DNA of 64,000 bases from Bacteroidota bacterium. GTDB lineage: Bacteria; Bacteroidota; Bacteroidia; Cytophagales; Cyclobacteriaceae. Positions 1 through 64,000 of the stretch are shown in pieces. The position numbers and the translations under genes were made by a program. The first letter of the stretch is position 1; each line of letters starts with the position of its first letter. The stretch spans positions 1-64,000 of the forward strand of contig JAFDYY010000006.1 of the NCBI GenBank assembly GCA_018267195.1, read 5' to 3'. The notes under the pieces were generated by a model. The model saw only the letters and a list, made by a program, of their open reading frames with translations, was not told the DNA's origin and did no database searches.

Positions 1-454
1 CGAGGTTGTTAACAATGGCGGCTTCTTTTGCATTTGATTTAGGCAATATGAAACCTTTAAATTGTTCTTTGCGTGATTGAATGGCGATGGGCAACACACC
101 CTTGATCGGTCGCAGTTCACCATCGAGTGAAAGTTCGCCCATGATCACATATTTATCTAATACTTCCGTAGTTATCTGAGCCGAGGCAGCCAACACACAC
201 AAGGCAATGGGCAAATCATAAGCCGATCCTTCTTTACGCAGATCAGCCGGGGCAAGATTGACCACTACTTTATTGCGTGGCATAAAATAGCCCAAACTTT
301 TTAAGGCAGACTCTACACGATGCTCGCTTTCCTTTACGGCCGTATCGGGCAAGCCGCTCATGTGAAAATATTTTCCTTGTGTTACATTCACCTCTACGGT
401 AATTGTTCGCGCATCCACTCCTTGTACGGCACTGCCAAAAGTTTTAACAACCAT
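1..454 (-). CDS. YifB/ComM family Mg-chelatase-like AAA+ ATPase (5' part)
   Basis: The reading frame begins at an ATG at 454 and runs off the left edge of the window, so only the first ~151 residues are visible. The start MVVKTFGSAVQGVD, followed by VEVNVTQGKYFHMSGLPDTAVKE and NLAPADLRKEGSAYDLPIAL, is typical of the N-terminal ChlI (Lon-protease-like) domain of YifB/ComM proteins. The AAA+ and Mg-chelatase C-terminal domains would lie outside. Family knowledge: ComM acts as a branch-migration helicase in natural transformation in some bacteria; many Bacteroidota have one copy whose role is less clear. The gene is divergent from the GLPGLI gene at 837 across a 382-bp region with a repeat. Confident in family, not in exact role. 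Confidence 0.9.
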   Translation of the reverse strand, partial: MVVKTFGSAVQGVDARTITVEVNVTQGKYFHMSGLPDTAVKESEHRVESALKSLGYFMPRNKVVVNLAPADLRKEGSAYDLPIALCVLAASAQITTEVLDKYVIMGELSLDGELRPIKGVLPIAIQSRKEQFKGFILPKSNAKEAAIVNNL

Positions 455-602
455 TTATTGAAATTATAGTTCTCTACAAAAAGCCATCTAAGCCGTTACC
501 AACAGAAAACTTCGGAAGTTAGCCACTAAGCTGTAAAACACAAAGGCTGTGTTTAATCCAGATTATGCATAAGGGATGTATCATCTGCCCAAAGGGTTGA
601 CG

Positions 603-626
603 AAGGTTGATGTTTTCATCAACCTT
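603..626. other. Perfect 10-bp hairpin
   Basis: AAGGTTGATG at 603-612, a TTTT loop, then CATCAACCTT at 617-626 form a perfect stem. Neither side has a long T-tract, so a simple intrinsic terminator is unlikely. It sits at the edge of repeat copy 1 and 150 bp upstream of the YifB gene. Confidence 0.5.
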
Positions 627-632
627 GTCAAT

Positions 633-742
633 GTTTAACCCGGGCAATGAAAAATCACTATTGGGTATTTTATCTTCATGGGTTGTTGATTTTCATTCGT
701 CAATCATGCCGATCGATTTTCTATTGCATGATTTGGGTTTAA
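633..742 (-). repeat. Intergenic repeat, copy 1 (~110 bp)
   Basis: Read on the minus strand this stretch matches 40889-41001 almost base for base: an AATCATGCAATAGAAAATCG core, GCATGATTGACGAATGAAAAT, then CCATGAAGATAAAATACCC, and GGTTAAAC at the end. It contains an inner inverted repeat AATCATGC (702-709) / GCATGATT (726-733). The outer ends, TTAAACCC and GGGTTAA, are an imperfect inverted pair. It carries no coding frame. It could be a small MITE-like element or a shared regulatory leader; in this copy it has the same orientation as the YifB gene. Confidence 0.7.
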
Positions 743-836
743 TCTTAACGGATAAACCGTTTAAGTAATTTTTATAAAAAAAATTGGCATAGCAGGGAAT
801 ATTGTGGGCACATCAAGTGTCGAACACAAAAAAGTT

Positions 837-1553
837 ATGACCACTCCATTTCGGTATATTGTTGGGGCTGTATTTCTGTTTGTGGTGCAGGGGGTATCCG
901 CCCAAACAGAAGGCGTGATTACGTATGAGATAACGGTGAACAACCATCGCACGATCCCGGCAGGCCAGGAAGGGATGAAAGCCATGGTGCCTCAATATCA
1001 AACATTTAAGCAACAACTTTTTTTTAAGGATACGGAATCTGTCTATAAACCTTTATTGGAGGAAGAGGACGAAGAAAGCAACAGCCGAGGGCGAAGGTTT
1101 AGAATGAACACGCTAAACTATACCAACGTCTTAACTTCCCTGTATCTTACACAAACCAGCATCTTTGGGAAAAAATACCTGATTACTGATACGTTGAAAA
1201 CTGTGCCATGGAAATTTGGGAAAGAAACCAAGACCATTCAAGGGCATGAATGTATGCAAGCTTTTTATAGGGTATCTGAGGGCAGCCGACAACAGGTAAT
1301 CACGGCATGGTATGCGCCAAGTTTGCCACCTAATTTAGGGCCTGAAAAATATAATACACTTCCCGGGGCGGTATTGGCTGTAGATGTGAATAATGCTGAG
1401 CGTGTATTTCTGGCAAAGAAAATAGAACTTAGACCATTGGGCAAAAACGAAACCATAACAGTGCCTTCTGATGGGCAGAAAGTAACGGCTGAGGAATTTA
1501 AAAAAATTATGGAAGAGCAGCGCAAGCAACGTGCCGGCCGCTTTAGAAATTAA
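837..1553 (+). CDS. GLPGLI family exported protein
   Basis: The chosen ATG at 837 gives a clean signal peptide (MTTPFRYIVGAVFLFVVQG, cleavage near VSAQ); an in-frame GTG at 804 would only add 11 polar residues. The mature part begins EGVITYEITVN and keeps the family pattern of a short beta-rich secreted protein of ~230 residues, with a glycine/leucine/proline stretch near SLPPNLGPEKYNTLPGAVLAVD that gives GLPGLI proteins their name. The C-terminus is basic (EEQRKQRAGRFRN). It is followed after 7 bp by a TonB-dependent receptor gene, the usual partner in Bacteroidota. The molecular role of GLPGLI proteins is unknown; envelope metal or nutrient handling is often guessed. An acidic EEEDEE patch lies in the middle. 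Confidence 0.85.
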   Translation: MTTPFRYIVGAVFLFVVQGVSAQTEGVITYEITVNNHRTIPAGQEGMKAMVPQYQTFKQQLFFKDTESVYKPLLEEEDEESNSRGRRFRMNTLNYTNVLTSLYLTQTSIFGKKYLITDTLKTVPWKFGKETKTIQGHECMQAFYRVSEGSRQQVITAWYAPSLPPNLGPEKYNTLPGAVLAVDVNNAERVFLAKKIELRPLGKNETITVPSDGQKVTAEEFKKIMEEQRKQRAGRFRN

Positions 1554-1560
1554 AATTGTT

Positions 1561-4347
1561 GTGAAAAAAATTATTTGGTGGGGGCTGGTTTTTCTGACCC
1601 AGACGGTTTGGGGTCAGCGTTTGCAAATTAAAGGTCAGCTTACAGACTCTACTCATACTTTACCCGGGGCAACAGTACTTCTACTAACTCAGAAAGATTC
1701 TTCGTTAGTACAATTTGCAGCTTCCAATGCCCAAGGGTTTTTTCAATTAAAAAATATTCCGAAAGGTGATTTTCTTTTTAAGATTACATACGTTGGTTAT
1801 GCCACCTATACAAAAAAAATTTCTATACACCCGGAAACATCTACCGAAATAGACTTAGGAAAAATTAAGCTGATACCTCAATCCAAGTTACTCAGCGAAG
1901 TGGTTGTTAAATCGGAAAAAGACCCGGTTACAATTAAACGCGATACCATTGAGTTTAATGCTTCTTCATTTAAAACGAAAGCCAATGCGAATGTTGAAGA
2001 TCTTTTAAAAAAAATGCCAAGCATAGAGGTGGGCAATGATGGTACCATTACCGCTCAAGGCGAACAAGTGCAGCAGGTGCTGGTTGATGGTAAAGAATTT
2101 TTTGGACAAGATCCTACACTGGCTACCCGAAATCTTCCAGCTAATGCGGTTGACAAAGTGCAGGTGTATGATAAAAAATCTGACCAAACTGTCTTCTCGG
2201 GAGTAGATGATGGTCAACGCACCAAAACTATCAACTTAGCTCTGAAAGAAGAGAAACGTCATGCCTACTTTGGTAATGAAATGGGAGGAGCCGGCACAAA
2301 TAACCGGTTTCAGGCTAAAGCCAGTATAAACCGATTTGATCACGGAAACCAGTTGTCGTTTTTAGGAATGGGAAACAATGTAAACCAGCAGGGCTTTTCT
2401 TTTGGCGACTATGCCAACTTCACGGGCAACACGGGTGGCGGTGGAAACAACAGCTCCGGGGCAACTGTTAACACGGGGCTACAAAGCGGTATTGTTACCA
2501 ATTATGCCGGAGGGCTTAACACGAACCGAACATCCAACAACGGAAAAACAAAAATTAATGCAAGTTATTTTTATAATCACCTCGATCAGTATATCACCAC
2601 CAATATTCACCGGATCAATTACCTGCCCAATGACAGCACCAAGAGTAGTACATACAACTTTGATCAAACGACTACTCAAAATTCGGTAACCGACAATCAT
2701 CGCGGTAATATTACTATTGATCATAAAATAGATTCGGCCAACTCTATTAAGTTCAATACGAATGTAGCCTACACTATTTCTAGTCAGCCCCTCTTCAGTA
2801 CAGGCAAAACCATGAATGTGGGCAACACGGCTTTACAGAATGAAAACACCCGCACCACTACCAATAATGGAAACAATGCTTCCCTTACTTCTTATTTGTT
2901 GTTAAGGCATCGGTTTAAGAAAAAAGGCCGAACGATATCTTCTAATTTTTCTTTTGCCTATGCCGACAACTTTTCAAAAGGAACGTTGCTTTCTTCTACG
3001 GTTGAATATCGGAACAGCGGCACCGTTACAACCCCGGCTAATCAACTTAACACACAAACACTAACCAGCCCAACGTATGGAGTAGTGGTTTCTTATACAG
3101 AACCTTTGGGCGGAAGGAAGTACCTTGAGTTTAATTATAATTTCAGTAACGATATTAACCACATAGACAGAGAAGTATTGAATGTAAATGATATGGGGCA
3201 AACCAGCCTGAATACCCAACTCAGCAACAAATACAGGAGTAATTATTTATACAATAAACCAGGTTTTAATTTCCGCATGAACCGTGATAACTATAATTTT
3301 TCTGTCGGAGCCGGATTGCAAGAAACTCATTTGAATGGTTTGCTGATTTTGCAAAATTTTCCCATTGATCGGCAGTTTCAAATGATCCAACCATCGTTGC
3401 ATTTCAATTATGATTTTACGGAGTATAAACGCTGGCGATTAGATTATACCAGCAATATGCAAGAACCTACCGTGTCGCAGTTGCAACCAATTATTAACAA
3501 TACTGACCCGCTCAACCTAACAGTGGGTAATCCTCAGCTAAGTCCGGCTTATGCCCATAACGTCCGGTCTAATTTTTCTTTTTTCGATCCTTCTCGCTTT
3601 CTTAATGTGTTTGCTTTAATTACCGCCAACTATACCGCTAACGCCATCTCCAACTCGCAGTCAGTAGATAAAAACCTGGTTCGTACCACCAAACCTGTAA
3701 ATGTGGCTAACAGTGTTTCTTGGTCGGGTAATTTTTCGTTGGGCCTTCCGGTAAAACAATGGAACAGCCGCTTCCATATCGGGCCTAACTACTCTGGCTC
3801 TGCCAATGCCAGTTTACTTAATAACATGGATAACACAGTAACACAGAAAACATTAGGCGGCACGGCTCGATACAATTATACCTTGGGCGATGTGTTAATT
3901 TTAGATTTGGCCGCTAACCTGAGCCAACAACAAACCAATTACAGTTTTAGCCCACAGCAAAACCAGATTTATTTTAATAAAACCTATACGGCCGAGGCCA
4001 ACATTACCCTATTAAAAAATTACGCTTTTAATACGGAATTGAATTATTTCATCTACAACAGTACAACTACTAATTTTCATCAGGCTATTCCGTTATGGAA
4101 TATGTCGGTGTCTCGTTTTGTGTTGAAAAATAATAGTGGAGAAATAAAAATAGCCGCCATCAATTTATTGAATTATGGCGTTAGCATTACGCAAACAGCT
4201 ACATCCAATTACCTGCAACAACAAACCAACAACAATCTGGGGCGTTACCTGATGGTGAGCTTTACCTATGCCCTTAATAAACAACTTAACCCGATGAATG
4301 GGCGCGATCGCGGAAGAATGGGCGGGCCTGGGATGAGGATGAGGTAA
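1561..4347 (+). CDS. Outer-membrane beta-barrel / TonB-dependent receptor-like protein
   Basis: A protein of ~928 residues. The GTG at 1561 is preferred because it starts the signal peptide VKKIIWWGLVFLTQTVWGQ; a GTG at 1531 would overlap the previous gene. After the signal comes a CarboxypepD_reg-like beta domain (about residues 20-100, with GATVLLLTQKDSSLVQFAAS and GFFQLKNIPKGDF), then a plug-like segment (SEVVVKSEKDPVTIKRDTI, VEDLLKKMPSIEV) and a long barrel of alternating polar and aromatic strands. It fits the outer membrane beta-barrel family (OMP_b-brl_3), which pairs with GLPGLI proteins, rather than classical SusC. The last residues, after the aromatic strand RYLMVSFTYAL, form an unusual Arg/Gly/Met-rich tail. 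The substrate is unknown. Confidence 0.87.
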   Translation: MKKIIWWGLVFLTQTVWGQRLQIKGQLTDSTHTLPGATVLLLTQKDSSLVQFAASNAQGFFQLKNIPKGDFLFKITYVGYATYTKKISIHPETSTEIDLGKIKLIPQSKLLSEVVVKSEKDPVTIKRDTIEFNASSFKTKANANVEDLLKKMPSIEVGNDGTITAQGEQVQQVLVDGKEFFGQDPTLATRNLPANAVDKVQVYDKKSDQTVFSGVDDGQRTKTINLALKEEKRHAYFGNEMGGAGTNNRFQAKASINRFDHGNQLSFLGMGNNVNQQGFSFGDYANFTGNTGGGGNNSSGATVNTGLQSGIVTNYAGGLNTNRTSNNGKTKINASYFYNHLDQYITTNIHRINYLPNDSTKSSTYNFDQTTTQNSVTDNHRGNITIDHKIDSANSIKFNTNVAYTISSQPLFSTGKTMNVGNTALQNENTRTTTNNGNNASLTSYLLLRHRFKKKGRTISSNFSFAYADNFSKGTLLSSTVEYRNSGTVTTPANQLNTQTLTSPTYGVVVSYTEPLGGRKYLEFNYNFSNDINHIDREVLNVNDMGQTSLNTQLSNKYRSNYLYNKPGFNFRMNRDNYNFSVGAGLQETHLNGLLILQNFPIDRQFQMIQPSLHFNYDFTEYKRWRLDYTSNMQEPTVSQLQPIINNTDPLNLTVGNPQLSPAYAHNVRSNFSFFDPSRFLNVFALITANYTANAISNSQSVDKNLVRTTKPVNVANSVSWSGNFSLGLPVKQWNSRFHIGPNYSGSANASLLNNMDNTVTQKTLGGTARYNYTLGDVLILDLAANLSQQQTNYSFSPQQNQIYFNKTYTAEANITLLKNYAFNTELNYFIYNSTTTNFHQAIPLWNMSVSRFVLKNNSGEIKIAAINLLNYGVSITQTATSNYLQQQTNNNLGRYLMVSFTYALNKQLNPMNGRDRGRMGGPGMRMR

Positions 4348-4514
4348 TCACTGATTACTTAAAGGATATTTAAGATTCTGTTTTTCGGAAACCCTCGCCA
4401 CGTAGTGAGCGATGCCGATTTTTAAAAAAATAGTTATTCTATTGTTGGTTAATTGACAAGGCCGCATTAAAACAGAAACAATCATTTTGTTTTTGTTGTT
4501 TGCCCGGAAGGGAA

Positions 4515-5708
4515 TCATGCAGGGCTGTTTCTTCGGATGAGAGCCATGTAAAAACCATCATACCCTTCTGATGGCAAAACCGATTTTTCTCGCACTAACT
4601 CAAAATCCCTTTCTTCAGTCAGAAATTTTTTTACTTGCCCCGAATTTTCTGAAGGCAAAATGCTACAGGTAGCATACACCATTAACCCGCCCGGTTTAAG
4701 CATGAGAGGATATTCGCTCAGTATTTTTTCCTGCACTTGCTTTACGGTTTCAATACTATCTAACGACAGTTTCCATTTGGCGTCCGGATTACGTTTCAAT
4801 ACACCCAAGCCTGAGCAGGGCACATCGAGCAGTAGCCGGTCGGCTGAGTTTTCGAGGCGCTTAATTGTTTTTGAAGATTCTATTACACGGGGCTCAATAG
4901 TGGAGGCTCCGGCTCTTCGCGCTCGTTTTTTTAGCTCTTCTAACTTCCAGGCTTCGGTATCGAGTGCAATGATGCGGCCTTTGTTGTGCATGAGGGCAGC
5001 GAGATGTAATGTTTTGCCTCCGCCCCCGGCACAGGCATCAATTACGCGATGACCGGGTTCTACATTTAAGAACGGGGCGATCAGTTGCGAACCGGCATCT
5101 TGTACTTCAAACAATCCATTTTTAAATTGAGGAAGACCAAAAATATTTTGTCTTTCCTCGAGCCGAAGGGCATCGGGTATTCCTGAAACCGCTTTAGTAA
5201 AAACTTCGTCATCGGCCAGTTCTCCTTGCAAATTCTGCCGGGTGGTTTTGAGTGTATTGACACGCAAATACACATGGGCTTCTTCGTTAAGGGCGTGAAG
5301 TTCGCGTGGCCATCGTGTACCCAATTCTTTCTCGCCTAATTCATCGAGCCAATCGGGAATGGATTCGGTTATCCGCCTGTCGTGGCTAATGTGCTCAAAC
5401 CGTTCGTGGAGTTGGTTGGTGTCTATCAGCAACTCAGGCCAAGGGGGCAGGGGCCAATCATTCCACACACACCACACGGCCAGCAATTTCCAAAAATCAA
5501 ATTCACCTGCCCGGCTCACTTCTTTAAACAAGCGATACCATCGCACCATGTCGTACGTTGTTTCGGCAATGAATCGCCTGTCGCGTGCCCCCCATTTTGG
5601 ATTTTGTTTTAAGGCCTTTTCAATCGCCTTATCGGCATGCTTTTTTTCAACAACAATTTCATGCAAGGTTAGGACTACCGCCTCGCATAAATTCCGGTAC
5701 AGGCGCAT
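4515..5708 (-). CDS. RsmB/NOP family rRNA cytosine-C5 methyltransferase
   Basis: A 397-residue class I SAM-dependent methyltransferase that would methylate a cytosine of rRNA at C5. SAM-binding motif I is VIDACAGGGGKTLHLAAL, the acidic motif II is IIALDTE, motif IV holds the PCSG cysteine (LLLDVPCSGLGVLKRNPDAKW), and the catalytic TC motif is YATCSILPSEN. The N-terminal ~130 residues are helical and resemble the NusB-like RNA-binding part of RsmB, but shorter. The start ATG at 5708 gives MRLYRNLCEAV. The gene stands alone, divergent from the CHAT gene. Which cytosine is modified (C967-like or C1407-like) cannot be read from the sequence. Confidence 0.92.
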   Translation of the reverse strand: MRLYRNLCEAVVLTLHEIVVEKKHADKAIEKALKQNPKWGARDRRFIAETTYDMVRWYRLFKEVSRAGEFDFWKLLAVWCVWNDWPLPPWPELLIDTNQLHERFEHISHDRRITESIPDWLDELGEKELGTRWPRELHALNEEAHVYLRVNTLKTTRQNLQGELADDEVFTKAVSGIPDALRLEERQNIFGLPQFKNGLFEVQDAGSQLIAPFLNVEPGHRVIDACAGGGGKTLHLAALMHNKGRIIALDTEAWKLEELKKRARRAGASTIEPRVIESSKTIKRLENSADRLLLDVPCSGLGVLKRNPDAKWKLSLDSIETVKQVQEKILSEYPLMLKPGGLMVYATCSILPSENSGQVKKFLTEERDFELVREKSVLPSEGYDGFYMALIRRNSPA

Positions 5709-5774
5709 TCAAATTTTTTTGCTGAAATTAGGGAGTTTATTTCGCACACAAACCACCTTGTTAAAAAAATACTT

Positions 5775-8567
5775 ATGAGAATTTTCTTGTCCTTGCTGTA
5801 CATGGCCCTGGCCACCTCGGCTTTTTCTCAGTTTGATATGTTAAAGAAGAAATTGCTGGATAAAGGTAAAAAGGTGCTTACCAATAATGTAGATCGCTCG
5901 CGCGATAAACTTGATTCCTCGGATTTTAATTACGCCATTTCGGTTATTGATAATTCGGGTATGATGAACATACGCGATGCCGGGGAGAGCATTACCAAAA
6001 CGGCCGATTTTATTTCGAATAACCTCTTTAAAGATGAATCGGCTGTAACCCCGGCTCAGCGAAGCCGCAATATCCTTGATGCCGCAGAAAAATTCTATGA
6101 AGTGCGAGCTTACAAATTGGCCGAACTGAAATTTGTAGAAGCCCAGCAGGCATACGAAAGCAACCGCCTGACTAATAATATTAATTACAGTAAAGTGTTT
6201 GCCGACCAGGGGTTGTTATACGCTACGATGGGGCGTTTAAATCTGGCTTACCAATATACCACCGAGGCATTGGATATGCGCGAAAGATCGCTCGGAAAAA
6301 ACAGTAAAGCGTATGCCGCCTCGCTAAACAATAATGCCGTATTGGCACAGGATATGGCTCGCTACAACGAAGCCGAGAAACTTTTTCAGGAGGCACTGGC
6401 AACAGTAAAAAAAACCTTGGGCGAGCATAGCCAGGAGTATGCCATTGGGCTGAACAATGAAGCCATTTTTTTCTCGAAAGTAGGTCGGTACGATCAGGCG
6501 ATTGAGCGATTAAAATCAGCTATTGCGATTCTTGAATCCAAAGATGGGAACTCTAAAAATGCCATCGGATTTCAATCGAATTTGGCATTGCTTTATCAAA
6601 AAACAGGAAAGCTTAGCGAAGCCGAAACTATTTATTTGAATCTGGAAAAAAATCTGCGGGCACAGAGCAAGAACCCTTACTACGCAGGCATTCTCGATAA
6701 CCTGGCCTTGCTCTACATTCAAATGAATAAGCTCGATAAAGTGGAATCGTATTTTAAACAATCGGCCGAGGTGTATAAAACACGCTTTGGAAATCAAAAC
6801 CCTAATTATGCAAAAGTGCTTAACGATCTGGGGAATTTCTACCGTATGCAGACAAAGTTTGCCGAAGCCGAACAAATGCTAAACGAATCGATGAACATAC
6901 GTAAAGCGATTTTGGATAGCAACCACCCAGATTATGTAAAATCGGAAGAAGACCTGGGTATTTTATATTGGAAAAAGGGCGACCTACCCAAAGCCTTGGG
7001 AATGTTGCAGGCAGCTATGAATAAATCGCTGGACTTTGTAAGCCGTTATTTTCCACCGATGAGTGAAGCCGAAAAAACAAAATATTGGGATGTGCTTCAG
7101 CCGCGCTTTCAGCGGTTTTTTAATTATTGTCTCGAAGCGAGCACAACCAATCCCGACATTGCCAAAGAAATGTATAATTACCAGATCGCTACCAAAGCTT
7201 TGCTGCTCAGTTCTACCAATAAAATCAAACAAATCATTTTGTCGAGCGGGAATGCGCAACTGATTGCCGAGTACACGGCCTGGTTGGATAAAAAAGAAAC
7301 GTTAGCTCGATATTACTCGCTTTCAAAACAAGATTTGCAAGATCAAAAAATTGATTTGGCTGCGCTTGAACAAGAAGCTAATAATATGGAGCGCTCCCTC
7401 TCTCAGAAGTCGGGCGATTTCTCGCAAGGCTATACCACCGAAAAAATTACTTTTGAGAAAATTGCTCCCTTGCTCAGCGATGCCGAGGCCGTGGTAGAAT
7501 TGATTCGCATACAAACCTTTGACAAAGATTTTACCAGCGAGTCTAAATATGCCGCTTTAGTGCTTACTAAAAACGGATCGCCTAAACTAACCATCCTTGA
7601 TAATGGCGGACAGTTGGAATCCCGCTATGCCAAGTTTTACCGAAACGCCATTCAGCAAAAATTAGACGATGCCTATTCATACGATCAATACTGGGGGCGT
7701 ATCGAACCTGCCCTGGCCGGAAAGAAAATAATTTTCGTTTCACCCGATGGTATCTACAATCAAATTAATATCAACACTTTGAAAAAACCGAATGGCAATT
7801 ACGTAGTGAATCAGTATGACCTCGCCATTGTAGGCAATTCAAAAGACTTGGTAGCTTTGAAAAATCAGGCAGCACCATCGGCCAAAAAAGATGCTTTTTT
7901 ATTAGGGTTTCCTAATTACGGAGGAACGAATGTAGATGCCCTCCCCGGCACCAAAACCGAAGTGGAGAGTATTTCAAAAATTTTGAAACAGAACGGATAC
8001 CAGATTTCATTGTCTGAGCAAAACGAGGCTACCGAAACAAAGATCAAATCCATTAACAGCCCTGCATTGGTACACATTGCCACCCACGGCTATTTTCAGC
8101 AAGGCGAGAGCACCATCGGGGTAAGTTCAGAAAACGCCAAGAATAATCCGTTGCTTCGTTCGGGGTTGCTGTTGGCGGGGGCAGCCAAAACGATTTCTGG
8201 CGAAATATTGCCCAACCTTGAAAGCAACGACAATGGTGTGCTTACGGCTTACGAAGCCATGAACTTAAATCTAAACGGCACCAGTTTAATTGTATTGAGT
8301 GCCTGCGAAACCGGATTGGGCGATGTGCGGGCAGGTGAAGGCGTGTATGGCTTGCAGCGGGCATTTCAGGTAGCCGGAGCCAAAGCGTTGGTAATGAGTT
8401 TGTGGAAAGTGGATGATGCTGCCACGCAGGCGCTGATGACCGGCTTCTACACGAATCTCTCGAAAGGAATAAACAAATTAAAAGCGTTTAAGCAAGCTCA
8501 GCTACAACTTATGCAGAAGTACAAAGAACCTTATTACTGGGGTGCTTTTGTCATGATGGGTATGTAA
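5775..8567 (+). CDS. Exported TPR-CHAT protease-like protein
   Basis: A protein of 930 residues. It begins with a signal peptide (MRIFLSLLYMALATSAFSQ), so it is expected in the periplasm or at the surface. Residues ~95-420 hold at least seven tetratricopeptide repeats (for example LAYQYTTEALDMRERSLG, EAEKLFQEALATVKKTLG, EAEQMLNESMNIRKAIL). The C-terminal third is a CHAT domain (caspase HetF associated with TPRs) with the predicted catalytic dyad His771 (HIATHGYF) and Cys844 (LSACETGLGD), followed by GEGVYGLQRAF and ALVMSLWKVDD. Both catalytic residues are intact, so protease activity is plausible. An unknown gene follows after 30 bp. TPR-CHAT proteins serve as effectors in several bacterial systems, but the substrate here is unknown. 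Confidence 0.9.
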   Translation: MRIFLSLLYMALATSAFSQFDMLKKKLLDKGKKVLTNNVDRSRDKLDSSDFNYAISVIDNSGMMNIRDAGESITKTADFISNNLFKDESAVTPAQRSRNILDAAEKFYEVRAYKLAELKFVEAQQAYESNRLTNNINYSKVFADQGLLYATMGRLNLAYQYTTEALDMRERSLGKNSKAYAASLNNNAVLAQDMARYNEAEKLFQEALATVKKTLGEHSQEYAIGLNNEAIFFSKVGRYDQAIERLKSAIAILESKDGNSKNAIGFQSNLALLYQKTGKLSEAETIYLNLEKNLRAQSKNPYYAGILDNLALLYIQMNKLDKVESYFKQSAEVYKTRFGNQNPNYAKVLNDLGNFYRMQTKFAEAEQMLNESMNIRKAILDSNHPDYVKSEEDLGILYWKKGDLPKALGMLQAAMNKSLDFVSRYFPPMSEAEKTKYWDVLQPRFQRFFNYCLEASTTNPDIAKEMYNYQIATKALLLSSTNKIKQIILSSGNAQLIAEYTAWLDKKETLARYYSLSKQDLQDQKIDLAALEQEANNMERSLSQKSGDFSQGYTTEKITFEKIAPLLSDAEAVVELIRIQTFDKDFTSESKYAALVLTKNGSPKLTILDNGGQLESRYAKFYRNAIQQKLDDAYSYDQYWGRIEPALAGKKIIFVSPDGIYNQININTLKKPNGNYVVNQYDLAIVGNSKDLVALKNQAAPSAKKDAFLLGFPNYGGTNVDALPGTKTEVESISKILKQNGYQISLSEQNEATETKIKSINSPALVHIATHGYFQQGESTIGVSSENAKNNPLLRSGLLLAGAAKTISGEILPNLESNDNGVLTAYEAMNLNLNGTSLIVLSACETGLGDVRAGEGVYGLQRAFQVAGAKALVMSLWKVDDAATQALMTGFYTNLSKGINKLKAFKQAQLQLMQKYKEPYYWGAFVMMGM

Positions 8568-8597
8568 CCCGGATTTTAAAGTAGGAGAGCACAGCGT

Positions 8598-9293
8598 ATG
8601 CAAACTCTTGGCAACATTCTTTCATTGTATGAACTAAGTACCCCTGAGATAGACAAACTCAGCAATGAAGCAAAAATGGTTTCCGTTGATTACGGTAAGA
8701 AGGGCATCATCAAAAAGCTTTCGCCCGAAACGTGGAATCTGTTCGAGGCCATTTCAGACCAGGTTTGGAGTTCGGCCTTGCCCATCGTACAAAAAATTTC
8801 TTTGGGGTTTCAGCTCTATGAAACATTTCCGAGCTATTATCATTTCTTAATTCCATTTTACAGAGGGGTAAGTAAAAAGGAAATTATCCAACCGGAAGAA
8901 AAGAAAATGATTTGGATTCATTTTATGAAATACTTAGCCGCCCCTCATTGTTATGCCGACCCGGTGGGGTACGTTTTATGGGCTAATTTTTTTGAAGACG
9001 AAATACTGGTAAGGGAAGCCTGGCAGGGGCTGATAAACAATTACACCGACAAAAAATCATTGTTGAAATTAATAGAGGTAGCCGGCCCCGTACCGTTTTC
9101 CTTAAAAGAAATTCAATATAACAACTTGCTTAAAGACCCTACTACTCACGAATTTATTTTAGAAAGCCTGCTACACAGTGCAGATGATGTACACGGACAA
9201 ATAGATATGAAAAAAGCGCATACCCTGTTGGCTCAATTAAAAATAGATACTGAAACAGAAAATTATAAGTTGCTAAAAGAAAAATTGAAATAG
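8598..9293 (+). CDS. Unknown protein downstream of TPR-CHAT gene
   Basis: A 231-residue protein I do not recognise. It has no signal peptide or clear membrane segment; it looks mostly helical with many aromatic residues (for example GFQLYETFPSYYHFLIPFY and HCYADPVGYVLWANFFEDE). The ATG at 8598 lies 30 bp after the CHAT gene stop on the same strand, with a purine-rich TAGGAG just upstream, so co-transcription is likely. It could be a partner or simply a neighbour; nothing in the sequence decides. Confidence 0.75.
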   Translation: MQTLGNILSLYELSTPEIDKLSNEAKMVSVDYGKKGIIKKLSPETWNLFEAISDQVWSSALPIVQKISLGFQLYETFPSYYHFLIPFYRGVSKKEIIQPEEKKMIWIHFMKYLAAPHCYADPVGYVLWANFFEDEILVREAWQGLINNYTDKKSLLKLIEVAGPVPFSLKEIQYNNLLKDPTTHEFILESLLHSADDVHGQIDMKKAHTLLAQLKIDTETENYKLLKEKLK

Positions 9294-9310
9294 CAACTAT
9301 CGGGTAGCCA

Positions 9311-9787
9311 TTACAACGCTTTTATTATTTCTTCTATTCTTGTTTCGCCTTTAAAGACGTGTGTCAGTTTTTTTTCAGCATTATAAATATAAACCGAGGG
9401 CGTAGGAATGCTGCCGAAGTTGGTAAGTACATCTTGCATTTCGGTACGCACAAAATGAAAATTCTTATGAATAGCCAGCCGGTAAATCTGGGCAAATTTT
9501 TGATTTTCTTCATGGGGGGCGGTAGAGATAAACCACACCTGATAATTTTTAAATGCCGAAGCATGTTGAGCCATGGCAGATCCCTCGCGCTGGCAATGGT
9601 CGCAGTCGGGAAAATAAAGAAACAAAATATTTTTCCCGGTTAAGTTGCGGGCAGACTGGGTGTAGCCGGTAGGCTCAATTAATTTCATGACCGGGTAGTC
9701 GTTAGGTATCGGCTTAGACTGAGCCGATGAGGCTCCCGTTATTAAAAAACAGCAACCCAGCAGGGTGCAATACTTCTTTAGGCTCAT
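9311..9787 (-). CDS. Exported thioredoxin-fold protein
   Basis: A 158-residue protein with an N-terminal signal (MSLKKYCTLLGCCFLITGASSAQ) and a thioredoxin-like core: NILFLYFPDCDHCQREGSAM, with a CDHC redox pair, then a strand YQVWFISTAP and the cis-proline region SIPTPSVYIY. It would act as a periplasmic thiol-disulfide oxidoreductase of the TlpA/AhpC-like group. The CxxC pair is intact. It lies 5 bp after the stop of the membrane sensor gene at 9793-10686 on the same strand, so the two are probably co-transcribed. The substrate is unknown. Confidence 0.85.
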   Translation of the reverse strand: MSLKKYCTLLGCCFLITGASSAQSKPIPNDYPVMKLIEPTGYTQSARNLTGKNILFLYFPDCDHCQREGSAMAQHASAFKNYQVWFISTAPHEENQKFAQIYRLAIHKNFHFVRTEMQDVLTNFGSIPTPSVYIYNAEKKLTHVFKGETRIEEIIKAL

Positions 9788-9792
9788 TCTGT

Positions 9793-10686
9793 TTACTCTA
9801 ATTCTTTGTTTATTCTTCTCACCACGTCATCAATCTCTTTGGCTTGGGCTTCAATCAAATTAAAAAAATGGGCACAGTCTGCTTCCGGCTCCATTCTGGA
9901 TAAGTAGATCAGGCCGAGCAACCGGGCCACCGGCCCGCGCAAATGATGGGCATTGGTGTAGGCGTATTTTATCAGTAACTCATTTTGTTTTTCTAATTCG
10001 ATGGTTCGTTCCTGCACCTTTTGTTCTAAATGATTATTAAGCTGGGCCAGGTTTTCATGACTTTGCACCAGTTCTTCATTTTGAGTTTCTATTTCATTGG
10101 TCTTTTCAAATAATTCCAGGTTTTGGCAGGCTAAAGTTTTTAAGGCTTCATCATATCGTCTCTTAAGCATCCAGGTAGAAAATGCGATGATCAGGTATAA
10201 GGTACAGTGAGCAATTCCGCTTACAACAAAGTCGTTTGCATGAGCATTGCCGTAAAGTTGCGGGTGTTTAATTTGCCAGCCAAAAGCCAGCACCATACTT
10301 AAAAAATTAAATCCTTGCACGAAATACAACAACCTTTCCTTAAGCAGGACTGAGTAAGCAAACCCAATACCCATTATTACAGGCATAGAAAGCGTACTTA
10401 TGGATCCGGCTGCAATATCCTGATAGAGCATGGCCGCCAGAATAATAAATCCTAACAACAACACGGTAAGTTTATAATACCCCAATCGGTGTAACAGAAA
10501 AGCCAGGATAACGGCAAACAATACAGAAAAATTAACGATCACCGAGCGCAGGGCAGCTAAGTGGGTAAAGGCCATATCGGCTGCCGTAATAATGAGTATG
10601 CCGGTGAGGCTCAGTTTCAGAAGCAGTTCAAGAAATACTTCTTCAATGGGTTTGTGTGAAGATGAAATTTTATGCGGTAAAGTCAT
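9793..10686 (-). CDS. Six-TM sensor with HisKA-like helix but no ATPase domain
   Basis: A 297-residue membrane protein. About six hydrophobic segments fill residues ~20-175, followed by a long coiled coil (~180-240, rich in EIETQNEELVQSHENLAQLN-type heptads) and a histidine-kinase dimerisation helix YAYTNAHHLRGPVARLLGL (His near residue 248). The protein then ends after ~45 residues, at RRINKELE, with no N, G1 or G2 boxes of a HATPase_c domain. The stop is followed in 5 bp by the thioredoxin-like gene, so there is no sign of a lost downstream ATPase segment. Similar short proteins are, to my knowledge, common in Cytophagales. It may dimerise with a full kinase or act as a phosphotransfer partner; that is inference. 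Confidence 0.8.
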   Translation of the reverse strand: MTLPHKISSSHKPIEEVFLELLLKLSLTGILIITAADMAFTHLAALRSVIVNFSVLFAVILAFLLHRLGYYKLTVLLLGFIILAAMLYQDIAAGSISTLSMPVIMGIGFAYSVLLKERLLYFVQGFNFLSMVLAFGWQIKHPQLYGNAHANDFVVSGIAHCTLYLIIAFSTWMLKRRYDEALKTLACQNLELFEKTNEIETQNEELVQSHENLAQLNNHLEQKVQERTIELEKQNELLIKYAYTNAHHLRGPVARLLGLIYLSRMEPEADCAHFFNLIEAQAKEIDDVVRRINKELE

Positions 10687-10736
10687 ACATTATTGATCAA
10701 TCAAAAATATTAAAAAAAGGACAGGTATTTTTTGAA

Positions 10737-10773
10737 CCCCAATCATGCAATAGATTTTCTATTGCATGATTGA
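10737..10773 (+). repeat. Intergenic repeat, copy 3 (shortened, perfect palindrome)
   Basis: AATCATGCAATAGA at 10741-10754, a TTT loop and TCTATTGCATGATT at 10758-10771 form a perfect 14-bp inverted repeat. The left arm with its preceding ACCCC and the right end ATTGCATGATTGAC match the outer parts of the core of the copies at 633-742 and 40889-41001. The rest of the repeat is missing or unrecognisable. It lies in the 258-bp gap between two divergent genes. Confidence 0.65.
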
Positions 10774-10812
10774 CAAAGTAGTGAAGATGGAATGAGCCGT
10801 ATGTAACGTGAT

Positions 10813-10820
10813 TACCTTTG
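10813..10820 (+). promoter_or_regulatory. Possible -7 element (TACCTTTG)
   Basis: TACCTTTG matches the Bacteroidota -7 consensus TAnnTTTG and lies 125 bp upstream of the orphan lipoprotein gene. No good -33 TTTG is seen at the right distance, so this is a weak call. Confidence 0.35.
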
Positions 10821-10944
10821 TGTGAAATATAGATACTATGTGGCCAAATTGCTACTTTGCTCATGGGCCTTCCCTTTTACTCTTTACTCTTTGGTAAGAC
10901 AGCCGTGATTAGTGTCTTTTGCTTGTAAATAAATACGAAGCGTT

Positions 10945-11949
10945 ATGGCATTATTTGAAAGATTGAAACCGGGCATATTTTTTCCTAACCCAATCAATTT
11001 TTTTCTTTTACCTCTCTTTTTTTTAAGCTCTTGCTCCGGAGTGATATCTATTTCAGGGAGTATGAACAATGAAAAAAGCTTTTGTAACCATCAAACAAAT
11101 TATCATTACACACGTGACGAATTGGCAAAACCAATCTATAAAATTGAGCTTGATACAGTGCTAAATAATAACTTTTCATTTAGAGCTTTAAATGTGGCCA
11201 ATGCTATTGGCATCATAGACTATATTCAACAGTACATAAAACTAAAAGCTACATATAATAAGAATGAAACATTAGAAAACCGGGTAACGCTTTTAGCACT
11301 CTCACACACCATTAATAATAAGATCAATATTGCCTCATTAGAAATATCTTCCGCTGCCAGCGAGTTAGATTGCGAAAAAGAGAGGGCCAGCCAGATTGCC
11401 AATTTTTTAAAAGGGAAAGAGGGGCAACGAGAAAATAATTTAATCATCAGCTCCATCATTGTGGGCGCTGCCGGTGCAATAGCCACAGAAATTTTATCTT
11501 CTCAAAATAGCCGAAATGCGAGCACGGTCGTGGGTTTAGGTGCCAGCCTTACAGGTGCCACGCTGGGCGTGCTGATGTTGGTAAATAAGAAGAAGGTTTT
11601 GTTTTATCATACCCGAAATACGCTGGGCGAAATTTGGAACAAACAACCCACTTCGTCTACATTGCCTCCATCTATATGGTATTACCTAAGCTATGAAGAT
11701 CTTTCAAAAAATGAAAAATCATTAAGAAACTTGTTGGTCGAAAGATGGCTTAACTTTGGGCAACTGGAGAATCCAAAAAATGACAAAAAGAACAATGAAT
11801 TATATTTTGGGAAAGGAGGAAAATACACGGCCAATCAACTCAAAAACAGAGCCTCTATGTATGATGAAATTGAAGCCAACATTACCATTATGAAACAAGA
11901 CTTAAAGCAGTTAACCATTGAATTTGAAAATTTGAAAACAAACAATTGA
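10945..11949 (+). CDS. Orphan lipoprotein with two internal membrane segments
   Basis: A 334-residue protein I do not recognise. The N-terminus has a hydrophobic stretch ending in a lipobox (FFLLPLFFLSSC, Cys30). The middle carries two glycine/alanine-rich hydrophobic segments (LIISSIIVGAAGAIATEIL and VVGLGASLTGATLGVLMLV) separated by a short SQNSRNAS loop, like a helical hairpin that could insert in a membrane. Both flanking parts are polar and helical, and the C-terminus (MYDEIEANITIMKQDLKQLT) looks coiled-coil. Its base composition is visibly more AT-rich than the neighbours, which hints at an accessory gene. Its stop overlaps the upstream TTG of the FMN reductase frame, so the two may be transcribed together. 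Confidence 0.75.
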   Translation: MALFERLKPGIFFPNPINFFLLPLFFLSSCSGVISISGSMNNEKSFCNHQTNYHYTRDELAKPIYKIELDTVLNNNFSFRALNVANAIGIIDYIQQYIKLKATYNKNETLENRVTLLALSHTINNKINIASLEISSAASELDCEKERASQIANFLKGKEGQRENNLIISSIIVGAAGAIATEILSSQNSRNASTVVGLGASLTGATLGVLMLVNKKKVLFYHTRNTLGEIWNKQPTSSTLPPSIWYYLSYEDLSKNEKSLRNLLVERWLNFGQLENPKNDKKNNELYFGKGGKYTANQLKNRASMYDEIEANITIMKQDLKQLTIEFENLKTNN

Positions 11950-11963
11950 TCCGTATTGCCAGT

Positions 11964-12527
11964 ATGACAAACTTAAAAATTATTACCTCCACTACCCGTC
12001 CCGGAAGAGCAGGAACAGCCATTGAAAAATGGATAACCAGCGTTGCCAAATCTAAACCAGGATTCAATACCGAACTATTAGATTTATCGGTTATCAACCT
12101 TCCTTTTATGGATGAGCCTCACCATCCGCGATTACAAAAATACCAACACGAACACACCAAAAAATGGAGTGCTGCCATAAACGAAGCCGATGCCTTCCTC
12201 ATTGTTTTGGCAGAGTATAACTTTGCTTTTCCGGCACCCATAAAAAATGCATTGGATTTTCTTTTTAACGAGTGGATGTATAAGCCGGTAGGATTTGTGA
12301 GTTATGGAGGCGTTTCGGGCGGACTAAGGTCTACCCAAATGCTAAAACAAGTAGTAACTACGATGAGTATGGTGCCCGTTTCGGCACAGGTAAATATTCC
12401 CTTTTTTGCAAAACTAATTGATGATAACGGAGTATTTCAGGCTAACGATGTCATTATTAAATCAGCCGAGAATACCTTAGCCGAACTGCAAAAATGGAGC
12501 GAAGCATTGAAAGCAATGAGAAAGTAA
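11964..12527 (+). CDS. NADPH-dependent FMN reductase family protein
   Basis: A flavodoxin-fold oxidoreductase of 187 residues using FMN and NAD(P)H. The start at ATG 11964 gives MTNLKIITSTTRPGRAG, where the STTRPGRAG loop binds the FMN phosphate; a TTG at 11946 would overlap the previous gene. Further family marks are the strand and loop DAFLIVLAEYNFAFPAPIKNALD (the EYN flavin-ring motif) and SYGGVSGGLRSTQML. It is likely a cytosolic quinone or nitro reductase or an azoreductase-like enzyme; the physiological substrate is unknown. It converges on the Wzi-like gene with a 26-bp gap. Confidence 0.9.
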   Translation: MTNLKIITSTTRPGRAGTAIEKWITSVAKSKPGFNTELLDLSVINLPFMDEPHHPRLQKYQHEHTKKWSAAINEADAFLIVLAEYNFAFPAPIKNALDFLFNEWMYKPVGFVSYGGVSGGLRSTQMLKQVVTTMSMVPVSAQVNIPFFAKLIDDNGVFQANDVIIKSAENTLAELQKWSEALKAMRK

Positions 12528-12553
12528 ATTCAATGTTCCTAAAGAATTAGCGA

Positions 12554-14287
12554 TTAAAACTCATGAAGCCGGGGTTGCATATTTAGCCGGAGGCTGATGG
12601 ACGTAATATTGTTGGTGAGGGTATGAAGGCCGGAGGCGCTGGTTTGGTTGCGCATGGTTTGCTTCAGGTCTATAAATAAATTTTGCCGGAGCATATACGA
12701 AGCAGTAAAATCAAAAAAATGGGTGCGGCTCAAATCCCCCTGGCCAATAAAATTTCCATAGTCATTTACCCGCGAAGTGTAAGGCAACAAAGGGTTGGAT
12801 CCATAATCTTTGCCCAACGGATCTAGACCTTGCTTAATTAAAAAAGCTTTACCAATCAGGGTTAGCCGGTTGGTGGGCTGATACCGGCCTATAAAAATAA
12901 ATTCGTTGAAGTTGGCTCCCAGCGGATGCCCTAACGACATGTTGGTATTGGTGTAAGCCGAGGCTGACGAATCCATCGCTGAATATACATAAGGCCGCAC
13001 TACGTTGGCTTCGGCTTGCAAATCGAGGTTGCGCACGCCAAACGCATTTACATATTTAAGCCCCACTTGCACGGCTTGCTTGTTACCCCACCAACCACGC
13101 CCGCCCGTTACTTCGCGGAATACAAACTCGTTAATCAACACTTGGCTGTAAACGGAAAAATGATTGGCAAAATTGTACTTGGTATCGAACCCGATAATGG
13201 CTTTATCGGAAGCTCCGGTTTGGTTAACGATCGCTTTATAAAAAATAACAGGGTTAAAATAAGCCAGATCTAAATTGCCGGGCGACATTACCGCCTCAAA
13301 GAAACCGATGTTCAAATGCCTGTTCAGGTTCAGGCTCAGGTGATGGATGGCCAGGTTTTTTTTAGGAAAATGTGTGTTGGGAATAGCCGAAGTGTTGTAC
13401 ATCATTTGTGCATAGAGCAGGGTGTAGTTCAGCTTCCAGATTTTGGTAGTAATCCGGGCAAACGGATAGGGCGCTGAGTAATCGGAAAGCAGCAGCGAGC
13501 GGTAACCGTTGCCCAGAAATAAACGGTCTTGCCCCAATTGTACCTGAATGTTTTTTTTGTACAGATTGAATGACACCGCTCCGCGTGCGGTAAAAAAATC
13601 AACTCCGTTTCCGGAAAAGAAATGTTTGTAAAGCTTCGTGGAAGATCCCGGTAAAATTTTATAAAAAGTTTCGCCCGGCACGGCATTAAAATCGCCAATG
13701 CGGTTCATTACGTAGGTTGGGAACAAGGCCTGGTTATCGGTAAGCACCGAATAGAAACCCAGGTTATGGCCAATGCTCCCGCGGATTTCTGCCCCACGGG
13801 TATTGGTAATCATCATGTCGGGGTTGGCCGCTCCGTTTACCATTTCTTTGCCGGCTGTCCAATAGATAATGGGCAATACCTGCAGATCAAATTCTTTGTC
13901 GTGATGATTCCAGAGAGCGTTTTTTTTGGTGTATAGATTTTTAAGGAAGGGCTTCCGGCTGTTTCCATACGAAGAATCCACCCATTCCCAATTGTCGGTA
14001 AGCAGGTAATTCAGGTTGAAGCGGTCTTGTTTTGAAAGCGCAGCGGAGTCGTTTAGTATGCGGGAGGCAAAACGGGCTATATCCATCCGTTGATAAGGAT
14101 GAAATGAACTGTGAAATTCGGTGATCAGATGATTGGACGAAATTTCGTAGCGGTCCAGTAAATGGTAATAATCTTTTCCGTACGCGGGATAGGAAGATTG
14201 AGCCTTTAGTGAAAGGGCAATGCCGGCCAAGCACCAGGTCAGGATAAAAAATTTAAACGGCACAGCAACCTGAGTAAACAGAGTCAT
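12554..14287 (-). CDS. Capsule assembly Wzi / RemB-like outer-membrane protein
   Basis: A 577-residue protein with a signal region (PFKFFILTWCLAGIALSLKAQ) and a barrel-like body rich in alternating aromatic strands. The N-terminal part (HLLDRYEISSN, FHPYQRMDIARFA) and the signature LGQDRLFLGNGYRSLLLSDY fit the Wzi capsule-assembly family, which in Bacteroidota includes the gliding-motility protein RemB. Family knowledge: Wzi is an outer-membrane lectin that anchors surface polysaccharide. No polysaccharide synthesis genes are nearby, so a gliding or surface role like RemB is at least as likely. The gene ends 26 bp from the convergent FMN reductase gene. Confidence 0.75.
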   Translation of the reverse strand: MTLFTQVAVPFKFFILTWCLAGIALSLKAQSSYPAYGKDYYHLLDRYEISSNHLITEFHSSFHPYQRMDIARFASRILNDSAALSKQDRFNLNYLLTDNWEWVDSSYGNSRKPFLKNLYTKKNALWNHHDKEFDLQVLPIIYWTAGKEMVNGAANPDMMITNTRGAEIRGSIGHNLGFYSVLTDNQALFPTYVMNRIGDFNAVPGETFYKILPGSSTKLYKHFFSGNGVDFFTARGAVSFNLYKKNIQVQLGQDRLFLGNGYRSLLLSDYSAPYPFARITTKIWKLNYTLLYAQMMYNTSAIPNTHFPKKNLAIHHLSLNLNRHLNIGFFEAVMSPGNLDLAYFNPVIFYKAIVNQTGASDKAIIGFDTKYNFANHFSVYSQVLINEFVFREVTGGRGWWGNKQAVQVGLKYVNAFGVRNLDLQAEANVVRPYVYSAMDSSASAYTNTNMSLGHPLGANFNEFIFIGRYQPTNRLTLIGKAFLIKQGLDPLGKDYGSNPLLPYTSRVNDYGNFIGQGDLSRTHFFDFTASYMLRQNLFIDLKQTMRNQTSASGLHTLTNNITSISLRLNMQPRLHEF

Positions 14288-14343
14288 AGCGTAGTAATTC
14301 GCGGCAAGAAAATGGTTTGAGTTGGCATACGAAAGATTAAAAA

Positions 14344-16125
14344 TTAGTTTCCGCCTGTGCGGAAGCCAAGCCTGGGTTTAGATGCACCCTCTTTCAGTTC
14401 AAATTCTTTTACATCCTCTAAAATAATAGTTTCCATTAGTTCTGGGGTGCGTTCGTCTTTTTTTAATGAGGCCAGGCGCAGGTTCTGGTTTCGTACCGAC
14501 TCGGCCACCACTTGGCGTATGGTGCGCGCATTGCCAAAGTACTTATCGCGGGTTTCATGCAGGGAAGCGAAATATTTTTTCAGATGGTCTGTGGCGGCAG
14601 CATCGGGCGAAACAATTTCTTTTTGATATAAATTTTGTGCGATGGCAAACATATTGTCAGGCGAATAATCTTCGAACTGGAAATATTTATCAAACCGCGA
14701 ACGCAAGCCCGGGTTGGAGTTAATAAATTCGCTCATGTTGTCGGTATAGCCGGCCACAATTACCCCAAATTTTCCGCGCATATCTTCCATTCGTTTTAAA
14801 ATGATGGCGATGGCTTCGCCACCAAAATCGTGTTGGCTGCCATGTTCTTGTGCTAACGAATAGGCCTCGTCAATAAATAAAACCCCACCTAAGGCCTGGG
14901 TTATTTTCTCGCCTGTTTTTATGGCGGTTTGCCCCACATACCCCGCCACGAGCCCCTCGCGATCGACTTCAATCAGATGCCCTTTTTCCAAAATACCTAA
15001 CCCTTTGTAGATACGAGCCAGAATGCGTGCCACGGTTGTTTTGCCTGTGCCGGGATTTCCGGTGAAGACGGTGTGAAGAGAAAATTTATTTAAAATATCT
15101 TTTCCGGTTTCCTGATAAAAGCGAACCAGCTTTACCATTTCATTTACTTCAGTTTTGATGCCGTCCAGCCCCACCAACGAATTGAGTTCGGCCAGGCTTT
15201 CATTCAGCAGGTCTTCCAGGTTTTTTTCAGGTGAGGAAGGAGCCGAGGAGCCGCTGTTGGGTTTGAATATCGAAAAATCGGTGATGACGGAGGCTTGACC
15301 TTCATCGGCCGCTTCGGCCACCTGAAATGGAACGGTGGCAATCAGGTTATCCATGAATACGATCTCCAGTGTATAATAGTCGCTCTTCCAACGCCCCGAG
15401 GTTTCATTTCCCCAGCCCGCGTACACCGAATAGATTTTGTCGGTTGTGTTTACACTTACAAACTGAATGGCCGAGGTAGAACCCTTGTGCTGACCGGCTT
15501 TGTCGTAAAAATTAAAAAAGATTTCGGTGAAATAATCTTTCGGGGATTTGTTTTTAAAGTTGAACTCCACCCACACATAGCGGGAGTCGGCCTGACTGAA
15601 TTTTTTCAGGAATTTTTTTTGAGGCTGCGAGCTGGCTTGCCCGTCTCCCTCAAAAAGTTTGATGGAGTCTATATCAAAATAAAGATTTTCGCCCGGCTTG
15701 GCTTGCCCCAGATCTTCTACATAAAATTTGGTGTCGCCCACTTTTACTCCGTCTATGTACCCTTCCCACACGTAGTCGCCTTTAAACCAGTAGGTACCCA
15801 GGGTGGCCTGCCCCCACGAGTCGCGGAGGTACACAATGTTTTCGTCTTTTTCTATTTTACGGGCTTGATCCAAACTGCACAATTCACTTTTTTGGCTACC
15901 ATTAATATAAAAACATTTCAGGGTAAATTTTCCTTCCCATACTTCTTCATCAAACAGTTTATTGTAAAAAGAGAACTCTATCCGCATGTACGTGGTTTCG
16001 TACCGGTCAAACACCTTGCGGTATTTTTTGGTGGCATCGGCCATCCATTCATCAGAAGAATATACTTTTAGATCGCGGTACTTGTATTTGATGGGCATCG
16101 ATCCGCCTTTTTCGTTGGGGTCCAT
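14344..16125 (-). CDS. CbbX/SpoVK-like AAA+ ATPase with duplicated N-terminal beta domain
   Basis: A 593-residue protein starting at ATG 16125 (MDPNEKGGSMPIKYKY). The C-terminal half is an AAA+ domain of the CbbX/SpoVK type: SLVGLDGIKTEVNEMVKLV, Walker A FTGNPGTGKTTVARIL, pore loop region LVAGYVGQTAIKT, Walker B GGVLFIDEAYSL, sensor 1 VIVAGYTD, arginine finger NPGLRSRF. All ATPase residues look intact. The N-terminal ~330 residues contain two related beta-rich modules: YMRIEFSFYNK...LRDSWGQATLGTYWFKGDYVWE and YVWVEFNFKNK...VYAGWGNETSGRWKSDYYTLE. CbbX-type ATPases remodel bound proteins, so the beta modules may pick the client. The client is unknown. It is divergent from arfB. Confidence 0.85.
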   Translation of the reverse strand: MDPNEKGGSMPIKYKYRDLKVYSSDEWMADATKKYRKVFDRYETTYMRIEFSFYNKLFDEEVWEGKFTLKCFYINGSQKSELCSLDQARKIEKDENIVYLRDSWGQATLGTYWFKGDYVWEGYIDGVKVGDTKFYVEDLGQAKPGENLYFDIDSIKLFEGDGQASSQPQKKFLKKFSQADSRYVWVEFNFKNKSPKDYFTEIFFNFYDKAGQHKGSTSAIQFVSVNTTDKIYSVYAGWGNETSGRWKSDYYTLEIVFMDNLIATVPFQVAEAADEGQASVITDFSIFKPNSGSSAPSSPEKNLEDLLNESLAELNSLVGLDGIKTEVNEMVKLVRFYQETGKDILNKFSLHTVFTGNPGTGKTTVARILARIYKGLGILEKGHLIEVDREGLVAGYVGQTAIKTGEKITQALGGVLFIDEAYSLAQEHGSQHDFGGEAIAIILKRMEDMRGKFGVIVAGYTDNMSEFINSNPGLRSRFDKYFQFEDYSPDNMFAIAQNLYQKEIVSPDAAATDHLKKYFASLHETRDKYFGNARTIRQVVAESVRNQNLRLASLKKDERTPELMETIILEDVKEFELKEGASKPRLGFRTGGN

Positions 16126-16201
16126 TGATGTTGGTTTTAAGCAACTAAGGTAATCAAAATGAAAAAAAAATGACGATTCTCTTATTTTTGTGGCATCCGC
16201 T

Positions 16202-16612
16202 ATGATGCCTTCCTTCACTTTAGAGCAAATCAGACACGAACTACAATTTACTACTTCGCGCAGCAGTGGCCCGGGTGGGCAACATGTAAACAAAGCCAGC
16301 ACCAAAGTAACGTTGCGCTGGCCGGTAAAAACCTCGGAGGTTCTTTCGCCCGAACAAAAAGAATTTGTGCTGAGCCAGTGGGCTTCCCGGCTTACTTCGT
16401 CCGGTGAGCTTCTTCTTACCTCGCAAGAGAAACGATCGCAACTTCAAAACAAAGAACAGGTTCTGCTTAAGTTAGAGCGGTTGCTAAAAAAATTAATGCA
16501 TCGGCCGAAGCCCAGGCGTGCCACCCGGCCCACCAAGGCATCGAAGCAGAAACGAATGGAACATAAACAAAAACAAAGCCACAAGAAAAAATGGCGTAGC
16601 GAGAAGTTTTAA
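16202..16612 (+). CDS. arfB: Alternative ribosome-rescue factor ArfB (YaeJ-like peptidyl-tRNA hydrolase)
   Basis: A 136-residue protein that releases peptides from stalled ribosomes. It has the release-factor catalytic GGQ in SSGPGGQHVNKASTKVTLRW, as in class I release factors, but lacks codon-recognition domains. The lysine/arginine-rich C-terminal tail (RPKPRRATRPTKASKQKRME, then HKQKQSHKKKWRSEKF) would enter the empty mRNA channel, as known for ArfB. Start at one of two adjacent ATGs at 16202/16205; a GTG at 16190 is less likely. A TATTTTTG at 16183-16190 resembles the Bacteroidota -7 element, which would leave almost no leader. It is divergent from the AAA+ gene and converges on the caspase gene with an 8-bp gap. 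Confidence 0.9.
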   Translation: MMPSFTLEQIRHELQFTTSRSSGPGGQHVNKASTKVTLRWPVKTSEVLSPEQKEFVLSQWASRLTSSGELLLTSQEKRSQLQNKEQVLLKLERLLKKLMHRPKPRRATRPTKASKQKRMEHKQKQSHKKKWRSEKF

Positions 16613-16620
16613 AGAGGCTA

Positions 16621-17814
16621 TCATTTAGCTACGAATACAAAATCACTGCCCGGTGCATTATCACCAAATTCGCCCGAGCGAGGCTGAGGCTTTAATGCTT
16701 CTACATACGTAGTTAATGCCCCTAAAGATAGAATCATGCTTTTTCCGCCCTTCGAACGAAATGCTTCTAACAGTTTCCTGGCAAAAGGAGAGTTCATGCC
16801 GGGTCTGCCATCGGGCACATATTCTTTTCCGCCCGAAGTAAGGTAGCGTCTTGTTTTGTAGGTAAGCTTGCGGGTAACAATTTCAGCTTGTGTGGCTTCT
16901 TTGTATACATCATCATCTAACCCGCGGTGAGCCACAGCCTGATCAAACGTACCTCCAAAACATACATCCATTGCCAGAAAAATATGTTCGCAAGGAATAT
17001 TGTTTACGATAGAACGCAAGCGGTTGTGTGAGAGGTAAGTGGTTTTGGCCTCATCATTCGCCAATGATTCTTTAGTTACTACAAAGCCTTCGCCAAAGGT
17101 TTGGTCGAACTGACCATGTCCGGCAAAAAAAATAAATAACTGATCGAGTGGTTTATATTTCTTTTCAGCGTATTCTCGCAATTTTTTTAAAATTTCAGTT
17201 TGGGTTCCACCTTCCAATACTTCTACCTTAAACCCAAAATTCTTTTTCAATTCATCAGCAATCATGCGGCCGTCATTGACGGGGTTTACCAGATCAGGCC
17301 AGTTGTCGTAGTCGTTAGTGGTAAATAAAATAGCATAGTCAGTACGATCGAGTTTACTGGCGTCAGCCAAAGCGGCTGTACCGACACGTATGGTGCGTTG
17401 GCTGATTGTTTTTACACCGTCATTATTTTCAGCAACAATTTCAACCACATTGTTGCCGTCCATTAATGTTAGATTTTTTTCAATAATGGTTTTGTGTTTT
17501 TCTTCTTCCGTAGTGGGCTCAATGCTGAGCATTCCGCGGGAGGAAGATTCGGGTGATTCTTTGATGATGATTTGAATGTTTTTGAGAGGAGTTGAGGATT
17601 CAATCTCAAATTTAATTTTGTACTGCTGTCCCCCCGAAAAATTACTTTCGGCCGTAGGGGTAATCCAGCTCACCACCGGAATAGTTGAATTAGCCTTTTT
17701 GGAAGGATCGCTCAGGTCTATTTGAAACTCGCTGGTTCGGGTAGAAACATTTTGAGAGAAACTGAATTCAATAAGGCCAACTAAACAGACTGAAAAAATG
17801 AAAATTGTTTTCAT
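16621..17814 (-). CDS. Exported caspase-family (C14) protease
   Basis: A 397-residue protein. The ATG at 17814 starts a signal peptide (MKTIFIFSVCLVGLIEFSFSQ); a frame-extending ATG at 17838 overlaps the upstream gene and adds polar residues. Residues ~40-145 form an Ig-like beta domain (WITPTAESNFSGGQQYKIKF, GNNVVEIVAENNDG). The caspase domain follows (YAILFTTNDYDNWPDLVNP) with predicted catalytic His233 (FIFFAGHGQFD) and Cys285 (LAMDVCFGGTFD), both present. It would be a cysteine endopeptidase in the periplasm or outside the cell. It is the last gene of a three-gene minus-strand set with the giant T9SS protein and a small exported protein. The substrate is unknown. Confidence 0.9.
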   Translation of the reverse strand: MKTIFIFSVCLVGLIEFSFSQNVSTRTSEFQIDLSDPSKKANSTIPVVSWITPTAESNFSGGQQYKIKFEIESSTPLKNIQIIIKESPESSSRGMLSIEPTTEEEKHKTIIEKNLTLMDGNNVVEIVAENNDGVKTISQRTIRVGTAALADASKLDRTDYAILFTTNDYDNWPDLVNPVNDGRMIADELKKNFGFKVEVLEGGTQTEILKKLREYAEKKYKPLDQLFIFFAGHGQFDQTFGEGFVVTKESLANDEAKTTYLSHNRLRSIVNNIPCEHIFLAMDVCFGGTFDQAVAHRGLDDDVYKEATQAEIVTRKLTYKTRRYLTSGGKEYVPDGRPGMNSPFARKLLEAFRSKGGKSMILSLGALTTYVEALKPQPRSGEFGDNAPGSDFVFVAK

Positions 17815-17824
17815 ATGCTTATAC

Positions 17825-20800
17825 TTATTTGATGACAATAATTTTTCCGCTTAACGATTGGGAAGTGTCTCCTTGTTCCACTTTCATACGGTAAACATAC
17901 ATGCCGCTATTAGCTTCTGAGCTATTCCATACGGTGGTATAAAACCCTGAGTTTAATGAATTATTGACCAGCGAGGTAACGCGGTTGCCCATTAGATCAT
18001 AAACCTCAATAGTTACAAAAAATGGATTGGGGCTTTCCGGCAAGTTAAAAGGGATAGTCGTTTCTTTGGCAACCGGGTTGGGATATGCCTGCCCGAGAAA
18101 TATAGCTTGTGGTTTTAGTTTGTCTCGAACATCCGACCCATAATAAACTCTGAATTCTTTAGATTGTTGAGGGCTAAAAGAATAAGAATGTTGAGAGGTC
18201 ATGTTTATTGGATATTGCCGGGAAACGTCTAACAGGTATATATCCTCTGTGGTATTTATCTTTTGACTATCCCAGGTTAGGGTGGTTAATTGATCATTAT
18301 CTGAATTTACATGAAATGTCCAGGTGTATCCATTTTGATTGGGAATGATATCTCTGGAGAAATTCTTCATAAAATGTTCAGGATGAGGAAACTCTATTTT
18401 AAAAATACCCATAGGGTTTGGTGGAGCCAGGTCATCGTGGTCATCATATGAAAAGCTGGCATTCTCGGCCATACCCACTCCACCAAAATTAAACTCTCGC
18501 TCACCTTGCCTCATTTGTATGGGCACTACCCAGTCGGTAGAGTTGCGTGTTGAAATACTACGTTCGTTTTTTACGATGCCGGTAGTAGTGAGTTTAAGTT
18601 TTACGGGTATTGTTGTAGCATTTTGAGAGAAAACAAATCCCCCAGAAAAAGGCTGAATAAGGCTGCTTCCGCCAGTAGTGTTGTCTTTATAGTTGCCATT
18701 CTGAAAAAGCTTGATGGCTCCTACCCCAGTTTGGCCGGAACGAGAATCTTCCCAATCAATAACGGTTGTGTACGGGTTGCCAATTAAATTATACCCGGCA
18801 GACAGGCTAAGTTGAAATAGATTATTTTGATTGTAATTAGGCGAGGTGGCTCCCTGAAAGGCTAGATTTTGACCAGACCGACTAATCACAAAGTAGCCAT
18901 TGCCCCGAACAACACTATTAAAATCGTTAGGGTAATACAGCCATGCTTGTGGGTTGTCTTTGTAGCTTAGCATGCGCCACTTGGTGTTGTCGGCCGGACC
19001 AAAGTCATTAAATATATTGGCGATACTGTTAGAGGTGAGCTCTAATGGAACAGAAATAATTTTATAATCTGATGCCTGCGAGCCGGCTGCTACACCTACT
19101 ACGGCAGCAGCTGTGCCATCAAAAATGAGGCGGGTAGTATAAGTACCCGAAGCTGGGCTTGATGATGTGTTGTTAGAGGGGTCTTTGGCAGTGAAATAAT
19201 ATTCAATACCCATATCATCAAACATGGAGGATTGAAGGGGAAAAGAAAATGTATTTGACGTACCTGGCGTGCCGCTTAGTGTTTGATACTGCGTAGCAGT
19301 AATTTTCCGATAGTTCATTACAACTGAAGTTACCGATATATTATCGGTGGCGGTTAGTGAAAATGAAGATGAACTTAACCCTGCTTTTGCGAGGGTGGGC
19401 ACAGGAGTAAAAGTTATAGCCGGTGGACTACTATCTATAGTAGTAAACTGCCAATTTGCGAGAGGCATTGCCAACGAAGAATTTCCGTAGATATCGATAA
19501 ATGCACCAGCATCAATTGAAACCGAATAACTAACCAGAGGATTAAGTGCTACAGGTAGATTATAGGTGTAGGTATTACCCGATACAGAACCGCTTGTTGC
19601 AGCTATTGAAAATACTGGAGTGCTGGTATTAGAAGATAGATAAACATTAATGTTCTTTCCGGCTACCGCTGTCGTTAATGTCGGGGTATTAGTCGTAAAC
19701 GACAAGGTTGTGTTGATAGATACTCCTTGGGCTCCATTGGCCGGACTAAAATTGCTGAAGGTAGGGCCTGTTAATACTTCAGGGATTGTAATAATCTGGT
19801 TGATACCCGGGTTGGTGAGAGTTTGTACTCCCCCGTTAGGCCATTTTACTTGTATAGTACTTATGGTTGATGCTGAGCCAAGACCAAAATGCTGAATTAA
19901 ACTACTCATACTTCCATAACCGGTACAGGACGATATTTCGCGGATTTGAGTTCGGGTCGGAGAAAGGGTGGTTACAATAATACGTGCACCTATGGCAGCA
20001 GTATTAGAAATAATTCCTTTTAATTTTACTTCTACCCAATTACGAGAAGAAGAAGCTACTAAGGTATTCCGAAAAAGATAAGGTGGCACTGATACAGAGC
20101 CTGCTATGCGGCCTGTGGAGATATCCAAAAAACCATTTTGGTCATAATCTACAAAAGAACCGCCAATATTTGATACTATAGGCAAAGTAAATAATTCTTG
20201 CCCCGCAGATGTTTTTGTAAAATTGCCTGCACCATCATTTATGAAGATGGAGTTACCATTGCCATTGATGGCAATTAAGTCTAAACTGCCATCATTATTA
20301 ATGTCGCCAAAAGCACTACCATACGTTTGAGTGCCGGTTTCAGCCACAGCGCTGCCGCTAAGAGAAGTAAATGTACCGTTGCCGTTATTTTTATAGAGGC
20401 GGTCGGCTACACTTAAAGTTTGGCTGCCAATATAGACATCTAAATACCCATCGTTGTTTATATCGCCCCAGCTGGCCGTTCGGGAATTCACAAAAATATC
20501 GCTATCAAAAATAGTTCCGGTTACTTGAGTAAAAGTGCCATCTCCATTGTTTTTATAAAGTCTGTTGGGGATGGTGGGGGGAGATCCATTTTTTGATAAA
20601 ACCAAAAGATCCTGCCATCCATCGTTATTGAAATCAGCCCACGAAGACATAATCCCCATAACCGTATTGGTGGTTATTGTGCCGGCATTATTAACTACAT
20701 TAAACGTAATGGTTGATCCTGCTGAAGCATTGGCTAGTAATGTGGGAGGCAATGGAGATTGATCCTGTGTTTGTTGGCTTATAACCATATCAACCAACCC

Positions 20801-23800
20801 GTCTTTGTTATAATCAGCCATAGCCGCACTCCTAAATGCATTGGATGTTGCCGTGCCGGGTATAAGCTGTTTGGTAAAAGACCAATTTCCTTCGTTTATT
20901 AATAAAAGATCAGCATAAGCTCCAGAAGAACTTCGGGCTAAATACACATCTAATTTTCCATCGTTATTTACATCTGCTACATAAGCTCCACGATAGGTAG
21001 CAATATTTTCATTTTGTAAAACAGCAATACTTCTTCTGTTAAACTGACCGCTGCCCACATTTTCATAAAACGAGGGTACGGAATTTTGGCTGGCCTGATT
21101 AGAAAACGCTGGCGAAATGTAGTCTTCGTCTCCATCTCCATCCAGATCGGCCCACGACACTCCTTGCTGGTAATCGGTGTTTGTAGCAAAGTTATTTAAC
21201 ACGGGAGAAAATAAAGTAGAGTTGGGAAGAGTAACAGCAGACTGAGTAGAGGCAGCAGCACTACCTGCCGAGTTTTTGGCCGTAATTCGGTAGTAGTAGG
21301 TGGTGCCAGAAGAAAGCCCGGCATCTATATATTGGGTTGTTGGGTAGTTAACAGTTGCAAGGGGTGGACCGCTGAAAGTATTACTGGTAGTAGATCGCTC
21401 AATAATATATTGCGTTGCAAAAGGCACTGTGGTCCATAATAAAACTGATTGAGAAGATGAAAAAGCATAAGCATTAATTGCTGCCGAGCCGGGTATCGGG
21501 TCGGTGGCATTGAGTGTAAGAGTGGTAGTACCTTGAAATAAAGTGTAATAATTGGGATCTGGTTGCCATTTTAATACTAATGTTTTAGATGTACTGTTCC
21601 ATGTTCCGTTGCCATTAGCATCGTCATTGCCGTTAGGATCCCCTTGAAAATAAGTCTGGCCTTGTGTTTCTGTTAAATTAGCTGCTCCAAGAGAAGGATG
21701 GATAGCCGGAGGCACAATCCCAAGATCATATTTAGAAATGGTAAATTGGTTAATGGTGTTGGGTATTTTTACTATTGAAATCGTAGCGGAGGTAAATGGC
21801 CCGGCTCCGGAGGCAGTGCTGCCCGGGTCAGCAGTTACAACGGCTGTCCAACTACGGTTGTCGGGGATGGTGCTGCTTCGGTTTCCGGCTAATGCAGTTC
21901 CTGATATTTCGTTGCTATAAGCCGAGTTGCCGGCAGCATTAATTGCATATGCCCGATAGTAGTAGGTAACAGTTGAGTCAGCTGAAGTATTATATACTAC
22001 TACTATATTTTGAGGAGAATTGGGAGCGTAACCAAGACGCGTCTGGTTAGTAGTATTGTAACTGGTATTGTTGCCAACAGACCACTGTATATAAATATCT
22101 TGAGCAGTATTGATTTCCGGGTAGTTCATTTTTAAATCAATACTTTGTATACTTTTAGAAAGCAATACAAGGCTGGTGGGAGCAACTGGTGGAATAATGG
22201 GGGTTGAGCTTTTTTGTACCACGGAGTAAGCTGTTGCAGCATATGCCGTTTGGTCAGGGGCAAACTTCACGTCTGATAGCTGGACAGGAGCCGGGTCAGT
22301 AAGTGACCGGTTTTGCCAGGAAGCTCCTCCATCAAGCGTGCCCTGAACTCCTCCAACACTGAATTGTACAATAATATTGTTGTCATCATAAAAATAAATG
22401 GAACGTACAATGCCTTGTCCGGTCGGTAGAGTAATGGTCGTCCAGGTGTTACCCCCGTTGGTTGATTTATATAGCTTAGTAACATTATCAGTAAGAAAAA
22501 TAGAGTTAGACGCTGTAACATTCAACGTATTAACCCCAGACCCCGGGTAAGCGCTTACCTTATTAGCCGTTGTTGTGCTGGAATTAATTTTCCATAATTC
22601 GGTAGTTGATGTTGTATTGTTGTAATACGATAAATAAATATTTCCTGCAGTATCTATAACTAAAGAACTAATAGTTCCAGAGGGTAATCCTGAAATGCTC
22701 TGAGGGCTCCAACTTACCCCTTGGTTTGTACTTAAATAGATTGTGTTGCCAACAAAGTAATAGAGCTTATTTCCATCGCCCGTATATAGGCCATTAACAA
22801 CAGAAGTGCTGCTTTGAAGGGTCCAAGTATTGCCATCGTTGGCTGAACGGACTGTTCCATTGTATCCGTACCCTAAAATAGAACCATCGGCTAACTTTAC
22901 AAACCCTGTTAACGGTACATTGGCCGTGCCACTTGGAAATAGTAGATTCCAGGTAATGCCGCCATCAATAGAAAGATTATACCCCAAATTTCCAGAAGAT
23001 TGAAATAATCTTCCCGAAGAAGAAATGAATAATTTAGATTGCCCAGGAGTATAACCCTTCATACCATTAGAGTTAACGTTCCACGTGTTTCCACCATCGA
23101 TTGATTTATCTACCCCTGTGCCGGTTCGCCCGATATACCAAGCGGTAAGATTTTTAAAAAATGCACAATTCAGAAAATTGGCATTTGAAGATGAATAATT
23201 TGTTCCTGACGACCAGGTGGGGCTTGCCCCGGCAGGGTTTGTGCAGGGGTATATCTTGGTAGAATTTTGGTTTACCAGATATAGATTTCCCAAAAGATCG
23301 GTAGTGATAATACCTCCAAAATATACATCTGAAATGCTGCCTTTAATGGAAGACCACGAACCGCCATTATTAGTAGAACGGTAGGGCGCATCAGAACCTA
23401 ATACATACAAGTTATTACTTCCATCTACCGTTATAGAACTACAGGAAAGAGTGTTGCTAATTCCTGACCCAATAGCATTAAAACTAATGCCATTGTCTGT
23501 TGAAACCTGAACGGAATTAGTAGCTGTGCCTACAATTAACCGATTATTTCCGTCCACGGCAATGTCGGTAATGTAGCTTGAAAAAGTCTTGGGTATTGCC
23601 GAAAAACTTACCCCGTTATTGGTAGACCGATACAGTTGGTTGCTGAAAGAAGGCAATATGTATATCGTTCCGTTAGGAGCTACTTTTATTTTTTTTAATG
23701 AGTAGGGTAATCCTGTGCCTGCCAGCGAAGTCCAGGAAATGCCATCTGCGGAGGAGTATAGCCCTGAAACTGGGGGAGAGTAAGACGCTTGCATAGCGTA

Positions 23801-24076
23801 AATCATTCCGGTAGAAGAAACCTCCACATCGATAAAAGACTGAGGATAGTTATTATTCGCAATAACGGACAATCGGTTCCAATTCGTACCATCTGCCGAA
23901 CTGAATACCCCCCCATTGGTAGCTGCAAAAAAAACGTTGCCAGAATTTATGGCAAGATCATTCACAGTAGATCCATAGGGGCCGCTGGTAGCCTGCCACG
24001 ACCAGTTTGAAGTTTGTGCTAAAATTTTTGTGCCTATTAAAACAAGAAAGGCTAATGATAAGTAGTATTTATTCAT
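17825..24076 (-). CDS. Giant T9SS-secreted surface protein (BNR, Fn3, FG-GAP, UnbV, Big_5, CTD)
   Basis: A protein of 2083 residues with a signal peptide (MNKYYLSLAFLVLIGTKILAQ). In order: sortilin/BNR-like propeller repeats (~25-620, many SxDxGxTW motifs such as SIDGGNTWNV, STNGGNTWTT), fibronectin-type III-like domains (~630-1000), an FG-GAP/VCBS propeller with calcium-type loops (WADLDGDGDEDYI, DVNNDGKLDVYLA, DINNDGYLDVYIG, ~1000-1390), an ASPIC/UnbV domain (RNWVEVKLKG, VKWPNGGVQTL), a Big_5 Ig-like domain (FSPANGAQGVSINTTLSF), and a C-terminal T9SS sorting domain (QAYPNPVAKETTIPFNLP ... GMYVYRMKVEQG). It should be exported by the Por system and anchored to or shed from the surface. It lies between a small exported protein and the caspase gene (10-bp gap). 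Adhesion or sensing is likely; the ligand is unknown. Confidence 0.88.
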   Translation of the reverse strand: MNKYYLSLAFLVLIGTKILAQTSNWSWQATSGPYGSTVNDLAINSGNVFFAATNGGVFSSADGTNWNRLSVIANNNYPQSFIDVEVSSTGMIYAMQASYSPPVSGLYSSADGISWTSLAGTGLPYSLKKIKVAPNGTIYILPSFSNQLYRSTNNGVSFSAIPKTFSSYITDIAVDGNNRLIVGTATNSVQVSTDNGISFNAIGSGISNTLSCSSITVDGSNNLYVLGSDAPYRSTNNGGSWSSIKGSISDVYFGGIITTDLLGNLYLVNQNSTKIYPCTNPAGASPTWSSGTNYSSSNANFLNCAFFKNLTAWYIGRTGTGVDKSIDGGNTWNVNSNGMKGYTPGQSKLFISSSGRLFQSSGNLGYNLSIDGGITWNLLFPSGTANVPLTGFVKLADGSILGYGYNGTVRSANDGNTWTLQSSTSVVNGLYTGDGNKLYYFVGNTIYLSTNQGVSWSPQSISGLPSGTISSLVIDTAGNIYLSYYNNTTSTTELWKINSSTTTANKVSAYPGSGVNTLNVTASNSIFLTDNVTKLYKSTNGGNTWTTITLPTGQGIVRSIYFYDDNNIIVQFSVGGVQGTLDGGASWQNRSLTDPAPVQLSDVKFAPDQTAYAATAYSVVQKSSTPIIPPVAPTSLVLLSKSIQSIDLKMNYPEINTAQDIYIQWSVGNNTSYNTTNQTRLGYAPNSPQNIVVVYNTSADSTVTYYYRAYAINAAGNSAYSNEISGTALAGNRSSTIPDNRSWTAVVTADPGSTASGAGPFTSATISIVKIPNTINQFTISKYDLGIVPPAIHPSLGAANLTETQGQTYFQGDPNGNDDANGNGTWNSTSKTLVLKWQPDPNYYTLFQGTTTLTLNATDPIPGSAAINAYAFSSSQSVLLWTTVPFATQYIIERSTTSNTFSGPPLATVNYPTTQYIDAGLSSGTTYYYRITAKNSAGSAAASTQSAVTLPNSTLFSPVLNNFATNTDYQQGVSWADLDGDGDEDYISPAFSNQASQNSVPSFYENVGSGQFNRRSIAVLQNENIATYRGAYVADVNNDGKLDVYLARSSSGAYADLLLINEGNWSFTKQLIPGTATSNAFRSAAMADYNKDGLVDMVISQQTQDQSPLPPTLLANASAGSTITFNVVNNAGTITTNTVMGIMSSWADFNNDGWQDLLVLSKNGSPPTIPNRLYKNNGDGTFTQVTGTIFDSDIFVNSRTASWGDINNDGYLDVYIGSQTLSVADRLYKNNGNGTFTSLSGSAVAETGTQTYGSAFGDINNDGSLDLIAINGNGNSIFINDGAGNFTKTSAGQELFTLPIVSNIGGSFVDYDQNGFLDISTGRIAGSVSVPPYLFRNTLVASSSRNWVEVKLKGIISNTAAIGARIIVTTLSPTRTQIREISSCTGYGSMSSLIQHFGLGSASTISTIQVKWPNGGVQTLTNPGINQIITIPEVLTGPTFSNFSPANGAQGVSINTTLSFTTNTPTLTTAVAGKNINVYLSSNTSTPVFSIAATSGSVSGNTYTYNLPVALNPLVSYSVSIDAGAFIDIYGNSSLAMPLANWQFTTIDSSPPAITFTPVPTLAKAGLSSSSFSLTATDNISVTSVVMNYRKITATQYQTLSGTPGTSNTFSFPLQSSMFDDMGIEYYFTAKDPSNNTSSSPASGTYTTRLIFDGTAAAVVGVAAGSQASDYKIISVPLELTSNSIANIFNDFGPADNTKWRMLSYKDNPQAWLYYPNDFNSVVRGNGYFVISRSGQNLAFQGATSPNYNQNNLFQLSLSAGYNLIGNPYTTVIDWEDSRSGQTGVGAIKLFQNGNYKDNTTGGSSLIQPFSGGFVFSQNATTIPVKLKLTTTGIVKNERSISTRNSTDWVVPIQMRQGEREFNFGGVGMAENASFSYDDHDDLAPPNPMGIFKIEFPHPEHFMKNFSRDIIPNQNGYTWTFHVNSDNDQLTTLTWDSQKINTTEDIYLLDVSRQYPINMTSQHSYSFSPQQSKEFRVYYGSDVRDKLKPQAIFLGQAYPNPVAKETTIPFNLPESPNPFFVTIEVYDLMGNRVTSLVNNSLNSGFYTTVWNSSEANSGMYVYRMKVEQGDTSQSLSGKIIVIK

Positions 24077-24089
24077 ATGTAATCAGGTT

Positions 24090-24836
24090 CTAGTTGTGGG
24101 GAAATCCAGGTACCGGTAAATCTGAGTTGGCCGAAGCGCCCCCTCCAGATTCTTTTTTGTTACCACCAAGCAGGGTTACTATACCTCCGCCTATTGCCAG
24201 CGGAACAATCGCCTTTACTAAGGCGGGAACTTTACGCACGATCTTAAAGTAGGGTGTATAAATAACTTCCTCAGCATTACGGGTATCGGAAATTTTCAAT
24301 CGGTAATCGTCATCGGCTTTAGAATCGGCTGGGATAAAGAGAGTAAAAGCCCCATTATTAGGTTGTTGCATACTTCCTTGTATGCGGGTGTTGCCTTTGT
24401 ATAGCTCTATATTAATAGGGTTGCTATTGCCTACTTTCCACAATAAATCATAACTTTTACCTCTTTTGTATTTTGCCGCTGTAGTAGTAAAACTTTGCAA
24501 TTTTATAAAGGGCACAAATACTTTGCCTCTCACCTCAAGTGCAAGCTTTCCCTTGTACCCGCCCCATTCGTTGCGAATGGCCCAGATCATTTTTTTATTG
24601 GTTCCAGGCTTTATTTCAGCTCCTACATCGCCTGTAACTTTCTTTAGGGGAGCAGAGAAATTATCATTCGATGCATAAAGATTAAGTAAAAACTCGCTGG
24701 ATGAGTTGGAATACTCTAAATCATAGTTAACAATAATATTATCGCCAGATAGCTCGACACTTTTAATGGTTACAGTTTGGGCTTGGCTATAAAATGAGAG
24801 AAATAAAAAGATGCAAACGAGAGTAAATGCTTTCAT
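24090..24836 (-). CDS. Small exported beta-domain protein, first gene of caspase/T9SS set
   Basis: A 248-residue protein with a signal peptide (MKAFTLVCIFLFLSFYSQAQ). The first ~110 residues resemble a beta domain seen at the N-terminus of many exported Bacteroidota proteins (NIIVNYDLEYSNS, LNLYASNDNFSAPLKKVTGDVG, KPGTNKKMIWAIRNEWGG). A second beta domain (~115-200) resembles the Ig-like folds of surface proteins. Near the end is one hydrophobic, glycine-rich segment (LVKAIVPLAIGGGIVTLLGG) that could span a membrane, followed by a short polar tail. It precedes the giant T9SS gene by 13 bp. Function unknown; an accessory or anchor role is inference from position. Confidence 0.75.
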   Translation of the reverse strand: MKAFTLVCIFLFLSFYSQAQTVTIKSVELSGDNIIVNYDLEYSNSSSEFLLNLYASNDNFSAPLKKVTGDVGAEIKPGTNKKMIWAIRNEWGGYKGKLALEVRGKVFVPFIKLQSFTTTAAKYKRGKSYDLLWKVGNSNPINIELYKGNTRIQGSMQQPNNGAFTLFIPADSKADDDYRLKISDTRNAEEVIYTPYFKIVRKVPALVKAIVPLAIGGGIVTLLGGNKKESGGGASANSDLPVPGFPHN

Positions 24837-24927
24837 ACGTAAGGAATTTTTAATAATTAAAATTAGTTAAAACTCCTCTTTAATACGAATTATTTTAATG
24901 ATTAATTAATATCAAATTTAGATGATA

Positions 24928-25914
24928 TTAAACAGACATGCTCTGAAGCACAGCCAGCGAGCAGGTTGTGTGCGAATTGAGCTGGTTTATTTTTTGTTTG
25001 CGGAAAAAACCACACACCAGATTCTCTTCCTCCTCTAATTTTTCGGAAGGGCTGATTGGCAGTTCTTTTTCTTCAAAGGCGGGAAACGAAAATCCTTTTT
25101 TTTGTTTGATGAGCACATTGCGCAAGCCAATGGCCAGTTTGCTCTTTACCGTAATGGTGTTAGAGATGCCAAAGATTACTTCTGGGTTGGTTTCATTGCC
25201 CACATTAAAAATGTGGTTTTCCTTGTCGTTGAAAAATTGATTTTCCAGGTGGATGTATAAAATGCCTTCGCGCAATTCTACCAAGGCGCTTTTATAGAGA
25301 TGCCCTTCGGTAATGGTTTGCACCGTTATTTGGTCGTTACTGTCTTTTTCGATGGTGAAAGGTGCTTTGATGAGATGGTTGCTGCCATCTGATTTTTGAT
25401 AGTATAAATAGTAGTTACCCAAAAAATAATTGAGCAGCACGTCATTTTTTGCCGACTTACGTCCGGCCTTCGGAGCGGCTACCGCAGGAAACCCCAGTTT
25501 GGGCGATCGCCAGGCATCCCACTCGGCCAAGTCCACGCCCAAAAAAACCAACAGCACGTTTAATTTCGTTGCTTTGGCCTTGCCTCCATTCCAATAGCTG
25601 TGCAAGGTTTTTCCACTCACCCAATGAAAAGGCCGCTTCATGGTAGCAATAAAATGCACCAGCGCCTCTTCATCTTTTAGGTGTTTCTCAAAAAGAAAAT
25701 TTTGCAATTGGTCTTCGCCCATGATCATACGCTCGGTAACTAAAAAGGGAGCCGCAGAAATTTTTCCCGATACGGTTTTATTGATTGCGTGGGCAATGAG
25801 TTCAAACGTAGTGCGGTTAAATTTTTTCCAGTTTGGTTCGATGCCATGGTCGCTCAGCACGTCCACCAACAGGGGGGTGGTTTCAAGAGCCGATTTTATT
25901 TTGGAAGAGATCAC
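24928..25914 (-). CDS. Probable transcriptional regulator divergent from the SusCD operon
   Basis: A protein of ~328 residues I cannot name. GTG at 25914 is preferred, since upstream TTG starts (25920, 25962) would run the gene into two palindromes. Near residues 95-130 the pattern GKTLHSYWNGGKAKATKLNVLLVFLGVDLAEWDAW resembles a helix-turn-helix-like segment found in many uncharacterised Bacteroidota proteins (TLxRxxG...TLxxLAxFLGYxxW). The C-terminal ~180 residues look beta-rich (NYFLGNYYLYYQKSDGSNHL, LREGILYIHLENQFF) and could bind a ligand. Position, divergent from susC with operator-like palindromes between, supports a regulator, but DNA binding is inference. Confidence 0.6.
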   Translation of the reverse strand: MISSKIKSALETTPLLVDVLSDHGIEPNWKKFNRTTFELIAHAINKTVSGKISAAPFLVTERMIMGEDQLQNFLFEKHLKDEEALVHFIATMKRPFHWVSGKTLHSYWNGGKAKATKLNVLLVFLGVDLAEWDAWRSPKLGFPAVAAPKAGRKSAKNDVLLNYFLGNYYLYYQKSDGSNHLIKAPFTIEKDSNDQITVQTITEGHLYKSALVELREGILYIHLENQFFNDKENHIFNVGNETNPEVIFGISNTITVKSKLAIGLRNVLIKQKKGFSFPAFEEKELPISPSEKLEEEENLVCGFFRKQKINQLNSHTTCSLAVLQSMSV

Positions 25915-25940
25915 ATTCAAACATACAAAATTTGACGAAG

Positions 25941-25955
25941 ATTTGACCGTCAAAT
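25941..25955. promoter_or_regulatory. Operator-like palindrome 1
   Basis: ATTTGAC-C-GTCAAAT is a perfect 7+1+7 palindrome in the susC/regulator gap. A further TTTGAC half-site lies just beside it at 25931-25936. Confidence 0.55.
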
Positions 25956-25957
25956 AA

Positions 25958-25972
25958 CACAATCGGATTGTG
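25958..25972. promoter_or_regulatory. Operator-like palindrome 2
   Basis: CACAATC-G-GATTGTG is a second perfect 7+1+7 palindrome, two bases from the first. A TATAAT-like stretch (GGTATAATAATTTG) follows at about 25975-25988, in the plus orientation toward susC. Confidence 0.55.
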
Positions 25973-26125
25973 CCGGTATAATAATTTGTTTGTCAGTCTA
26001 TTAAAAATAAAAAGAATGTTGTGTGCGCGATTTTTCTCCTGAATTTGACCGAACTACCATTGCAATACAAAATTTTATCCAACGCTCATTTTACCAAATC
26101 GCATTTTATATTAACCTATTTCTGC

Positions 26126-29100
26126 ATGACTAAATTTTACATTCTCCAGCTCCTCTTGCTGATTGCCCTGGCGGCCGGTGCGCAGCAAAATAAAATTTCC
26201 GTAAAAGGAAAAATTACAGACGAGGCCACCGGAACACCCATGCCCGGTGTAAACGTAGTTGAAAAGGGAACCACCAATGGGGTAGCCTCAGACAATGAGG
26301 GCAACTATGTTATTGTAGTGAACGAAGAGGCCACACTCGTTATTAGTTTTATTGGCTACACCCCGGCCGAAGTACCCGTAGGCAAGCGGGCCGTGGTAGA
26401 TGTTACACTGAAAGAAGGAGTGGAAGCCCTGAGCGAAGTGGTGGTGGTAGGCTATGGCACCATGGAGAAAAAAGATCTGACGGGCTCCATCGCCTCCATC
26501 AACAATAAAGAGTTTGCCAATCAACCTACTACAAACCTGGCCGGCAACATTCAGGGAAAACTGGCGGGCGTAAACATTACCCAAACTTCCGGTACACCCG
26601 GTGCCAGCTTAAGCGTAAGTGTGCGGGGAGCCTCTAACCCTTTGTATGTGGTGGATGGCATCCCGATGCTGAGCGAGAGCAATTCATCTATTCAGACGTC
26701 TACCGATGTGCAGGGCAATGTGCAGGGCAGCGGCCAGCAGGTCAGCACCATCTCCGATATTAATCCGAACGATATAGAATCGATAGAAGTGCTGAAAGAT
26801 GCTTCGGCCGCAGCGATATACGGAGCGCGTGCCTCGAACGGGGTTGTGCTTATTACCACCAAGCGGGGGAAATCGGGCAAGACCAAATTCAATGTTAATT
26901 ATTACACCGGTGTGCAGACACCAACCCGTGAAATAAAATTTCTCGACAATCAGCAGTTTATGGATTTAATTAATGATGCCATTACTCAGGATAAATTGCT
27001 CTATGCGGCCAACCCCAATGTGTTTGGCCCGGGCTTTACGTACGTGGGCTCCGGCCTGGATGCACCTTTTAATTTTGGCAGTGCCAGCGACCAGAAAGTA
27101 AACACCAACTGGCTGCACCAGGTTTTGCGAAATGCCCCGATTAACAATGCCGAGGTATCGGCCACGGGTGGAAATGATAAAACAAAATTCTATGTAGCCG
27201 GCACCTACTTCGACCAAACCGGTATTGTGATTGAGTCGGCCTATAAACGGTTCAGCACCCGTGTAAATCTGGATCATCAGGCTACTGATAAATTATCGTT
27301 TGGTCTTACCTTCAATGCATCGTATTCTAAAAATCACCGCAGCTTTAACGATGACTCGTACACCGGAGTAATTACCAATGCCATCGGGGCAGACCCGCTT
27401 ATGCCGGTGTATGATGCCAACGGAGGGTACGCCAACTACCAGAATTACCATACTTCGTGGCTTTCGGATAACCCGGTAAAATCGGCCAGAGAAATTAAAG
27501 CCTACACCAATAGCTACCGGTTATTGGGTACGCTGTTTGCCGAATATAAATTCAGCCCGAGTCTGAAATTTAAAACCAGTTGGTCGTCCGATTATAATAA
27601 CCTGATCGACAATCAATATTTCTCGCCTATTACGGCCAATGCCCAGGCGCAAGGCGGCATAGCACGGGCTTCTATTTTTCAGCAGCTTACCTGGCTGAAC
27701 GAAAATATTTTAACCTTCAACAAAACAGTTGGTCAAAGTAAAATCAACGCGTTGGCGGGATACACCATGCAGCAAACCGGCTCTACCACCAACGGGCTGG
27801 CCGGGCAGGGATTCCCTTCGGGCGGCCTTCAAAATATTTCGAGTGCTGCCATTATTACGCAGGGCATATCTACCGGCACCGGCTTTGGGCTGGTGTCGTA
27901 CATCGGGCGCATCAATTACGAATACAAAGACAAATACCTTTTGTCGGTTACTTCGCGCATTGACGGCTCCTCCCGGTTCCCGAAAAACAACCGCTATGCG
28001 TTGTTCCCTTCCGTATCGGCCGGATGGCGCATTTCGAGCGAAGAATTTTTTGGCAACAACCCCACCCTTACCAATTTAAAACTGCGTGCCAGCTACGGAT
28101 TTACGGGCGATCAGGAAATTGGAAATTTTCAGAATGTATCGCTCTACAAACCTACCAAGTATAACAACTTTGGAGGACTTGCCCCAGCCCAGTTGGTAGA
28201 TCCGCGCCTTCGCTGGCAAACCAATAAAACATTTGATGTGGGATTGGATTGGGAATTATTTCAGGGGCGCATCAGTGGTACGATTGACTATTTTAAATCC
28301 GACAAAACCAATGTGCTGAGCAACAACAGTGTGGCCGGCACTACGGGCTTTTCTACCGTGGTGCAAAATGCCGGGCAAATTGAAAATCGCGGATGGGAGT
28401 TTTCCGTCAGCTCGACCAACATTCAAAATGAAAAATTAAAGTGGACTTCCAATTTTAATATTTCGTTCATCAAAAATGAAATCATTTCATTAACCAACGA
28501 TGGGTTGCAGGTAAGTGCCTACCTCGACAATGCGCCCACCAATATTTTGAAAAAGGGACAACCCGTTGGGGCATTTTGGGCCGTAAAATACCTGGGTGTA
28601 AACCCTGCCAATGGCGATGAACTTTTTTTGAGCCACACCGGAGGCACAGCCGGCCAGGCAGTAAATGCCTCTAATGTCAGTATGCAAGATGCCGAGATAT
28701 CGGGCAGCCCCATTCCCAAATTTTTTGGAGGATTTAATAACCATTTTAATTTTGGAAAATTTGATGTGCTGTTGGCTACTCAATTTAGCTGGGGCAACAA
28801 AATCTATAACCTGATTAAACAAACGTATGTAAACATGGGCTGGTCGAATGGCGGAGGTTCGGCTCAGATTTATGCCAACAACTCTACGGCTTTGCTGAGG
28901 CGCTGGCGCAAGCCGGGCGATATTACCGACATAGGCCGGGCTTCGTTTATCAATCAAAATTATTTTAACAACTCTACCCAGTTTATTGAAGACGGATCGT
29001 TCTGGCGCATTCGCACACTGGCCGTAGGCTATACCATCAAACCAAAGTCGATGGCTTTCGATCGCATCCGGGTATATGCTCAAGTGCAAAATCTTTTTGT

Positions 29101-29233
29101 GTGGACTAAGTACACCGGCTTTGACCCGGAGGTGAGTTCTACCGGCAGCAGCAATCCATACACAGCCGGCATAGACTATGCAGCCTACCCGCAACCCCGC
29201 ACATACACGTTAGGTTTTAATATCACTTTTTAA
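26126..29233 (+). CDS. SusC/RagA family TonB-linked outer-membrane transporter
   Basis: A protein of 1035 residues. ATG 26126 starts the signal peptide MTKFYILQLLLLIALAAGAQ; the longer frame from 26021 would put 35 residues before it. Then comes the CarboxypepD_reg-like domain (ISVKGKITDEATGTPMPGVNV), the TonB-box and plug (LSEVVVVGYGTMEKKDLTGS, VLKDASAAAIYGARASNGVV) and the large barrel ending in an aromatic residue (TYTLGFNITF). Family knowledge: SusC proteins import bulky nutrients through the outer membrane with a SusD lid, driven by TonB. It is the first gene of a nine-gene operon with catabolic enzymes for amines, so the cargo is likely an amine, peptide or N-acyl compound rather than a sugar. 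No extracytoplasmic sigma or anti-sigma pair is next to it. Confidence 0.95.
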   Translation: MTKFYILQLLLLIALAAGAQQNKISVKGKITDEATGTPMPGVNVVEKGTTNGVASDNEGNYVIVVNEEATLVISFIGYTPAEVPVGKRAVVDVTLKEGVEALSEVVVVGYGTMEKKDLTGSIASINNKEFANQPTTNLAGNIQGKLAGVNITQTSGTPGASLSVSVRGASNPLYVVDGIPMLSESNSSIQTSTDVQGNVQGSGQQVSTISDINPNDIESIEVLKDASAAAIYGARASNGVVLITTKRGKSGKTKFNVNYYTGVQTPTREIKFLDNQQFMDLINDAITQDKLLYAANPNVFGPGFTYVGSGLDAPFNFGSASDQKVNTNWLHQVLRNAPINNAEVSATGGNDKTKFYVAGTYFDQTGIVIESAYKRFSTRVNLDHQATDKLSFGLTFNASYSKNHRSFNDDSYTGVITNAIGADPLMPVYDANGGYANYQNYHTSWLSDNPVKSAREIKAYTNSYRLLGTLFAEYKFSPSLKFKTSWSSDYNNLIDNQYFSPITANAQAQGGIARASIFQQLTWLNENILTFNKTVGQSKINALAGYTMQQTGSTTNGLAGQGFPSGGLQNISSAAIITQGISTGTGFGLVSYIGRINYEYKDKYLLSVTSRIDGSSRFPKNNRYALFPSVSAGWRISSEEFFGNNPTLTNLKLRASYGFTGDQEIGNFQNVSLYKPTKYNNFGGLAPAQLVDPRLRWQTNKTFDVGLDWELFQGRISGTIDYFKSDKTNVLSNNSVAGTTGFSTVVQNAGQIENRGWEFSVSSTNIQNEKLKWTSNFNISFIKNEIISLTNDGLQVSAYLDNAPTNILKKGQPVGAFWAVKYLGVNPANGDELFLSHTGGTAGQAVNASNVSMQDAEISGSPIPKFFGGFNNHFNFGKFDVLLATQFSWGNKIYNLIKQTYVNMGWSNGGGSAQIYANNSTALLRRWRKPGDITDIGRASFINQNYFNNSTQFIEDGSFWRIRTLAVGYTIKPKSMAFDRIRVYAQVQNLFVWTKYTGFDPEVSSTGSSNPYTAGIDYAAYPQPRTYTLGFNITF

Positions 29234-29244
29234 GCATTGCTATC

Positions 29245-30657
29245 ATGAAAACTATTTATATCTACTTATTCATCTTCGCAGCCATCATAACTTCTTGTAA
29301 CGTGCTTGATCAGGTATCGCCCAGTCAGGTAAATACCGCTACAGTCTTTACTAACGCAGCGGGTGCCGAGTCGGCATTAGTGGGCATGTATAGCTCAATG
29401 CAAAACAGTTATTATTATGGGGCTTATTTTCCGCTGCTGTCGGATGTGTACAGCGATGTAAGCAAAGCCGGTGGGTTTAATGTTACCGCACTGGATGAGA
29501 TCAGCAACTACCAGATCAGCACCGGCAATATATTGGTGCAGAATATGTATGTGGCCATCTACTACACCATTGCAGCAGCCAACGGCATTATTGCCAATGT
29601 GCCGGGCATTAAAGACCCTACCTTTACACAGGCGCAGAAAGACAGCATAGTAGGGCAGGCGTATGCCGTTCGAGCGATGGCTCATTTTGATTTGCTGCGC
29701 ACTTTTGGTCAACATTGGGACCTAAGTTCTAATTATGGCATACCGGTGGTTACCTCGGTGCAGAGTTATAACAGTGTGGTATCGCGCAGCACGGTAGCAC
29801 AAACCTATCAGGCTATCATCAGCGATTTGCAGCAAGCTAATTCGTTGTTGCCGCAAAGTAAGCCGTATCTAAACGCTTACATTAATCCCGATGCGGTGCA
29901 GGCATTGCTCGCCCGTGTTTACCTCTACAAAAAGGATTATGCTAATGCCATTGCCGCGGCCAGTCAGGTAATCAGCGATGGATCATTTGGATTACTGGGT
30001 TCCGGGAACTTCACCCAGATTTATTCTTCCAAGCTGTCGAAAGAATCTGTTTTTGAGTTGGTATTTAATGTGCAAAACCAGAGCGCCTATAATTCATATA
30101 CTTATAGCCGCACACAGGCTTTAGTAACGGAGGTGTTGTTTAAGGCCGATACCACCATGAATATTTTTTACAACAACCACCCGGCCGACTTGCGTGCGCA
30201 GTTGGTCGATTTTTCTGCGGCTACGGAAAGTAATTTTTTGCCTTATGGCCGAACACAGAAATACCGGGGTGAAATTAACAAAGACAATTCGGCCTACATT
30301 ATTCGCATGGCCGAAGTTTATCTGATCCGGGCCGAAGCAAAAGCATTGAGCGGAGATATGCCCGGTGGGCTTGCCGACTTAAATTCGGTGCGCACTAACC
30401 GTGGGTTGGCGGCCTACACCAGTACCGATATCAGTAATCTTTATGCGGGCGATTTTGTGGCGGCCGTACTTGATGAACGCTTTTCAGAACTGAATTTTGA
30501 AGGCCACCGTATGTTCGACCTGGCCCGCACCCAACGAAGAAGTTTGGTTTTGAACGGCTCGGGGGCGGATGATTATACCGACATTTTTCCCATACCCAAC
30601 CGCGAGTTGGTAGCGATTAATAATTCCAGTCTGATGTTTCAAAACCCGGGATATTAA
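29245..30657 (+). CDS. SusD/RagB family surface lipoprotein
   Basis: A 470-residue lipoprotein with lipobox ITSC (Cys18) after MKTIYIYLFIFAAI. It is the substrate-capturing lid of the SusC transporter. Family marks are the N-terminal helices (ASQ-type region AGAESALVGMYSSMQ), TPR-like helices (AQAYAVRAMAHFDLLRTFG-like, here GQAYAVRAMAHFDLL), the EVYLIRAEAKAL segment, and the C-terminal signature ELNFEGHRMFDLARTQRR and FPIPNRELVAINN. It lies 11 bp after susC. No carbohydrate-binding module or glycosidase is nearby, which supports a non-glycan cargo. Confidence 0.95.
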   Translation: MKTIYIYLFIFAAIITSCNVLDQVSPSQVNTATVFTNAAGAESALVGMYSSMQNSYYYGAYFPLLSDVYSDVSKAGGFNVTALDEISNYQISTGNILVQNMYVAIYYTIAAANGIIANVPGIKDPTFTQAQKDSIVGQAYAVRAMAHFDLLRTFGQHWDLSSNYGIPVVTSVQSYNSVVSRSTVAQTYQAIISDLQQANSLLPQSKPYLNAYINPDAVQALLARVYLYKKDYANAIAAASQVISDGSFGLLGSGNFTQIYSSKLSKESVFELVFNVQNQSAYNSYTYSRTQALVTEVLFKADTTMNIFYNNHPADLRAQLVDFSAATESNFLPYGRTQKYRGEINKDNSAYIIRMAEVYLIRAEAKALSGDMPGGLADLNSVRTNRGLAAYTSTDISNLYAGDFVAAVLDERFSELNFEGHRMFDLARTQRRSLVLNGSGADDYTDIFPIPNRELVAINNSSLMFQNPGY

Positions 30658-30692
30658 ATTTAAGAAGAGGAGAAAGATTTTTTGAAGGGATT

Positions 30693-32189
30693 ATGAGATC
30701 AGCACTGACACTTATTTTGAAGAGATCGTTTGCCCGGTCGGCAGCCAAATTTCAACCCGGCCGAAGAGAATTTTTGCGCCAGAGCGCGATGGCTGGAGTG
30801 GCCTTGGCGCTGCCCCTGCAAAGTTGTGTAGATCATAAAAAATCTATTGCCATTGTAGGGGCGGGCATTGCCGGGCTTACGACAGCATATACATTAAAGA
30901 AAAATCAGATTTCTGCTACTCTCTACGAAGCCCAAGGCCGGGCCGGAGGCAGAATTCTTACCATACCCGATGCCGTGGTAGATGGAGCCTATGTAGATTT
31001 TGGGGCCGAGTACATAGATTCTACCCATACCGATCTGCTGGGTTTATCGAAAGAGTTGGGCGTAGAAATAACCGATCTGCAACAAGATAAACTGGAGTCG
31101 CATTATTATTTTTTTCAAGGAAAGAAAATTACGGAAGATGAATTAGTGAAAGAACTGCAGCCGTTTGTGCCGCAGCTTACCAAAGACATTGATTCCATTC
31201 CCGATGAGTTGCATTACAGCAAAGGCGATGAATACCGCCAGTTAGATAATTTATCGGTAACCGAATACCTGCAAAAAATTGGCGTGAAAGGTTGGCTATA
31301 CGATTTTTTCGATACCGTTATTACCAGCGAGTATGGTATGGAAGCATCGGAGCAATCGGCTATCAATTTAATTTATGTATTGGCGTTGCCGGTAAAAATA
31401 GGAAGCCCTTACCATGCGCTGGGGCTGGAGCATGAGGTATTCAAATTTAAAGGCGGAAGTCAGCAATTGATTACGAAACTGGAAGAGCAAGTAAAAGATC
31501 AGATTCAAACCGGCTGGAGGCTTATTAAGTTATACAAGAATAAACATGATTACACCCTGACGTTTGAAGTGAATGGAAAAACTAAAACGATTCAATCAGA
31601 CCTCGTTGTGCTTACCTTGCCCTTTACCGTGCTGCGACAGGTAGAATTGAATTTTGAATTTCCCGCCCGCAAGAAAAAATGTATTGCCGAATTAGGCTTT
31701 GGCATAGCCGCTAAAACGGCCATGGGTTTTAAGAAACGGATATGGCGCGAACAGGGCTATCAGGGATACACCTATTCCGATATTAACCGCACCACTATTT
31801 GGGACAGCTCGCAAGGGGTGGATACCTCACAAGGTTCGCTCACATTTGTTACCGGAGGCAAAGAATCCATAGATTTTCAAAACCTGGATTATGCCGCCAT
31901 TAAAGAAAGATGGCTGGGAGGGGCCGAAAAATTTTTTCCCGGCTTGGCCGAACAGTATAATGGTCGCATTGCTAAGTTTTGCTGGGCTACCAATCCTTTT
32001 TCTAAAGGTAGTTATGCTTCCTATACCAAAGGGCAGGCTTCAGAGTTTGCCGGAGTGGAGTTTGAGCCTTTCGAAAATATTTTTTTTGCTGGTGAACACT
32101 GTAGTGTTTTACACCAGGGGTTTATGAATGGGGCTGCCGAAACAGCCAACCGGGTTTCCCGGCTTATTCAAAAAGCGATTACTACATAA
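30693..32189 (+). CDS. Tat-exported FAD-dependent amine oxidase (MAO/LAAO family)
   Basis: A 498-residue flavin enzyme that would oxidise an amine or amino acid to an imine, which hydrolyses to an aldehyde or keto acid plus ammonia. The N-terminus has a twin-arginine motif (GRREFLRQS, Arg24-25), a hydrophobic stretch, and a lipobox LQSC (Cys45), so it is likely folded with FAD, exported and anchored as a lipoprotein. The FAD-binding Rossmann motif is IAIVGAGIAGLTTAYTL, followed by YEAQGRAGGRI. The C-terminal FAD motif is NIFFAGEHCSVLHQGFMNGAAETANR. It lies 35 bp after susD. Export suggests that the substrate is met in the periplasm. An aromatic or polyamine substrate cannot be told apart from sequence alone. 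Confidence 0.88.
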   Translation: MRSALTLILKRSFARSAAKFQPGRREFLRQSAMAGVALALPLQSCVDHKKSIAIVGAGIAGLTTAYTLKKNQISATLYEAQGRAGGRILTIPDAVVDGAYVDFGAEYIDSTHTDLLGLSKELGVEITDLQQDKLESHYYFFQGKKITEDELVKELQPFVPQLTKDIDSIPDELHYSKGDEYRQLDNLSVTEYLQKIGVKGWLYDFFDTVITSEYGMEASEQSAINLIYVLALPVKIGSPYHALGLEHEVFKFKGGSQQLITKLEEQVKDQIQTGWRLIKLYKNKHDYTLTFEVNGKTKTIQSDLVVLTLPFTVLRQVELNFEFPARKKKCIAELGFGIAAKTAMGFKKRIWREQGYQGYTYSDINRTTIWDSSQGVDTSQGSLTFVTGGKESIDFQNLDYAAIKERWLGGAEKFFPGLAEQYNGRIAKFCWATNPFSKGSYASYTKGQASEFAGVEFEPFENIFFAGEHCSVLHQGFMNGAAETANRVSRLIQKAITT

Positions 32190-32210
32190 ATAAAATCAGT
32201 ACTTACAGCT

Positions 32211-33515
32211 ATGACAAAATCAGAAGAATTAGTAGCCCGTAGAAACGCCATCGTCCCGGAAGGGATGGGTATGTTTAGCCCGCTTACGATCCGTTCGGGA
32301 AAGGGAGCCAGAATAACCGATGCCGATGGAAAAGAATTTATTGATTTTGCTGGCGGCATCGGGGTGCTAAACGGTGGGCACTGTCCCCAGCCCGTAGTGG
32401 ATGCCATTGTGGAACAAACAAAAAAATTAATTCATGCCTGTTTTCCGGTGGCGATATACGAGCCTTACGTAAAACTTTGCGAAGAACTGGCCGCCCTTTT
32501 CCCTCACGGAAAAAAAACGAAAGTGATGTTGGTAAATTCAGGAGCCGAAGCGGTGGAAAATGCTGTGAAGATTGCCCGGCAGGCTACCGGCCGCCAGGGT
32601 ATCATTTGTTTTACGGGCGGGTTTCATGGCCGTACCTTGTTAGGGATGACACTCACATCTAAAGTGGGCTACAAAATCGGGTGTGGCCCGTTTGCCCCCG
32701 AAGTGTACCGCATTCCTTTTCCCGATTATTACCAGCACCACGATGGGCTCACCATGGATGAGTTTGTTGTGCGCGAACTGCAAGCATTTGAATCGTACCT
32801 GCACAGCGTGGCAGATGCCTCGCAAGTAGCGGCTGTTATTTTAGAGTTGGTGCAAGGCGAAGGCGGTTTTGTGGTGGCTCCAAAAAAATACGTGCAAGAG
32901 CTTCATAAAATTTGTCAAAGCAAAGGCATCTTGCTTATTGTTGACGAAGTGCAAACAGGTTTTGGCCGCACGGGCAAGTGGGCGGCCTACCAGCACTACA
33001 ATATTGTGCCGGATATTTCTACGTGGGCTAAATCCATGGGCAGCGGCATGCCGATTGGCGCGGTTATGGGCCGGGCAGAGGTCATGGATAAAACCACGAA
33101 AGGAACATTGGGCGGCACGTACCCGGGCAACCCCGTGGCTTGTGCGGCATCGCTGGCTACTATCGACCTGATGAAAAAAATAGACATCGCCAAAAAAGGA
33201 GAGCAGGTAGGAAAAATAGTGAAAGACTATTTCGATGATTTAAAAAAAGATTGCCCCGCCATAGGCGATGTACGCGGGCTGGGTGCCATGGTGGCTTTTG
33301 AGTTGGTAAAAAATAATGACCCTCGCCAACCCGATACCGATCTGTGCAAAAAGATGATTCAGGCATGTGCTCAACAGGGGTTGCTCATTATCAGCGCAGG
33401 TGTCTCATCTAATATCATCCGGGTACTCAGCCCCTTGGTAATTGAAACCGATGATTTATTGAAGGGGTTGAAAATCATTCGTACTGAATTGATCAAACTA
33501 ACCACACAAAAATAA
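32211..33515 (+). CDS. Class III aminotransferase (4-aminobutyrate type), paralogue 1
   Basis: A 434-residue PLP enzyme of the GabT/omega-aminotransferase group that moves a terminal amino group to a keto acid. Family marks are FIDFAGGIGVLNGGH, NSGAEAVENAVKIAR, GFHGRTLLGM, the Asp of LLIVDEVQTGFGRTG and the PLP-lysine in STWAKSMGSGMPIGAV. It has no signal peptide, so it is cytosolic. It lies 21 bp after the amine oxidase gene and 4 bp before the GNAT gene. A second paralogue follows at 34188. Substrates could be GABA, a polyamine, beta-alanine or an acyl-ornithine. Confidence 0.93.
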   Translation: MTKSEELVARRNAIVPEGMGMFSPLTIRSGKGARITDADGKEFIDFAGGIGVLNGGHCPQPVVDAIVEQTKKLIHACFPVAIYEPYVKLCEELAALFPHGKKTKVMLVNSGAEAVENAVKIARQATGRQGIICFTGGFHGRTLLGMTLTSKVGYKIGCGPFAPEVYRIPFPDYYQHHDGLTMDEFVVRELQAFESYLHSVADASQVAAVILELVQGEGGFVVAPKKYVQELHKICQSKGILLIVDEVQTGFGRTGKWAAYQHYNIVPDISTWAKSMGSGMPIGAVMGRAEVMDKTTKGTLGGTYPGNPVACAASLATIDLMKKIDIAKKGEQVGKIVKDYFDDLKKDCPAIGDVRGLGAMVAFELVKNNDPRQPDTDLCKKMIQACAQQGLLIISAGVSSNIIRVLSPLVIETDDLLKGLKIIRTELIKLTTQK

Positions 33516-33519
33516 TAGC

Positions 33520-34191
33520 ATGATTGGCAATCCATCTTTTGTTTACCGGAAAGACGTGGGAGAAGGGTTGGTGATCATGACTACGCAGCCAGAACACGCC
33601 CCCCAGTTAGAAGCACTACAGCAAATTGTTTTCCCTACCCTGGCTTCGGAGTCGCTCATGCGCAAAGAACATTACCTTAACCATATCCGTATTTTCCCCG
33701 AAGGTCAGTTTGTTGTTTTGCATTCCGATCAGGTAGTAGGTATGACTACCAGCATCCGCTATCACCTCACTTTGGGCGAACAACATACCTTTGATGAAAT
33801 GCTGGACGGAGGGTTTTTAAACACGCATGACCCAACCGGAGCCTGGCTATACGGTATGGATATTGGCACCCACCCCGATTTTAGAGGGAAAGGTATTGCC
33901 ACGTACCTGTACGATGCCCGGCAGGATACCGTAAAAAAATTGAACTTAAAAGGTCAGTTTACCTATGGCATGCTCAGTGGCTACGGTGCGGTAAAAGATA
34001 AAATGAAAGCAGAGGATTATTATCAGCAAGTCGTTTCAAATAAAATAAAAGACCCGACCGTATCCCGACAAATAAAAAATGGATTTGTTCCTCAGGGGTT
34101 GGTGGCCGGGTATGTTAACGACCCGGTGTGTGCCGGGTATTGCGCTTTTTTAATTCGCGAAAACGAAAATTACAAACCGAAACCGATATGA
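33520..34191 (+). CDS. GNAT family N-acetyltransferase
   Basis: A 223-residue acetyltransferase using acetyl-CoA. The pyrophosphate-binding loop is in IGTHPDFRGKGIATYLYDAR (motif A, R-x-x-G-x-G/A). The protein is larger than minimal GNATs, with an N-terminal strand-rich part (GLVIMTTQPEHAPQLEALQQ) and a C-terminal extension. It is inserted between two class III aminotransferase genes and overlaps the second by four bases (ATGA), so it must be co-translated with them. It may acetylate an amine intermediate or product of the operon; the acceptor is unknown. Confidence 0.88.
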   Translation: MIGNPSFVYRKDVGEGLVIMTTQPEHAPQLEALQQIVFPTLASESLMRKEHYLNHIRIFPEGQFVVLHSDQVVGMTTSIRYHLTLGEQHTFDEMLDGGFLNTHDPTGAWLYGMDIGTHPDFRGKGIATYLYDARQDTVKKLNLKGQFTYGMLSGYGAVKDKMKAEDYYQQVVSNKIKDPTVSRQIKNGFVPQGLVAGYVNDPVCAGYCAFLIRENENYKPKPI

Positions 34192-35531
34192 CAGCCCCAA
34201 CAAAAAAAACGATTAAACTGAACACCCCGATCCCCGGGCCTAAGGCTCAAGCTATTTTAGCCAGACGTGCCAACGCAGCACCGGCCGGCTTGGCCAAATC
34301 AACGGAGGTGGTCGTGGCCGATGCCAAAGGAGCCGTGATTACGGATGTAGATGGTAACACCTTACTTGATTTTGCCGGAGCCATCGGGGTGATGAATATA
34401 GGTCACTGCAACCCAGCGGTGGTAAAGGCAGTGCAACAACAAATGGAAAAATATGTGCACACCTGCACGCTGGTTACCACCATGGAGCCAATGGTAGAGT
34501 TGTGCGAACTGCTTAACCAGGTTACGCCCGGCCGCTTTGCCAAAAAAACATTGTTAGCTAATTCTGGCAGCGAAGCCGTAGAAAATGCAGTAAGCATCGC
34601 CCGCTATTATACCAAACGAAAAGGAGTAATCTGTTTTGAAGCAGGCTATCATGGCCGAACTTTGCTTACGTTGAGCTTAACTTCAAAGTATGGATTGTTT
34701 AAAAAAGGAATGGGGCCTTTTGCCGGAGACATATACCGGCTGCCGGCACCTAATGTTTATAGAAAGCCCGATCCATTTACCGAAAAAGAATATGTTGACC
34801 AGTGCATCCAAAATTTGCGCAATGCACTCATAGCGCAGATTGATGCATCCGATCTGGCCGCTATTCTGATTGAGCCGGTGCAGGGAGAAGGCGGATTTAT
34901 TCCTATACCCGAACCCTTTCTAAGAGAGATCAGAAATATCTGCAACGAAACCGGTGCCGTGATGATTGCCGATGAAATTCAAAGCGGCTTTGGGCGGACC
35001 GGAAAACTGTTTGCTTTCGATCACTATGATTTTGCTCCGGATATAATTACTACCGCCAAATCATTGGGCGCAGGCATGCCCATTTCGGCTACCGTAGGCA
35101 AGGCAGAGATGATGGATAGTGTACATCTGGGCGGTATTGGCGGAACGTATGGCGGCTCGCCCGTAGCTTGTGCGGCAGCGATCGCAGTAATTAAAGAAAT
35201 GACCTCTCCGGCTTTTAGGCAGCAGGCCGAAAAGGTGGGCAACCAATTAGCAAAACGGCTGGAAGAATGGAAAAATAAGTATGCTATTGTTGGCGATGTG
35301 CGCGGGTTGGGAGCAATGCGGTTGGTAGAGTTTGTGAAAGACCGGAAAACCAAAACACCCGACCCCGACCTGACGTTGAAAATTATTAAAGAAGCCGTAG
35401 CCAATGGAATCGTGCTCATTCGGGCGGGGCTCTTCAGCAATGGCATTCGCCTGTTGCCACCTTTGGTCATCACCGAGGATCAGTTGAATGAAGGATTAGA
35501 CATACTTGAAGCGGCCATTAAAAACGCCTAA
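34188..35531 (+). CDS. Class III aminotransferase (4-aminobutyrate type), paralogue 2
   Basis: A 447-residue PLP enzyme, similar to the protein at 32211 but clearly diverged. The start is ATG 34188, overlapping the GNAT stop; the in-frame GTG at 34128 is an artefact of the overlapping frame. Family marks are LLDFAGAIGVMNIGHCNPAV, NSGSEAVENAVSIARY, YHGRTLLTLSLTSKYG, MIADEIQSGFGRTGK and the PLP-lysine in TTAKSLGAGMPIS. It is cytosolic. Two aminotransferases in one operon suggest two transamination steps, as in putrescine to GABA to succinic semialdehyde; that route is inference. Confidence 0.92.
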   Translation: MTAPTKKTIKLNTPIPGPKAQAILARRANAAPAGLAKSTEVVVADAKGAVITDVDGNTLLDFAGAIGVMNIGHCNPAVVKAVQQQMEKYVHTCTLVTTMEPMVELCELLNQVTPGRFAKKTLLANSGSEAVENAVSIARYYTKRKGVICFEAGYHGRTLLTLSLTSKYGLFKKGMGPFAGDIYRLPAPNVYRKPDPFTEKEYVDQCIQNLRNALIAQIDASDLAAILIEPVQGEGGFIPIPEPFLREIRNICNETGAVMIADEIQSGFGRTGKLFAFDHYDFAPDIITTAKSLGAGMPISATVGKAEMMDSVHLGGIGGTYGGSPVACAAAIAVIKEMTSPAFRQQAEKVGNQLAKRLEEWKNKYAIVGDVRGLGAMRLVEFVKDRKTKTPDPDLTLKIIKEAVANGIVLIRAGLFSNGIRLLPPLVITEDQLNEGLDILEAAIKNA

Positions 35532-35538
35532 CGTCAGC

Positions 35539-37119
35539 GTGGAACGCACCCTCTATCATAACGCTACCATATACACCCAAAATCCGGATAGGCCTCAGGC
35601 CGGAGCGGTTGTGGTGGAACACGGAAAATTTTTGGCAGTAGGTAAGGAGAGCGATCTCTTAGATTCCTTTACCAGTTCGAGCAGACGGATAGATGTAAAA
35701 GGTCAAACCATTTTACCCGGCTTCAACGATGCCCATATTCATTTATGGAAGGTGGGCCAGTTAGAAACTTTTTTATTGGACTTGCGCGGTACCAAAAGCA
35801 TTAAAGCCCTCCAAGAATTATTGAACCAAAGTGCTGCTTCCCTGCCTCCGGGTACGTGGATTATGGGGCGCGGCTTTAACGAGCATACGTTAGAAGAAAA
35901 ACGAATGCCCGATAAAAATGATTTGGACGAAGTGAGCACCGCTCACCCCATTTACCTGATTCGCACGTGCGCCCATATTGCTTCCGTTAATTCGCTGGCA
36001 CTAAAAAAATCAGGCGTAACGGAAACAACACAAATTCCAGCGGGTGGCGTCATCGGGAAAGACAGCCGGGGAAATCTGAACGGAATATTTTATGAAACTG
36101 CGTTGGGGCTGATAACCCGCCACATTCCTGCTCCCACGCAAGAACAATACGAGCAGATGATTGCACGGGGCATAGAAAAAATGTTGTCGCTGGGTATTAC
36201 CAGCATTACGGATCCGGCTGCTCACCCCGAGTTGCTAAAGGCGTATCACAGCTATTGCCAAAAATACCAAGCGATCATTCGGCTCAATATTTTTCCCATC
36301 CTTTTGCCCGATGGTGGAGAAAAACCTTACCCGTTGCCCGAACTTTTCCATTCTGATTTTTTGAATATTGATACCGTTAAATTTTTTTCAGATGGCGGTC
36401 TGAGCGGCCAAACAGCAGCTCTTTCGCGTCCATACAAAAATTCTTCTGATTGTGGTGTGTTGCGCTTAGATGCCGATTTGTTTTTTAGCTTGGCTTGCGA
36501 AGCACAACAAAAGGGATTTCGCATCGCCACCCACGCCATAGGCGATGCCGCCATTGAGTTGGTTGTAGAAACTTATAAAAAACTACACAAGTTATTTGGT
36601 TACACGCGAAACCGGATCGAACATTTTGGGCTGCCCACCCCGGCACACGAAAACGATATGGCAGCCTACCAGTGGGTGGCGGTACCTCAACCGGTTTTTT
36701 TGCATGAACTGGGAGAAAATTTTTGTGCCGCATTAGATGATACCTTTTTATCGCACTGCTATCCGGTAAAATCGCTATTACAAAAAAATATTCCGGTGGC
36801 GTTCTCAACCGATGGCCCCGTGGTAAGCAACATCAACCCATTCAGCAATATTAAAGATGCCATACTCAGAAAAACGGCCAATGGTAAAGTAATTTCACCA
36901 GACGAATCTGTTTCATTGGCAGAAGCATTGCATGCCTACACCCTAGGGAGTGCTTTTGCAGAAGAGAAAGAACGCACCAAAGGAAAAATTGAAAAAGGCT
37001 ATGTGGCCGATTTTATTATAACCGATAAAAACCCATTCCTTACGAGCACGAATGAATTGGATTCTATTCGGGTAAAAGAAACGTATGTAAATGGAAAGTG
37101 TTTATGGAAGAGTATGTAA
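35539..37119 (+). CDS. Amidohydrolase family 3 (YtcJ-like) metal-dependent hydrolase
   Basis: A protein of ~526 residues in the amidohydrolase superfamily, with metal ligands in LPGFNDAHIHLWKVG (HxH), ATHAIGDAAIELV, and the late aspartate in AFSTDGPVVSNINPFSNI. The family includes N-substituted formamide deformylases and other C-N hydrolases. I choose GTG 35539 (VERTLYHNATIYTQNP), 7 bp after the previous stop; a TTG at 35506 overlapping the aminotransferase is possible. No signal peptide is visible. In this operon it could release a free amine from an N-acyl or N-formyl compound before oxidation or transamination. The substrate is unknown. Confidence 0.88.
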   Translation: MERTLYHNATIYTQNPDRPQAGAVVVEHGKFLAVGKESDLLDSFTSSSRRIDVKGQTILPGFNDAHIHLWKVGQLETFLLDLRGTKSIKALQELLNQSAASLPPGTWIMGRGFNEHTLEEKRMPDKNDLDEVSTAHPIYLIRTCAHIASVNSLALKKSGVTETTQIPAGGVIGKDSRGNLNGIFYETALGLITRHIPAPTQEQYEQMIARGIEKMLSLGITSITDPAAHPELLKAYHSYCQKYQAIIRLNIFPILLPDGGEKPYPLPELFHSDFLNIDTVKFFSDGGLSGQTAALSRPYKNSSDCGVLRLDADLFFSLACEAQQKGFRIATHAIGDAAIELVVETYKKLHKLFGYTRNRIEHFGLPTPAHENDMAAYQWVAVPQPVFLHELGENFCAALDDTFLSHCYPVKSLLQKNIPVAFSTDGPVVSNINPFSNIKDAILRKTANGKVISPDESVSLAEALHAYTLGSAFAEEKERTKGKIEKGYVADFIITDKNPFLTSTNELDSIRVKETYVNGKCLWKSM

Positions 37120-37131
37120 ATTTAAAATAGC

Positions 37132-38589
37132 ATGTTTCAACTTAGCGATCTCCAGTTGCCCTTTGTACCCAAGCAATACATTAATGGAAAATGGTGTGAA
37201 GCGACCAACAGAAAAACCTGGAAAGTAATTAACCCGGCTACCGAAAAAATAATTGTTGAAGTTCCTTTCGGCAATGATCAGGATTGTACTTTGGCTATTT
37301 CCGCGGCCCGTGCGGCTTTCCGAAGTTGGTCGGCAACTAACCCATTTGAGCGAGCCATTATTTTAAAAAAGGCTTCGGCTATGATGCACGAACGCTTGGC
37401 CGAATATGCTAAAGTAACCGTGCTGGAAAGCGGCAAACCGTTGGCCGAAGCCGTAGGCGAGTGGCGGGTAGCAGCTAATTTTTTTGAGTGGTATGCCGAA
37501 GAAGGGAAGCGTAATTACGGAAGTATTGTGCCGGCTAACCGGAACAATAAACGCATGTCGGTGGTGCATCAGCCGATGGGTGTGGTGGGAGCCATTACCG
37601 CATGGAATTTTCCCGCCTACAACCCGGCTCGGTGCTGGTCGGCCGCATTGGGGGCCGGCTGCACAGTGGTAGCTAAAGTTTCCGAATATACTCCGCTTAC
37701 CGGCATGTTGCTGGCACAATGTCTTCATGAGGCAGGCCTGCCGGCCGGGGTATTAAATGTAGTAAACGGAGAGCCGGCTCGCATAGGCGAGGAAATGCTG
37801 CGAAACCCCGATGTGCGCAAAATCAGTTTTACAGGAAGTACCCGCGTGGGTAAAATTCTGATGGACGGAGCTTCTCAAAATATCAAACGGCTTTCGCTCG
37901 AATTAGGCGGCAACGCCCCTGTCATTATATTTCCGGATGTGGATGTAAAAAAAGTGGCGGAAGAATCGGTGGTAGCCAAACTGCGCAATGCCGGCCAGGT
38001 ATGTATTGCCCCCCAGCGGTATATTGTTCATGAAAGCATCACAAAAAAATTTACTGAGTATGCGGCCGCTAAAATGGAGCAAATAAAAATGGGCAACGGG
38101 TTAGAAGTTACTACAGAAATGGGACCGATGATCAATTTACCCCAGCGCGAAAATTTAGAAAAATTGGTAGCGGCATCGCAAGCTGCCGGAGCAGAAATAA
38201 TAGTAGGCGGAAAACGGGGAAAAGAAGAAGGGTATTTTTATCAGCCTACGTTAATCCAGCCCAACGATGAGCATAACCCTGTTTTTCAACAAGAAATTTT
38301 CGGACCGGTTATGCCGGTTATTTCTTTCCGCAACGAAGCGGAAGCCATTCGGTTAGCCAATGCTACACAATATGGACTTGCTTCGTATTTGTGGACGAAC
38401 GACCTCAAAACTTCGATCCGCGTATCGGAGCAGATTGAGTTTGGTATGGTAGGGATTAACGAATGGTATCCGCAGGCATTTGAAGCTCCCTTTGGTGGCT
38501 GGAAGCAAAGTGGGTTAGGCTATGAGTGTGGCAAAGACGGACTGGAAGAATATCAGGAAAGAAAATTAATCAGTATAGGTGGATTATAA
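37132..38589 (+). CDS. NAD(P)-dependent aldehyde dehydrogenase (semialdehyde type)
   Basis: A 485-residue enzyme of the ALDH superfamily that oxidises an aldehyde to an acid. The family marks are the oxyanion Asn in AITAWNFPAYNPARC, the cofactor loop KISFTGSTRVGK, the catalytic Glu in LELGGNAPVIIF, and the catalytic Cys in NAGQVCIAPQRYIV. The C-terminal PFGGWKQSGLGYE segment is intact. It is cytosolic. It follows the amidohydrolase by 12 bp. Similarity in layout to succinate-semialdehyde and betaine/aminoaldehyde dehydrogenases fits oxidation of the aldehydes made by the aminotransferases or the amine oxidase. Confidence 0.93.
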   Translation: MFQLSDLQLPFVPKQYINGKWCEATNRKTWKVINPATEKIIVEVPFGNDQDCTLAISAARAAFRSWSATNPFERAIILKKASAMMHERLAEYAKVTVLESGKPLAEAVGEWRVAANFFEWYAEEGKRNYGSIVPANRNNKRMSVVHQPMGVVGAITAWNFPAYNPARCWSAALGAGCTVVAKVSEYTPLTGMLLAQCLHEAGLPAGVLNVVNGEPARIGEEMLRNPDVRKISFTGSTRVGKILMDGASQNIKRLSLELGGNAPVIIFPDVDVKKVAEESVVAKLRNAGQVCIAPQRYIVHESITKKFTEYAAAKMEQIKMGNGLEVTTEMGPMINLPQRENLEKLVAASQAAGAEIIVGGKRGKEEGYFYQPTLIQPNDEHNPVFQQEIFGPVMPVISFRNEAEAIRLANATQYGLASYLWTNDLKTSIRVSEQIEFGMVGINEWYPQAFEAPFGGWKQSGLGYECGKDGLEEYQERKLISIGGL

Positions 38590-38624
38590 TTTTATAAACA
38601 GTAATTAGAAGTTAAAATTTTTTC

Positions 38625-39989
38625 ATGCACGACTTCGGCTTGTTAACATTACTCCCCGTGTTAGTTATGATTGTGCTGGCCGTCATCACACGCTCTTCAT
38701 TCGAGCCATTAGTGGTGGGAATAATAACAGGCTGCATTATTGCGTACCATGAAAATTTCCTGACTAAGTTTATTGAACACCTGACCACGGCCCTTACCGA
38801 CAAAAGCAGCGGCTGGGTAATATTGGTTTGCATGATGTATGGCTCGCTGATTACAATGATGATTCGCGGAGGCGGAACGATTGCGTTTGGAAATTTTTTA
38901 TTGAAGTTTGTAAAGAACAGACGAGGAGCATTGTTGGCCGCCTGGGTACTGGGTATATTAATTTTTGTAGATGATTACCTGCATTCACTGGCGGTAGGTG
39001 CCGCCATGAAAAAAATAACCGATAAATATTTTATTTCACGCGAACTGTTGGCTTACATTGTGCATGCCACCTCTGCGCCCTTATGTATTTTGCTACCGAT
39101 CACGACATGGTCTATTTTCATCAGCGGTATTTTAGAAAAGAATGGTGTGGTGCCGGTGGGGCAGGGGATGTATGGATACATGAAAGCCATGCCGTTTATG
39201 ATAGTGGGGTTTGTGGGGATTGTGCTGGTGCTGGGCGTAGTGCTGGGGTGGGTACCGATTTTGGGAAAAATGAAAAAGGCAGAAGCCCGATCGGCTACGG
39301 GTGTAACCGTTCCGTACGAACCCAGCCAAGTGGTGGAGGAGGCCGAGAAGGAAATGGAAACGGCAACTAAAAATAAACTAAGCTATTTTGTCTTGCCATT
39401 GGTTGTGCTGTTGGTCACTACTGTTTATTTTGGTTTCGATGCTCTGAAAGGCGCACTCATCGCTAATTTTTTTACCTTCTTTTATTTTTTGATTGATCGG
39501 ACCCTATCGCTTCGTCAGTTGTCCGATGCTATTTTGAAAGGATTCAATACTATTTTGTTCCCCATTATTTTGGTCATCCTTGCTTTTGCCATGAAATTGG
39601 TAAACGATGATCTTCATCTGGTTCCGTATGTTATCTCGCATGTAAAGCCGTATATGAGCCGCGAGTTATTTCCGGCTATCGCCTTTTTTACATTGGCCGT
39701 AATTGCTTTTCTAACCAGCACCTCGTGGGATTTATATGTCATTGCCATTCCGCTGATTGTGCCGTTAGCGCAGAGTTTGCAGGTAAACGTGTGGCTGTCG
39801 GTAAGTGTGGTGGTGGGGGCCGGGGCGTTTGGATCGGGTTCCGGCTTTTTCAGCGACTCTACTATTTTGTGTGCATCGTCCACCGAATGCCCACCCATGG
39901 TGCATGCCCTGACTCAACTTCCTTATGTGTTGATTACACTGGTGCTATCAACAGTAGGGTATATACTGGTGGGTACATGGATGGCGTAA
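38625..39989 (+). CDS. NhaC-type Na+/H+ antiporter family membrane protein
   Basis: A 454-residue polytopic membrane protein with about 10-12 hydrophobic segments and the family marks ILIFVDDYLHSLAVGAAM, SAPLCILLPITTWSIFISG and AGAFGSGSGFFSDSTILC. NhaC family members are mostly annotated Na+/H+ antiporters, but some transport organic acids or amino compounds in exchange. As the last gene of an amine-catabolism operon (35-bp gap) it is a good candidate for moving the imported amine or an end product across the inner membrane. No strong terminator was seen in the 94 bp after it. Confidence 0.85.
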   Translation: MHDFGLLTLLPVLVMIVLAVITRSSFEPLVVGIITGCIIAYHENFLTKFIEHLTTALTDKSSGWVILVCMMYGSLITMMIRGGGTIAFGNFLLKFVKNRRGALLAAWVLGILIFVDDYLHSLAVGAAMKKITDKYFISRELLAYIVHATSAPLCILLPITTWSIFISGILEKNGVVPVGQGMYGYMKAMPFMIVGFVGIVLVLGVVLGWVPILGKMKKAEARSATGVTVPYEPSQVVEEAEKEMETATKNKLSYFVLPLVVLLVTTVYFGFDALKGALIANFFTFFYFLIDRTLSLRQLSDAILKGFNTILFPIILVILAFAMKLVNDDLHLVPYVISHVKPYMSRELFPAIAFFTLAVIAFLTSTSWDLYVIAIPLIVPLAQSLQVNVWLSVSVVVGAGAFGSGSGFFSDSTILCASSTECPPMVHALTQLPYVLITLVLSTVGYILVGTWMA

Positions 39990-40082
39990 CCTAGAATAGT
40001 AAAATAAGCGGAAAATAAATGCTATTGAGAATAAAATGCTCAGCCGGTAATTTTTAGGGTTTTGAATTAAGGCAACGAACGG

Positions 40083-40842
40083 TTAGCGCTGCTTGATTAT
40101 TGTATTGTAAAAGGATAAAAACCCGATTACTTCTTTCTCATTTTTCAATTTGTTTTTAGAAGACTTTAACCATTCATCCACTTCGTGGGTATCGATAATT
40201 TGAAGAGCCGATAGAATAGCCGATTTGTTTAATCCGCTTAGCCTAACTAAGACATTGTTAGTACCGATAAAATATTTTGTCTTGGGTATAAACCGGTTAC
40301 GACTTTCATTGCGGTATTGATTGTAATCCATTTTTCTTAACGTAACCTGAACCATTTTTACTAACTGAGTATTTCCTCCATTCAGTATCTCAAAAAATTC
40401 ATGGGTGTATTCGGGGTCTTTAAAACGTTTAAAGACACCCATGCTTTTAGAAGAATCAGTAGCATCAATAAATACAATTTTGTCTATCAGCTTTTTCACT
40501 AAAGTAAACTCCTCATTTTTTTCATTAAGATAATGAACATCATTCGTGTAAAAATTAAGCTTAACTTTTGGTAGTTTGATTTTATTGCCTGTAGACCTGT
40601 AGAAAGGAAAAGAACAGCCCGATTCCATTTCTGATCCCAAAAACAATTTCCATCTACATCATCGTATGAAACTATTTTAGCCGAACTGACGAATCCTTTA
40701 GTTAAGCCGCTATAGCCTGCATTTCCAGTGCCACCGGTCCCCACGATATCAACATTGCCGGGCTGGCCAACGAATTGAGCCATGGCCGCATGGGTCATCA
40801 AAAAAAGATACCTATTTTAAAGCCGTGGGCGCGTTGTACCAT
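40083..40842 (-). pseudogene. Frameshifted exported protein (8-bp tandem duplication)
   Basis: Two overlapping minus-strand frames make one broken protein. The upstream frame (MTHAAMAQFVGQPGNVDIVG ... WDQKWNRAVLFLSTG) and the downstream frame (STGNKIKLPKVKLNFYTNDV ... NTIIKQR) join exactly when one copy of a tandem 8-bp duplication (CCTGTAGA twice, 40588-40603, plus-strand spelling) is removed. A further upstream ATG at 40842 reads MVQRAHGFKIGIFF and would continue into LMTHAAMAQF as a signal peptide if the A7 run at 40800-40806 were A8. Both lesions leave the ~250-residue product non-functional. Family unknown; some Bacteroidota genes of this kind are surface-exported. Assembly error is possible for the homopolymer, less so for an exact 8-bp duplication. 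Confidence 0.75.
40588..40603. repeat. 8-bp tandem duplication (CCTGTAGA x2)
   Basis: Two adjacent identical copies, 40588-40595 and 40596-40603. Deleting one restores an open frame through the pseudogene at 40083-40842. Confidence 0.85.
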
Positions 40843-40888
40843 AGGTTAAATGTAAAATTATTTTTTTGCGTTCTTAAAGATGCTTCGT

Positions 40889-41001
40889 TTAAACTCAAAT
40901 CATGCAATAGAAAATCGATTGGCATGATTGACGAATGAAAATTAACAACTTACCCATGAAGATAAAATACCCCATGGTGATTTTCATGGCCAGGGTTAAA
41001 C
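40889..41001 (+). repeat. Intergenic repeat, copy 2 (~113 bp)
   Basis: This matches the reverse complement of 633-742 with few differences, from TTAAACTCAAATCATGC through the inner inverted repeat AATCATGC (40898-40905) / GCATGATT (40922-40929), CATGAAGATAAAATACCCC and GGGTTAAAC. It sits 47 bp upstream of the small exported protein gene at 41049, in the same orientation. Confidence 0.7.
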
Positions 41002-41048
41002 TTTTAGCACACTAAAAAGTCTTACCGATTCATAAAAAATACCAACTC

Positions 41049-41291
41049 ATGAAAACAACCTTAAAAACCATGTCCGTTATTGCACTTGTAGCAGGTGCAT
41101 TTTGCGCGGGCGTTGCCGCAGCCGTAGAATTCCCTGAATTAACGGCTGCCAAAAACCACATGATGCAGGCTAAAAATAACTTGCAGAAAGCCGCTACTGA
41201 ATTTGGAGGACACAAAGCAAAATCACTAGAGTATCTCGACAAAGCCATTAAAGAAGTAGATGAGGCCGTGCTGTATGGCGACCGGCATTAA
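41049..41291 (+). CDS. Small exported helical protein
   Basis: An 80-residue protein with a signal peptide (MKTTLKTMSVIALVAGAFCAGVAAA). The mature ~55 residues are amphipathic helix (PELTAAKNHMMQAKNNLQKA, SLEYLDKAIKEVDEAVLYGD), like small periplasmic helical-bundle proteins. It ends in GDRH. A strong terminator follows at once (41315-41346), so it is a one-gene unit. The repeat copy 2 lies just upstream. I do not recognise a function. Confidence 0.8.
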   Translation: MKTTLKTMSVIALVAGAFCAGVAAAVEFPELTAAKNHMMQAKNNLQKAATEFGGHKAKSLEYLDKAIKEVDEAVLYGDRH

Positions 41292-41314
41292 ACTGAAACA
41301 AGAGCATAAAAAAC

Positions 41315-41346
41315 GAGGCCGCTTCAAAAGAGTGGCCTCTCTTTTT
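41315..41346 (+). terminator. Intrinsic terminator after 41049-41291
   Basis: GAGGCCGCTT (41315-41324), a short loop and AGTGGCCTC (to 41339) form a GC-rich stem, followed by TCTTTTTT. It lies 23 bp after the stop codon. Confidence 0.85.
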
Positions 41347-41373
41347 TAGACAATTTATTTTATCTTCACTACT

Positions 41374-41856
41374 ATGAAAAGCACACTTTTAACGACCACT
41401 TTAATAGCCGCATCATTTCTATTGGGTTTCGGTTTCAAGACAATCATACCAAATCAAAAAACAAATAAAATGAACAAAGTAACAGGAATAGGAGGCATCT
41501 TTTTTAAATGTAAAGACCCCCAAGCCATGAACGAATGGTATAAAAAACACCTCGGCTTTGACACAGGCCCTTATGGAACAAGCTTTACGTGGCGGCAAAA
41601 TGATGACAGCTCGAAAAAGGGCCTTACCCAGTGGAATTTATTTCCCGAGAAAACCAACTATTTTCAACCTTCGGCAAAAGATTTTATGATAAACTATCGG
41701 GTAGAAAATTTGGAATTGCTGGTGGAAGAATTAAAAAAAGAAAACGTAACCATTCTAGATAAGATTGAGGCCTATGACTATGGAAAATTTATTCATATAA
41801 TGGACATGGAAGGAAACAAAATAGAACTATGGGAACCGAAAGAGGGTGGCGACTAA
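41374..41856 (+). CDS. VOC/glyoxalase-fold protein with N-terminal signal
   Basis: A 160-residue protein. The C-terminal ~128 residues (from Met33, NKVTGIGGIFFKCKDPQAMN) form one vicinal oxygen chelate module: EWYKKHLGFDTGPYGTSFTW, VENLELLVEELKKENVTIL, and the final metal-ligand region MDMEGNKIELWEP. VOC enzymes include glyoxalases, dioxygenases and antibiotic-binding proteins. The N-terminal 25 residues (STLLTTTLIAASFLLGFGF) look like a signal or membrane anchor, which is unusual; an internal start at ATG 41470 would give a cytosolic form. The substrate is unknown. It converges on the M28 peptidase gene with a 140-bp gap. Confidence 0.85.
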   Translation: MKSTLLTTTLIAASFLLGFGFKTIIPNQKTNKMNKVTGIGGIFFKCKDPQAMNEWYKKHLGFDTGPYGTSFTWRQNDDSSKKGLTQWNLFPEKTNYFQPSAKDFMINYRVENLELLVEELKKENVTILDKIEAYDYGKFIHIMDMEGNKIELWEPKEGGD

Positions 41857-41996
41857 ACGAAGAGATGAAGTGGCAGAAAGAAGTTGTAAACACCCACCAT
41901 GAGGAGGTTGAGTGCTTACAACATCATCTGAATTTTTAAAGTACCGATTAAACATTCTAAAATTCTTGGCAGAGAATTTATAGCAGGAATGCCTGA

Positions 41997-43571
41997 TTAG
42001 TCGAGGCCACCTTTGCGGGTAGGCTTCTTTTGTTCAGGCCATTTGCCTTGTTCACCGGTCCAGGGGCTAATAGATAATACGCTTTTCTCACGCGAAACTT
42101 TTTTTGAATCTTCGCAGGCTTGGTAAACCAGTATGGCGGTCATAATAACGTTGGTGCGAATATCATCAAATACAATTTTATCATACGTATCAAGGTTGGT
42201 GTGCCAGGTAAACGTACCATAATCCCAACTGAGCGATCCCAGTGAAAAACCCGGAGCCCCGGCTGCTACAAACGAGGCAAAGTCTGATCCTCCGCCCCCG
42301 GGCCATCCCGGAAAAGTAGTTTCAAGTTTGTCTTTATATTCGGCCGGTACTTTTGACAGCCAGCGTTGGAGATATTCGTACGAGTGCAAAAATCCTTGCC
42401 CAGAAATATTCCTTATTCTTCCGGTTCCGTTGTCTTGATTAAACAAGGCCTGTAGGTTAGCCACAATCTCCGGATGGTCTTCTACAAATGCACGCGAACC
42501 ATTCAGTCCCTGTTCTTCACTTCCCCAATGGCCTACCAAAATAGTACGTTTGGGGTTAGGATAAACTTTTTTCAAAATGCGCATGGCTTCCATCATTACC
42601 AGCGTGCCGGTTCCATTATCGGTAGCACCGGTTCCGCCATCCCACGAATCGAAGTGAGCCGAAAGCATCACATACTCATTAGGATTGGTGGTACTTTTAA
42701 TCTCAGCCACTGAATTGTAAGTAGGCACAACCCCCGTTTCTTTTGAGTCGGCCTGTACGCTGATTTTAGTGGCTTTGCCTGATTCGGTTAGCCGGTACAA
42801 CAACCCGTAATCTTCCAGCATCAAATCAACAGTGGGTATTTTTTTTGTTCGCGCCCCAAATATTTTGTTGGCACCAGACCAATTTGACCAATAGCACATA
42901 ACAATGCCGGCTGCGCCCGCATTTTCTAATGCTACCGGAAGGGTGGCGTTGGTTTTTCCTGTTTTCTTAATACGTTCTCTCCAGGCATCCGTTTGGGCGG
43001 CTCGTTCTTTTTTCATTTTCTCGAAAGATTCTTTTGTAGCAAACTTTTCCCAATTGTCGTCATTGCGGCCGGTGGGCTGGTTCATCGAAATCATTACAAA
43101 TTTTCCTTTCACATTCGGCAGCCATTTCTGGAAAGCCAATGAGTCGGCCATCTCCGGAAGAATGACTACCTCCCCGGTTACGGTCTTGCCTTTTGTGCTG
43201 GGGCTCCAGGCAAGTTGTGTTCCGGCCAAAGATTTTATCCAGGGCGAAACCATATCAATGTGGGTAATGCCTCTTTCCCACCCGCGCCATTCACCCCATT
43301 TTTCGTTGCGGGCGCTAATTCCCCAACCGGTATATTTATTTACAGCCCAATCGTGCGCCTGTTGCATTTTTGGTGATCCCACCAAGCGCGGGCCAATACC
43401 ATCCAACAATTCGTGCCCCAATTTTTCTAACTGAGAATTTTCGGTAGCTTCTTTTATGATCGCTTCGGCCATGGGGTCTTTGGGCAATGGTTTGGGGTTT
43501 CCCATACCCGGTTGGGCCATAACGGCATGGCCCAGCACGAGAGCACAACAAAAAATTAGGGAGTGTTTCAT
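41997..43571 (-). CDS. Exported M28 family metallopeptidase
   Basis: A 524-residue protein with a signal peptide (MKHSLIFCCALVLGHAVMAQ). The C-terminal half is an M28 (aminopeptidase-like) domain with the dizinc ligands visible: SAHFDSWDGGTGATDNGTG (His, Asp), GHWGSEEQGLNGS (catalytic Glu-Glu), LFNQDNGTGRI (Asp) and FTWHTNLDTYD (His). A protease-associated (PA) domain is likely between ~125 and 290 (GAAGIVMCYWSNWSG). It would remove N-terminal residues from peptides in the periplasm or outside. It is divergent from the M1 peptidase gene at 43800, making a local peptide-degrading pair. Confidence 0.92.
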   Translation of the reverse strand: MKHSLIFCCALVLGHAVMAQPGMGNPKPLPKDPMAEAIIKEATENSQLEKLGHELLDGIGPRLVGSPKMQQAHDWAVNKYTGWGISARNEKWGEWRGWERGITHIDMVSPWIKSLAGTQLAWSPSTKGKTVTGEVVILPEMADSLAFQKWLPNVKGKFVMISMNQPTGRNDDNWEKFATKESFEKMKKERAAQTDAWRERIKKTGKTNATLPVALENAGAAGIVMCYWSNWSGANKIFGARTKKIPTVDLMLEDYGLLYRLTESGKATKISVQADSKETGVVPTYNSVAEIKSTTNPNEYVMLSAHFDSWDGGTGATDNGTGTLVMMEAMRILKKVYPNPKRTILVGHWGSEEQGLNGSRAFVEDHPEIVANLQALFNQDNGTGRIRNISGQGFLHSYEYLQRWLSKVPAEYKDKLETTFPGWPGGGGSDFASFVAAGAPGFSLGSLSWDYGTFTWHTNLDTYDKIVFDDIRTNVIMTAILVYQACEDSKKVSREKSVLSISPWTGEQGKWPEQKKPTRKGGLD

Positions 43572-43750
43572 ATTGGTTTTTAGGTTAAGACCCCGAAAAT
43601 AATCTTCGCTAAGTAAATCATCGAATATTTTCCAGATGAGGCGATTTTTCTTTGCTGACGGCAGGAATTAAAGTGTATTCTTTTATCGGCCTGTGTAGGT
43701 TGCCGGTTCTATAAAAAACACCGTCTTTTATTTTTACTTTTCAATATATT

Positions 43751-43763
43751 GCGGGACACCCGC
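43751..43763. other. Short GC hairpin in peptidase intergenic region
   Basis: GCGGG-ACA-CCCGC forms a perfect 5-bp stem, 37 bp upstream of the M1 peptidase start, in an AT-rich stretch. Role unknown. Confidence 0.35.
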
Positions 43764-43799
43764 ATTATTTAGTGATATAACCTTCAAAAAAACAAATCC

Positions 43800-45785
43800 A
43801 TGTTTGCACGTTTAACTACTCTTTTAATCCTTGGTAGCAGCACCATCATGATGGCCCAGCCGTCTGCGCCTGTTCGCAAAACCGCAGAAACACAACAGCG
43901 TGCCATCAGGCGTGAAGTGCCCTTAACGAACCCCATCAAAAAAGCGATGAAAGACGGAACGCGCGATTTTTCCGGCAAACCGGGACCTAAGTACTGGCAG
44001 ATGCAAACCGATTATACAATTCAAGCTAGTTTGAACCCTCATACACAAACTATTTCGGGCTCTGAAAAAATTGATGTCTATAATAATAGTCCGGAAGAAT
44101 TAACCAAAATTGTCTTGCGTCTGGATCACAATATTTTCCGGGCCGATGTGCCGCGCGGTTTTTCTACCCCGGCCGAAACAACTAACGGAATGATTATTAC
44201 CAGTCTGATGGTAGGAGGAAAAAATGTTGACCTCAAAGCAACTCCGGCAAAAAGGGGTGAGCCCGCCAAACTCGCTGTCTTTGGGCTCACACAAACGGTA
44301 GCCACCATTACATTAGATGAGCCGATAAAGGCGGGTAAAAAAACGACACTCGAAATAAACTGGAACACAAAACTGCCGGGAGGCACTACGGGCCGTGGCC
44401 ACCGGATGACGCAGCGGTGGGACAGCACTTTGTTTCAGCCTACACAATGGTATCCCCGATTGGCCAATTACGATGACCTGCGCGGCTGGGAAACGAGCGT
44501 ATATCTTGGCCCATCAGAATTCTACAATAATTTTGGCCGCTTTGATGTAAGCCTTACCGTTCCGGCCGGATGGATCGTAAGCGGCACAGGAGTATTGCAA
44601 AACCCGAAAGAAGTGCTAACCGAAACGATACAACAACGACTCACCAAAGTATTGAACTCAAATGAAGAAATAACCATTGTGGGAGAAGATGAGCGCGGCC
44701 CCGGTAAGGCAACAGCCAACGGTAAAATGCTTACCTGGCACCTCGTGGCCGATCAGGTAAATGATTTTGCCTGGGCTACTTCAGCTAATTTTATTTGGAA
44801 AGCAACGCGAGCCATTATTCCGGAGAAAGGGCCGATCCCTATTTACATGGTGTATCTTCCCACCCGTGCAAAATATTTTGAAAAGGCCGGGCAGATAGCC
44901 CGCCATGCGCTGGAATTTTATTCTTCCTTGTGGGTACCGTATCCATTTCCGCAGCTTACGTTGCAAGATGGCCCTAGTGCCGGTATGGAATACCCCATGG
45001 TAATCAATTCTAATCAAGGGGCGGCCGATCATGAAACCGGGCACCAGTGGTGGCCAATGATGGTGAGCAACAATGAAACCCGCTATGGATGGATGGATGA
45101 AGGGTTTAATCAATACATGAATATTCTTTCAGAGGCCAATGCCGAAGGAAAACCGTATAACCTTGATAGCCTGGGGCAGCGCTACGGTTCTATCAGCGGA
45201 GGCGAAAACGAAGCCACCATGATGTGGAGTGCGAATGATGCAGGAGTCGGATACGGGTTTCAAACGTATGGCAAAACTCCGCTCATGCTTTCTATGCTGG
45301 GAGGTATCGTAGGCGATGAAGCCGTGATAAAAGCCATGAAGAAATATGCCGCCACTTGGGCGTTTAAACACCCGTCTCCGTGGGATTATATTTTCTTTAT
45401 GGATAACGAACTCGGTCAAAATCTGGAATGGTTTTGGTATTACTGGTTATGGACTACCGAGTCGGTAGAGGGATCAATACAAACGGTAACGGTATCAGGA
45501 AAGAAAACACAGGTTACCATTCATCAGGCAGGGCAAATGCCATCGCCCATTGTATTAAAAGTAGAGTTTGAAAACGAAGGGCCTGCACTGGCCACTATGC
45601 CCAATGCCAAAATGATTGATAAAAATACGGCTCTTGTAACCTGGCCGGTAGATGTCTGGTTTTCCGGGAGTAAAACTTTTGTGGCTGATCTTACTTTTGG
45701 TGCTCGTAAAATAAAGAAAATTACCTACGATCCTTTTGCCCGGTTTCCGGATGCCGATAGCAAAGACAATGTTTGGCCGAGGTAG
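43800..45785 (+). CDS. Exported M1 family metallopeptidase
   Basis: A 661-residue protein with a signal peptide (MFARLTTLLILGSSTIMMAQ). The gluzincin site is intact: GPSAGMEYPMVI (the GMEN-like substrate loop), zinc motif HETGHQWW, and the third ligand Glu 19 residues after the second His in YGWMDEGFNQYM. The N-terminal ~250 residues form the beta-saddle domain of M1 enzymes (LNPHTQTISGSEKIDVYNNS, LRLDHNIF). It lacks the long ERAP-like C-terminal helical domain, as in short M1 proteins of Bacteroidota. It would be an aminopeptidase outside the inner membrane. It is divergent from the M28 gene. Confidence 0.92.
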   Translation: MFARLTTLLILGSSTIMMAQPSAPVRKTAETQQRAIRREVPLTNPIKKAMKDGTRDFSGKPGPKYWQMQTDYTIQASLNPHTQTISGSEKIDVYNNSPEELTKIVLRLDHNIFRADVPRGFSTPAETTNGMIITSLMVGGKNVDLKATPAKRGEPAKLAVFGLTQTVATITLDEPIKAGKKTTLEINWNTKLPGGTTGRGHRMTQRWDSTLFQPTQWYPRLANYDDLRGWETSVYLGPSEFYNNFGRFDVSLTVPAGWIVSGTGVLQNPKEVLTETIQQRLTKVLNSNEEITIVGEDERGPGKATANGKMLTWHLVADQVNDFAWATSANFIWKATRAIIPEKGPIPIYMVYLPTRAKYFEKAGQIARHALEFYSSLWVPYPFPQLTLQDGPSAGMEYPMVINSNQGAADHETGHQWWPMMVSNNETRYGWMDEGFNQYMNILSEANAEGKPYNLDSLGQRYGSISGGENEATMMWSANDAGVGYGFQTYGKTPLMLSMLGGIVGDEAVIKAMKKYAATWAFKHPSPWDYIFFMDNELGQNLEWFWYYWLWTTESVEGSIQTVTVSGKKTQVTIHQAGQMPSPIVLKVEFENEGPALATMPNAKMIDKNTALVTWPVDVWFSGSKTFVADLTFGARKIKKITYDPFARFPDADSKDNVWPR

Positions 45786-45810
45786 TGGATGAGCGAAATG
45801 GCCGATCGAA

Positions 45811-46203
45811 TTAAGCTTTCATTTTTAGAGTGAGAAGTTCCTTTTGTTTTTGAAGAACTGCATCCAGCGGAAGTTTCAGTTCGGTATGATATATTTTGTA
45901 AATGAATTGCCACTCTGTTTTATCCATAAACCCATCAGCATTGGCAATTAAACACAGCCAGGCGATGCAGCGGATTTGTGTGTCGCGCGATTGTTTTTTC
46001 AGATCTTCGATCGCTTCTGAGTAAACCACGGAGCCCGTTCTTTTTTTTAGGGCTTCGATCAACGCTACAAATTCATTTTCGGAAACACCTTCTATCTTGG
46101 CTGCGTGCAAACCAGACTGAATTTCTTTTTCGTTAGGGCTACTATCGGCATACACCAGTAAGTGTATCAGTTTGAATAAAATTGATTTGTACCCGGTAAT
46201 CAT
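45811..46203 (-). CDS. TerB-like helical protein
   Basis: A 130-residue all-helical protein with the pattern of TerB-fold proteins: LIHLLVYADSSPNEKEIQSG near the N-terminus, with an acidic Asp in a YADSS loop, and a repeated form AWLCLIANADGFMDKTEWQF near residue 95, giving two related helical halves. TerB proteins occur in tellurite-resistance and phage/stress systems, but TerB-like domains are also common in unrelated settings. No ter genes are nearby, so no stress role is claimed. It converges on the M1 gene (25-bp gap). Confidence 0.65.
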   Translation of the reverse strand: MITGYKSILFKLIHLLVYADSSPNEKEIQSGLHAAKIEGVSENEFVALIEALKKRTGSVVYSEAIEDLKKQSRDTQIRCIAWLCLIANADGFMDKTEWQFIYKIYHTELKLPLDAVLQKQKELLTLKMKA

Positions 46204-46321
46204 GCCACCGGCAGTTTGTACAAAACAGTGCCAAAGAGGAAATACTCTTTATCCCAAGAATAAGCAATGTGTCTTCTTCAGAAAGTTTCAAAATGAGAAA
46301 TTGATTCTCATTTTTCGAAAA

Positions 46322-47239
46322 TTATTTTGCTGGTGTAATCACAATATTCCGATACTCTATTGCTTCGTGGTCGCCTTGCAATAATATTGGGCCGGGCTCA
46401 TGTTCCCGGCTGTTAATGGCACCCCCGGTAATGCCGGGAATCACCGCATTGCAAATTACGGTTACTCCGTTGGCTACTACGGTTACGGTTCGTCCTACTA
46501 AAGTAATATCGAACGTTTGCCATTCCCCCGCTTCTTTGGCTACCATTTGGTTAGGCTCTATAAAACCGTAGATACCGCTAAACTGGTCGTCCCATGGGGT
46601 GTGGCCTTTGCTATCGGTAATTTGCACTTCGTAGCGGCCACGCAGGTAAACACCACTATTGCCGTTTTTGGCATACTTAAATTCGATGTGCAGTTTAAAG
46701 TCGTTAAAAACAGAATTAGTAATCAGGTTAGATCCGGGCTTAGCACTTTTTAAAACCCCGTTTTCGGCCACCCATTGATTCGTGCCCGAAGCGTGCCAGC
46801 CCGACAAATCTTTACCGTTAAACAAAGCTACGGGCTCGCCCCACTCGGGCTGTTTTTCGCGGAGCAAAGAAGGGGCTCGCCAACCTCGCAACGGGTAGTT
46901 TTTTCCATCTACAAAAACCATCGAGCCTTTCAGACTGTCGCCTTTCAGTTCTCCTTCAAAATCCATTGTGCGAGTGCCTACTTCCCATTGCAGTGGAAGC
47001 GAAAAACTGAATTTTCCATTTTGCCACTTTACTTCCGCCACCGGCCGGGCACTGCCAAAGGCATAAACAAACCGGCCGATTAATGTTTTGTGGCCGGAGT
47101 GTCGTACTTCCAGCCAGGAGGGTATTTCATGGCCATCCTTGGATATGGCCAGATCCCAACGGCCTTCCAGTGCAGGAGGCGTTTGTGCCAAGAGGGTAAA
47201 TGAAAGCAGCAGGCAGAAAACAAAAAATGGAAGTTTCAT
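46322..47239 (-). CDS. Exported DUF1080 (3-keto-disaccharide hydrolase-like) protein
   Basis: A 305-residue protein with a signal peptide (MKLPFFVFCLLLSFTLLAQ). The C-terminal ~190 residues are a DUF1080/3-keto-disaccharide hydrolase domain of concanavalin-like fold: PVALFNGKDLSGWHASG, FKLHIEFKYAKNGNSGVYLRG, YEVQITDSKGHTPWDDQFSG, GEWQTFDITLVGRTVTVV. The first ~120 residues are an extra beta domain (GRWDLAISKDGHEIPSWLEV) often seen fused in Bacteroidota. Some members act on 3-keto sugars; others have unknown roles. No 3-keto-sugar dehydrogenase genes are nearby. Confidence 0.88.
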   Translation of the reverse strand: MKLPFFVFCLLLSFTLLAQTPPALEGRWDLAISKDGHEIPSWLEVRHSGHKTLIGRFVYAFGSARPVAEVKWQNGKFSFSLPLQWEVGTRTMDFEGELKGDSLKGSMVFVDGKNYPLRGWRAPSLLREKQPEWGEPVALFNGKDLSGWHASGTNQWVAENGVLKSAKPGSNLITNSVFNDFKLHIEFKYAKNGNSGVYLRGRYEVQITDSKGHTPWDDQFSGIYGFIEPNQMVAKEAGEWQTFDITLVGRTVTVVANGVTVICNAVIPGITGGAINSREHEPGPILLQGDHEAIEYRNIVITPAK

Positions 47240-47365
47240 AAAAAAGGAGTTACAGTGAATGCTAAAAGTAAAAGGGATTTTGATAAGATGGAAGGAAAGT
47301 TTTAGGAATTACCGACTCGGAATGATTCCTGCCAACAAATCGCCCCTTAACATCCATTTCTTTTC

Positions 47366-47373
47366 TACCTTTG
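47366..47373 (+). promoter_or_regulatory. Possible -7 element of lepA (TACCTTTG)
   Basis: TACCTTTG fits the Bacteroidota TAnnTTTG consensus 26 bp before the lepA start. A matching -33 TTTG is not seen. An imperfect hairpin (AGGAAT 47304-47309 / ATTCCT 47325-47330) lies upstream. Confidence 0.45.
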
Positions 47374-47398
47374 CGCCCTAAAAAATATTAGGAACTGA

Positions 47399-49192
47399 AT
47401 GAAGGAGATGGATAACATCCGCAATTTTTGCATCATCGCCCATATTGATCACGGCAAAAGCACACTGGCCGATCGCCTGCTGGAGTTTACCGGCACCCTA
47501 AACCAGCGCCAAATGCAGGCTCAGGTACTCGATAACATGGATCTGGAGCGGGAAAAAGGAATCACTATTAAAGCCCATGCCATTCAGATGAATTACCAGC
47601 TGAACAATCAGGAATATACCCTTAACCTGATCGACACGCCCGGCCATGTAGATTTTTCGTATGAGGTGAGCCGCTCTATTGCAGCGTGCGAAGGGGCGCT
47701 CTTAATTGTAGATGCCGCTCAGGGTATTCAGGCACAAACTATTTCCAATTTATACTTGGCACTCGATCATAACCTGGAAATTATACCGGTACTTAATAAA
47801 ATTGATTTGCCGGCTGCCATGCCGGAAGAAGTAACCGACCAGATTGTGGATTTAATCGGATGCAAACGCGAAGACGTAATTCGTGCCAGCGCCAAAGAAG
47901 GTATAGGAATAGAAGAAATACTGAAGGCGGTGGTGTATCGTGTTCCGCCCCCCAAGGGAAATGGAAAGGCCCCTTTGCAGGCTATGATTTTTGATTCGGT
48001 GTTTAATTCCTTCAGGGGTATTGAAGTATACTTCCGGGTATTTAACGGAGTGATCAAAAAAAACGACAAAGTAAAATTTGTTAATACCGGCATGGAATAC
48101 AATGCCGATGAAATCGGAGTATTGAAATTAGATAAACATCCGCGCGAAGAAATTGGCACCGGCAATGTGGGCTATCTTATTTCGGGTATAAAAGTAGCCA
48201 AAGAAGTGAAGGTAGGAGATACCATCACCCATGCAGCCCATCCGGGCGAAGCTATAAAAGGTTTTGAAAACGTAAAACCTATGGTGTTTGCCGGGATCTA
48301 TCCGGTAGAAACATCCGAGTTTGAAGAGCTTCGCGCTTCCATGGAAAAACTTCAGCTTAACGATGCCGCGCTGGTGTGGGAACCGGAAACTTCTGCCGCC
48401 TTGGGGTTCGGCTTCCGGTGCGGCTTTCTCGGCATGTTGCACATGGAGATTGTGCAGGAACGCCTGGAGCGTGAATTTGATATGACGGTGATTACCACCG
48501 TGCCCTCTGTAGAATTTCGGGCAACTCTTACCAACGGAGAAGTTATTACCATTAACGCCCCCTCCGAAATGCCCGACCCCACAACCATGTCTTTTATCGA
48601 GGAGCCATTTATCGCTGCTCAAATTATTTCCAAAGCCGAGTTTATCGGGCCGATCATAACTCTTTGCATGGATAAACGCGGAATCATAAAAAACCAGGTT
48701 TACCTGACGAGCGACCGCGTAGAACTGTCGTTTGATATGCCGCTTTCGGAAATTGTTTTTGATTTCTTCGATAAATTGAAAACCATTTCTAAAGGATATG
48801 CTTCGTTAGATTACCACCTTATCGGTTTCCGCGAAAGCGATATGGTAAAATTAGATGTGATGCTGAATGGCGACCGAGTAGATGCCCTTTCGGCCATTGT
48901 GCATCGGGCCAAGTCGTACGAATGGGGAAGAAAATTGTGCGAGAAATTAAAAGAACTGATCCCCCGCCACATGTTTGAGGTGGCTATTCAGGCCAGCATC
49001 GGCCAGAAAATTATTGCCAGAGAAACCGTGAGCGCCATGCGCAAAAACGTGTTGGCCAAATGTTATGGCGGAGATATTTCGAGAAAACGAAAATTGTTGG
49101 AGAAACAAAAAAAGGGAAAGAAACGGATGCGGCAGATCGGCACGGTGGAAGTGCCGCAGGAGGCATTTATGGCCGTATTGAAAATAAATTAA
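47399..49192 (+). CDS. lepA: Elongation factor 4 (LepA)
   Basis: A 597-residue translational GTPase that back-translocates or helps ribosomes under stress. The G motifs are intact: G1 [11 protein letters not shown]2 [10 protein letters not shown]3 DTPGHVDF, G4 NKIDLP. The lepA-specific C-terminal domain is present ([20 protein letters not shown]). Start at ATG 47399; an ATG at 47408 is possible. It is the first gene of a plus-strand run (lepA, folD, queE, pabB, pabC, OmpA) with gaps of 8-55 bp. Confidence 0.97.
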
Positions 49193-49225
49193 CCATAAAC
49201 TTGTTTTGCGCTAACGCTTACACGA

Positions 49226-50110
49226 ATGACGAAAACACCCTACACCCTAATAGACGGACGCAAGGTATCGAACGACATCAAGGCGGAGATTGCCATGAAG
49301 GTAGCCGAGCGCAAGCAGCAAAATAAGAAAGTGCCACACCTGGCTATTATTTTAGTAGGCGATGACGGAGCCAGTCAAACGTATGTAGATAATAAAGTAA
49401 AGGCTTGCAAAGCAGCCGGCTTTCATTATACGATGATGCGTTTTGCCGATACCATCAGTGAAGACAAACTGATTAAGCACATAGACCAGGTAAACCGCGA
49501 TGAAGATGTAGATGGCTTTATTGTGCAGTTGCCGCTGCCCGCCCACATTAGCGTAGAGCGCATTACCGAAAAAATACGGGCCGATAAAGATGTGGACGGA
49601 TTTACTAACCGGAACTTCGGAAGTATTTTTTCTAAAAACCCGCTGCTGATGCCCGCCACCCCATACGGAGTAATGGAGTTGCTAAAACGCTACCACATAG
49701 AAACCGAAGGCAGGCATTGCGTAGTGGTAGGCGCCAGCCGTATTGCCGGAGCTCCGCTTAGCATGATGCTGACCGAACAAGGCCATGCCACGGTAACCAT
49801 TTGTCACAAATACACACAAAATATAAAAAGCTATACACAACAGGCTGATATTTTATTGGTGGCCGTAGGCAAACCCGGTTTAATTACGGCCGATATGGTG
49901 AAAGAAGGAGCCGTGGTAATTGATATTGGCACCAGTAAAGTAGATGACCCCTCCAGGCCTAATGGATTTTCAATTAAAGGCGATGTGGATTTTAAAAATG
50001 TAGCTCCTAAAACTTCGTTCATCACGCCCGTGCCGGGTGGGGTAGGACCTATGACGATTGCTTCGTTGCTGTTAAATACCCTTAAAGCTACGGAGCTGCG
50101 CCATCCGTAG
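49226..50110 (+). CDS. folD: Bifunctional methylene-THF dehydrogenase/cyclohydrolase (FolD)
   Basis: A 294-residue cytosolic enzyme that interconverts 5,10-methylene-THF and 10-formyl-THF using NADP. The signatures are YVDNKVKACKAAGF (catalytic Lys in YxxxK), FIVQLPLPAHI, DKDVDGFTNRNFG, the NADP loop VVGASRIAGAPLSMML, and the C-terminal TPVPGGVGPMTIASLL. It lies 33 bp after lepA. With pabB and pabC downstream it makes a small folate/one-carbon group. Confidence 0.97.
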   Translation: MTKTPYTLIDGRKVSNDIKAEIAMKVAERKQQNKKVPHLAIILVGDDGASQTYVDNKVKACKAAGFHYTMMRFADTISEDKLIKHIDQVNRDEDVDGFIVQLPLPAHISVERITEKIRADKDVDGFTNRNFGSIFSKNPLLMPATPYGVMELLKRYHIETEGRHCVVVGASRIAGAPLSMMLTEQGHATVTICHKYTQNIKSYTQQADILLVAVGKPGLITADMVKEGAVVIDIGTSKVDDPSRPNGFSIKGDVDFKNVAPKTSFITPVPGGVGPMTIASLLLNTLKATELRHP

Positions 50111-50157
50111 CGTTTGCGGGCCACCGGGTGTAAATACATTTACGGTTATTTAAAAAT

Positions 50158-50781
50158 ATGAAAACCTCTCCTGCATACCCCGCTACGGCACTTCCGGTCA
50201 TGGAGTCTTTCTATACGATACAAGGCGAGGGCTTTTACCAGGGGCATGCTGCTTATTTTATCCGTCTGGCCGGATGCGATGTGGGCTGTGTTTGGTGCGA
50301 TGTAAAAGAATCGTGGAATGAACAGGCACATCCGGTAAAAGAGGTTACGGAGATGGTAACGGAAGTAAAAAATTCGGATTGTAAATTGGTTGTTATTACA
50401 GGCGGAGAACCTGCCCAGCATAATCTGGAATTTTTAACAGACGAAATTCAAAAAGCCGGGCGACAAACGCACCTCGAAACATCAGGCGCTTACCCCCTTA
50501 CCGGGAAATGGAATTGGGTTTGCCTGTCGCCTAAAAAATTTAAAAAACCAAATCCATCTATTTTTGAAAAAGCAGATGAACTGAAGATCATTGTTTACAA
50601 TAAAAGTGATTTTAGCTGGGCAGAAGAAAATGCAACACGCGTATCCAAAAACTGTCATTTATTTTTGCAACCGGAGTGGTCGCGCGAAAAAGAGGTAATG
50701 CCGGAGATCATTAACTATGTTAAGGCTAATCCGGCATGGAGGGTATCGTTGCAAATTCATAAATACATGAACATTCCGTAA
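50158..50781 (+). CDS. queE: 7-carboxy-7-deazaguanine synthase (QueE), radical SAM
   Basis: A 207-residue radical-SAM enzyme that makes the deazaguanine core of queuosine. The iron-sulfur motif is in AGCDVGCVWCDVK (C-x3-C-x2-C), preceded by SFYTIQGEGFYQG, which is highly specific for QueE. The GGEP motif (VVITGGEPAQH) binds SAM, and LSPKKFKKPNP follows. No other queuosine genes (queC, queD, queF) are in the window. It sits between folD and pabB with gaps of 47 and 55 bp. Confidence 0.95.
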   Translation: MKTSPAYPATALPVMESFYTIQGEGFYQGHAAYFIRLAGCDVGCVWCDVKESWNEQAHPVKEVTEMVTEVKNSDCKLVVITGGEPAQHNLEFLTDEIQKAGRQTHLETSGAYPLTGKWNWVCLSPKKFKKPNPSIFEKADELKIIVYNKSDFSWAEENATRVSKNCHLFLQPEWSREKEVMPEIINYVKANPAWRVSLQIHKYMNIP

Positions 50782-50836
50782 AGGAAAAAGTGTATGTAAT
50801 ACAGAAGGGGTTTCGATTCTTGATCTATTAACATCC

Positions 50837-51808
50837 ATGACGATTTCCGAATTTGAGTTGACATTGAACGATTGGGGAAGAAAGCAAATTCCTTTTTTGT
50901 TTTTAGTTGATTTTGAAATGGAAAAACCGTGTGCCTGGCCGCTGAGCCAAGTGCCCGATGATATTTTATTTTCGATGAATGGAATTTCGAATGTTACGGA
51001 CCCTCCCCATTTTCCATTAACGGAAATAAAGTTGAACCCACAACCTATTTCACCGGACGAATATGACTCTCAATTTAACTTTGTTAAAAAAAAAATTTTG
51101 TTGGGCGATTCCTACCTCGCTAACCTAACTATAAAAACACCCCTTGATTTGAATTGCACACTGGAAGAAATTTATTTTCGGGCAAACGCCTCATACAAAT
51201 TTTGGTGGAAAGAAAGTTTTTTGGTTTTTTCTCCCGAAACATTTGTGCAGATAAAAAACAAAAAAATTTTTTCATACCCCATGAAAGGTACGGTGGATGC
51301 CTCCCTGCCCAATGCGGAAGTAATGCTGATGCAAGACAGCAAAGAACTTTCAGAACATATTACCATTGTAGACCTGATCCGCAATGATCTGAGTACCGTG
51401 TCGGCCAATGTGCAGGTAACAAAATTCCGGTATTCTGAAAAGATAAAAACGAATACGAAAGATTTATACCAAACCAGCTCTGAGATTGCAGGCGACTTGC
51501 CGGAAAATTATGTATCGAAACTCGGAACCATCATCGTGTCGCTGCTCCCGGCCGGCAGTATTAGCGGAGCGCCTAAAAACGAAACGATTAAAATTATCAA
51601 AGAAGCCGAAAAAAGAACCCGGGGGTACTACACCGGTGTAATGGGAATTTTTGATGGCCAAAATTTAGATAGCGCGGTCATGATTCGTTTTATAGAACAA
51701 GTTAGTCACCGATTTTATTACCGAAGCGGAGGCGGTATTACATCGCAAAGCGAAGCAAGGAAAGAATACCAGGAAATAGTAGATAAAATTTATGTGCCGG
51801 TTTATTGA
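50837..51808 (+). CDS. pabB: Aminodeoxychorismate synthase component I (PabB), short form
   Basis: A 323-residue chorismate-utilising enzyme making 4-amino-4-deoxychorismate for folate. The family signatures are SYPMKGTVDA (the PxKGT lysine typical of PabB), ITIVDLIRNDLS, LLPAGSISGAPK, RGYYTGVMGIFDG and RSGGGITSQSE. It is shorter than E. coli PabB because the N-terminal non-catalytic domain is reduced, as usual in Bacteroidota. Its end overlaps pabC by 17 bp, which implies translational coupling. The glutaminase partner PabA is not in the window. Confidence 0.95.
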   Translation: MTISEFELTLNDWGRKQIPFLFLVDFEMEKPCAWPLSQVPDDILFSMNGISNVTDPPHFPLTEIKLNPQPISPDEYDSQFNFVKKKILLGDSYLANLTIKTPLDLNCTLEEIYFRANASYKFWWKESFLVFSPETFVQIKNKKIFSYPMKGTVDASLPNAEVMLMQDSKELSEHITIVDLIRNDLSTVSANVQVTKFRYSEKIKTNTKDLYQTSSEIAGDLPENYVSKLGTIIVSLLPAGSISGAPKNETIKIIKEAEKRTRGYYTGVMGIFDGQNLDSAVMIRFIEQVSHRFYYRSGGGITSQSEARKEYQEIVDKIYVPVY

Positions 51809-52388
51809 AACCATTCGGCTGAAGGAAGGCACTATTCAAAATTTAGAGCACCATCAGCAGAGGGTAAACTTTACCACGGCAACGTTTTTTCCAAAACAAA
51901 AGCCGGTTGAACTGAAAAAATTGTTAAGCGAATGCCCGCTGCCCACCCTCGGTTTACATAAAATCAGGTTGACCTATGGCCGAGATGCACACGAAGTAAA
52001 AATAAGTTTATACGTGGCCAAACCGATCCAAAGATTAAAAATTGTGTACGATGACGTAATAGATTATGCTCATAAGTTTGAAGACCGTTCTCAATTGAAT
52101 CAATTATTCTTGCAAAAAGGAAAGGCCGATGAAATTATTATTGTAAAAAACGGATTTGTAACAGATGCTTCTTTTGCCAACCTTCTTTTTAAAAGAAAAG
52201 ACCAATGGGTTACGCCTCATGCCTATTTACTGAACGGCACCCAGCGCCAGTTTCTGTTAAATCAAAAAATAATTGAAGAAGAAACTATCCGGATTAAAGA
52301 TTTTCATCGTTATGAAAAAGTGAAACTAATTAATGCCCTGCTGGAAGGCAACGGGCAAGCGATAGATATAAACCAAATTGAGCAGTAG
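51792..52388 (+). CDS. pabC: Class IV aminotransferase, probable 4-amino-4-deoxychorismate lyase (PabC)
   Basis: A 198-residue PLP enzyme, short for class IV. The start ATG at 51792 lies inside the pabB end. Visible marks are MCRFIETIRLKEGTIQNLEHHQQR, LRLTYGRD-like IRLTYGRDAHEVKI (substrate arginine), the cofactor-phosphate motif FVTDASFANLLFK, and LLNGTQRQFLLN. The gene overlap with pabB supports the lyase role (splitting aminodeoxychorismate to p-aminobenzoate and pyruvate), rather than a branched-chain or D-amino acid aminotransferase. Confidence 0.88.
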   Translation: MCRFIETIRLKEGTIQNLEHHQQRVNFTTATFFPKQKPVELKKLLSECPLPTLGLHKIRLTYGRDAHEVKISLYVAKPIQRLKIVYDDVIDYAHKFEDRSQLNQLFLQKGKADEIIIVKNGFVTDASFANLLFKRKDQWVTPHAYLLNGTQRQFLLNQKIIEEETIRIKDFHRYEKVKLINALLEGNGQAIDINQIEQ

Positions 52389-52396
52389 TTTTGGGT

Positions 52397-54274
52397 ATGA
52401 AATATTTTGTCTTTTTATTTTTGCCCCTCCTTTCATTAGGTCAGGCGCTATCTACAAAAAATAAAAAAGCCATTTCACTGTATGTGGAAGCCGATAACTA
52501 CCGCGTGCGCGGGCAGTACGATCAGGCCATTCGTTTACTGAAGCAGGCCATTGAAAAAGATAAAAAATTTGAAGAAGCCTATTACCGGTTGGGGCTTACC
52601 TATAAAGGAGCCGAAGATTTAAAAAATACCTGCGATGCTTTTGAAAAAGCATTGGCTCTCACGCCTTATCCGGTAAAACAAAAAAAATATTTTTATGGGT
52701 TAGCTGAGAATAATTTGCGTTCAGGTAAATACGAAGAGGCAAAAACAAATACCGAAAAATATCTTTCTATAGAAAAGAATGATAAGCCCAAGATAGATCA
52801 GGCAATCTTGTGGAAGATGCAGTCTGAGTACGCCATCCTTCATCGGAATGAAAATAAGGGATACCTCATCAAACCTATGAGCGACACCGTAAACGCCTAC
52901 CCCATGCAATATTTTCCGGCCATTACAGCCGATGAGCAGGCGTTGGTTTTTACCGTACGTTACGGAAGGGCTCATGATGATAACGAAGATATTTTTATTT
53001 CCCGGAAAGAAAACGGACAGTGGCAAGCGCCAGTTTCTATTTCCGAAAACATTAATTCCGATTATCGCGAAGGGGCCTGCAGCCTGTCGGCCGATGGCCG
53101 TCATTTAATTTTTACTATTTGCGGCCCGCGTGGCTGCGATTTGTTTGAAAGTAAAAAAGAAGGAGAAATATGGAGCAAACCAAAAAATTTGGGTCCCAGC
53201 ATAAATAGCTCAGGATGGGAAGCACAACCCTCTCTTTCGGCTGACGGCAATGAGTTGTATTTTGTAAGCGACCGCAAAGGCGGAGTGGGAGGGTACGATA
53301 TTTGGTATTCCCAAAAAGACTCTGCCGGCAAATGGATGAAAGCAAAAAATATGGGGCAACCGGTAAACACTCCGTTTGATGAGATCGCTCCTTACATTCA
53401 TGTAAATAATCAGAATCTATATTATGCATCGAACGGGCTTCCCGGCTTTGGCGGCTACGATATTTTCGTTTCCGAGAAAAAAGCAAACCAATGGCAAACG
53501 CCTGAAAATCTGGGCGCTCCGCTGAATGATTTTCAAGATCAATATTCATTTGTGGTAACCAGCAATGGAGCCACGGCATTTTATTCGCGTGAAGAGGGCA
53601 GAAATAAAAGTAAAATATATCAGACCTATATTCCGGAGCCCCTGCGTGTGCATAAGCGGGGTAACGTAGTGAAAGGAGTGGTTTTTGATGCCGACACCAG
53701 GAAATTTCTTAAAACAAAAGTTGAATTGTTTGACCTGCAACAAAATCAAAAAATTTCTTCATTTACGTCCGACTCCGTTACCGGCCAATATATTATTGTG
53801 ATCCCCGGAAAGTCTGAGTACGCCCTGCACGTGGCCGAACAAGGATATCTGTTCAGCAGTTTGCATTTTAATTATCGGGAAAAAGACCAGGATCGTCCGC
53901 TCCAAATGGATATTGCTATGCAGGCTATTAAAAAAAATGCTATTACCGTTTTAAACAATATATTCTTTGAGTACAATCAATATCAGATCAACCCCATATC
54001 GTACACCGAGTTAGATGAAGCATGGAGGTTGCTGAAAGAAAACCCTTCGGTGAAGGTGGAGATCAGCGGGCACACTGATAATGTAGGCAATGAAAATTAT
54101 AACCAGATACTCTCGCAAAAAAGAGCCCAATCGGTAGCCGATTACCTGGTATTGAAAGGGATTGCGCCCGAACGGCTCCGGCAAGTAGGCTGGGGCTCGA
54201 AAAAACCTATTAAGCCGAACGACACCGAAGAAAACCGGCAGGCAAACCGAAGGATTGAGTTTAAGATATGGTAA
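52397..54274 (+). CDS. TPR + PD40 + OmpA-C envelope protein (PorE-like layout)
   Basis: A 625-residue protein. ATG 52397 starts a signal peptide (MKYFVFLFLPLLSLGQA). Then TPR repeats (~20-120, RGQYDQAIRLLKQAIEKDKK), a WD40-like PD40 propeller (~145-420, LSADGRHLIFTICGPRGCDL, LSADGNELYFVSDRKGG-type), a carboxypeptidase-regulatory-like beta domain (~425-510), and a C-terminal OmpA peptidoglycan-binding domain (VEISGHTDNVGN, LSQKRAQSVADYL, NRRIEFKIW). This domain order matches PorE-like proteins that anchor the T9SS to peptidoglycan, though such proteins are numerous in Bacteroidota. It follows pabC by 8 bp. Confidence 0.9.
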   Translation: MKYFVFLFLPLLSLGQALSTKNKKAISLYVEADNYRVRGQYDQAIRLLKQAIEKDKKFEEAYYRLGLTYKGAEDLKNTCDAFEKALALTPYPVKQKKYFYGLAENNLRSGKYEEAKTNTEKYLSIEKNDKPKIDQAILWKMQSEYAILHRNENKGYLIKPMSDTVNAYPMQYFPAITADEQALVFTVRYGRAHDDNEDIFISRKENGQWQAPVSISENINSDYREGACSLSADGRHLIFTICGPRGCDLFESKKEGEIWSKPKNLGPSINSSGWEAQPSLSADGNELYFVSDRKGGVGGYDIWYSQKDSAGKWMKAKNMGQPVNTPFDEIAPYIHVNNQNLYYASNGLPGFGGYDIFVSEKKANQWQTPENLGAPLNDFQDQYSFVVTSNGATAFYSREEGRNKSKIYQTYIPEPLRVHKRGNVVKGVVFDADTRKFLKTKVELFDLQQNQKISSFTSDSVTGQYIIVIPGKSEYALHVAEQGYLFSSLHFNYREKDQDRPLQMDIAMQAIKKNAITVLNNIFFEYNQYQINPISYTELDEAWRLLKENPSVKVEISGHTDNVGNENYNQILSQKRAQSVADYLVLKGIAPERLRQVGWGSKKPIKPNDTEENRQANRRIEFKIW

Positions 54275-54323
54275 GGGTTAAGTTAGTTCTAAGACCTTGC
54301 TAACCAGATATTTTAGGGTAGCT

Positions 54324-54354
54324 TTTGTTTTATTTACCAATTGCCCTACATTTG
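54324..54354 (+). promoter_or_regulatory. Promoter of tRNA-Trp/secE/nusG
   Basis: TTTG at 54324-54327 and TACATTTG at 54347-54354, 19 bases apart, match the Bacteroidota -33/-7 promoter pattern. It lies ~55 bp upstream of the tRNA. Confidence 0.75.
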
Positions 54355-54409
54355 CAATCCTTTTGAAAATAGGCGAAACGGGCTGAAACAAAAGGAAAGA
54401 CTTAAAGAT

Positions 54410-54480
54410 ACGGGTGTAGTTCAACGGTAGAATAGCGGTCTCCAAAACCGTTGATCTTGGTTCGAATCCAGGCACCCGTG
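54410..54480 (+). tRNA. tRNA-Trp (anticodon CCA)
   Basis: A 71-nt cloverleaf: acceptor arms ACGGGTG / CACCCGT with discriminator G, a D-arm around GTTCAACGGTAGAATA, an anticodon loop CTCCAAA with CCA at 54442-54444, and a T-arm with GGTTCGAATCC. The 3' CCA is not encoded. It lies just ahead of secE, as in many Bacteroidota. Confidence 0.96.
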
Positions 54481-54497
54481 CAAAACTGAAATCTAAA

Positions 54498-54689
54498 ATG
54501 GAAAAGTTAAAAAATTACGTCCTCGATTCGATTGAGGAAATACGCAGCCGGGTTACGTGGCCCAAATTTAACGAGCTGCAAAACAGTGCTATTTTGGTAT
54601 TGGTGGCTTCCTTAATTTTTGCAATCGTTATTGGATTGATTGACTTTGGGTTCAATAATGCTTTGCATTGGTTTTACCGAGAATTTTAA
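54498..54689 (+). CDS. secE: Preprotein translocase subunit SecE
   Basis: A 63-residue membrane protein, the single-TM form of SecE. The amphipathic helix EEIRSRVTWPKFNELQNSA (with conserved TWP) is followed by one TM helix (ILVLVASLIFAIVIGLIDF). It clamps SecY in the translocon. It is 17 bp after tRNA-Trp and 4 bp before nusG. Confidence 0.97.
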   Translation: MEKLKNYVLDSIEEIRSRVTWPKFNELQNSAILVLVASLIFAIVIGLIDFGFNNALHWFYREF

Positions 54690-54693
54690 GATC

Positions 54694-55254
54694 ATGGCAG
54701 AGCTAAAATGGTATGTGCTGCGCGTAATAAGCGGGCAGGAAAAGAAAATCAAATCGTATCTCGAAACCGAAATCGAGCGCTCGAAATTGAAAGACTTTAT
54801 TCCGCAGGTATTAATTCCTTCAGAAAAAGTTTATGAGATGCGGAATGGCAAAAAGCGCGTGCGCGAAAGAAACTTCTTTCCGGGCTATGTGCTGGTTTCG
54901 GCCGACTTGTCGAACGGGGAGGCGTACCACAAAGTAAACAACATACCCGGGGTAATCGGCTTTTTGGGAGCCAGCGGATCGAGCGCCACCAGCAAAGACC
55001 CGGTAGCCTTGAGGCAATCGGAAGTAAACCGCATCCTGGGCAAGGTAGATGAAGTAGATCAGTTTGAAGAAAAACTGGAAACCCCTTTCATAAAAGGAGA
55101 ATCCGTGAAAGTAATGGATGGACCGTTTAGCGGCTTTACCGGCAGTGTGGAAGAAATTTTTGAAGACAAGAAAAAACTGAACGTGATGGTGAAGATTTTT
55201 GGGCGCAATACCCCGGTAGAACTTAGCTATATGCAGGTAGAGAAACTGGATTGA
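54694..55254 (+). CDS. nusG: Transcription termination/antitermination factor NusG
   Basis: A 186-residue RNA polymerase-associated factor that couples transcription with translation and Rho. ATG 54694 begins MAELKWYVLRVISGQEKKI (NGN domain), with FFPGYVLVSADL and NIPGVIGFLG, and ends in a KOW domain (VKVMDGPFSGFTGSVEEIF). The start is after secE with 4 bp between. Two hairpins with T-tracts follow before rplK. Confidence 0.97.
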   Translation: MAELKWYVLRVISGQEKKIKSYLETEIERSKLKDFIPQVLIPSEKVYEMRNGKKRVRERNFFPGYVLVSADLSNGEAYHKVNNIPGVIGFLGASGSSATSKDPVALRQSEVNRILGKVDEVDQFEEKLETPFIKGESVKVMDGPFSGFTGSVEEIFEDKKKLNVMVKIFGRNTPVELSYMQVEKLD

Positions 55255-55290
55255 TCTTAAAAATTAATTCTATCTAAATGGATATTAATA

Positions 55291-55310
55291 AAAGGGGTGC
55301 CCCCTTTTTT
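55291..55310 (+). terminator. Hairpin with T-tract after nusG
   Basis: AAAGGGG, loop TGC, CCCCTTT (55291-55307) then TTT, 36 bp after the nusG stop. Confidence 0.65.
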
Positions 55311-55344
55311 AGAAATACCAAAAAAAACTATTCAATCCTCACGA

Positions 55345-55380
55345 AGCATCCCTCAATAAAAATTTTGGGGATGCTTTTTG
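55345..55380 (+). terminator. Second terminator hairpin before rplK
   Basis: AGCATCCC (55345-55352) pairs with GGGATGCT (55368-55375), followed by TTTTG. With the first hairpin it separates the nusG and rplK transcripts. The rplK promoter begins at its end. Confidence 0.75.
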
Positions 55381-55406
55381 TTTAAAAGGGTTTTTCCATA
55401 CATTTG
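55377..55406 (+). promoter_or_regulatory. Promoter of rplK operon
   Basis: TTTG at 55377-55380 and TACATTTG at 55399-55406, 18 bases apart, match the Bacteroidota promoter pattern, ~77 bp upstream of rplK. The -7 octamer is the same as in the tRNA-Trp promoter. Confidence 0.75.
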
Positions 55407-55482
55407 CAGTCCTTTTTGCATATCAAGGTTATAAAACACTGAAAATCAAGGCCACACAAAGGCTTAAACGAAGATAAATATC

Positions 55483-55926
55483 ATGGCAAAGGAAGTAATC
55501 GGTTATTTAAAATTGCAGGTAAAAGGCGGCCAAGCCAACCCTGCCCCCCCTATTGGCCCGGCATTGGGTTCAAAAGGACTGAACATCATGGATTTTTGCA
55601 AGCAGTTTAATGCCCGCTCGCAAGACAAACAAGGCCAAGTTCTTCCGGTGCTGATCACCATCTATAATGACAAGTCGTTCGATTTCGTCATCAAAACCCC
55701 TCCGGCAGCCGTACTGATTATGGAGGCTATCAAAATTCAAAAAGGATCTAAAGAGCCCAACCGTGCTAAGGTAGGGTCTATTTCGTGGGATCAGGTTAAA
55801 AAAATTGCAGAATTAAAAATGCCCGACCTCAATGCATTTAAAGTGGAGGCGGCTATGAAAATGATTGCCGGCACAGCACGCTCTATGGGTGTTACAGTAA
55901 GCGGTGTTGCTCCGTGGAATAAGTAA
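55483..55926 (+). CDS. rplK: 50S ribosomal protein L11
   Basis: A 147-residue ribosomal protein of the GTPase-associated centre. The N-domain has [20 protein letters not shown] and the C-domain has [15 protein letters not shown] and [15 protein letters not shown]. Standard length. First gene of the L11-L1-L10-L7/L12 set. Confidence 0.98.
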
Positions 55927-56012
55927 AATAGTTAACAGGTTAAGTTACAAGTAAGAACGCTTCCAAATCGAACCTACTAACAAATAACAGTTAACGATAA
56001 CTAACAAAGAAA

Positions 56013-56708
56013 ATGGCACGAGTATCAAAAAATAGAAAAGCGGTTCTGACCAAGTTTAACTTGGAGAAAGAATACTCTTTGACGGATGCGGCCAAAATGC
56101 TGAAGGACATAACCTTCACCAAATTTGACGCCTCGGTTGATTTGGATATCCGCTTGGGCATTGATCCCAAAAAATCAGATCAGATGGTGCGTGGAGTGGT
56201 TTCTTTACCACATGGCTTAGGCAAAATAGTGCGGGTACTGGTGCTTTGCACCCCAGATAAAGTACAAGAGGCTAAAGATGCAGGAGCTGAGCACGTAGGG
56301 CTGGACGAGTATATTCAGAAAATAGAAGGCGGATGGACCGATGTGGACGTAATTATTACCATGCCTACCGTAATGGCCAAAGTAGGAAGGCTGGGTAAAG
56401 TACTGGGCCCCCGGGGCCTGATGCCTAACCCCAAATCGGGAACGGTTACACTCGAAGTAGGTAAAGCAGTAAAAGAAGTGAAAGCCGGTAAAGTTGATTT
56501 TAAGATTGACAAGCAGGGAATCATCCATGCGAGCATAGGCAAGGCCTCGTTTACGCCTGAAAAAATTAAAGACAACGCTGCTGAATTGCTTAGTGCGGTA
56601 GTAAAATTGAAACCGGCCTCAGCCAAAGGCACATACATTCAAAGTGTATCGCTTTCTACCACTATGAGCCCGGGTATTAAAATTGATTCTAACTCATTGG
56701 GCGTTTAA
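56013..56708 (+). CDS. rplA: 50S ribosomal protein L1
   Basis: A 231-residue protein of the L1 stalk. The signatures are [33 protein letters not shown], and the L1 motif [20 protein letters not shown]. Family knowledge: L1 often represses its own operon by binding the mRNA leader; a leader structure was not traced here. An 86-bp gap after rplK. Confidence 0.98.
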
Positions 56709-56719
56709 TTGACAAAAAC

Positions 56720-57247
56720 ATGACCAGGGAAGAAAAAGGACAGATTATTGATGAGTTGGCTGAGAAATTTTCTCAGAACAACCATTTTTATATTACCGAT
56801 GCCTCGGGGTTAACCGTAGCCCAGATAAACGCATTTCGTAAGTTGTGTTTCAATGCCGGTGTAGAGTATGTGGTGTATAAAAACACATTAATCCGCAAGG
56901 CACTCGAAAAACAAAACGCAGACTACAAAGATATTTTCGGAGCTCTAAAAGGCTTTTCGGGTGTAATGTTCTCGAAAGAAGCAGGAAATGCACCCGCTAA
57001 AGTAATTAAAGAGTACCGTAAGAAACAGGAGGGCAAACCCGGATTAAAAGCAGCTTCCATCGAGTCTGCCCTCTTTGTTGGGGAACAACACCTCAATACG
57101 CTGAGTGAGCTCAAATCTAAAAATGAACTTATTGGCGATGTTATTTCACTGCTTCAATCACCTGCCAAGAATGTATTGTCGGCTCTGCTGAGCGGCAAAC
57201 AAACTGTAGCAGGCTTGGTAAAGGCATTGGAAGAAAGAAAAAACTAA
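56720..57247 (+). CDS. rplJ: 50S ribosomal protein L10
   Basis: A 175-residue stalk-base protein that carries L7/L12 dimers. It begins MTREEKGQIIDELAEKFSQN and has VEYVVYKNTLIRKAL; the C-terminal helix for L7/L12 binding is present (NVLSALLSGKQTVAGLVKAL). An 11-bp gap after rplA. Confidence 0.98.
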   Translation: MTREEKGQIIDELAEKFSQNNHFYITDASGLTVAQINAFRKLCFNAGVEYVVYKNTLIRKALEKQNADYKDIFGALKGFSGVMFSKEAGNAPAKVIKEYRKKQEGKPGLKAASIESALFVGEQHLNTLSELKSKNELIGDVISLLQSPAKNVLSALLSGKQTVAGLVKALEERKN

Positions 57248-57281
57248 AACTGAATTTTAACTTTTTAAACAATTATCAATC

Positions 57282-57659
57282 ATGGCGGATATCAAAGCAA
57301 TTGGCGATCAACTGGTAGAACTTACCGTAAAAGAAGTAAACGAACTGGCTTCTTACCTTAAAGAAACTTATGGCATTGAACCGGCTGCAGCTGCTGTAGC
57401 CGTAGCTGCTGGTCCTGCTGCTGGTGGTGGCGCTGCTGCTGCCGAAAAAACCAACTTCGATGTTGTATTGAAGAGCGCAGGTGCTAACAAACTCCAGATC
57501 GTGAAACTGGTAAAAGAATTAACGGGTCTTGGCTTGAAAGAAGCAAAAGACGTAGTTGACGGAGCCCCTAAAACCATCAAAGAAGGCTTACCTAAAGACG
57601 AAGCTGAAAACCTGAAAAAACAACTGGTTGAAGCAGGCGCTGAAGTAGAACTGAAGTAA
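57282..57659 (+). CDS. rplL: 50S ribosomal protein L7/L12
   Basis: A 125-residue stalk protein. The N-terminal dimer domain ([19 protein letters not shown]) is joined by an alanine/glycine-rich hinge ([20 protein letters not shown]) to the C-terminal factor-binding domain ([31 protein letters not shown]). A two-hairpin region follows before rpoB. Confidence 0.98.
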
Positions 57660-57682
57660 CTTTTGAGAGGCGCAGATACCGT

Positions 57683-57726
57683 CTGAAAGGGATTTCAGGC
57701 CCCATACCTTATATTAAGGAATGGGG
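57683..57726 (+). promoter_or_regulatory. Twin hairpins between rplL and rpoB (attenuator-like)
   Basis: CTGAAA-GGGA-TTTCAG (57683-57698) is followed by CCCCAT.A.CCTTA-TAT-TAAGG.A.ATGGGG (57700-57726), a long stem with one mismatch. The T-tract after it is short (TCTTTCCC), so this looks like a partial terminator or processing site that lowers rpoBC expression relative to L7/L12, as known in other bacteria. Confidence 0.65.
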
Positions 57727-57810
57727 TCTTTCCCTATTTATGCTGCAAGCGTAAACGTATCTACTGAGTTTTAAAATTTCTAGTTCGGGAAAATTTAACC
57801 GCTAAGTACC

Positions 57811-60800
57811 TTGGCAAAGAAAACACCTAACAACCGAATTGATTTTTCGTCCATCGATAAAGTACTGGATTACCCAGACTTTCTGGACATTCAACTTCAA
57901 TCGTTCAAAGACTTTTTGCAGATTGAGACACCGGCCGAAAAACGCCAAAATGAAGGTCTCTTTAAAGTGTTTGCAGAAAACTTCCCTATCTCCGATTCGC
58001 GCGAAAACTTTGTGCTGGAGTTTGTGGACTATACCATCGATCCACCTAAATACAGTGTAGATGAGTGCATTGACCGCGGGCTCACTTTTTCTGTTCCGTT
58101 AAAAGCCAAACTTCGCCTAACGTGCAATGACGAAGACAACGAAGACTTTGAAACTATAGAGCAGGAAGTATTTCTCGGCAATATCCCCTACATGACGGAG
58201 AAAGGATCCTTTGTAATTAATGGAGCCGAGCGTGTGATCGTATCGCAACTTCATCGCTCGCCCGGTGTGTTCTTCGCCATGAGCAAACATACCAACGGCA
58301 CCAAACTGTACTCCGCCCGGATTATCCCCTTTAAAGGATCGTGGATTGAATTTGCAACCGATGTAAACGCGGTAATGTATGCATACATCGACCGTAAGAA
58401 AAAATTCCCTGTAACCACGCTGCTCCGTGCTATTGGTTACGGCACAGATAAAGATATTCTCGATTTATTCGGGTTAAGCGAAGAGGTAGATGCCAACAAA
58501 AATACATTAAAGAAAATGGTGGGCCGCAAGTTGGCTGCCCGTGTTTTAAAAACCTGGACGGAAGATTTTGTTGATGAAGACACCGGTGAGGTGGTTTCCA
58601 TAGACCGCAATGAGGTACTGCTAGAACGCGATCACGTAATTGAAGCCGAAGATGTAGATGTAATTATCGAATCAGGTGTAAAATCAATTATCGTACACCG
58701 CGAAGATGTAAACGTGGCCGATTTTCAGATCATCTTCAATACGTTAGCGAAAGATAACTCCAACTCCGAAAAAGAAGCTGTGGAGCAAATCTACCGCCAG
58801 CTAAGAAATACGGAAGCTCCGGATGAGCAAACCGCCCGCGATATTATTCAGAGTTTGTTCTTCAGTGAAAAACGCTATGATTTAGGGGAAGTAGGCCGTT
58901 ACCGAATCAATAAAAAATTAGGACTTGATCTTAGTGCCGACCAACGTGTGTTAACCACCGAGGATATTATCCTTATCGTAAAATACTTGATAGGGCTGAT
59001 CAACTCAAAAGCTGTAGTAGACGATATTGACCACTTGAGCAACAGACGTGTGCGTACCGTGGGCGAACAATTGTATTCGCAGTTCGGTGTTGGTCTTGCA
59101 CGTATGGCCAGAACCATCAAAGAAAGAATGAACGTGCGCGACAATGAAGATTTCAAACCGGTTGATCTAATCAACGCGCGTACATTATCCTCGGTAATCA
59201 ACTCATTCTTTGGAACGAACCAATTGTCACAGTTTATGGATCAAACCAACCCGTTGGCTGAGATTACCCATAAACGGAAAATGTCGGCACTCGGGCCAGG
59301 CGGTCTTTCGCGCGAACGTGCCGGCTTTGAAGTTCGCGATGTACACTACACACACTACGGGCGTTTGTGTACCATCGAAACCCCCGAAGGTCCAAACATC
59401 GGATTGATTTCATCACTTTGTGTGCATGCCAAGGTGAACAAAATGGGCTTTATTGAAACGCCTTATCGCAAATTGGAGAATGGGAAAATTGTAGGCAAAG
59501 GTGTAATATTCCTTACAGCCGAAGAAGAAGATACATTTAACATTGCTCAGGCAAATGTAAAATTGAAACCCAATGGTGAGTTAGAAGAAGAGAAAGTAAA
59601 GGCACGTTTTGAAGGAGATTTCCCGGTGGTGGAGCCGAAAGAAATCCGCTACATGGATATAGCCCCTAACCAGATTGTGTCCATTGCAGCTTCCCTGATT
59701 CCTTTCTTGGAGCATGATGATGCCAACCGTGCCCTGATGGGTTCGAACATGCAACGTCAGGCTGTACCCTTGTTAAAACCGGAAGCCCCCATTGTAGGCA
59801 CCGGACTTGAAGGAAAAATTGCGATGGACTCCCGCGCATTGATTTTAGCCGAAGGGCCGGGCGTGGTAGAGTATGTGGATTCTAAAAAAATCACCATCAA
59901 GTACGATATTTCTGAGGAACAGAAATTAGTGCGTTTTGAAGATGAGTTTAAAACATACAACCTGATTAAGTTCAGGCGAACCAATCAGGATACGTGTATT
60001 AATCTTACTCCGATTGTAAAGAAAGGAGAGAAGATAAGTAAAGGCCAGCCGCTGTGCCAGGGATATGGAACAGAAAAAGGCGAACTGGCTTTAGGAAGAA
60101 ACCTGTTGGTGGCCTACATGCCATGGCAAGGCTATAATTTTGAGGATGCCATTGTTATATCCGAACGCGTGGTGCGCGATGATGTTTATACCTCCATCCA
60201 TATTGAAGAATTTGAGTTGGAAGTGCGCGATACTAAACGCGGGGAAGAAGAACTTACCTCCGAGATCCCGAACGTAAGCGAAGAAGCCGTTAAGCATTTG
60301 GATGAAAACGGAATTATCCGTGTGGGAGCCGAAGTAAAAGAAGGCGATATTCTCATAGGCAAGATTACTCCGAAAGGAGAAACCGATCCTACTCCGGAAG
60401 AGAAATTGCTGCGTGCCATCTTTGGCGATAAAGCCGGGGATGTAAAAGATGCTTCTATGAAAGCACCTCCATCCTTGAAAGGTGTAGTGATTGATACTAA
60501 GCTTTTCTCTCGCCCGAAGCGCGATAAAGATGTGCGCAGCAAGTCTAAAAAAGAATTGGACACCCTGAAAAACCGTTACAGCAAAGACTTAACCGAACTG
60601 CGTAACGATATGATCAAGAAACTTACCTCACTCTTAACTGGCACTACCAGCCAGGGCGTGAAGCATAAGTTTGGCGATGAATTGATCAGCAAAGGCGTGA
60701 AGTTTTCGGCCAAAGTCATTGAGAGCAATTTATTCCCCGATAAGAATATTTATCGCGATGAAAGCAATTACAATGTTCCTGAAGAAGTGAACCTGATTGC

Positions 60801-61680
60801 CGATATTAGTTTAGAAGGTTGGTCGTCAGACGATAAAATCAATGATTTGGTAGCCGAGTTAGTGAAAAACTATCTCAACAGACGCAATGTAATTGCCGGT
60901 GAATTTAAGCGCGAACGCTTTACCTTAGAAGTGGGCGATGAATTACCTGCAGGCATTGTGCAACTGGCCAAAGTATATGTGGCTAAGAAGCGCAAACTGA
61001 AAGTGGGCGATAAAATGGCTGGCCGCCATGGCAACAAAGGTGTAGTAGCACGTATTGTGCGCGAAGAAGATATGCCTTTCTTGGAAGATGGCACCCCGGT
61101 AGATATTTGTTTGAACCCACTCGGTGTTCCTTCGCGTATGAACTTAGGCCAGATATACGAGACGGTATTGGCTTGGGCGGGTAAAAAACTAAACCGGAAG
61201 TACGCTACTCCGATTTTTGATGGAGCTTCGATTGATAACGTATCAGCCGAATTGAAGGAAGCGAACCTGCCGGAGTTTGGCCGCACCTATTTGTATGATG
61301 GTTTGACGGGACACAAATTTGATCAACCTGTAACCGTGGGGATGGCGTATATGCTTAAACTGGGGCACTTGGTTGATGATAAAATGCACGCCCGTTCAAT
61401 TGGTCCATACTCACTTATTACCCAGCAACCATTGGGCGGAAAGGCTCAGTTTGGAGGGCAGCGTTTTGGTGAAATGGAGGTTTGGGCGATTGAAGCGTTT
61501 GGTGCCTCGCACATTTTGCAAGAGATTCTTACCATTAAATCAGACGATGTAATTGGTCGTGCAAAAGCCTACGAATCGATCGTGAAAGGCGAGAACATGC
61601 GCAAACCAAATATTCCCGAATCATTTAATGTATTGGTGCATGAACTGAGAGGTCTTGCTCTGGAGATTACGATGGATTAA
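57811..61680 (+). CDS. rpoB: RNA polymerase beta subunit
   Basis: A 1289-residue core subunit. It starts with TTG at 57811 ([20 protein letters not shown]), no ATG being placed better. The landmarks are the rifampicin region [28 protein letters not shown]-type [20 protein letters not shown], the catalytic-side [29 protein letters not shown] and the C-terminal [18 protein letters not shown]. In the rifampicin cluster the usual Asp, His and Ser residues are present ([17 protein letters not shown]), so no classic resistance change is visible. 151 bp after rplL; a 97-bp gap to rpoC. Confidence 0.98.
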
Positions 61681-61777
61681 ATAGTATAGAGACGCGAGAG
61701 ATGAGATAAAAAAACTTATCCCTCGCTACTCACGACTCATTATTTAAAAGAATTAGTTAACTGAAAAAACACAACAC

Positions 61778-64000
61778 ATGTCTTTCAGAAAAAATAAAAA
61801 GATCAACAACGATTTCTCGAAAATCACCATTAGCTTAGCTTCTCCCGAATCTATTTTGGAAAGCTCGCATGGCGAGATTACGCAACCCGAAACCATCAAC
61901 TACCGCACCTACAAACCGGAAATGGGTGGCTTGTTTTGCGAACGGATTTTCGGCCCTACCAAAGACTGGGAGTGTCATTGCGGAAAATACAAACGCATCC
62001 GTTATAAAGGCATCATTTGCGACCGTTGCGGTGTAGAAGTTACCGAAAAGAAAGTAAGACGCGAGCGTATGGGCCACATTGAGTTGGTGGTGCCGGTAGC
62101 GCATATCTGGTACTTCCGTTCGTTGCCAAACAAAATTGGTTACTTACTGGGCCTTCCTACCAAAAAACTGGATCAGATTATTTACTACGAACGTTTTGTG
62201 GTAATACAGCCGGGCATTAAAGAAGAAGACGGAGTGAATCGTCTTGATTTCTTAACGGAAGAAGAATACCTTGAAATTGTAGATAAACTCCCGCGCGAAA
62301 ATCAATTATTAGACGACAGCGACCCGAAGAAATTTATAGCGAAAATGGGGGCGGATGCTCTCGAAATGTTGTTGGGGCGTTTAACCCTCGATACTTTATC
62401 GTATGAATTGCGCCATCAGGCCGCTACCGATACATCGCAGCAGCGCAAAGCAGAAGCTTTAAAACGACTGAAAGTAGTAGAAGCCTTCCGCGAAGCCAAC
62501 ACACGGGTTGAAAATAGACCCGAGTGGATGACGATTCGCATGGTACCGGTTATTCCGCCTGAGTTGCGCCCGTTAGTGCCGTTAGACGGTGGCCGTTTTG
62601 CTACTTCAGATTTGAATGATTTATACAGACGCGTCATCATCCGAAACAATCGCTTAAAGCGCTTGATAGACATTAAGGCTCCTGAAGTTATTTTGCGCAA
62701 TGAAAAGCGGATGTTGCAAGAAGCCGTTGATTCGTTGTTTGATAACTCACGAAAAGTAAATGCAGTTCGTTCAGACGGAAACCGTGCTCTAAAATCCTTG
62801 AGCGATATGCTCAAAGGCAAGCAAGGCCGCTTCCGCCAGAACCTGCTGGGAAAACGTGTTGATTACTCAGGCCGCTCAGTAATTGTTGTGGGACCTGAAT
62901 TGAAACTGCACGAGTGCGGTCTTCCGAAAGATATGGCCGCTGAGTTATTTAAGCCGTTCATTATCCGCAAGCTCATTGAAAGAGGAATTGTAAAAACGGT
63001 TAAGTCAGCCAAGAAAATTGTAGATCGAAAAGACCCCGTAGTGTGGGATATCTTGGAAAACGTATTGAAGGGTCACCCGGTGTTGCTCAACCGTGCTCCA
63101 ACGCTTCACCGATTAGGGATTCAGGCTTTCCAACCTAAACTGATCGAAGGGAAAGCTATTCAGTTACACCCGTTGGTGTGTACGGCCTTTAACGCAGACT
63201 TTGATGGTGACCAGATGGCGGTGCATGTGCCGCTTGGGCAGGAAGCCGTTTTGGAAGCTTCTTTGTTAATGCTCTCATCGCATAATATTTTAAATCCGGC
63301 TAACGGAGCGCCTATCACGGTGCCTTCACAAGACATGGTGTTGGGATTGTATTACCTAACCAAAGGAAGAAAAGGAGAGAAGGGCGAAGGAAAGAAATTT
63401 TATTCGGCCGAGGAAGTAATTGTAGCCTACAATGAAGGCAAACTTTCTAAGCATGCCCTCATAAAAGTAAAGGCCAACATTAAAGACAAGAAAACCGGTG
63501 AGATTACCCGAAAGATGATTGAAACGGTAACAGGCCGGGTCATCTTCAATCAGGTAGTTCCTGAAGAAGTTGGCTTTGTAGATGAATTGCTTACCAAGAA
63601 GAAATTACAAACCATCATTGCCGAAGTATATAAAATGTCGGGCCAGGCAAAAACGGCTAAGTTTTTGGATGACATCAAAGAAATTGGTTTCCAAATGGCA
63701 TATCGCGGAGGTTTGTCAATGGGGCTTGGAGATGTAAAAGTGCCTGCCGAAAAGAAAAAATTGGTAGAAGAAGCCCAGAAAGAAGTTGATTCAGTTTGGA
63801 ACAACTACATGATGGGGTTAATTACCGACAATGAACGGTACAACCAAGTAATTGATATCTGGACGAGAACCAATACCCTGCTGACCAACACTCTGATGAA
63901 ACAGTTGGAAGAAGATCAGCAAGGATTTAATTCCATCTACATGATGATGCACTCCGGTGCCCGGGGTTCGCGCGAGCAGATTCGCCAGTTGGGTGGGATG
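61778..64000 (+). CDS. rpoC: RNA polymerase beta' subunit (5' part)
   Basis: Start ATG 61778 ([20 protein letters not shown]); the frame is open to the window end (741 codons), so the 3' half is missing. The N-terminal zinc ribbon is intact ([10 protein letters not shown] and [11 protein letters not shown]), the clamp and rudder regions follow ([20 protein letters not shown]), and the catalytic magnesium site is [15 protein letters not shown]. It lies 97 bp after rpoB. No start other than this ATG is needed. Confidence 0.97.

What the first reader, a model, noticed from the sequence alone, without database searches (positions are those of the whole stretch)
25925..25990. Two adjacent perfect 15-bp palindromes in the regulator/susC gap
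ATTTGAC-C-GTCAAAT (25941-25955) and CACAATC-G-GATTGTG (25958-25972) are each perfect 7+1+7 palindromes with only two bases between, plus an extra TTTGAC half-site at 25931 and a TATAAT-like stretch just after. Two different perfect palindromes side by side in a divergent promoter suggest two operators, perhaps for two regulators or one repressor and one activator.
Basis: seen in the sequence. Interest (0 to 1): 0.6.

Follow-up and report, generated by a model that had tools for sequence, protein, structure and literature searches.

The report
Conserved operator between regulator and susC
One of the two neighbouring DNA palindromes is the core of a conserved docking site, built from repeated TTTGAC words, that probably lets an uncharacterised neighbouring protein switch itself and an amine-uptake gene cluster on and off; the other palindrome looks like a coincidence of this one genome.

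Summary
Both palindromes are present exactly as described, but they are not equivalent. In orthologous regulator/susC gaps, palindrome 1 (25941-25955) and the TTTGAC word 11 bp before it (25931) are conserved together as a composite site, TYTGAC-N5-TYTGACNGTCARA. It occurs exactly once per genome in all six regulator-bearing genomes of the genus, always in this gap. In the genus its distance from the composite site is fixed (95-96 bp) while both flanking distances drift. TTTGAC is the most enriched hexamer in seven diverged gaps (23 seen, 1.8 expected). Palindrome 2 (25958-25972) is not conserved and is best read as chance. An operon without the regulator, and a regulator without adjacent susC, lack the composite site.

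Most likely the 24928-25914 protein binds these sites and represses its own promoter and that of the susCD/amine-oxidase/GABA-transaminase operon, possibly by looping, until a small ligand releases it. The protein matches no Pfam or NCBIfam family; its C-terminal half is modelled as a calycin-like barrel. Binding, sign of regulation, looping and ligand are inferred, not shown.

The parts
24928..25914 (-). Uncharacterised regulator candidate, 328 aa, GTG start at 25914 (ATG at the same codon in G001); no Pfam or NCBIfam family
25918..25925 (-). Putative -7 box TATGTTFG read as TATGTTTG (TAnnTTTG) of the regulator promoter; the transcript would be leaderless or nearly so
   Evidence: consensus from PMC9723704
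25930..25936 (+). Half-site H1 ATTTGAC, 11 bp before H2 and 5 bp from the regulator -7 box
25941..25955 (.). Palindrome 1, half-sites H2 (TTTGAC 25942-25947, +) and H3 (GTCAAA 25949-25954); with H1 the composite operator
25958..25972 (.). Palindrome 2: real in sequence, not conserved; its right arm GATTGTG (25966-25972) lies where L009, L016 and L018 carry a TTTGAC half-site
26043..26049 (+). Distal half-site C ATTTGAC, 95 bp from H3, conserved near susC in the genus and in other families
26055..26062 (+). Putative weak susC -7 box TACCATTG, exactly 5 bp after C; one mismatch to TAnnTTTG in five of six genus genomes
26126..29233 (+). susC (SusC/RagA TonB-linked outer-membrane protein)
29245..40000 (+). 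Rest of the putative operon: susD (29245-30657), FAD amine oxidase (30693-32189), GABA-transaminase-like (32211-33515), GNAT (33520-34191), second GABA-transaminase-like (34185-35531), amidohydrolase (35506-37119), succinate-semialdehyde-dehydrogenase-like (37132-38589), membrane transporter-like (38625-39989)

Best explanation
The feature is a composite operator of the divergently transcribed protein at 24928-25914. Half-sites H1 and H2 (same strand, 11 bp apart, so roughly one face of the helix) and H3 (inverted, making palindrome 1) form the main site, just upstream of the regulator's own -7 box. A fourth half-site, C, lies 5 bp upstream of the putative susC -7 box, at a fixed distance of 95-96 bp, about nine helical turns. 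The regulator would bind both places, hold down its own promoter and the susCD/amine-oxidase/GABA-transaminase operon, plausibly by bridging the two sites, and let go when a ligand (perhaps an amine or its breakdown product) enters its C-terminal barrel. Shown: presence, conservation, uniqueness, co-occurrence and spacing of the sites. Inferred: which protein binds, repression rather than activation, looping, ligand. Palindrome 2 plays no required part. Separate confidences: operator of this regulator 0.85; repression of both promoters 0.55; looping 0.4.
For: The composite pattern TYTGAC-N(3-6)-TYTGACNGTCARA has exactly one match in each of six regulator-bearing genomes, all in the gap; reversed control 0. 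The core palindrome pattern occurs in 5 of 6 genomes with the regulator and 2 of 54 without, both of these inside unrelated coding sequence. TTTGAC/GTCAAA is the top hexamer in seven diverged gaps: 23 against 1.8 expected, in 7 of 7. H3-to-C spacing is 95-96 bp in the genus while regulator-to-H1 varies from 9 to 20 bp and C-to-susC from 54 to 82 bp; the DNA between has near-random identity (0.28-0.39) against 0.78 and 0.71 for the two sites. The G016 operon, which has no regulator, carries one isolated TTTGAC only; a regulator not next to susC (L017) has none nearby. H1 and C lie 5 bp (in one genome 6) from the -7 box of their promoter where a box is recognisable. The C-terminal domain resembles small-ligand beta barrels.
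Against: No binding data. The regulator has no recognised DNA-binding domain: the N-terminal model is poor (pLDDT 59) and finds no fold match. The H1-H2-H3 composite is confined to one genus in what was searched; in Ferruginibacter and in another genus of the family the TTTGAC words are arranged differently. The putative susC -7 box has a mismatch in every genome and three in G061. Repression, activation and looping cannot be told apart from sequence.
Confidence: 0.7

Rival explanations
1. The same regulator binds the same sites but activates susC (positive control) while shutting off itself, with C helping to place RNA polymerase at a weak promoter.
For: The susC -7 box is degenerate, as at activator-dependent promoters; the composite site lies far upstream of susC.
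Against: C sits between the expected -33 and -7 regions, where a bound protein usually blocks polymerase (general knowledge); no activation domain is recognisable.
Confidence: 0.3
2. Two independent operators for two different regulators, one per palindrome.
For: Two perfect palindromes two bases apart are improbable by chance in a gap of this size (P about 0.0009).
Against: Palindrome 2 is broken in the 94%-identity relative and gone in the rest; near matches elsewhere lie at scattered sites, not in the orthologous gaps; no second regulator gene was found next to the gap.
Confidence: 0.05
3. The TTTGAC words are promoter -33 elements, not operator half-sites.
For: Bacteroidetes -33 elements contain TTG (general knowledge); H2 lies about 19 bp from a loosely TAnnTTTG-like stretch in some relatives; L016 and L018 have a perfect TACTTTTG 25-26 bp after C.
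Against: A -33 element does not need the fully conserved GAC, the inverted copy H3 or the 11-bp direct repeat; the words vanish when the regulator does; no well-matched -7 box stands at the usual spacing after C in the genus.
Confidence: 0.1

Closest known systems
Divergent autoregulated local regulators with distant operators (AraC araI/O2, GalR; general knowledge)
   Same: Regulator divergent from the operon, sites at both promoters, conserved spacing near a whole number of helical turns, a C-terminal domain that could hold a ligand
   Different: No sequence relation to AraC or GalR families found; TTTGAC half-sites in a direct plus inverted arrangement; looping not shown
AraR of Bacteroides thetaiotaomicron (BT0354, NrtR family; PMC4666351, abstract only)
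   Same: Local transcription factor for a catabolic pathway in a Bacteroidete
   Different: Other protein family and other substrate class; the window protein matches no family model
Usual SusCD regulators: SusR, hybrid two-component systems, ECF sigma/anti-sigma pairs (general knowledge)
   Same: Gene beside susCD thought to control it
   Different: None of their domains was found in the window protein

Membership tests
Operator of the adjacent divergent regulator | Conserved in orthologous gaps beyond the surrounding sequence | tested here: met
   Identity 0.78 in the composite site against 0.28 in the adjacent DNA; hexamer enrichment
Operator of the adjacent divergent regulator | Occurs with the regulator and not without it | tested here: met
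   L017
Operator of the adjacent divergent regulator | Bound by the regulator protein | not testable with these tools
   Needs EMSA or footprinting
Helix-turn-helix transcription factor | HTH domain recognised by profile or fold | tested here: inconclusive
   No family match; N-terminal model poor and without fold match; the SGKTL-x-SYW segment resembles a Cro/CI recognition helix by eye only
Calycin-like ligand-binding barrel (C-terminal half) | Closed antiparallel barrel of the lipocalin/avidin kind | tested here: inconclusive
   Designed barrels Z 11.4, Cap15 receptor Z 10.3, avidins about Z 8; model of moderate confidence
DNA-looping repression | Two sites at a conserved, helically phased distance | tested here: met
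   95-96 bp in six genomes while flanks drift; geometry differs in other genera
DNA-looping repression | Repression depends on helical phase | not testable with these tools
   Needs spacing mutants
Second operator at palindrome 2 | Conserved in orthologous gaps | tested here: not met

The most novel reading that the evidence does not exclude
An undescribed family of SusCD-linked regulators, with an unrecognised DNA-binding domain and a calycin-like sensor barrel, controls amine uptake and breakdown in Bacteroidetes through TTTGAC half-sites that are bridged over a fixed nine-turn DNA loop.
Probability: 0.3. Interest if true: 0.6.

Novelty: new variant of a known kind. Interest (0 to 1): 0.42.

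Why it matters
Few regulators of Bacteroidetes SusCD systems outside glycan uptake are known. Here the sequence alone names a regulator of no described family, its likely binding word and its likely target operon (amine oxidase, GABA transaminases, succinate-semialdehyde dehydrogenase), so that one binding experiment can test the whole proposal.

Tried and rejected
Palindrome 2 as a second operator: rejected on conservation and genome scan. The TATAAT stretch as promoter: not conserved beyond the closest relative. A riboswitch or other known RNA in the gap: no Rfam match at E up to 1. A known regulator family by sequence: Pfam, NCBIfam, PHROGs and PDB sequence searches gave nothing usable. An HTH fold by structure: N-terminal model too poor, no fold match. 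Core-palindrome hits in G060 and G065 as further regulon members: both lie inside coding sequence without the H1 word. Further copies of the ATYTGAC word in the operon region 24000-41500: only one, at 26475, inside susC. Literature on a lipocalin-like Bacteroidetes regulator or on operators of such SusC loci: nothing found in the held library.

Full report
Observation. A perfect 7+1+7 palindrome is not rare by itself: the window holds 11 and first-order simulations give 5.6. Two in one 211-bp gap are improbable (P about 0.0009), so the pair deserved the second look.

Conservation separates the two. Orthologues of the neighbouring protein were found in five other genomes of the genus at 94, 71, 58, 52 and 48% identity, and in three Ferruginibacter genomes at 35-37%. 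In every genus member the gap to susC contains TYTGAC, then five bases, then TYTGAC-N-GTCARA. The palindrome is perfect in three, has one changed half-site letter in two, and is less regular in G069. Palindrome 2 has two letters changed in the closest relative, both in one arm, and no recognisable palindrome in the rest. Where it lies, L009, L016 and L018 carry another TTTGAC word instead, so its right arm (GATTGTG) may be a worn half-site, and the perfect palindrome a coincidence.

Specificity. As a pattern the composite site is found exactly once in each of the six genomes with the regulator, always in this gap, with no match of the reversed control. The core palindrome is present in 5 of these 6 (G069 differs at its edge) and in 2 of 54 genus genomes without the regulator; those two lie in unrelated coding sequences and lack the first TTTGAC. 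An unbiased count of all hexamers over seven diverged gaps puts TTTGAC first, 23 against 1.8 expected and present in all seven. No other instance of the composite exists in the genome, so the direct regulon, if the full site is needed, is local.

A distal half-site. TTTGAC recurs at 26044, 82 bp before the susC start codon. From H3 to this word the distance is 95, 95, 95, 96, 96 and 96 bp in the genus and 97 in two Ferruginibacter gaps, while the distance from the regulator start to H1 and from C to susC changes by 11 and 28 bp, and the DNA between the sites is close to random identity. Constant length without constant sequence suggests a geometric constraint, such as bridging of the two sites; about nine turns of B-DNA would put both on one face. 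In a second genus of the family (L045, L046) and in L047 the words are present, but their layout differs, so this constraint is shown only for the genus and, loosely, for Ferruginibacter.

Promoters. On the minus strand TATGTTTG (25925-25918) matches the TAnnTTTG -7 consensus reported for Flavobacterium psychrophilum (PMC9723704) and is kept in five of six genomes; it is so close to the start codon that the mRNA would be leaderless or nearly so. H1 lies 5 bp from it (6 in one genome). On the plus strand the best match near C is TACCATTG, TATGTTCG or TATTATTG, in five of six genomes with one mismatch and exactly 5 bp after C. Both promoters would thus have a TTTGAC word at the same place beside the -7 box. 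A protein bound there would be expected to block polymerase, which is why repression of both is preferred here; this is inference, and transcription starts have not been mapped.

Co-occurrence. An orthologue of the FAD amine oxidase of the operon is found in 7 of 60 genus genomes: the six with the regulator, and G016. G016 has susC-susD-amine oxidase-transaminase but no regulator beside it, and its susC upstream region has one isolated TTTGAC. In L017 the regulator stands beside other genes, without susC next to it, and its upstream region has no TTTGAC word. In L016 the regulator, susC, susD, amine oxidase and transaminase stand together as in the window.

The protein. No Pfam or NCBIfam family matches any of nine members or the window protein, nor does a PDB sequence search. 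The predicted model has a helical N-terminal part and a C-terminal barrel of moderate confidence. The barrel resembles designed beta barrels, the Cap15 nucleotide receptor, avidins and lipocalin-type proteins, which fits a small-ligand sensor but proves none. The N-terminal part was modelled alone with poor confidence and gave no match. That it binds DNA is therefore argued from genomic association, not from fold. The invariant segment W-x-SGKTL-x-SYW followed by LxxFL recalls helices 3 and 4 of Cro/CI-type domains; this is recalled, not tested.

The operon. susC and susD are followed by an FAD amine oxidase, two proteins scoring best against 4-aminobutyrate transaminase models though below the curated cut-offs, a GNAT protein, an amidohydrolase, an aldehyde dehydrogenase closest to succinate-semialdehyde dehydrogenase (also below cut-off) and a membrane transporter-like protein. 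Uptake and breakdown of an amine by way of GABA-like intermediates is the likely role, hence the guess about the ligand.

Verdict. The maintained feature is a multi-part TTTGAC operator reaching from 25930 to 26049.

Noticed in passing
window 25914-25925: The regulator mRNA is predicted to be leaderless or nearly so: the -7 box ends four bases before the start codon, in four of the five genomes that have the box; GTG start in the window, ATG in G001.
   Followed up: partly
window 24928-25914: The regulator belongs to a protein family with no Pfam or NCBIfam model; weak relatives (L008, L012, about 270 aa) share its C-terminal half and a segment LIAKFLGYKNYRLF.
   Followed up: partly
L017 7500-8950: In one Ferruginibacter genome the regulator sits next to a histidine kinase/LytTR pair and not beside susC, and the TTTGAC sites are missing.
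   Followed up: partly
window 26126-39989: A susCD operon linked to amine and GABA-type catabolism rather than to glycans; the amine oxidase is found in only 7 of 60 genomes of the genus.
   Followed up: partly
L016 and L018, gap positions 150-158 from the regulator start: In Ferruginibacter a perfect TACTTTTG box lies 25-26 bp after the distal TTTGAC, unlike the genus of the window, so the susC promoter layout may differ there.
   Followed up: no
L047 gap (G556): The regulator/susC gap is twice as long (about 409 bp) and carries four TTTGAC words in yet another arrangement.
   Followed up: no
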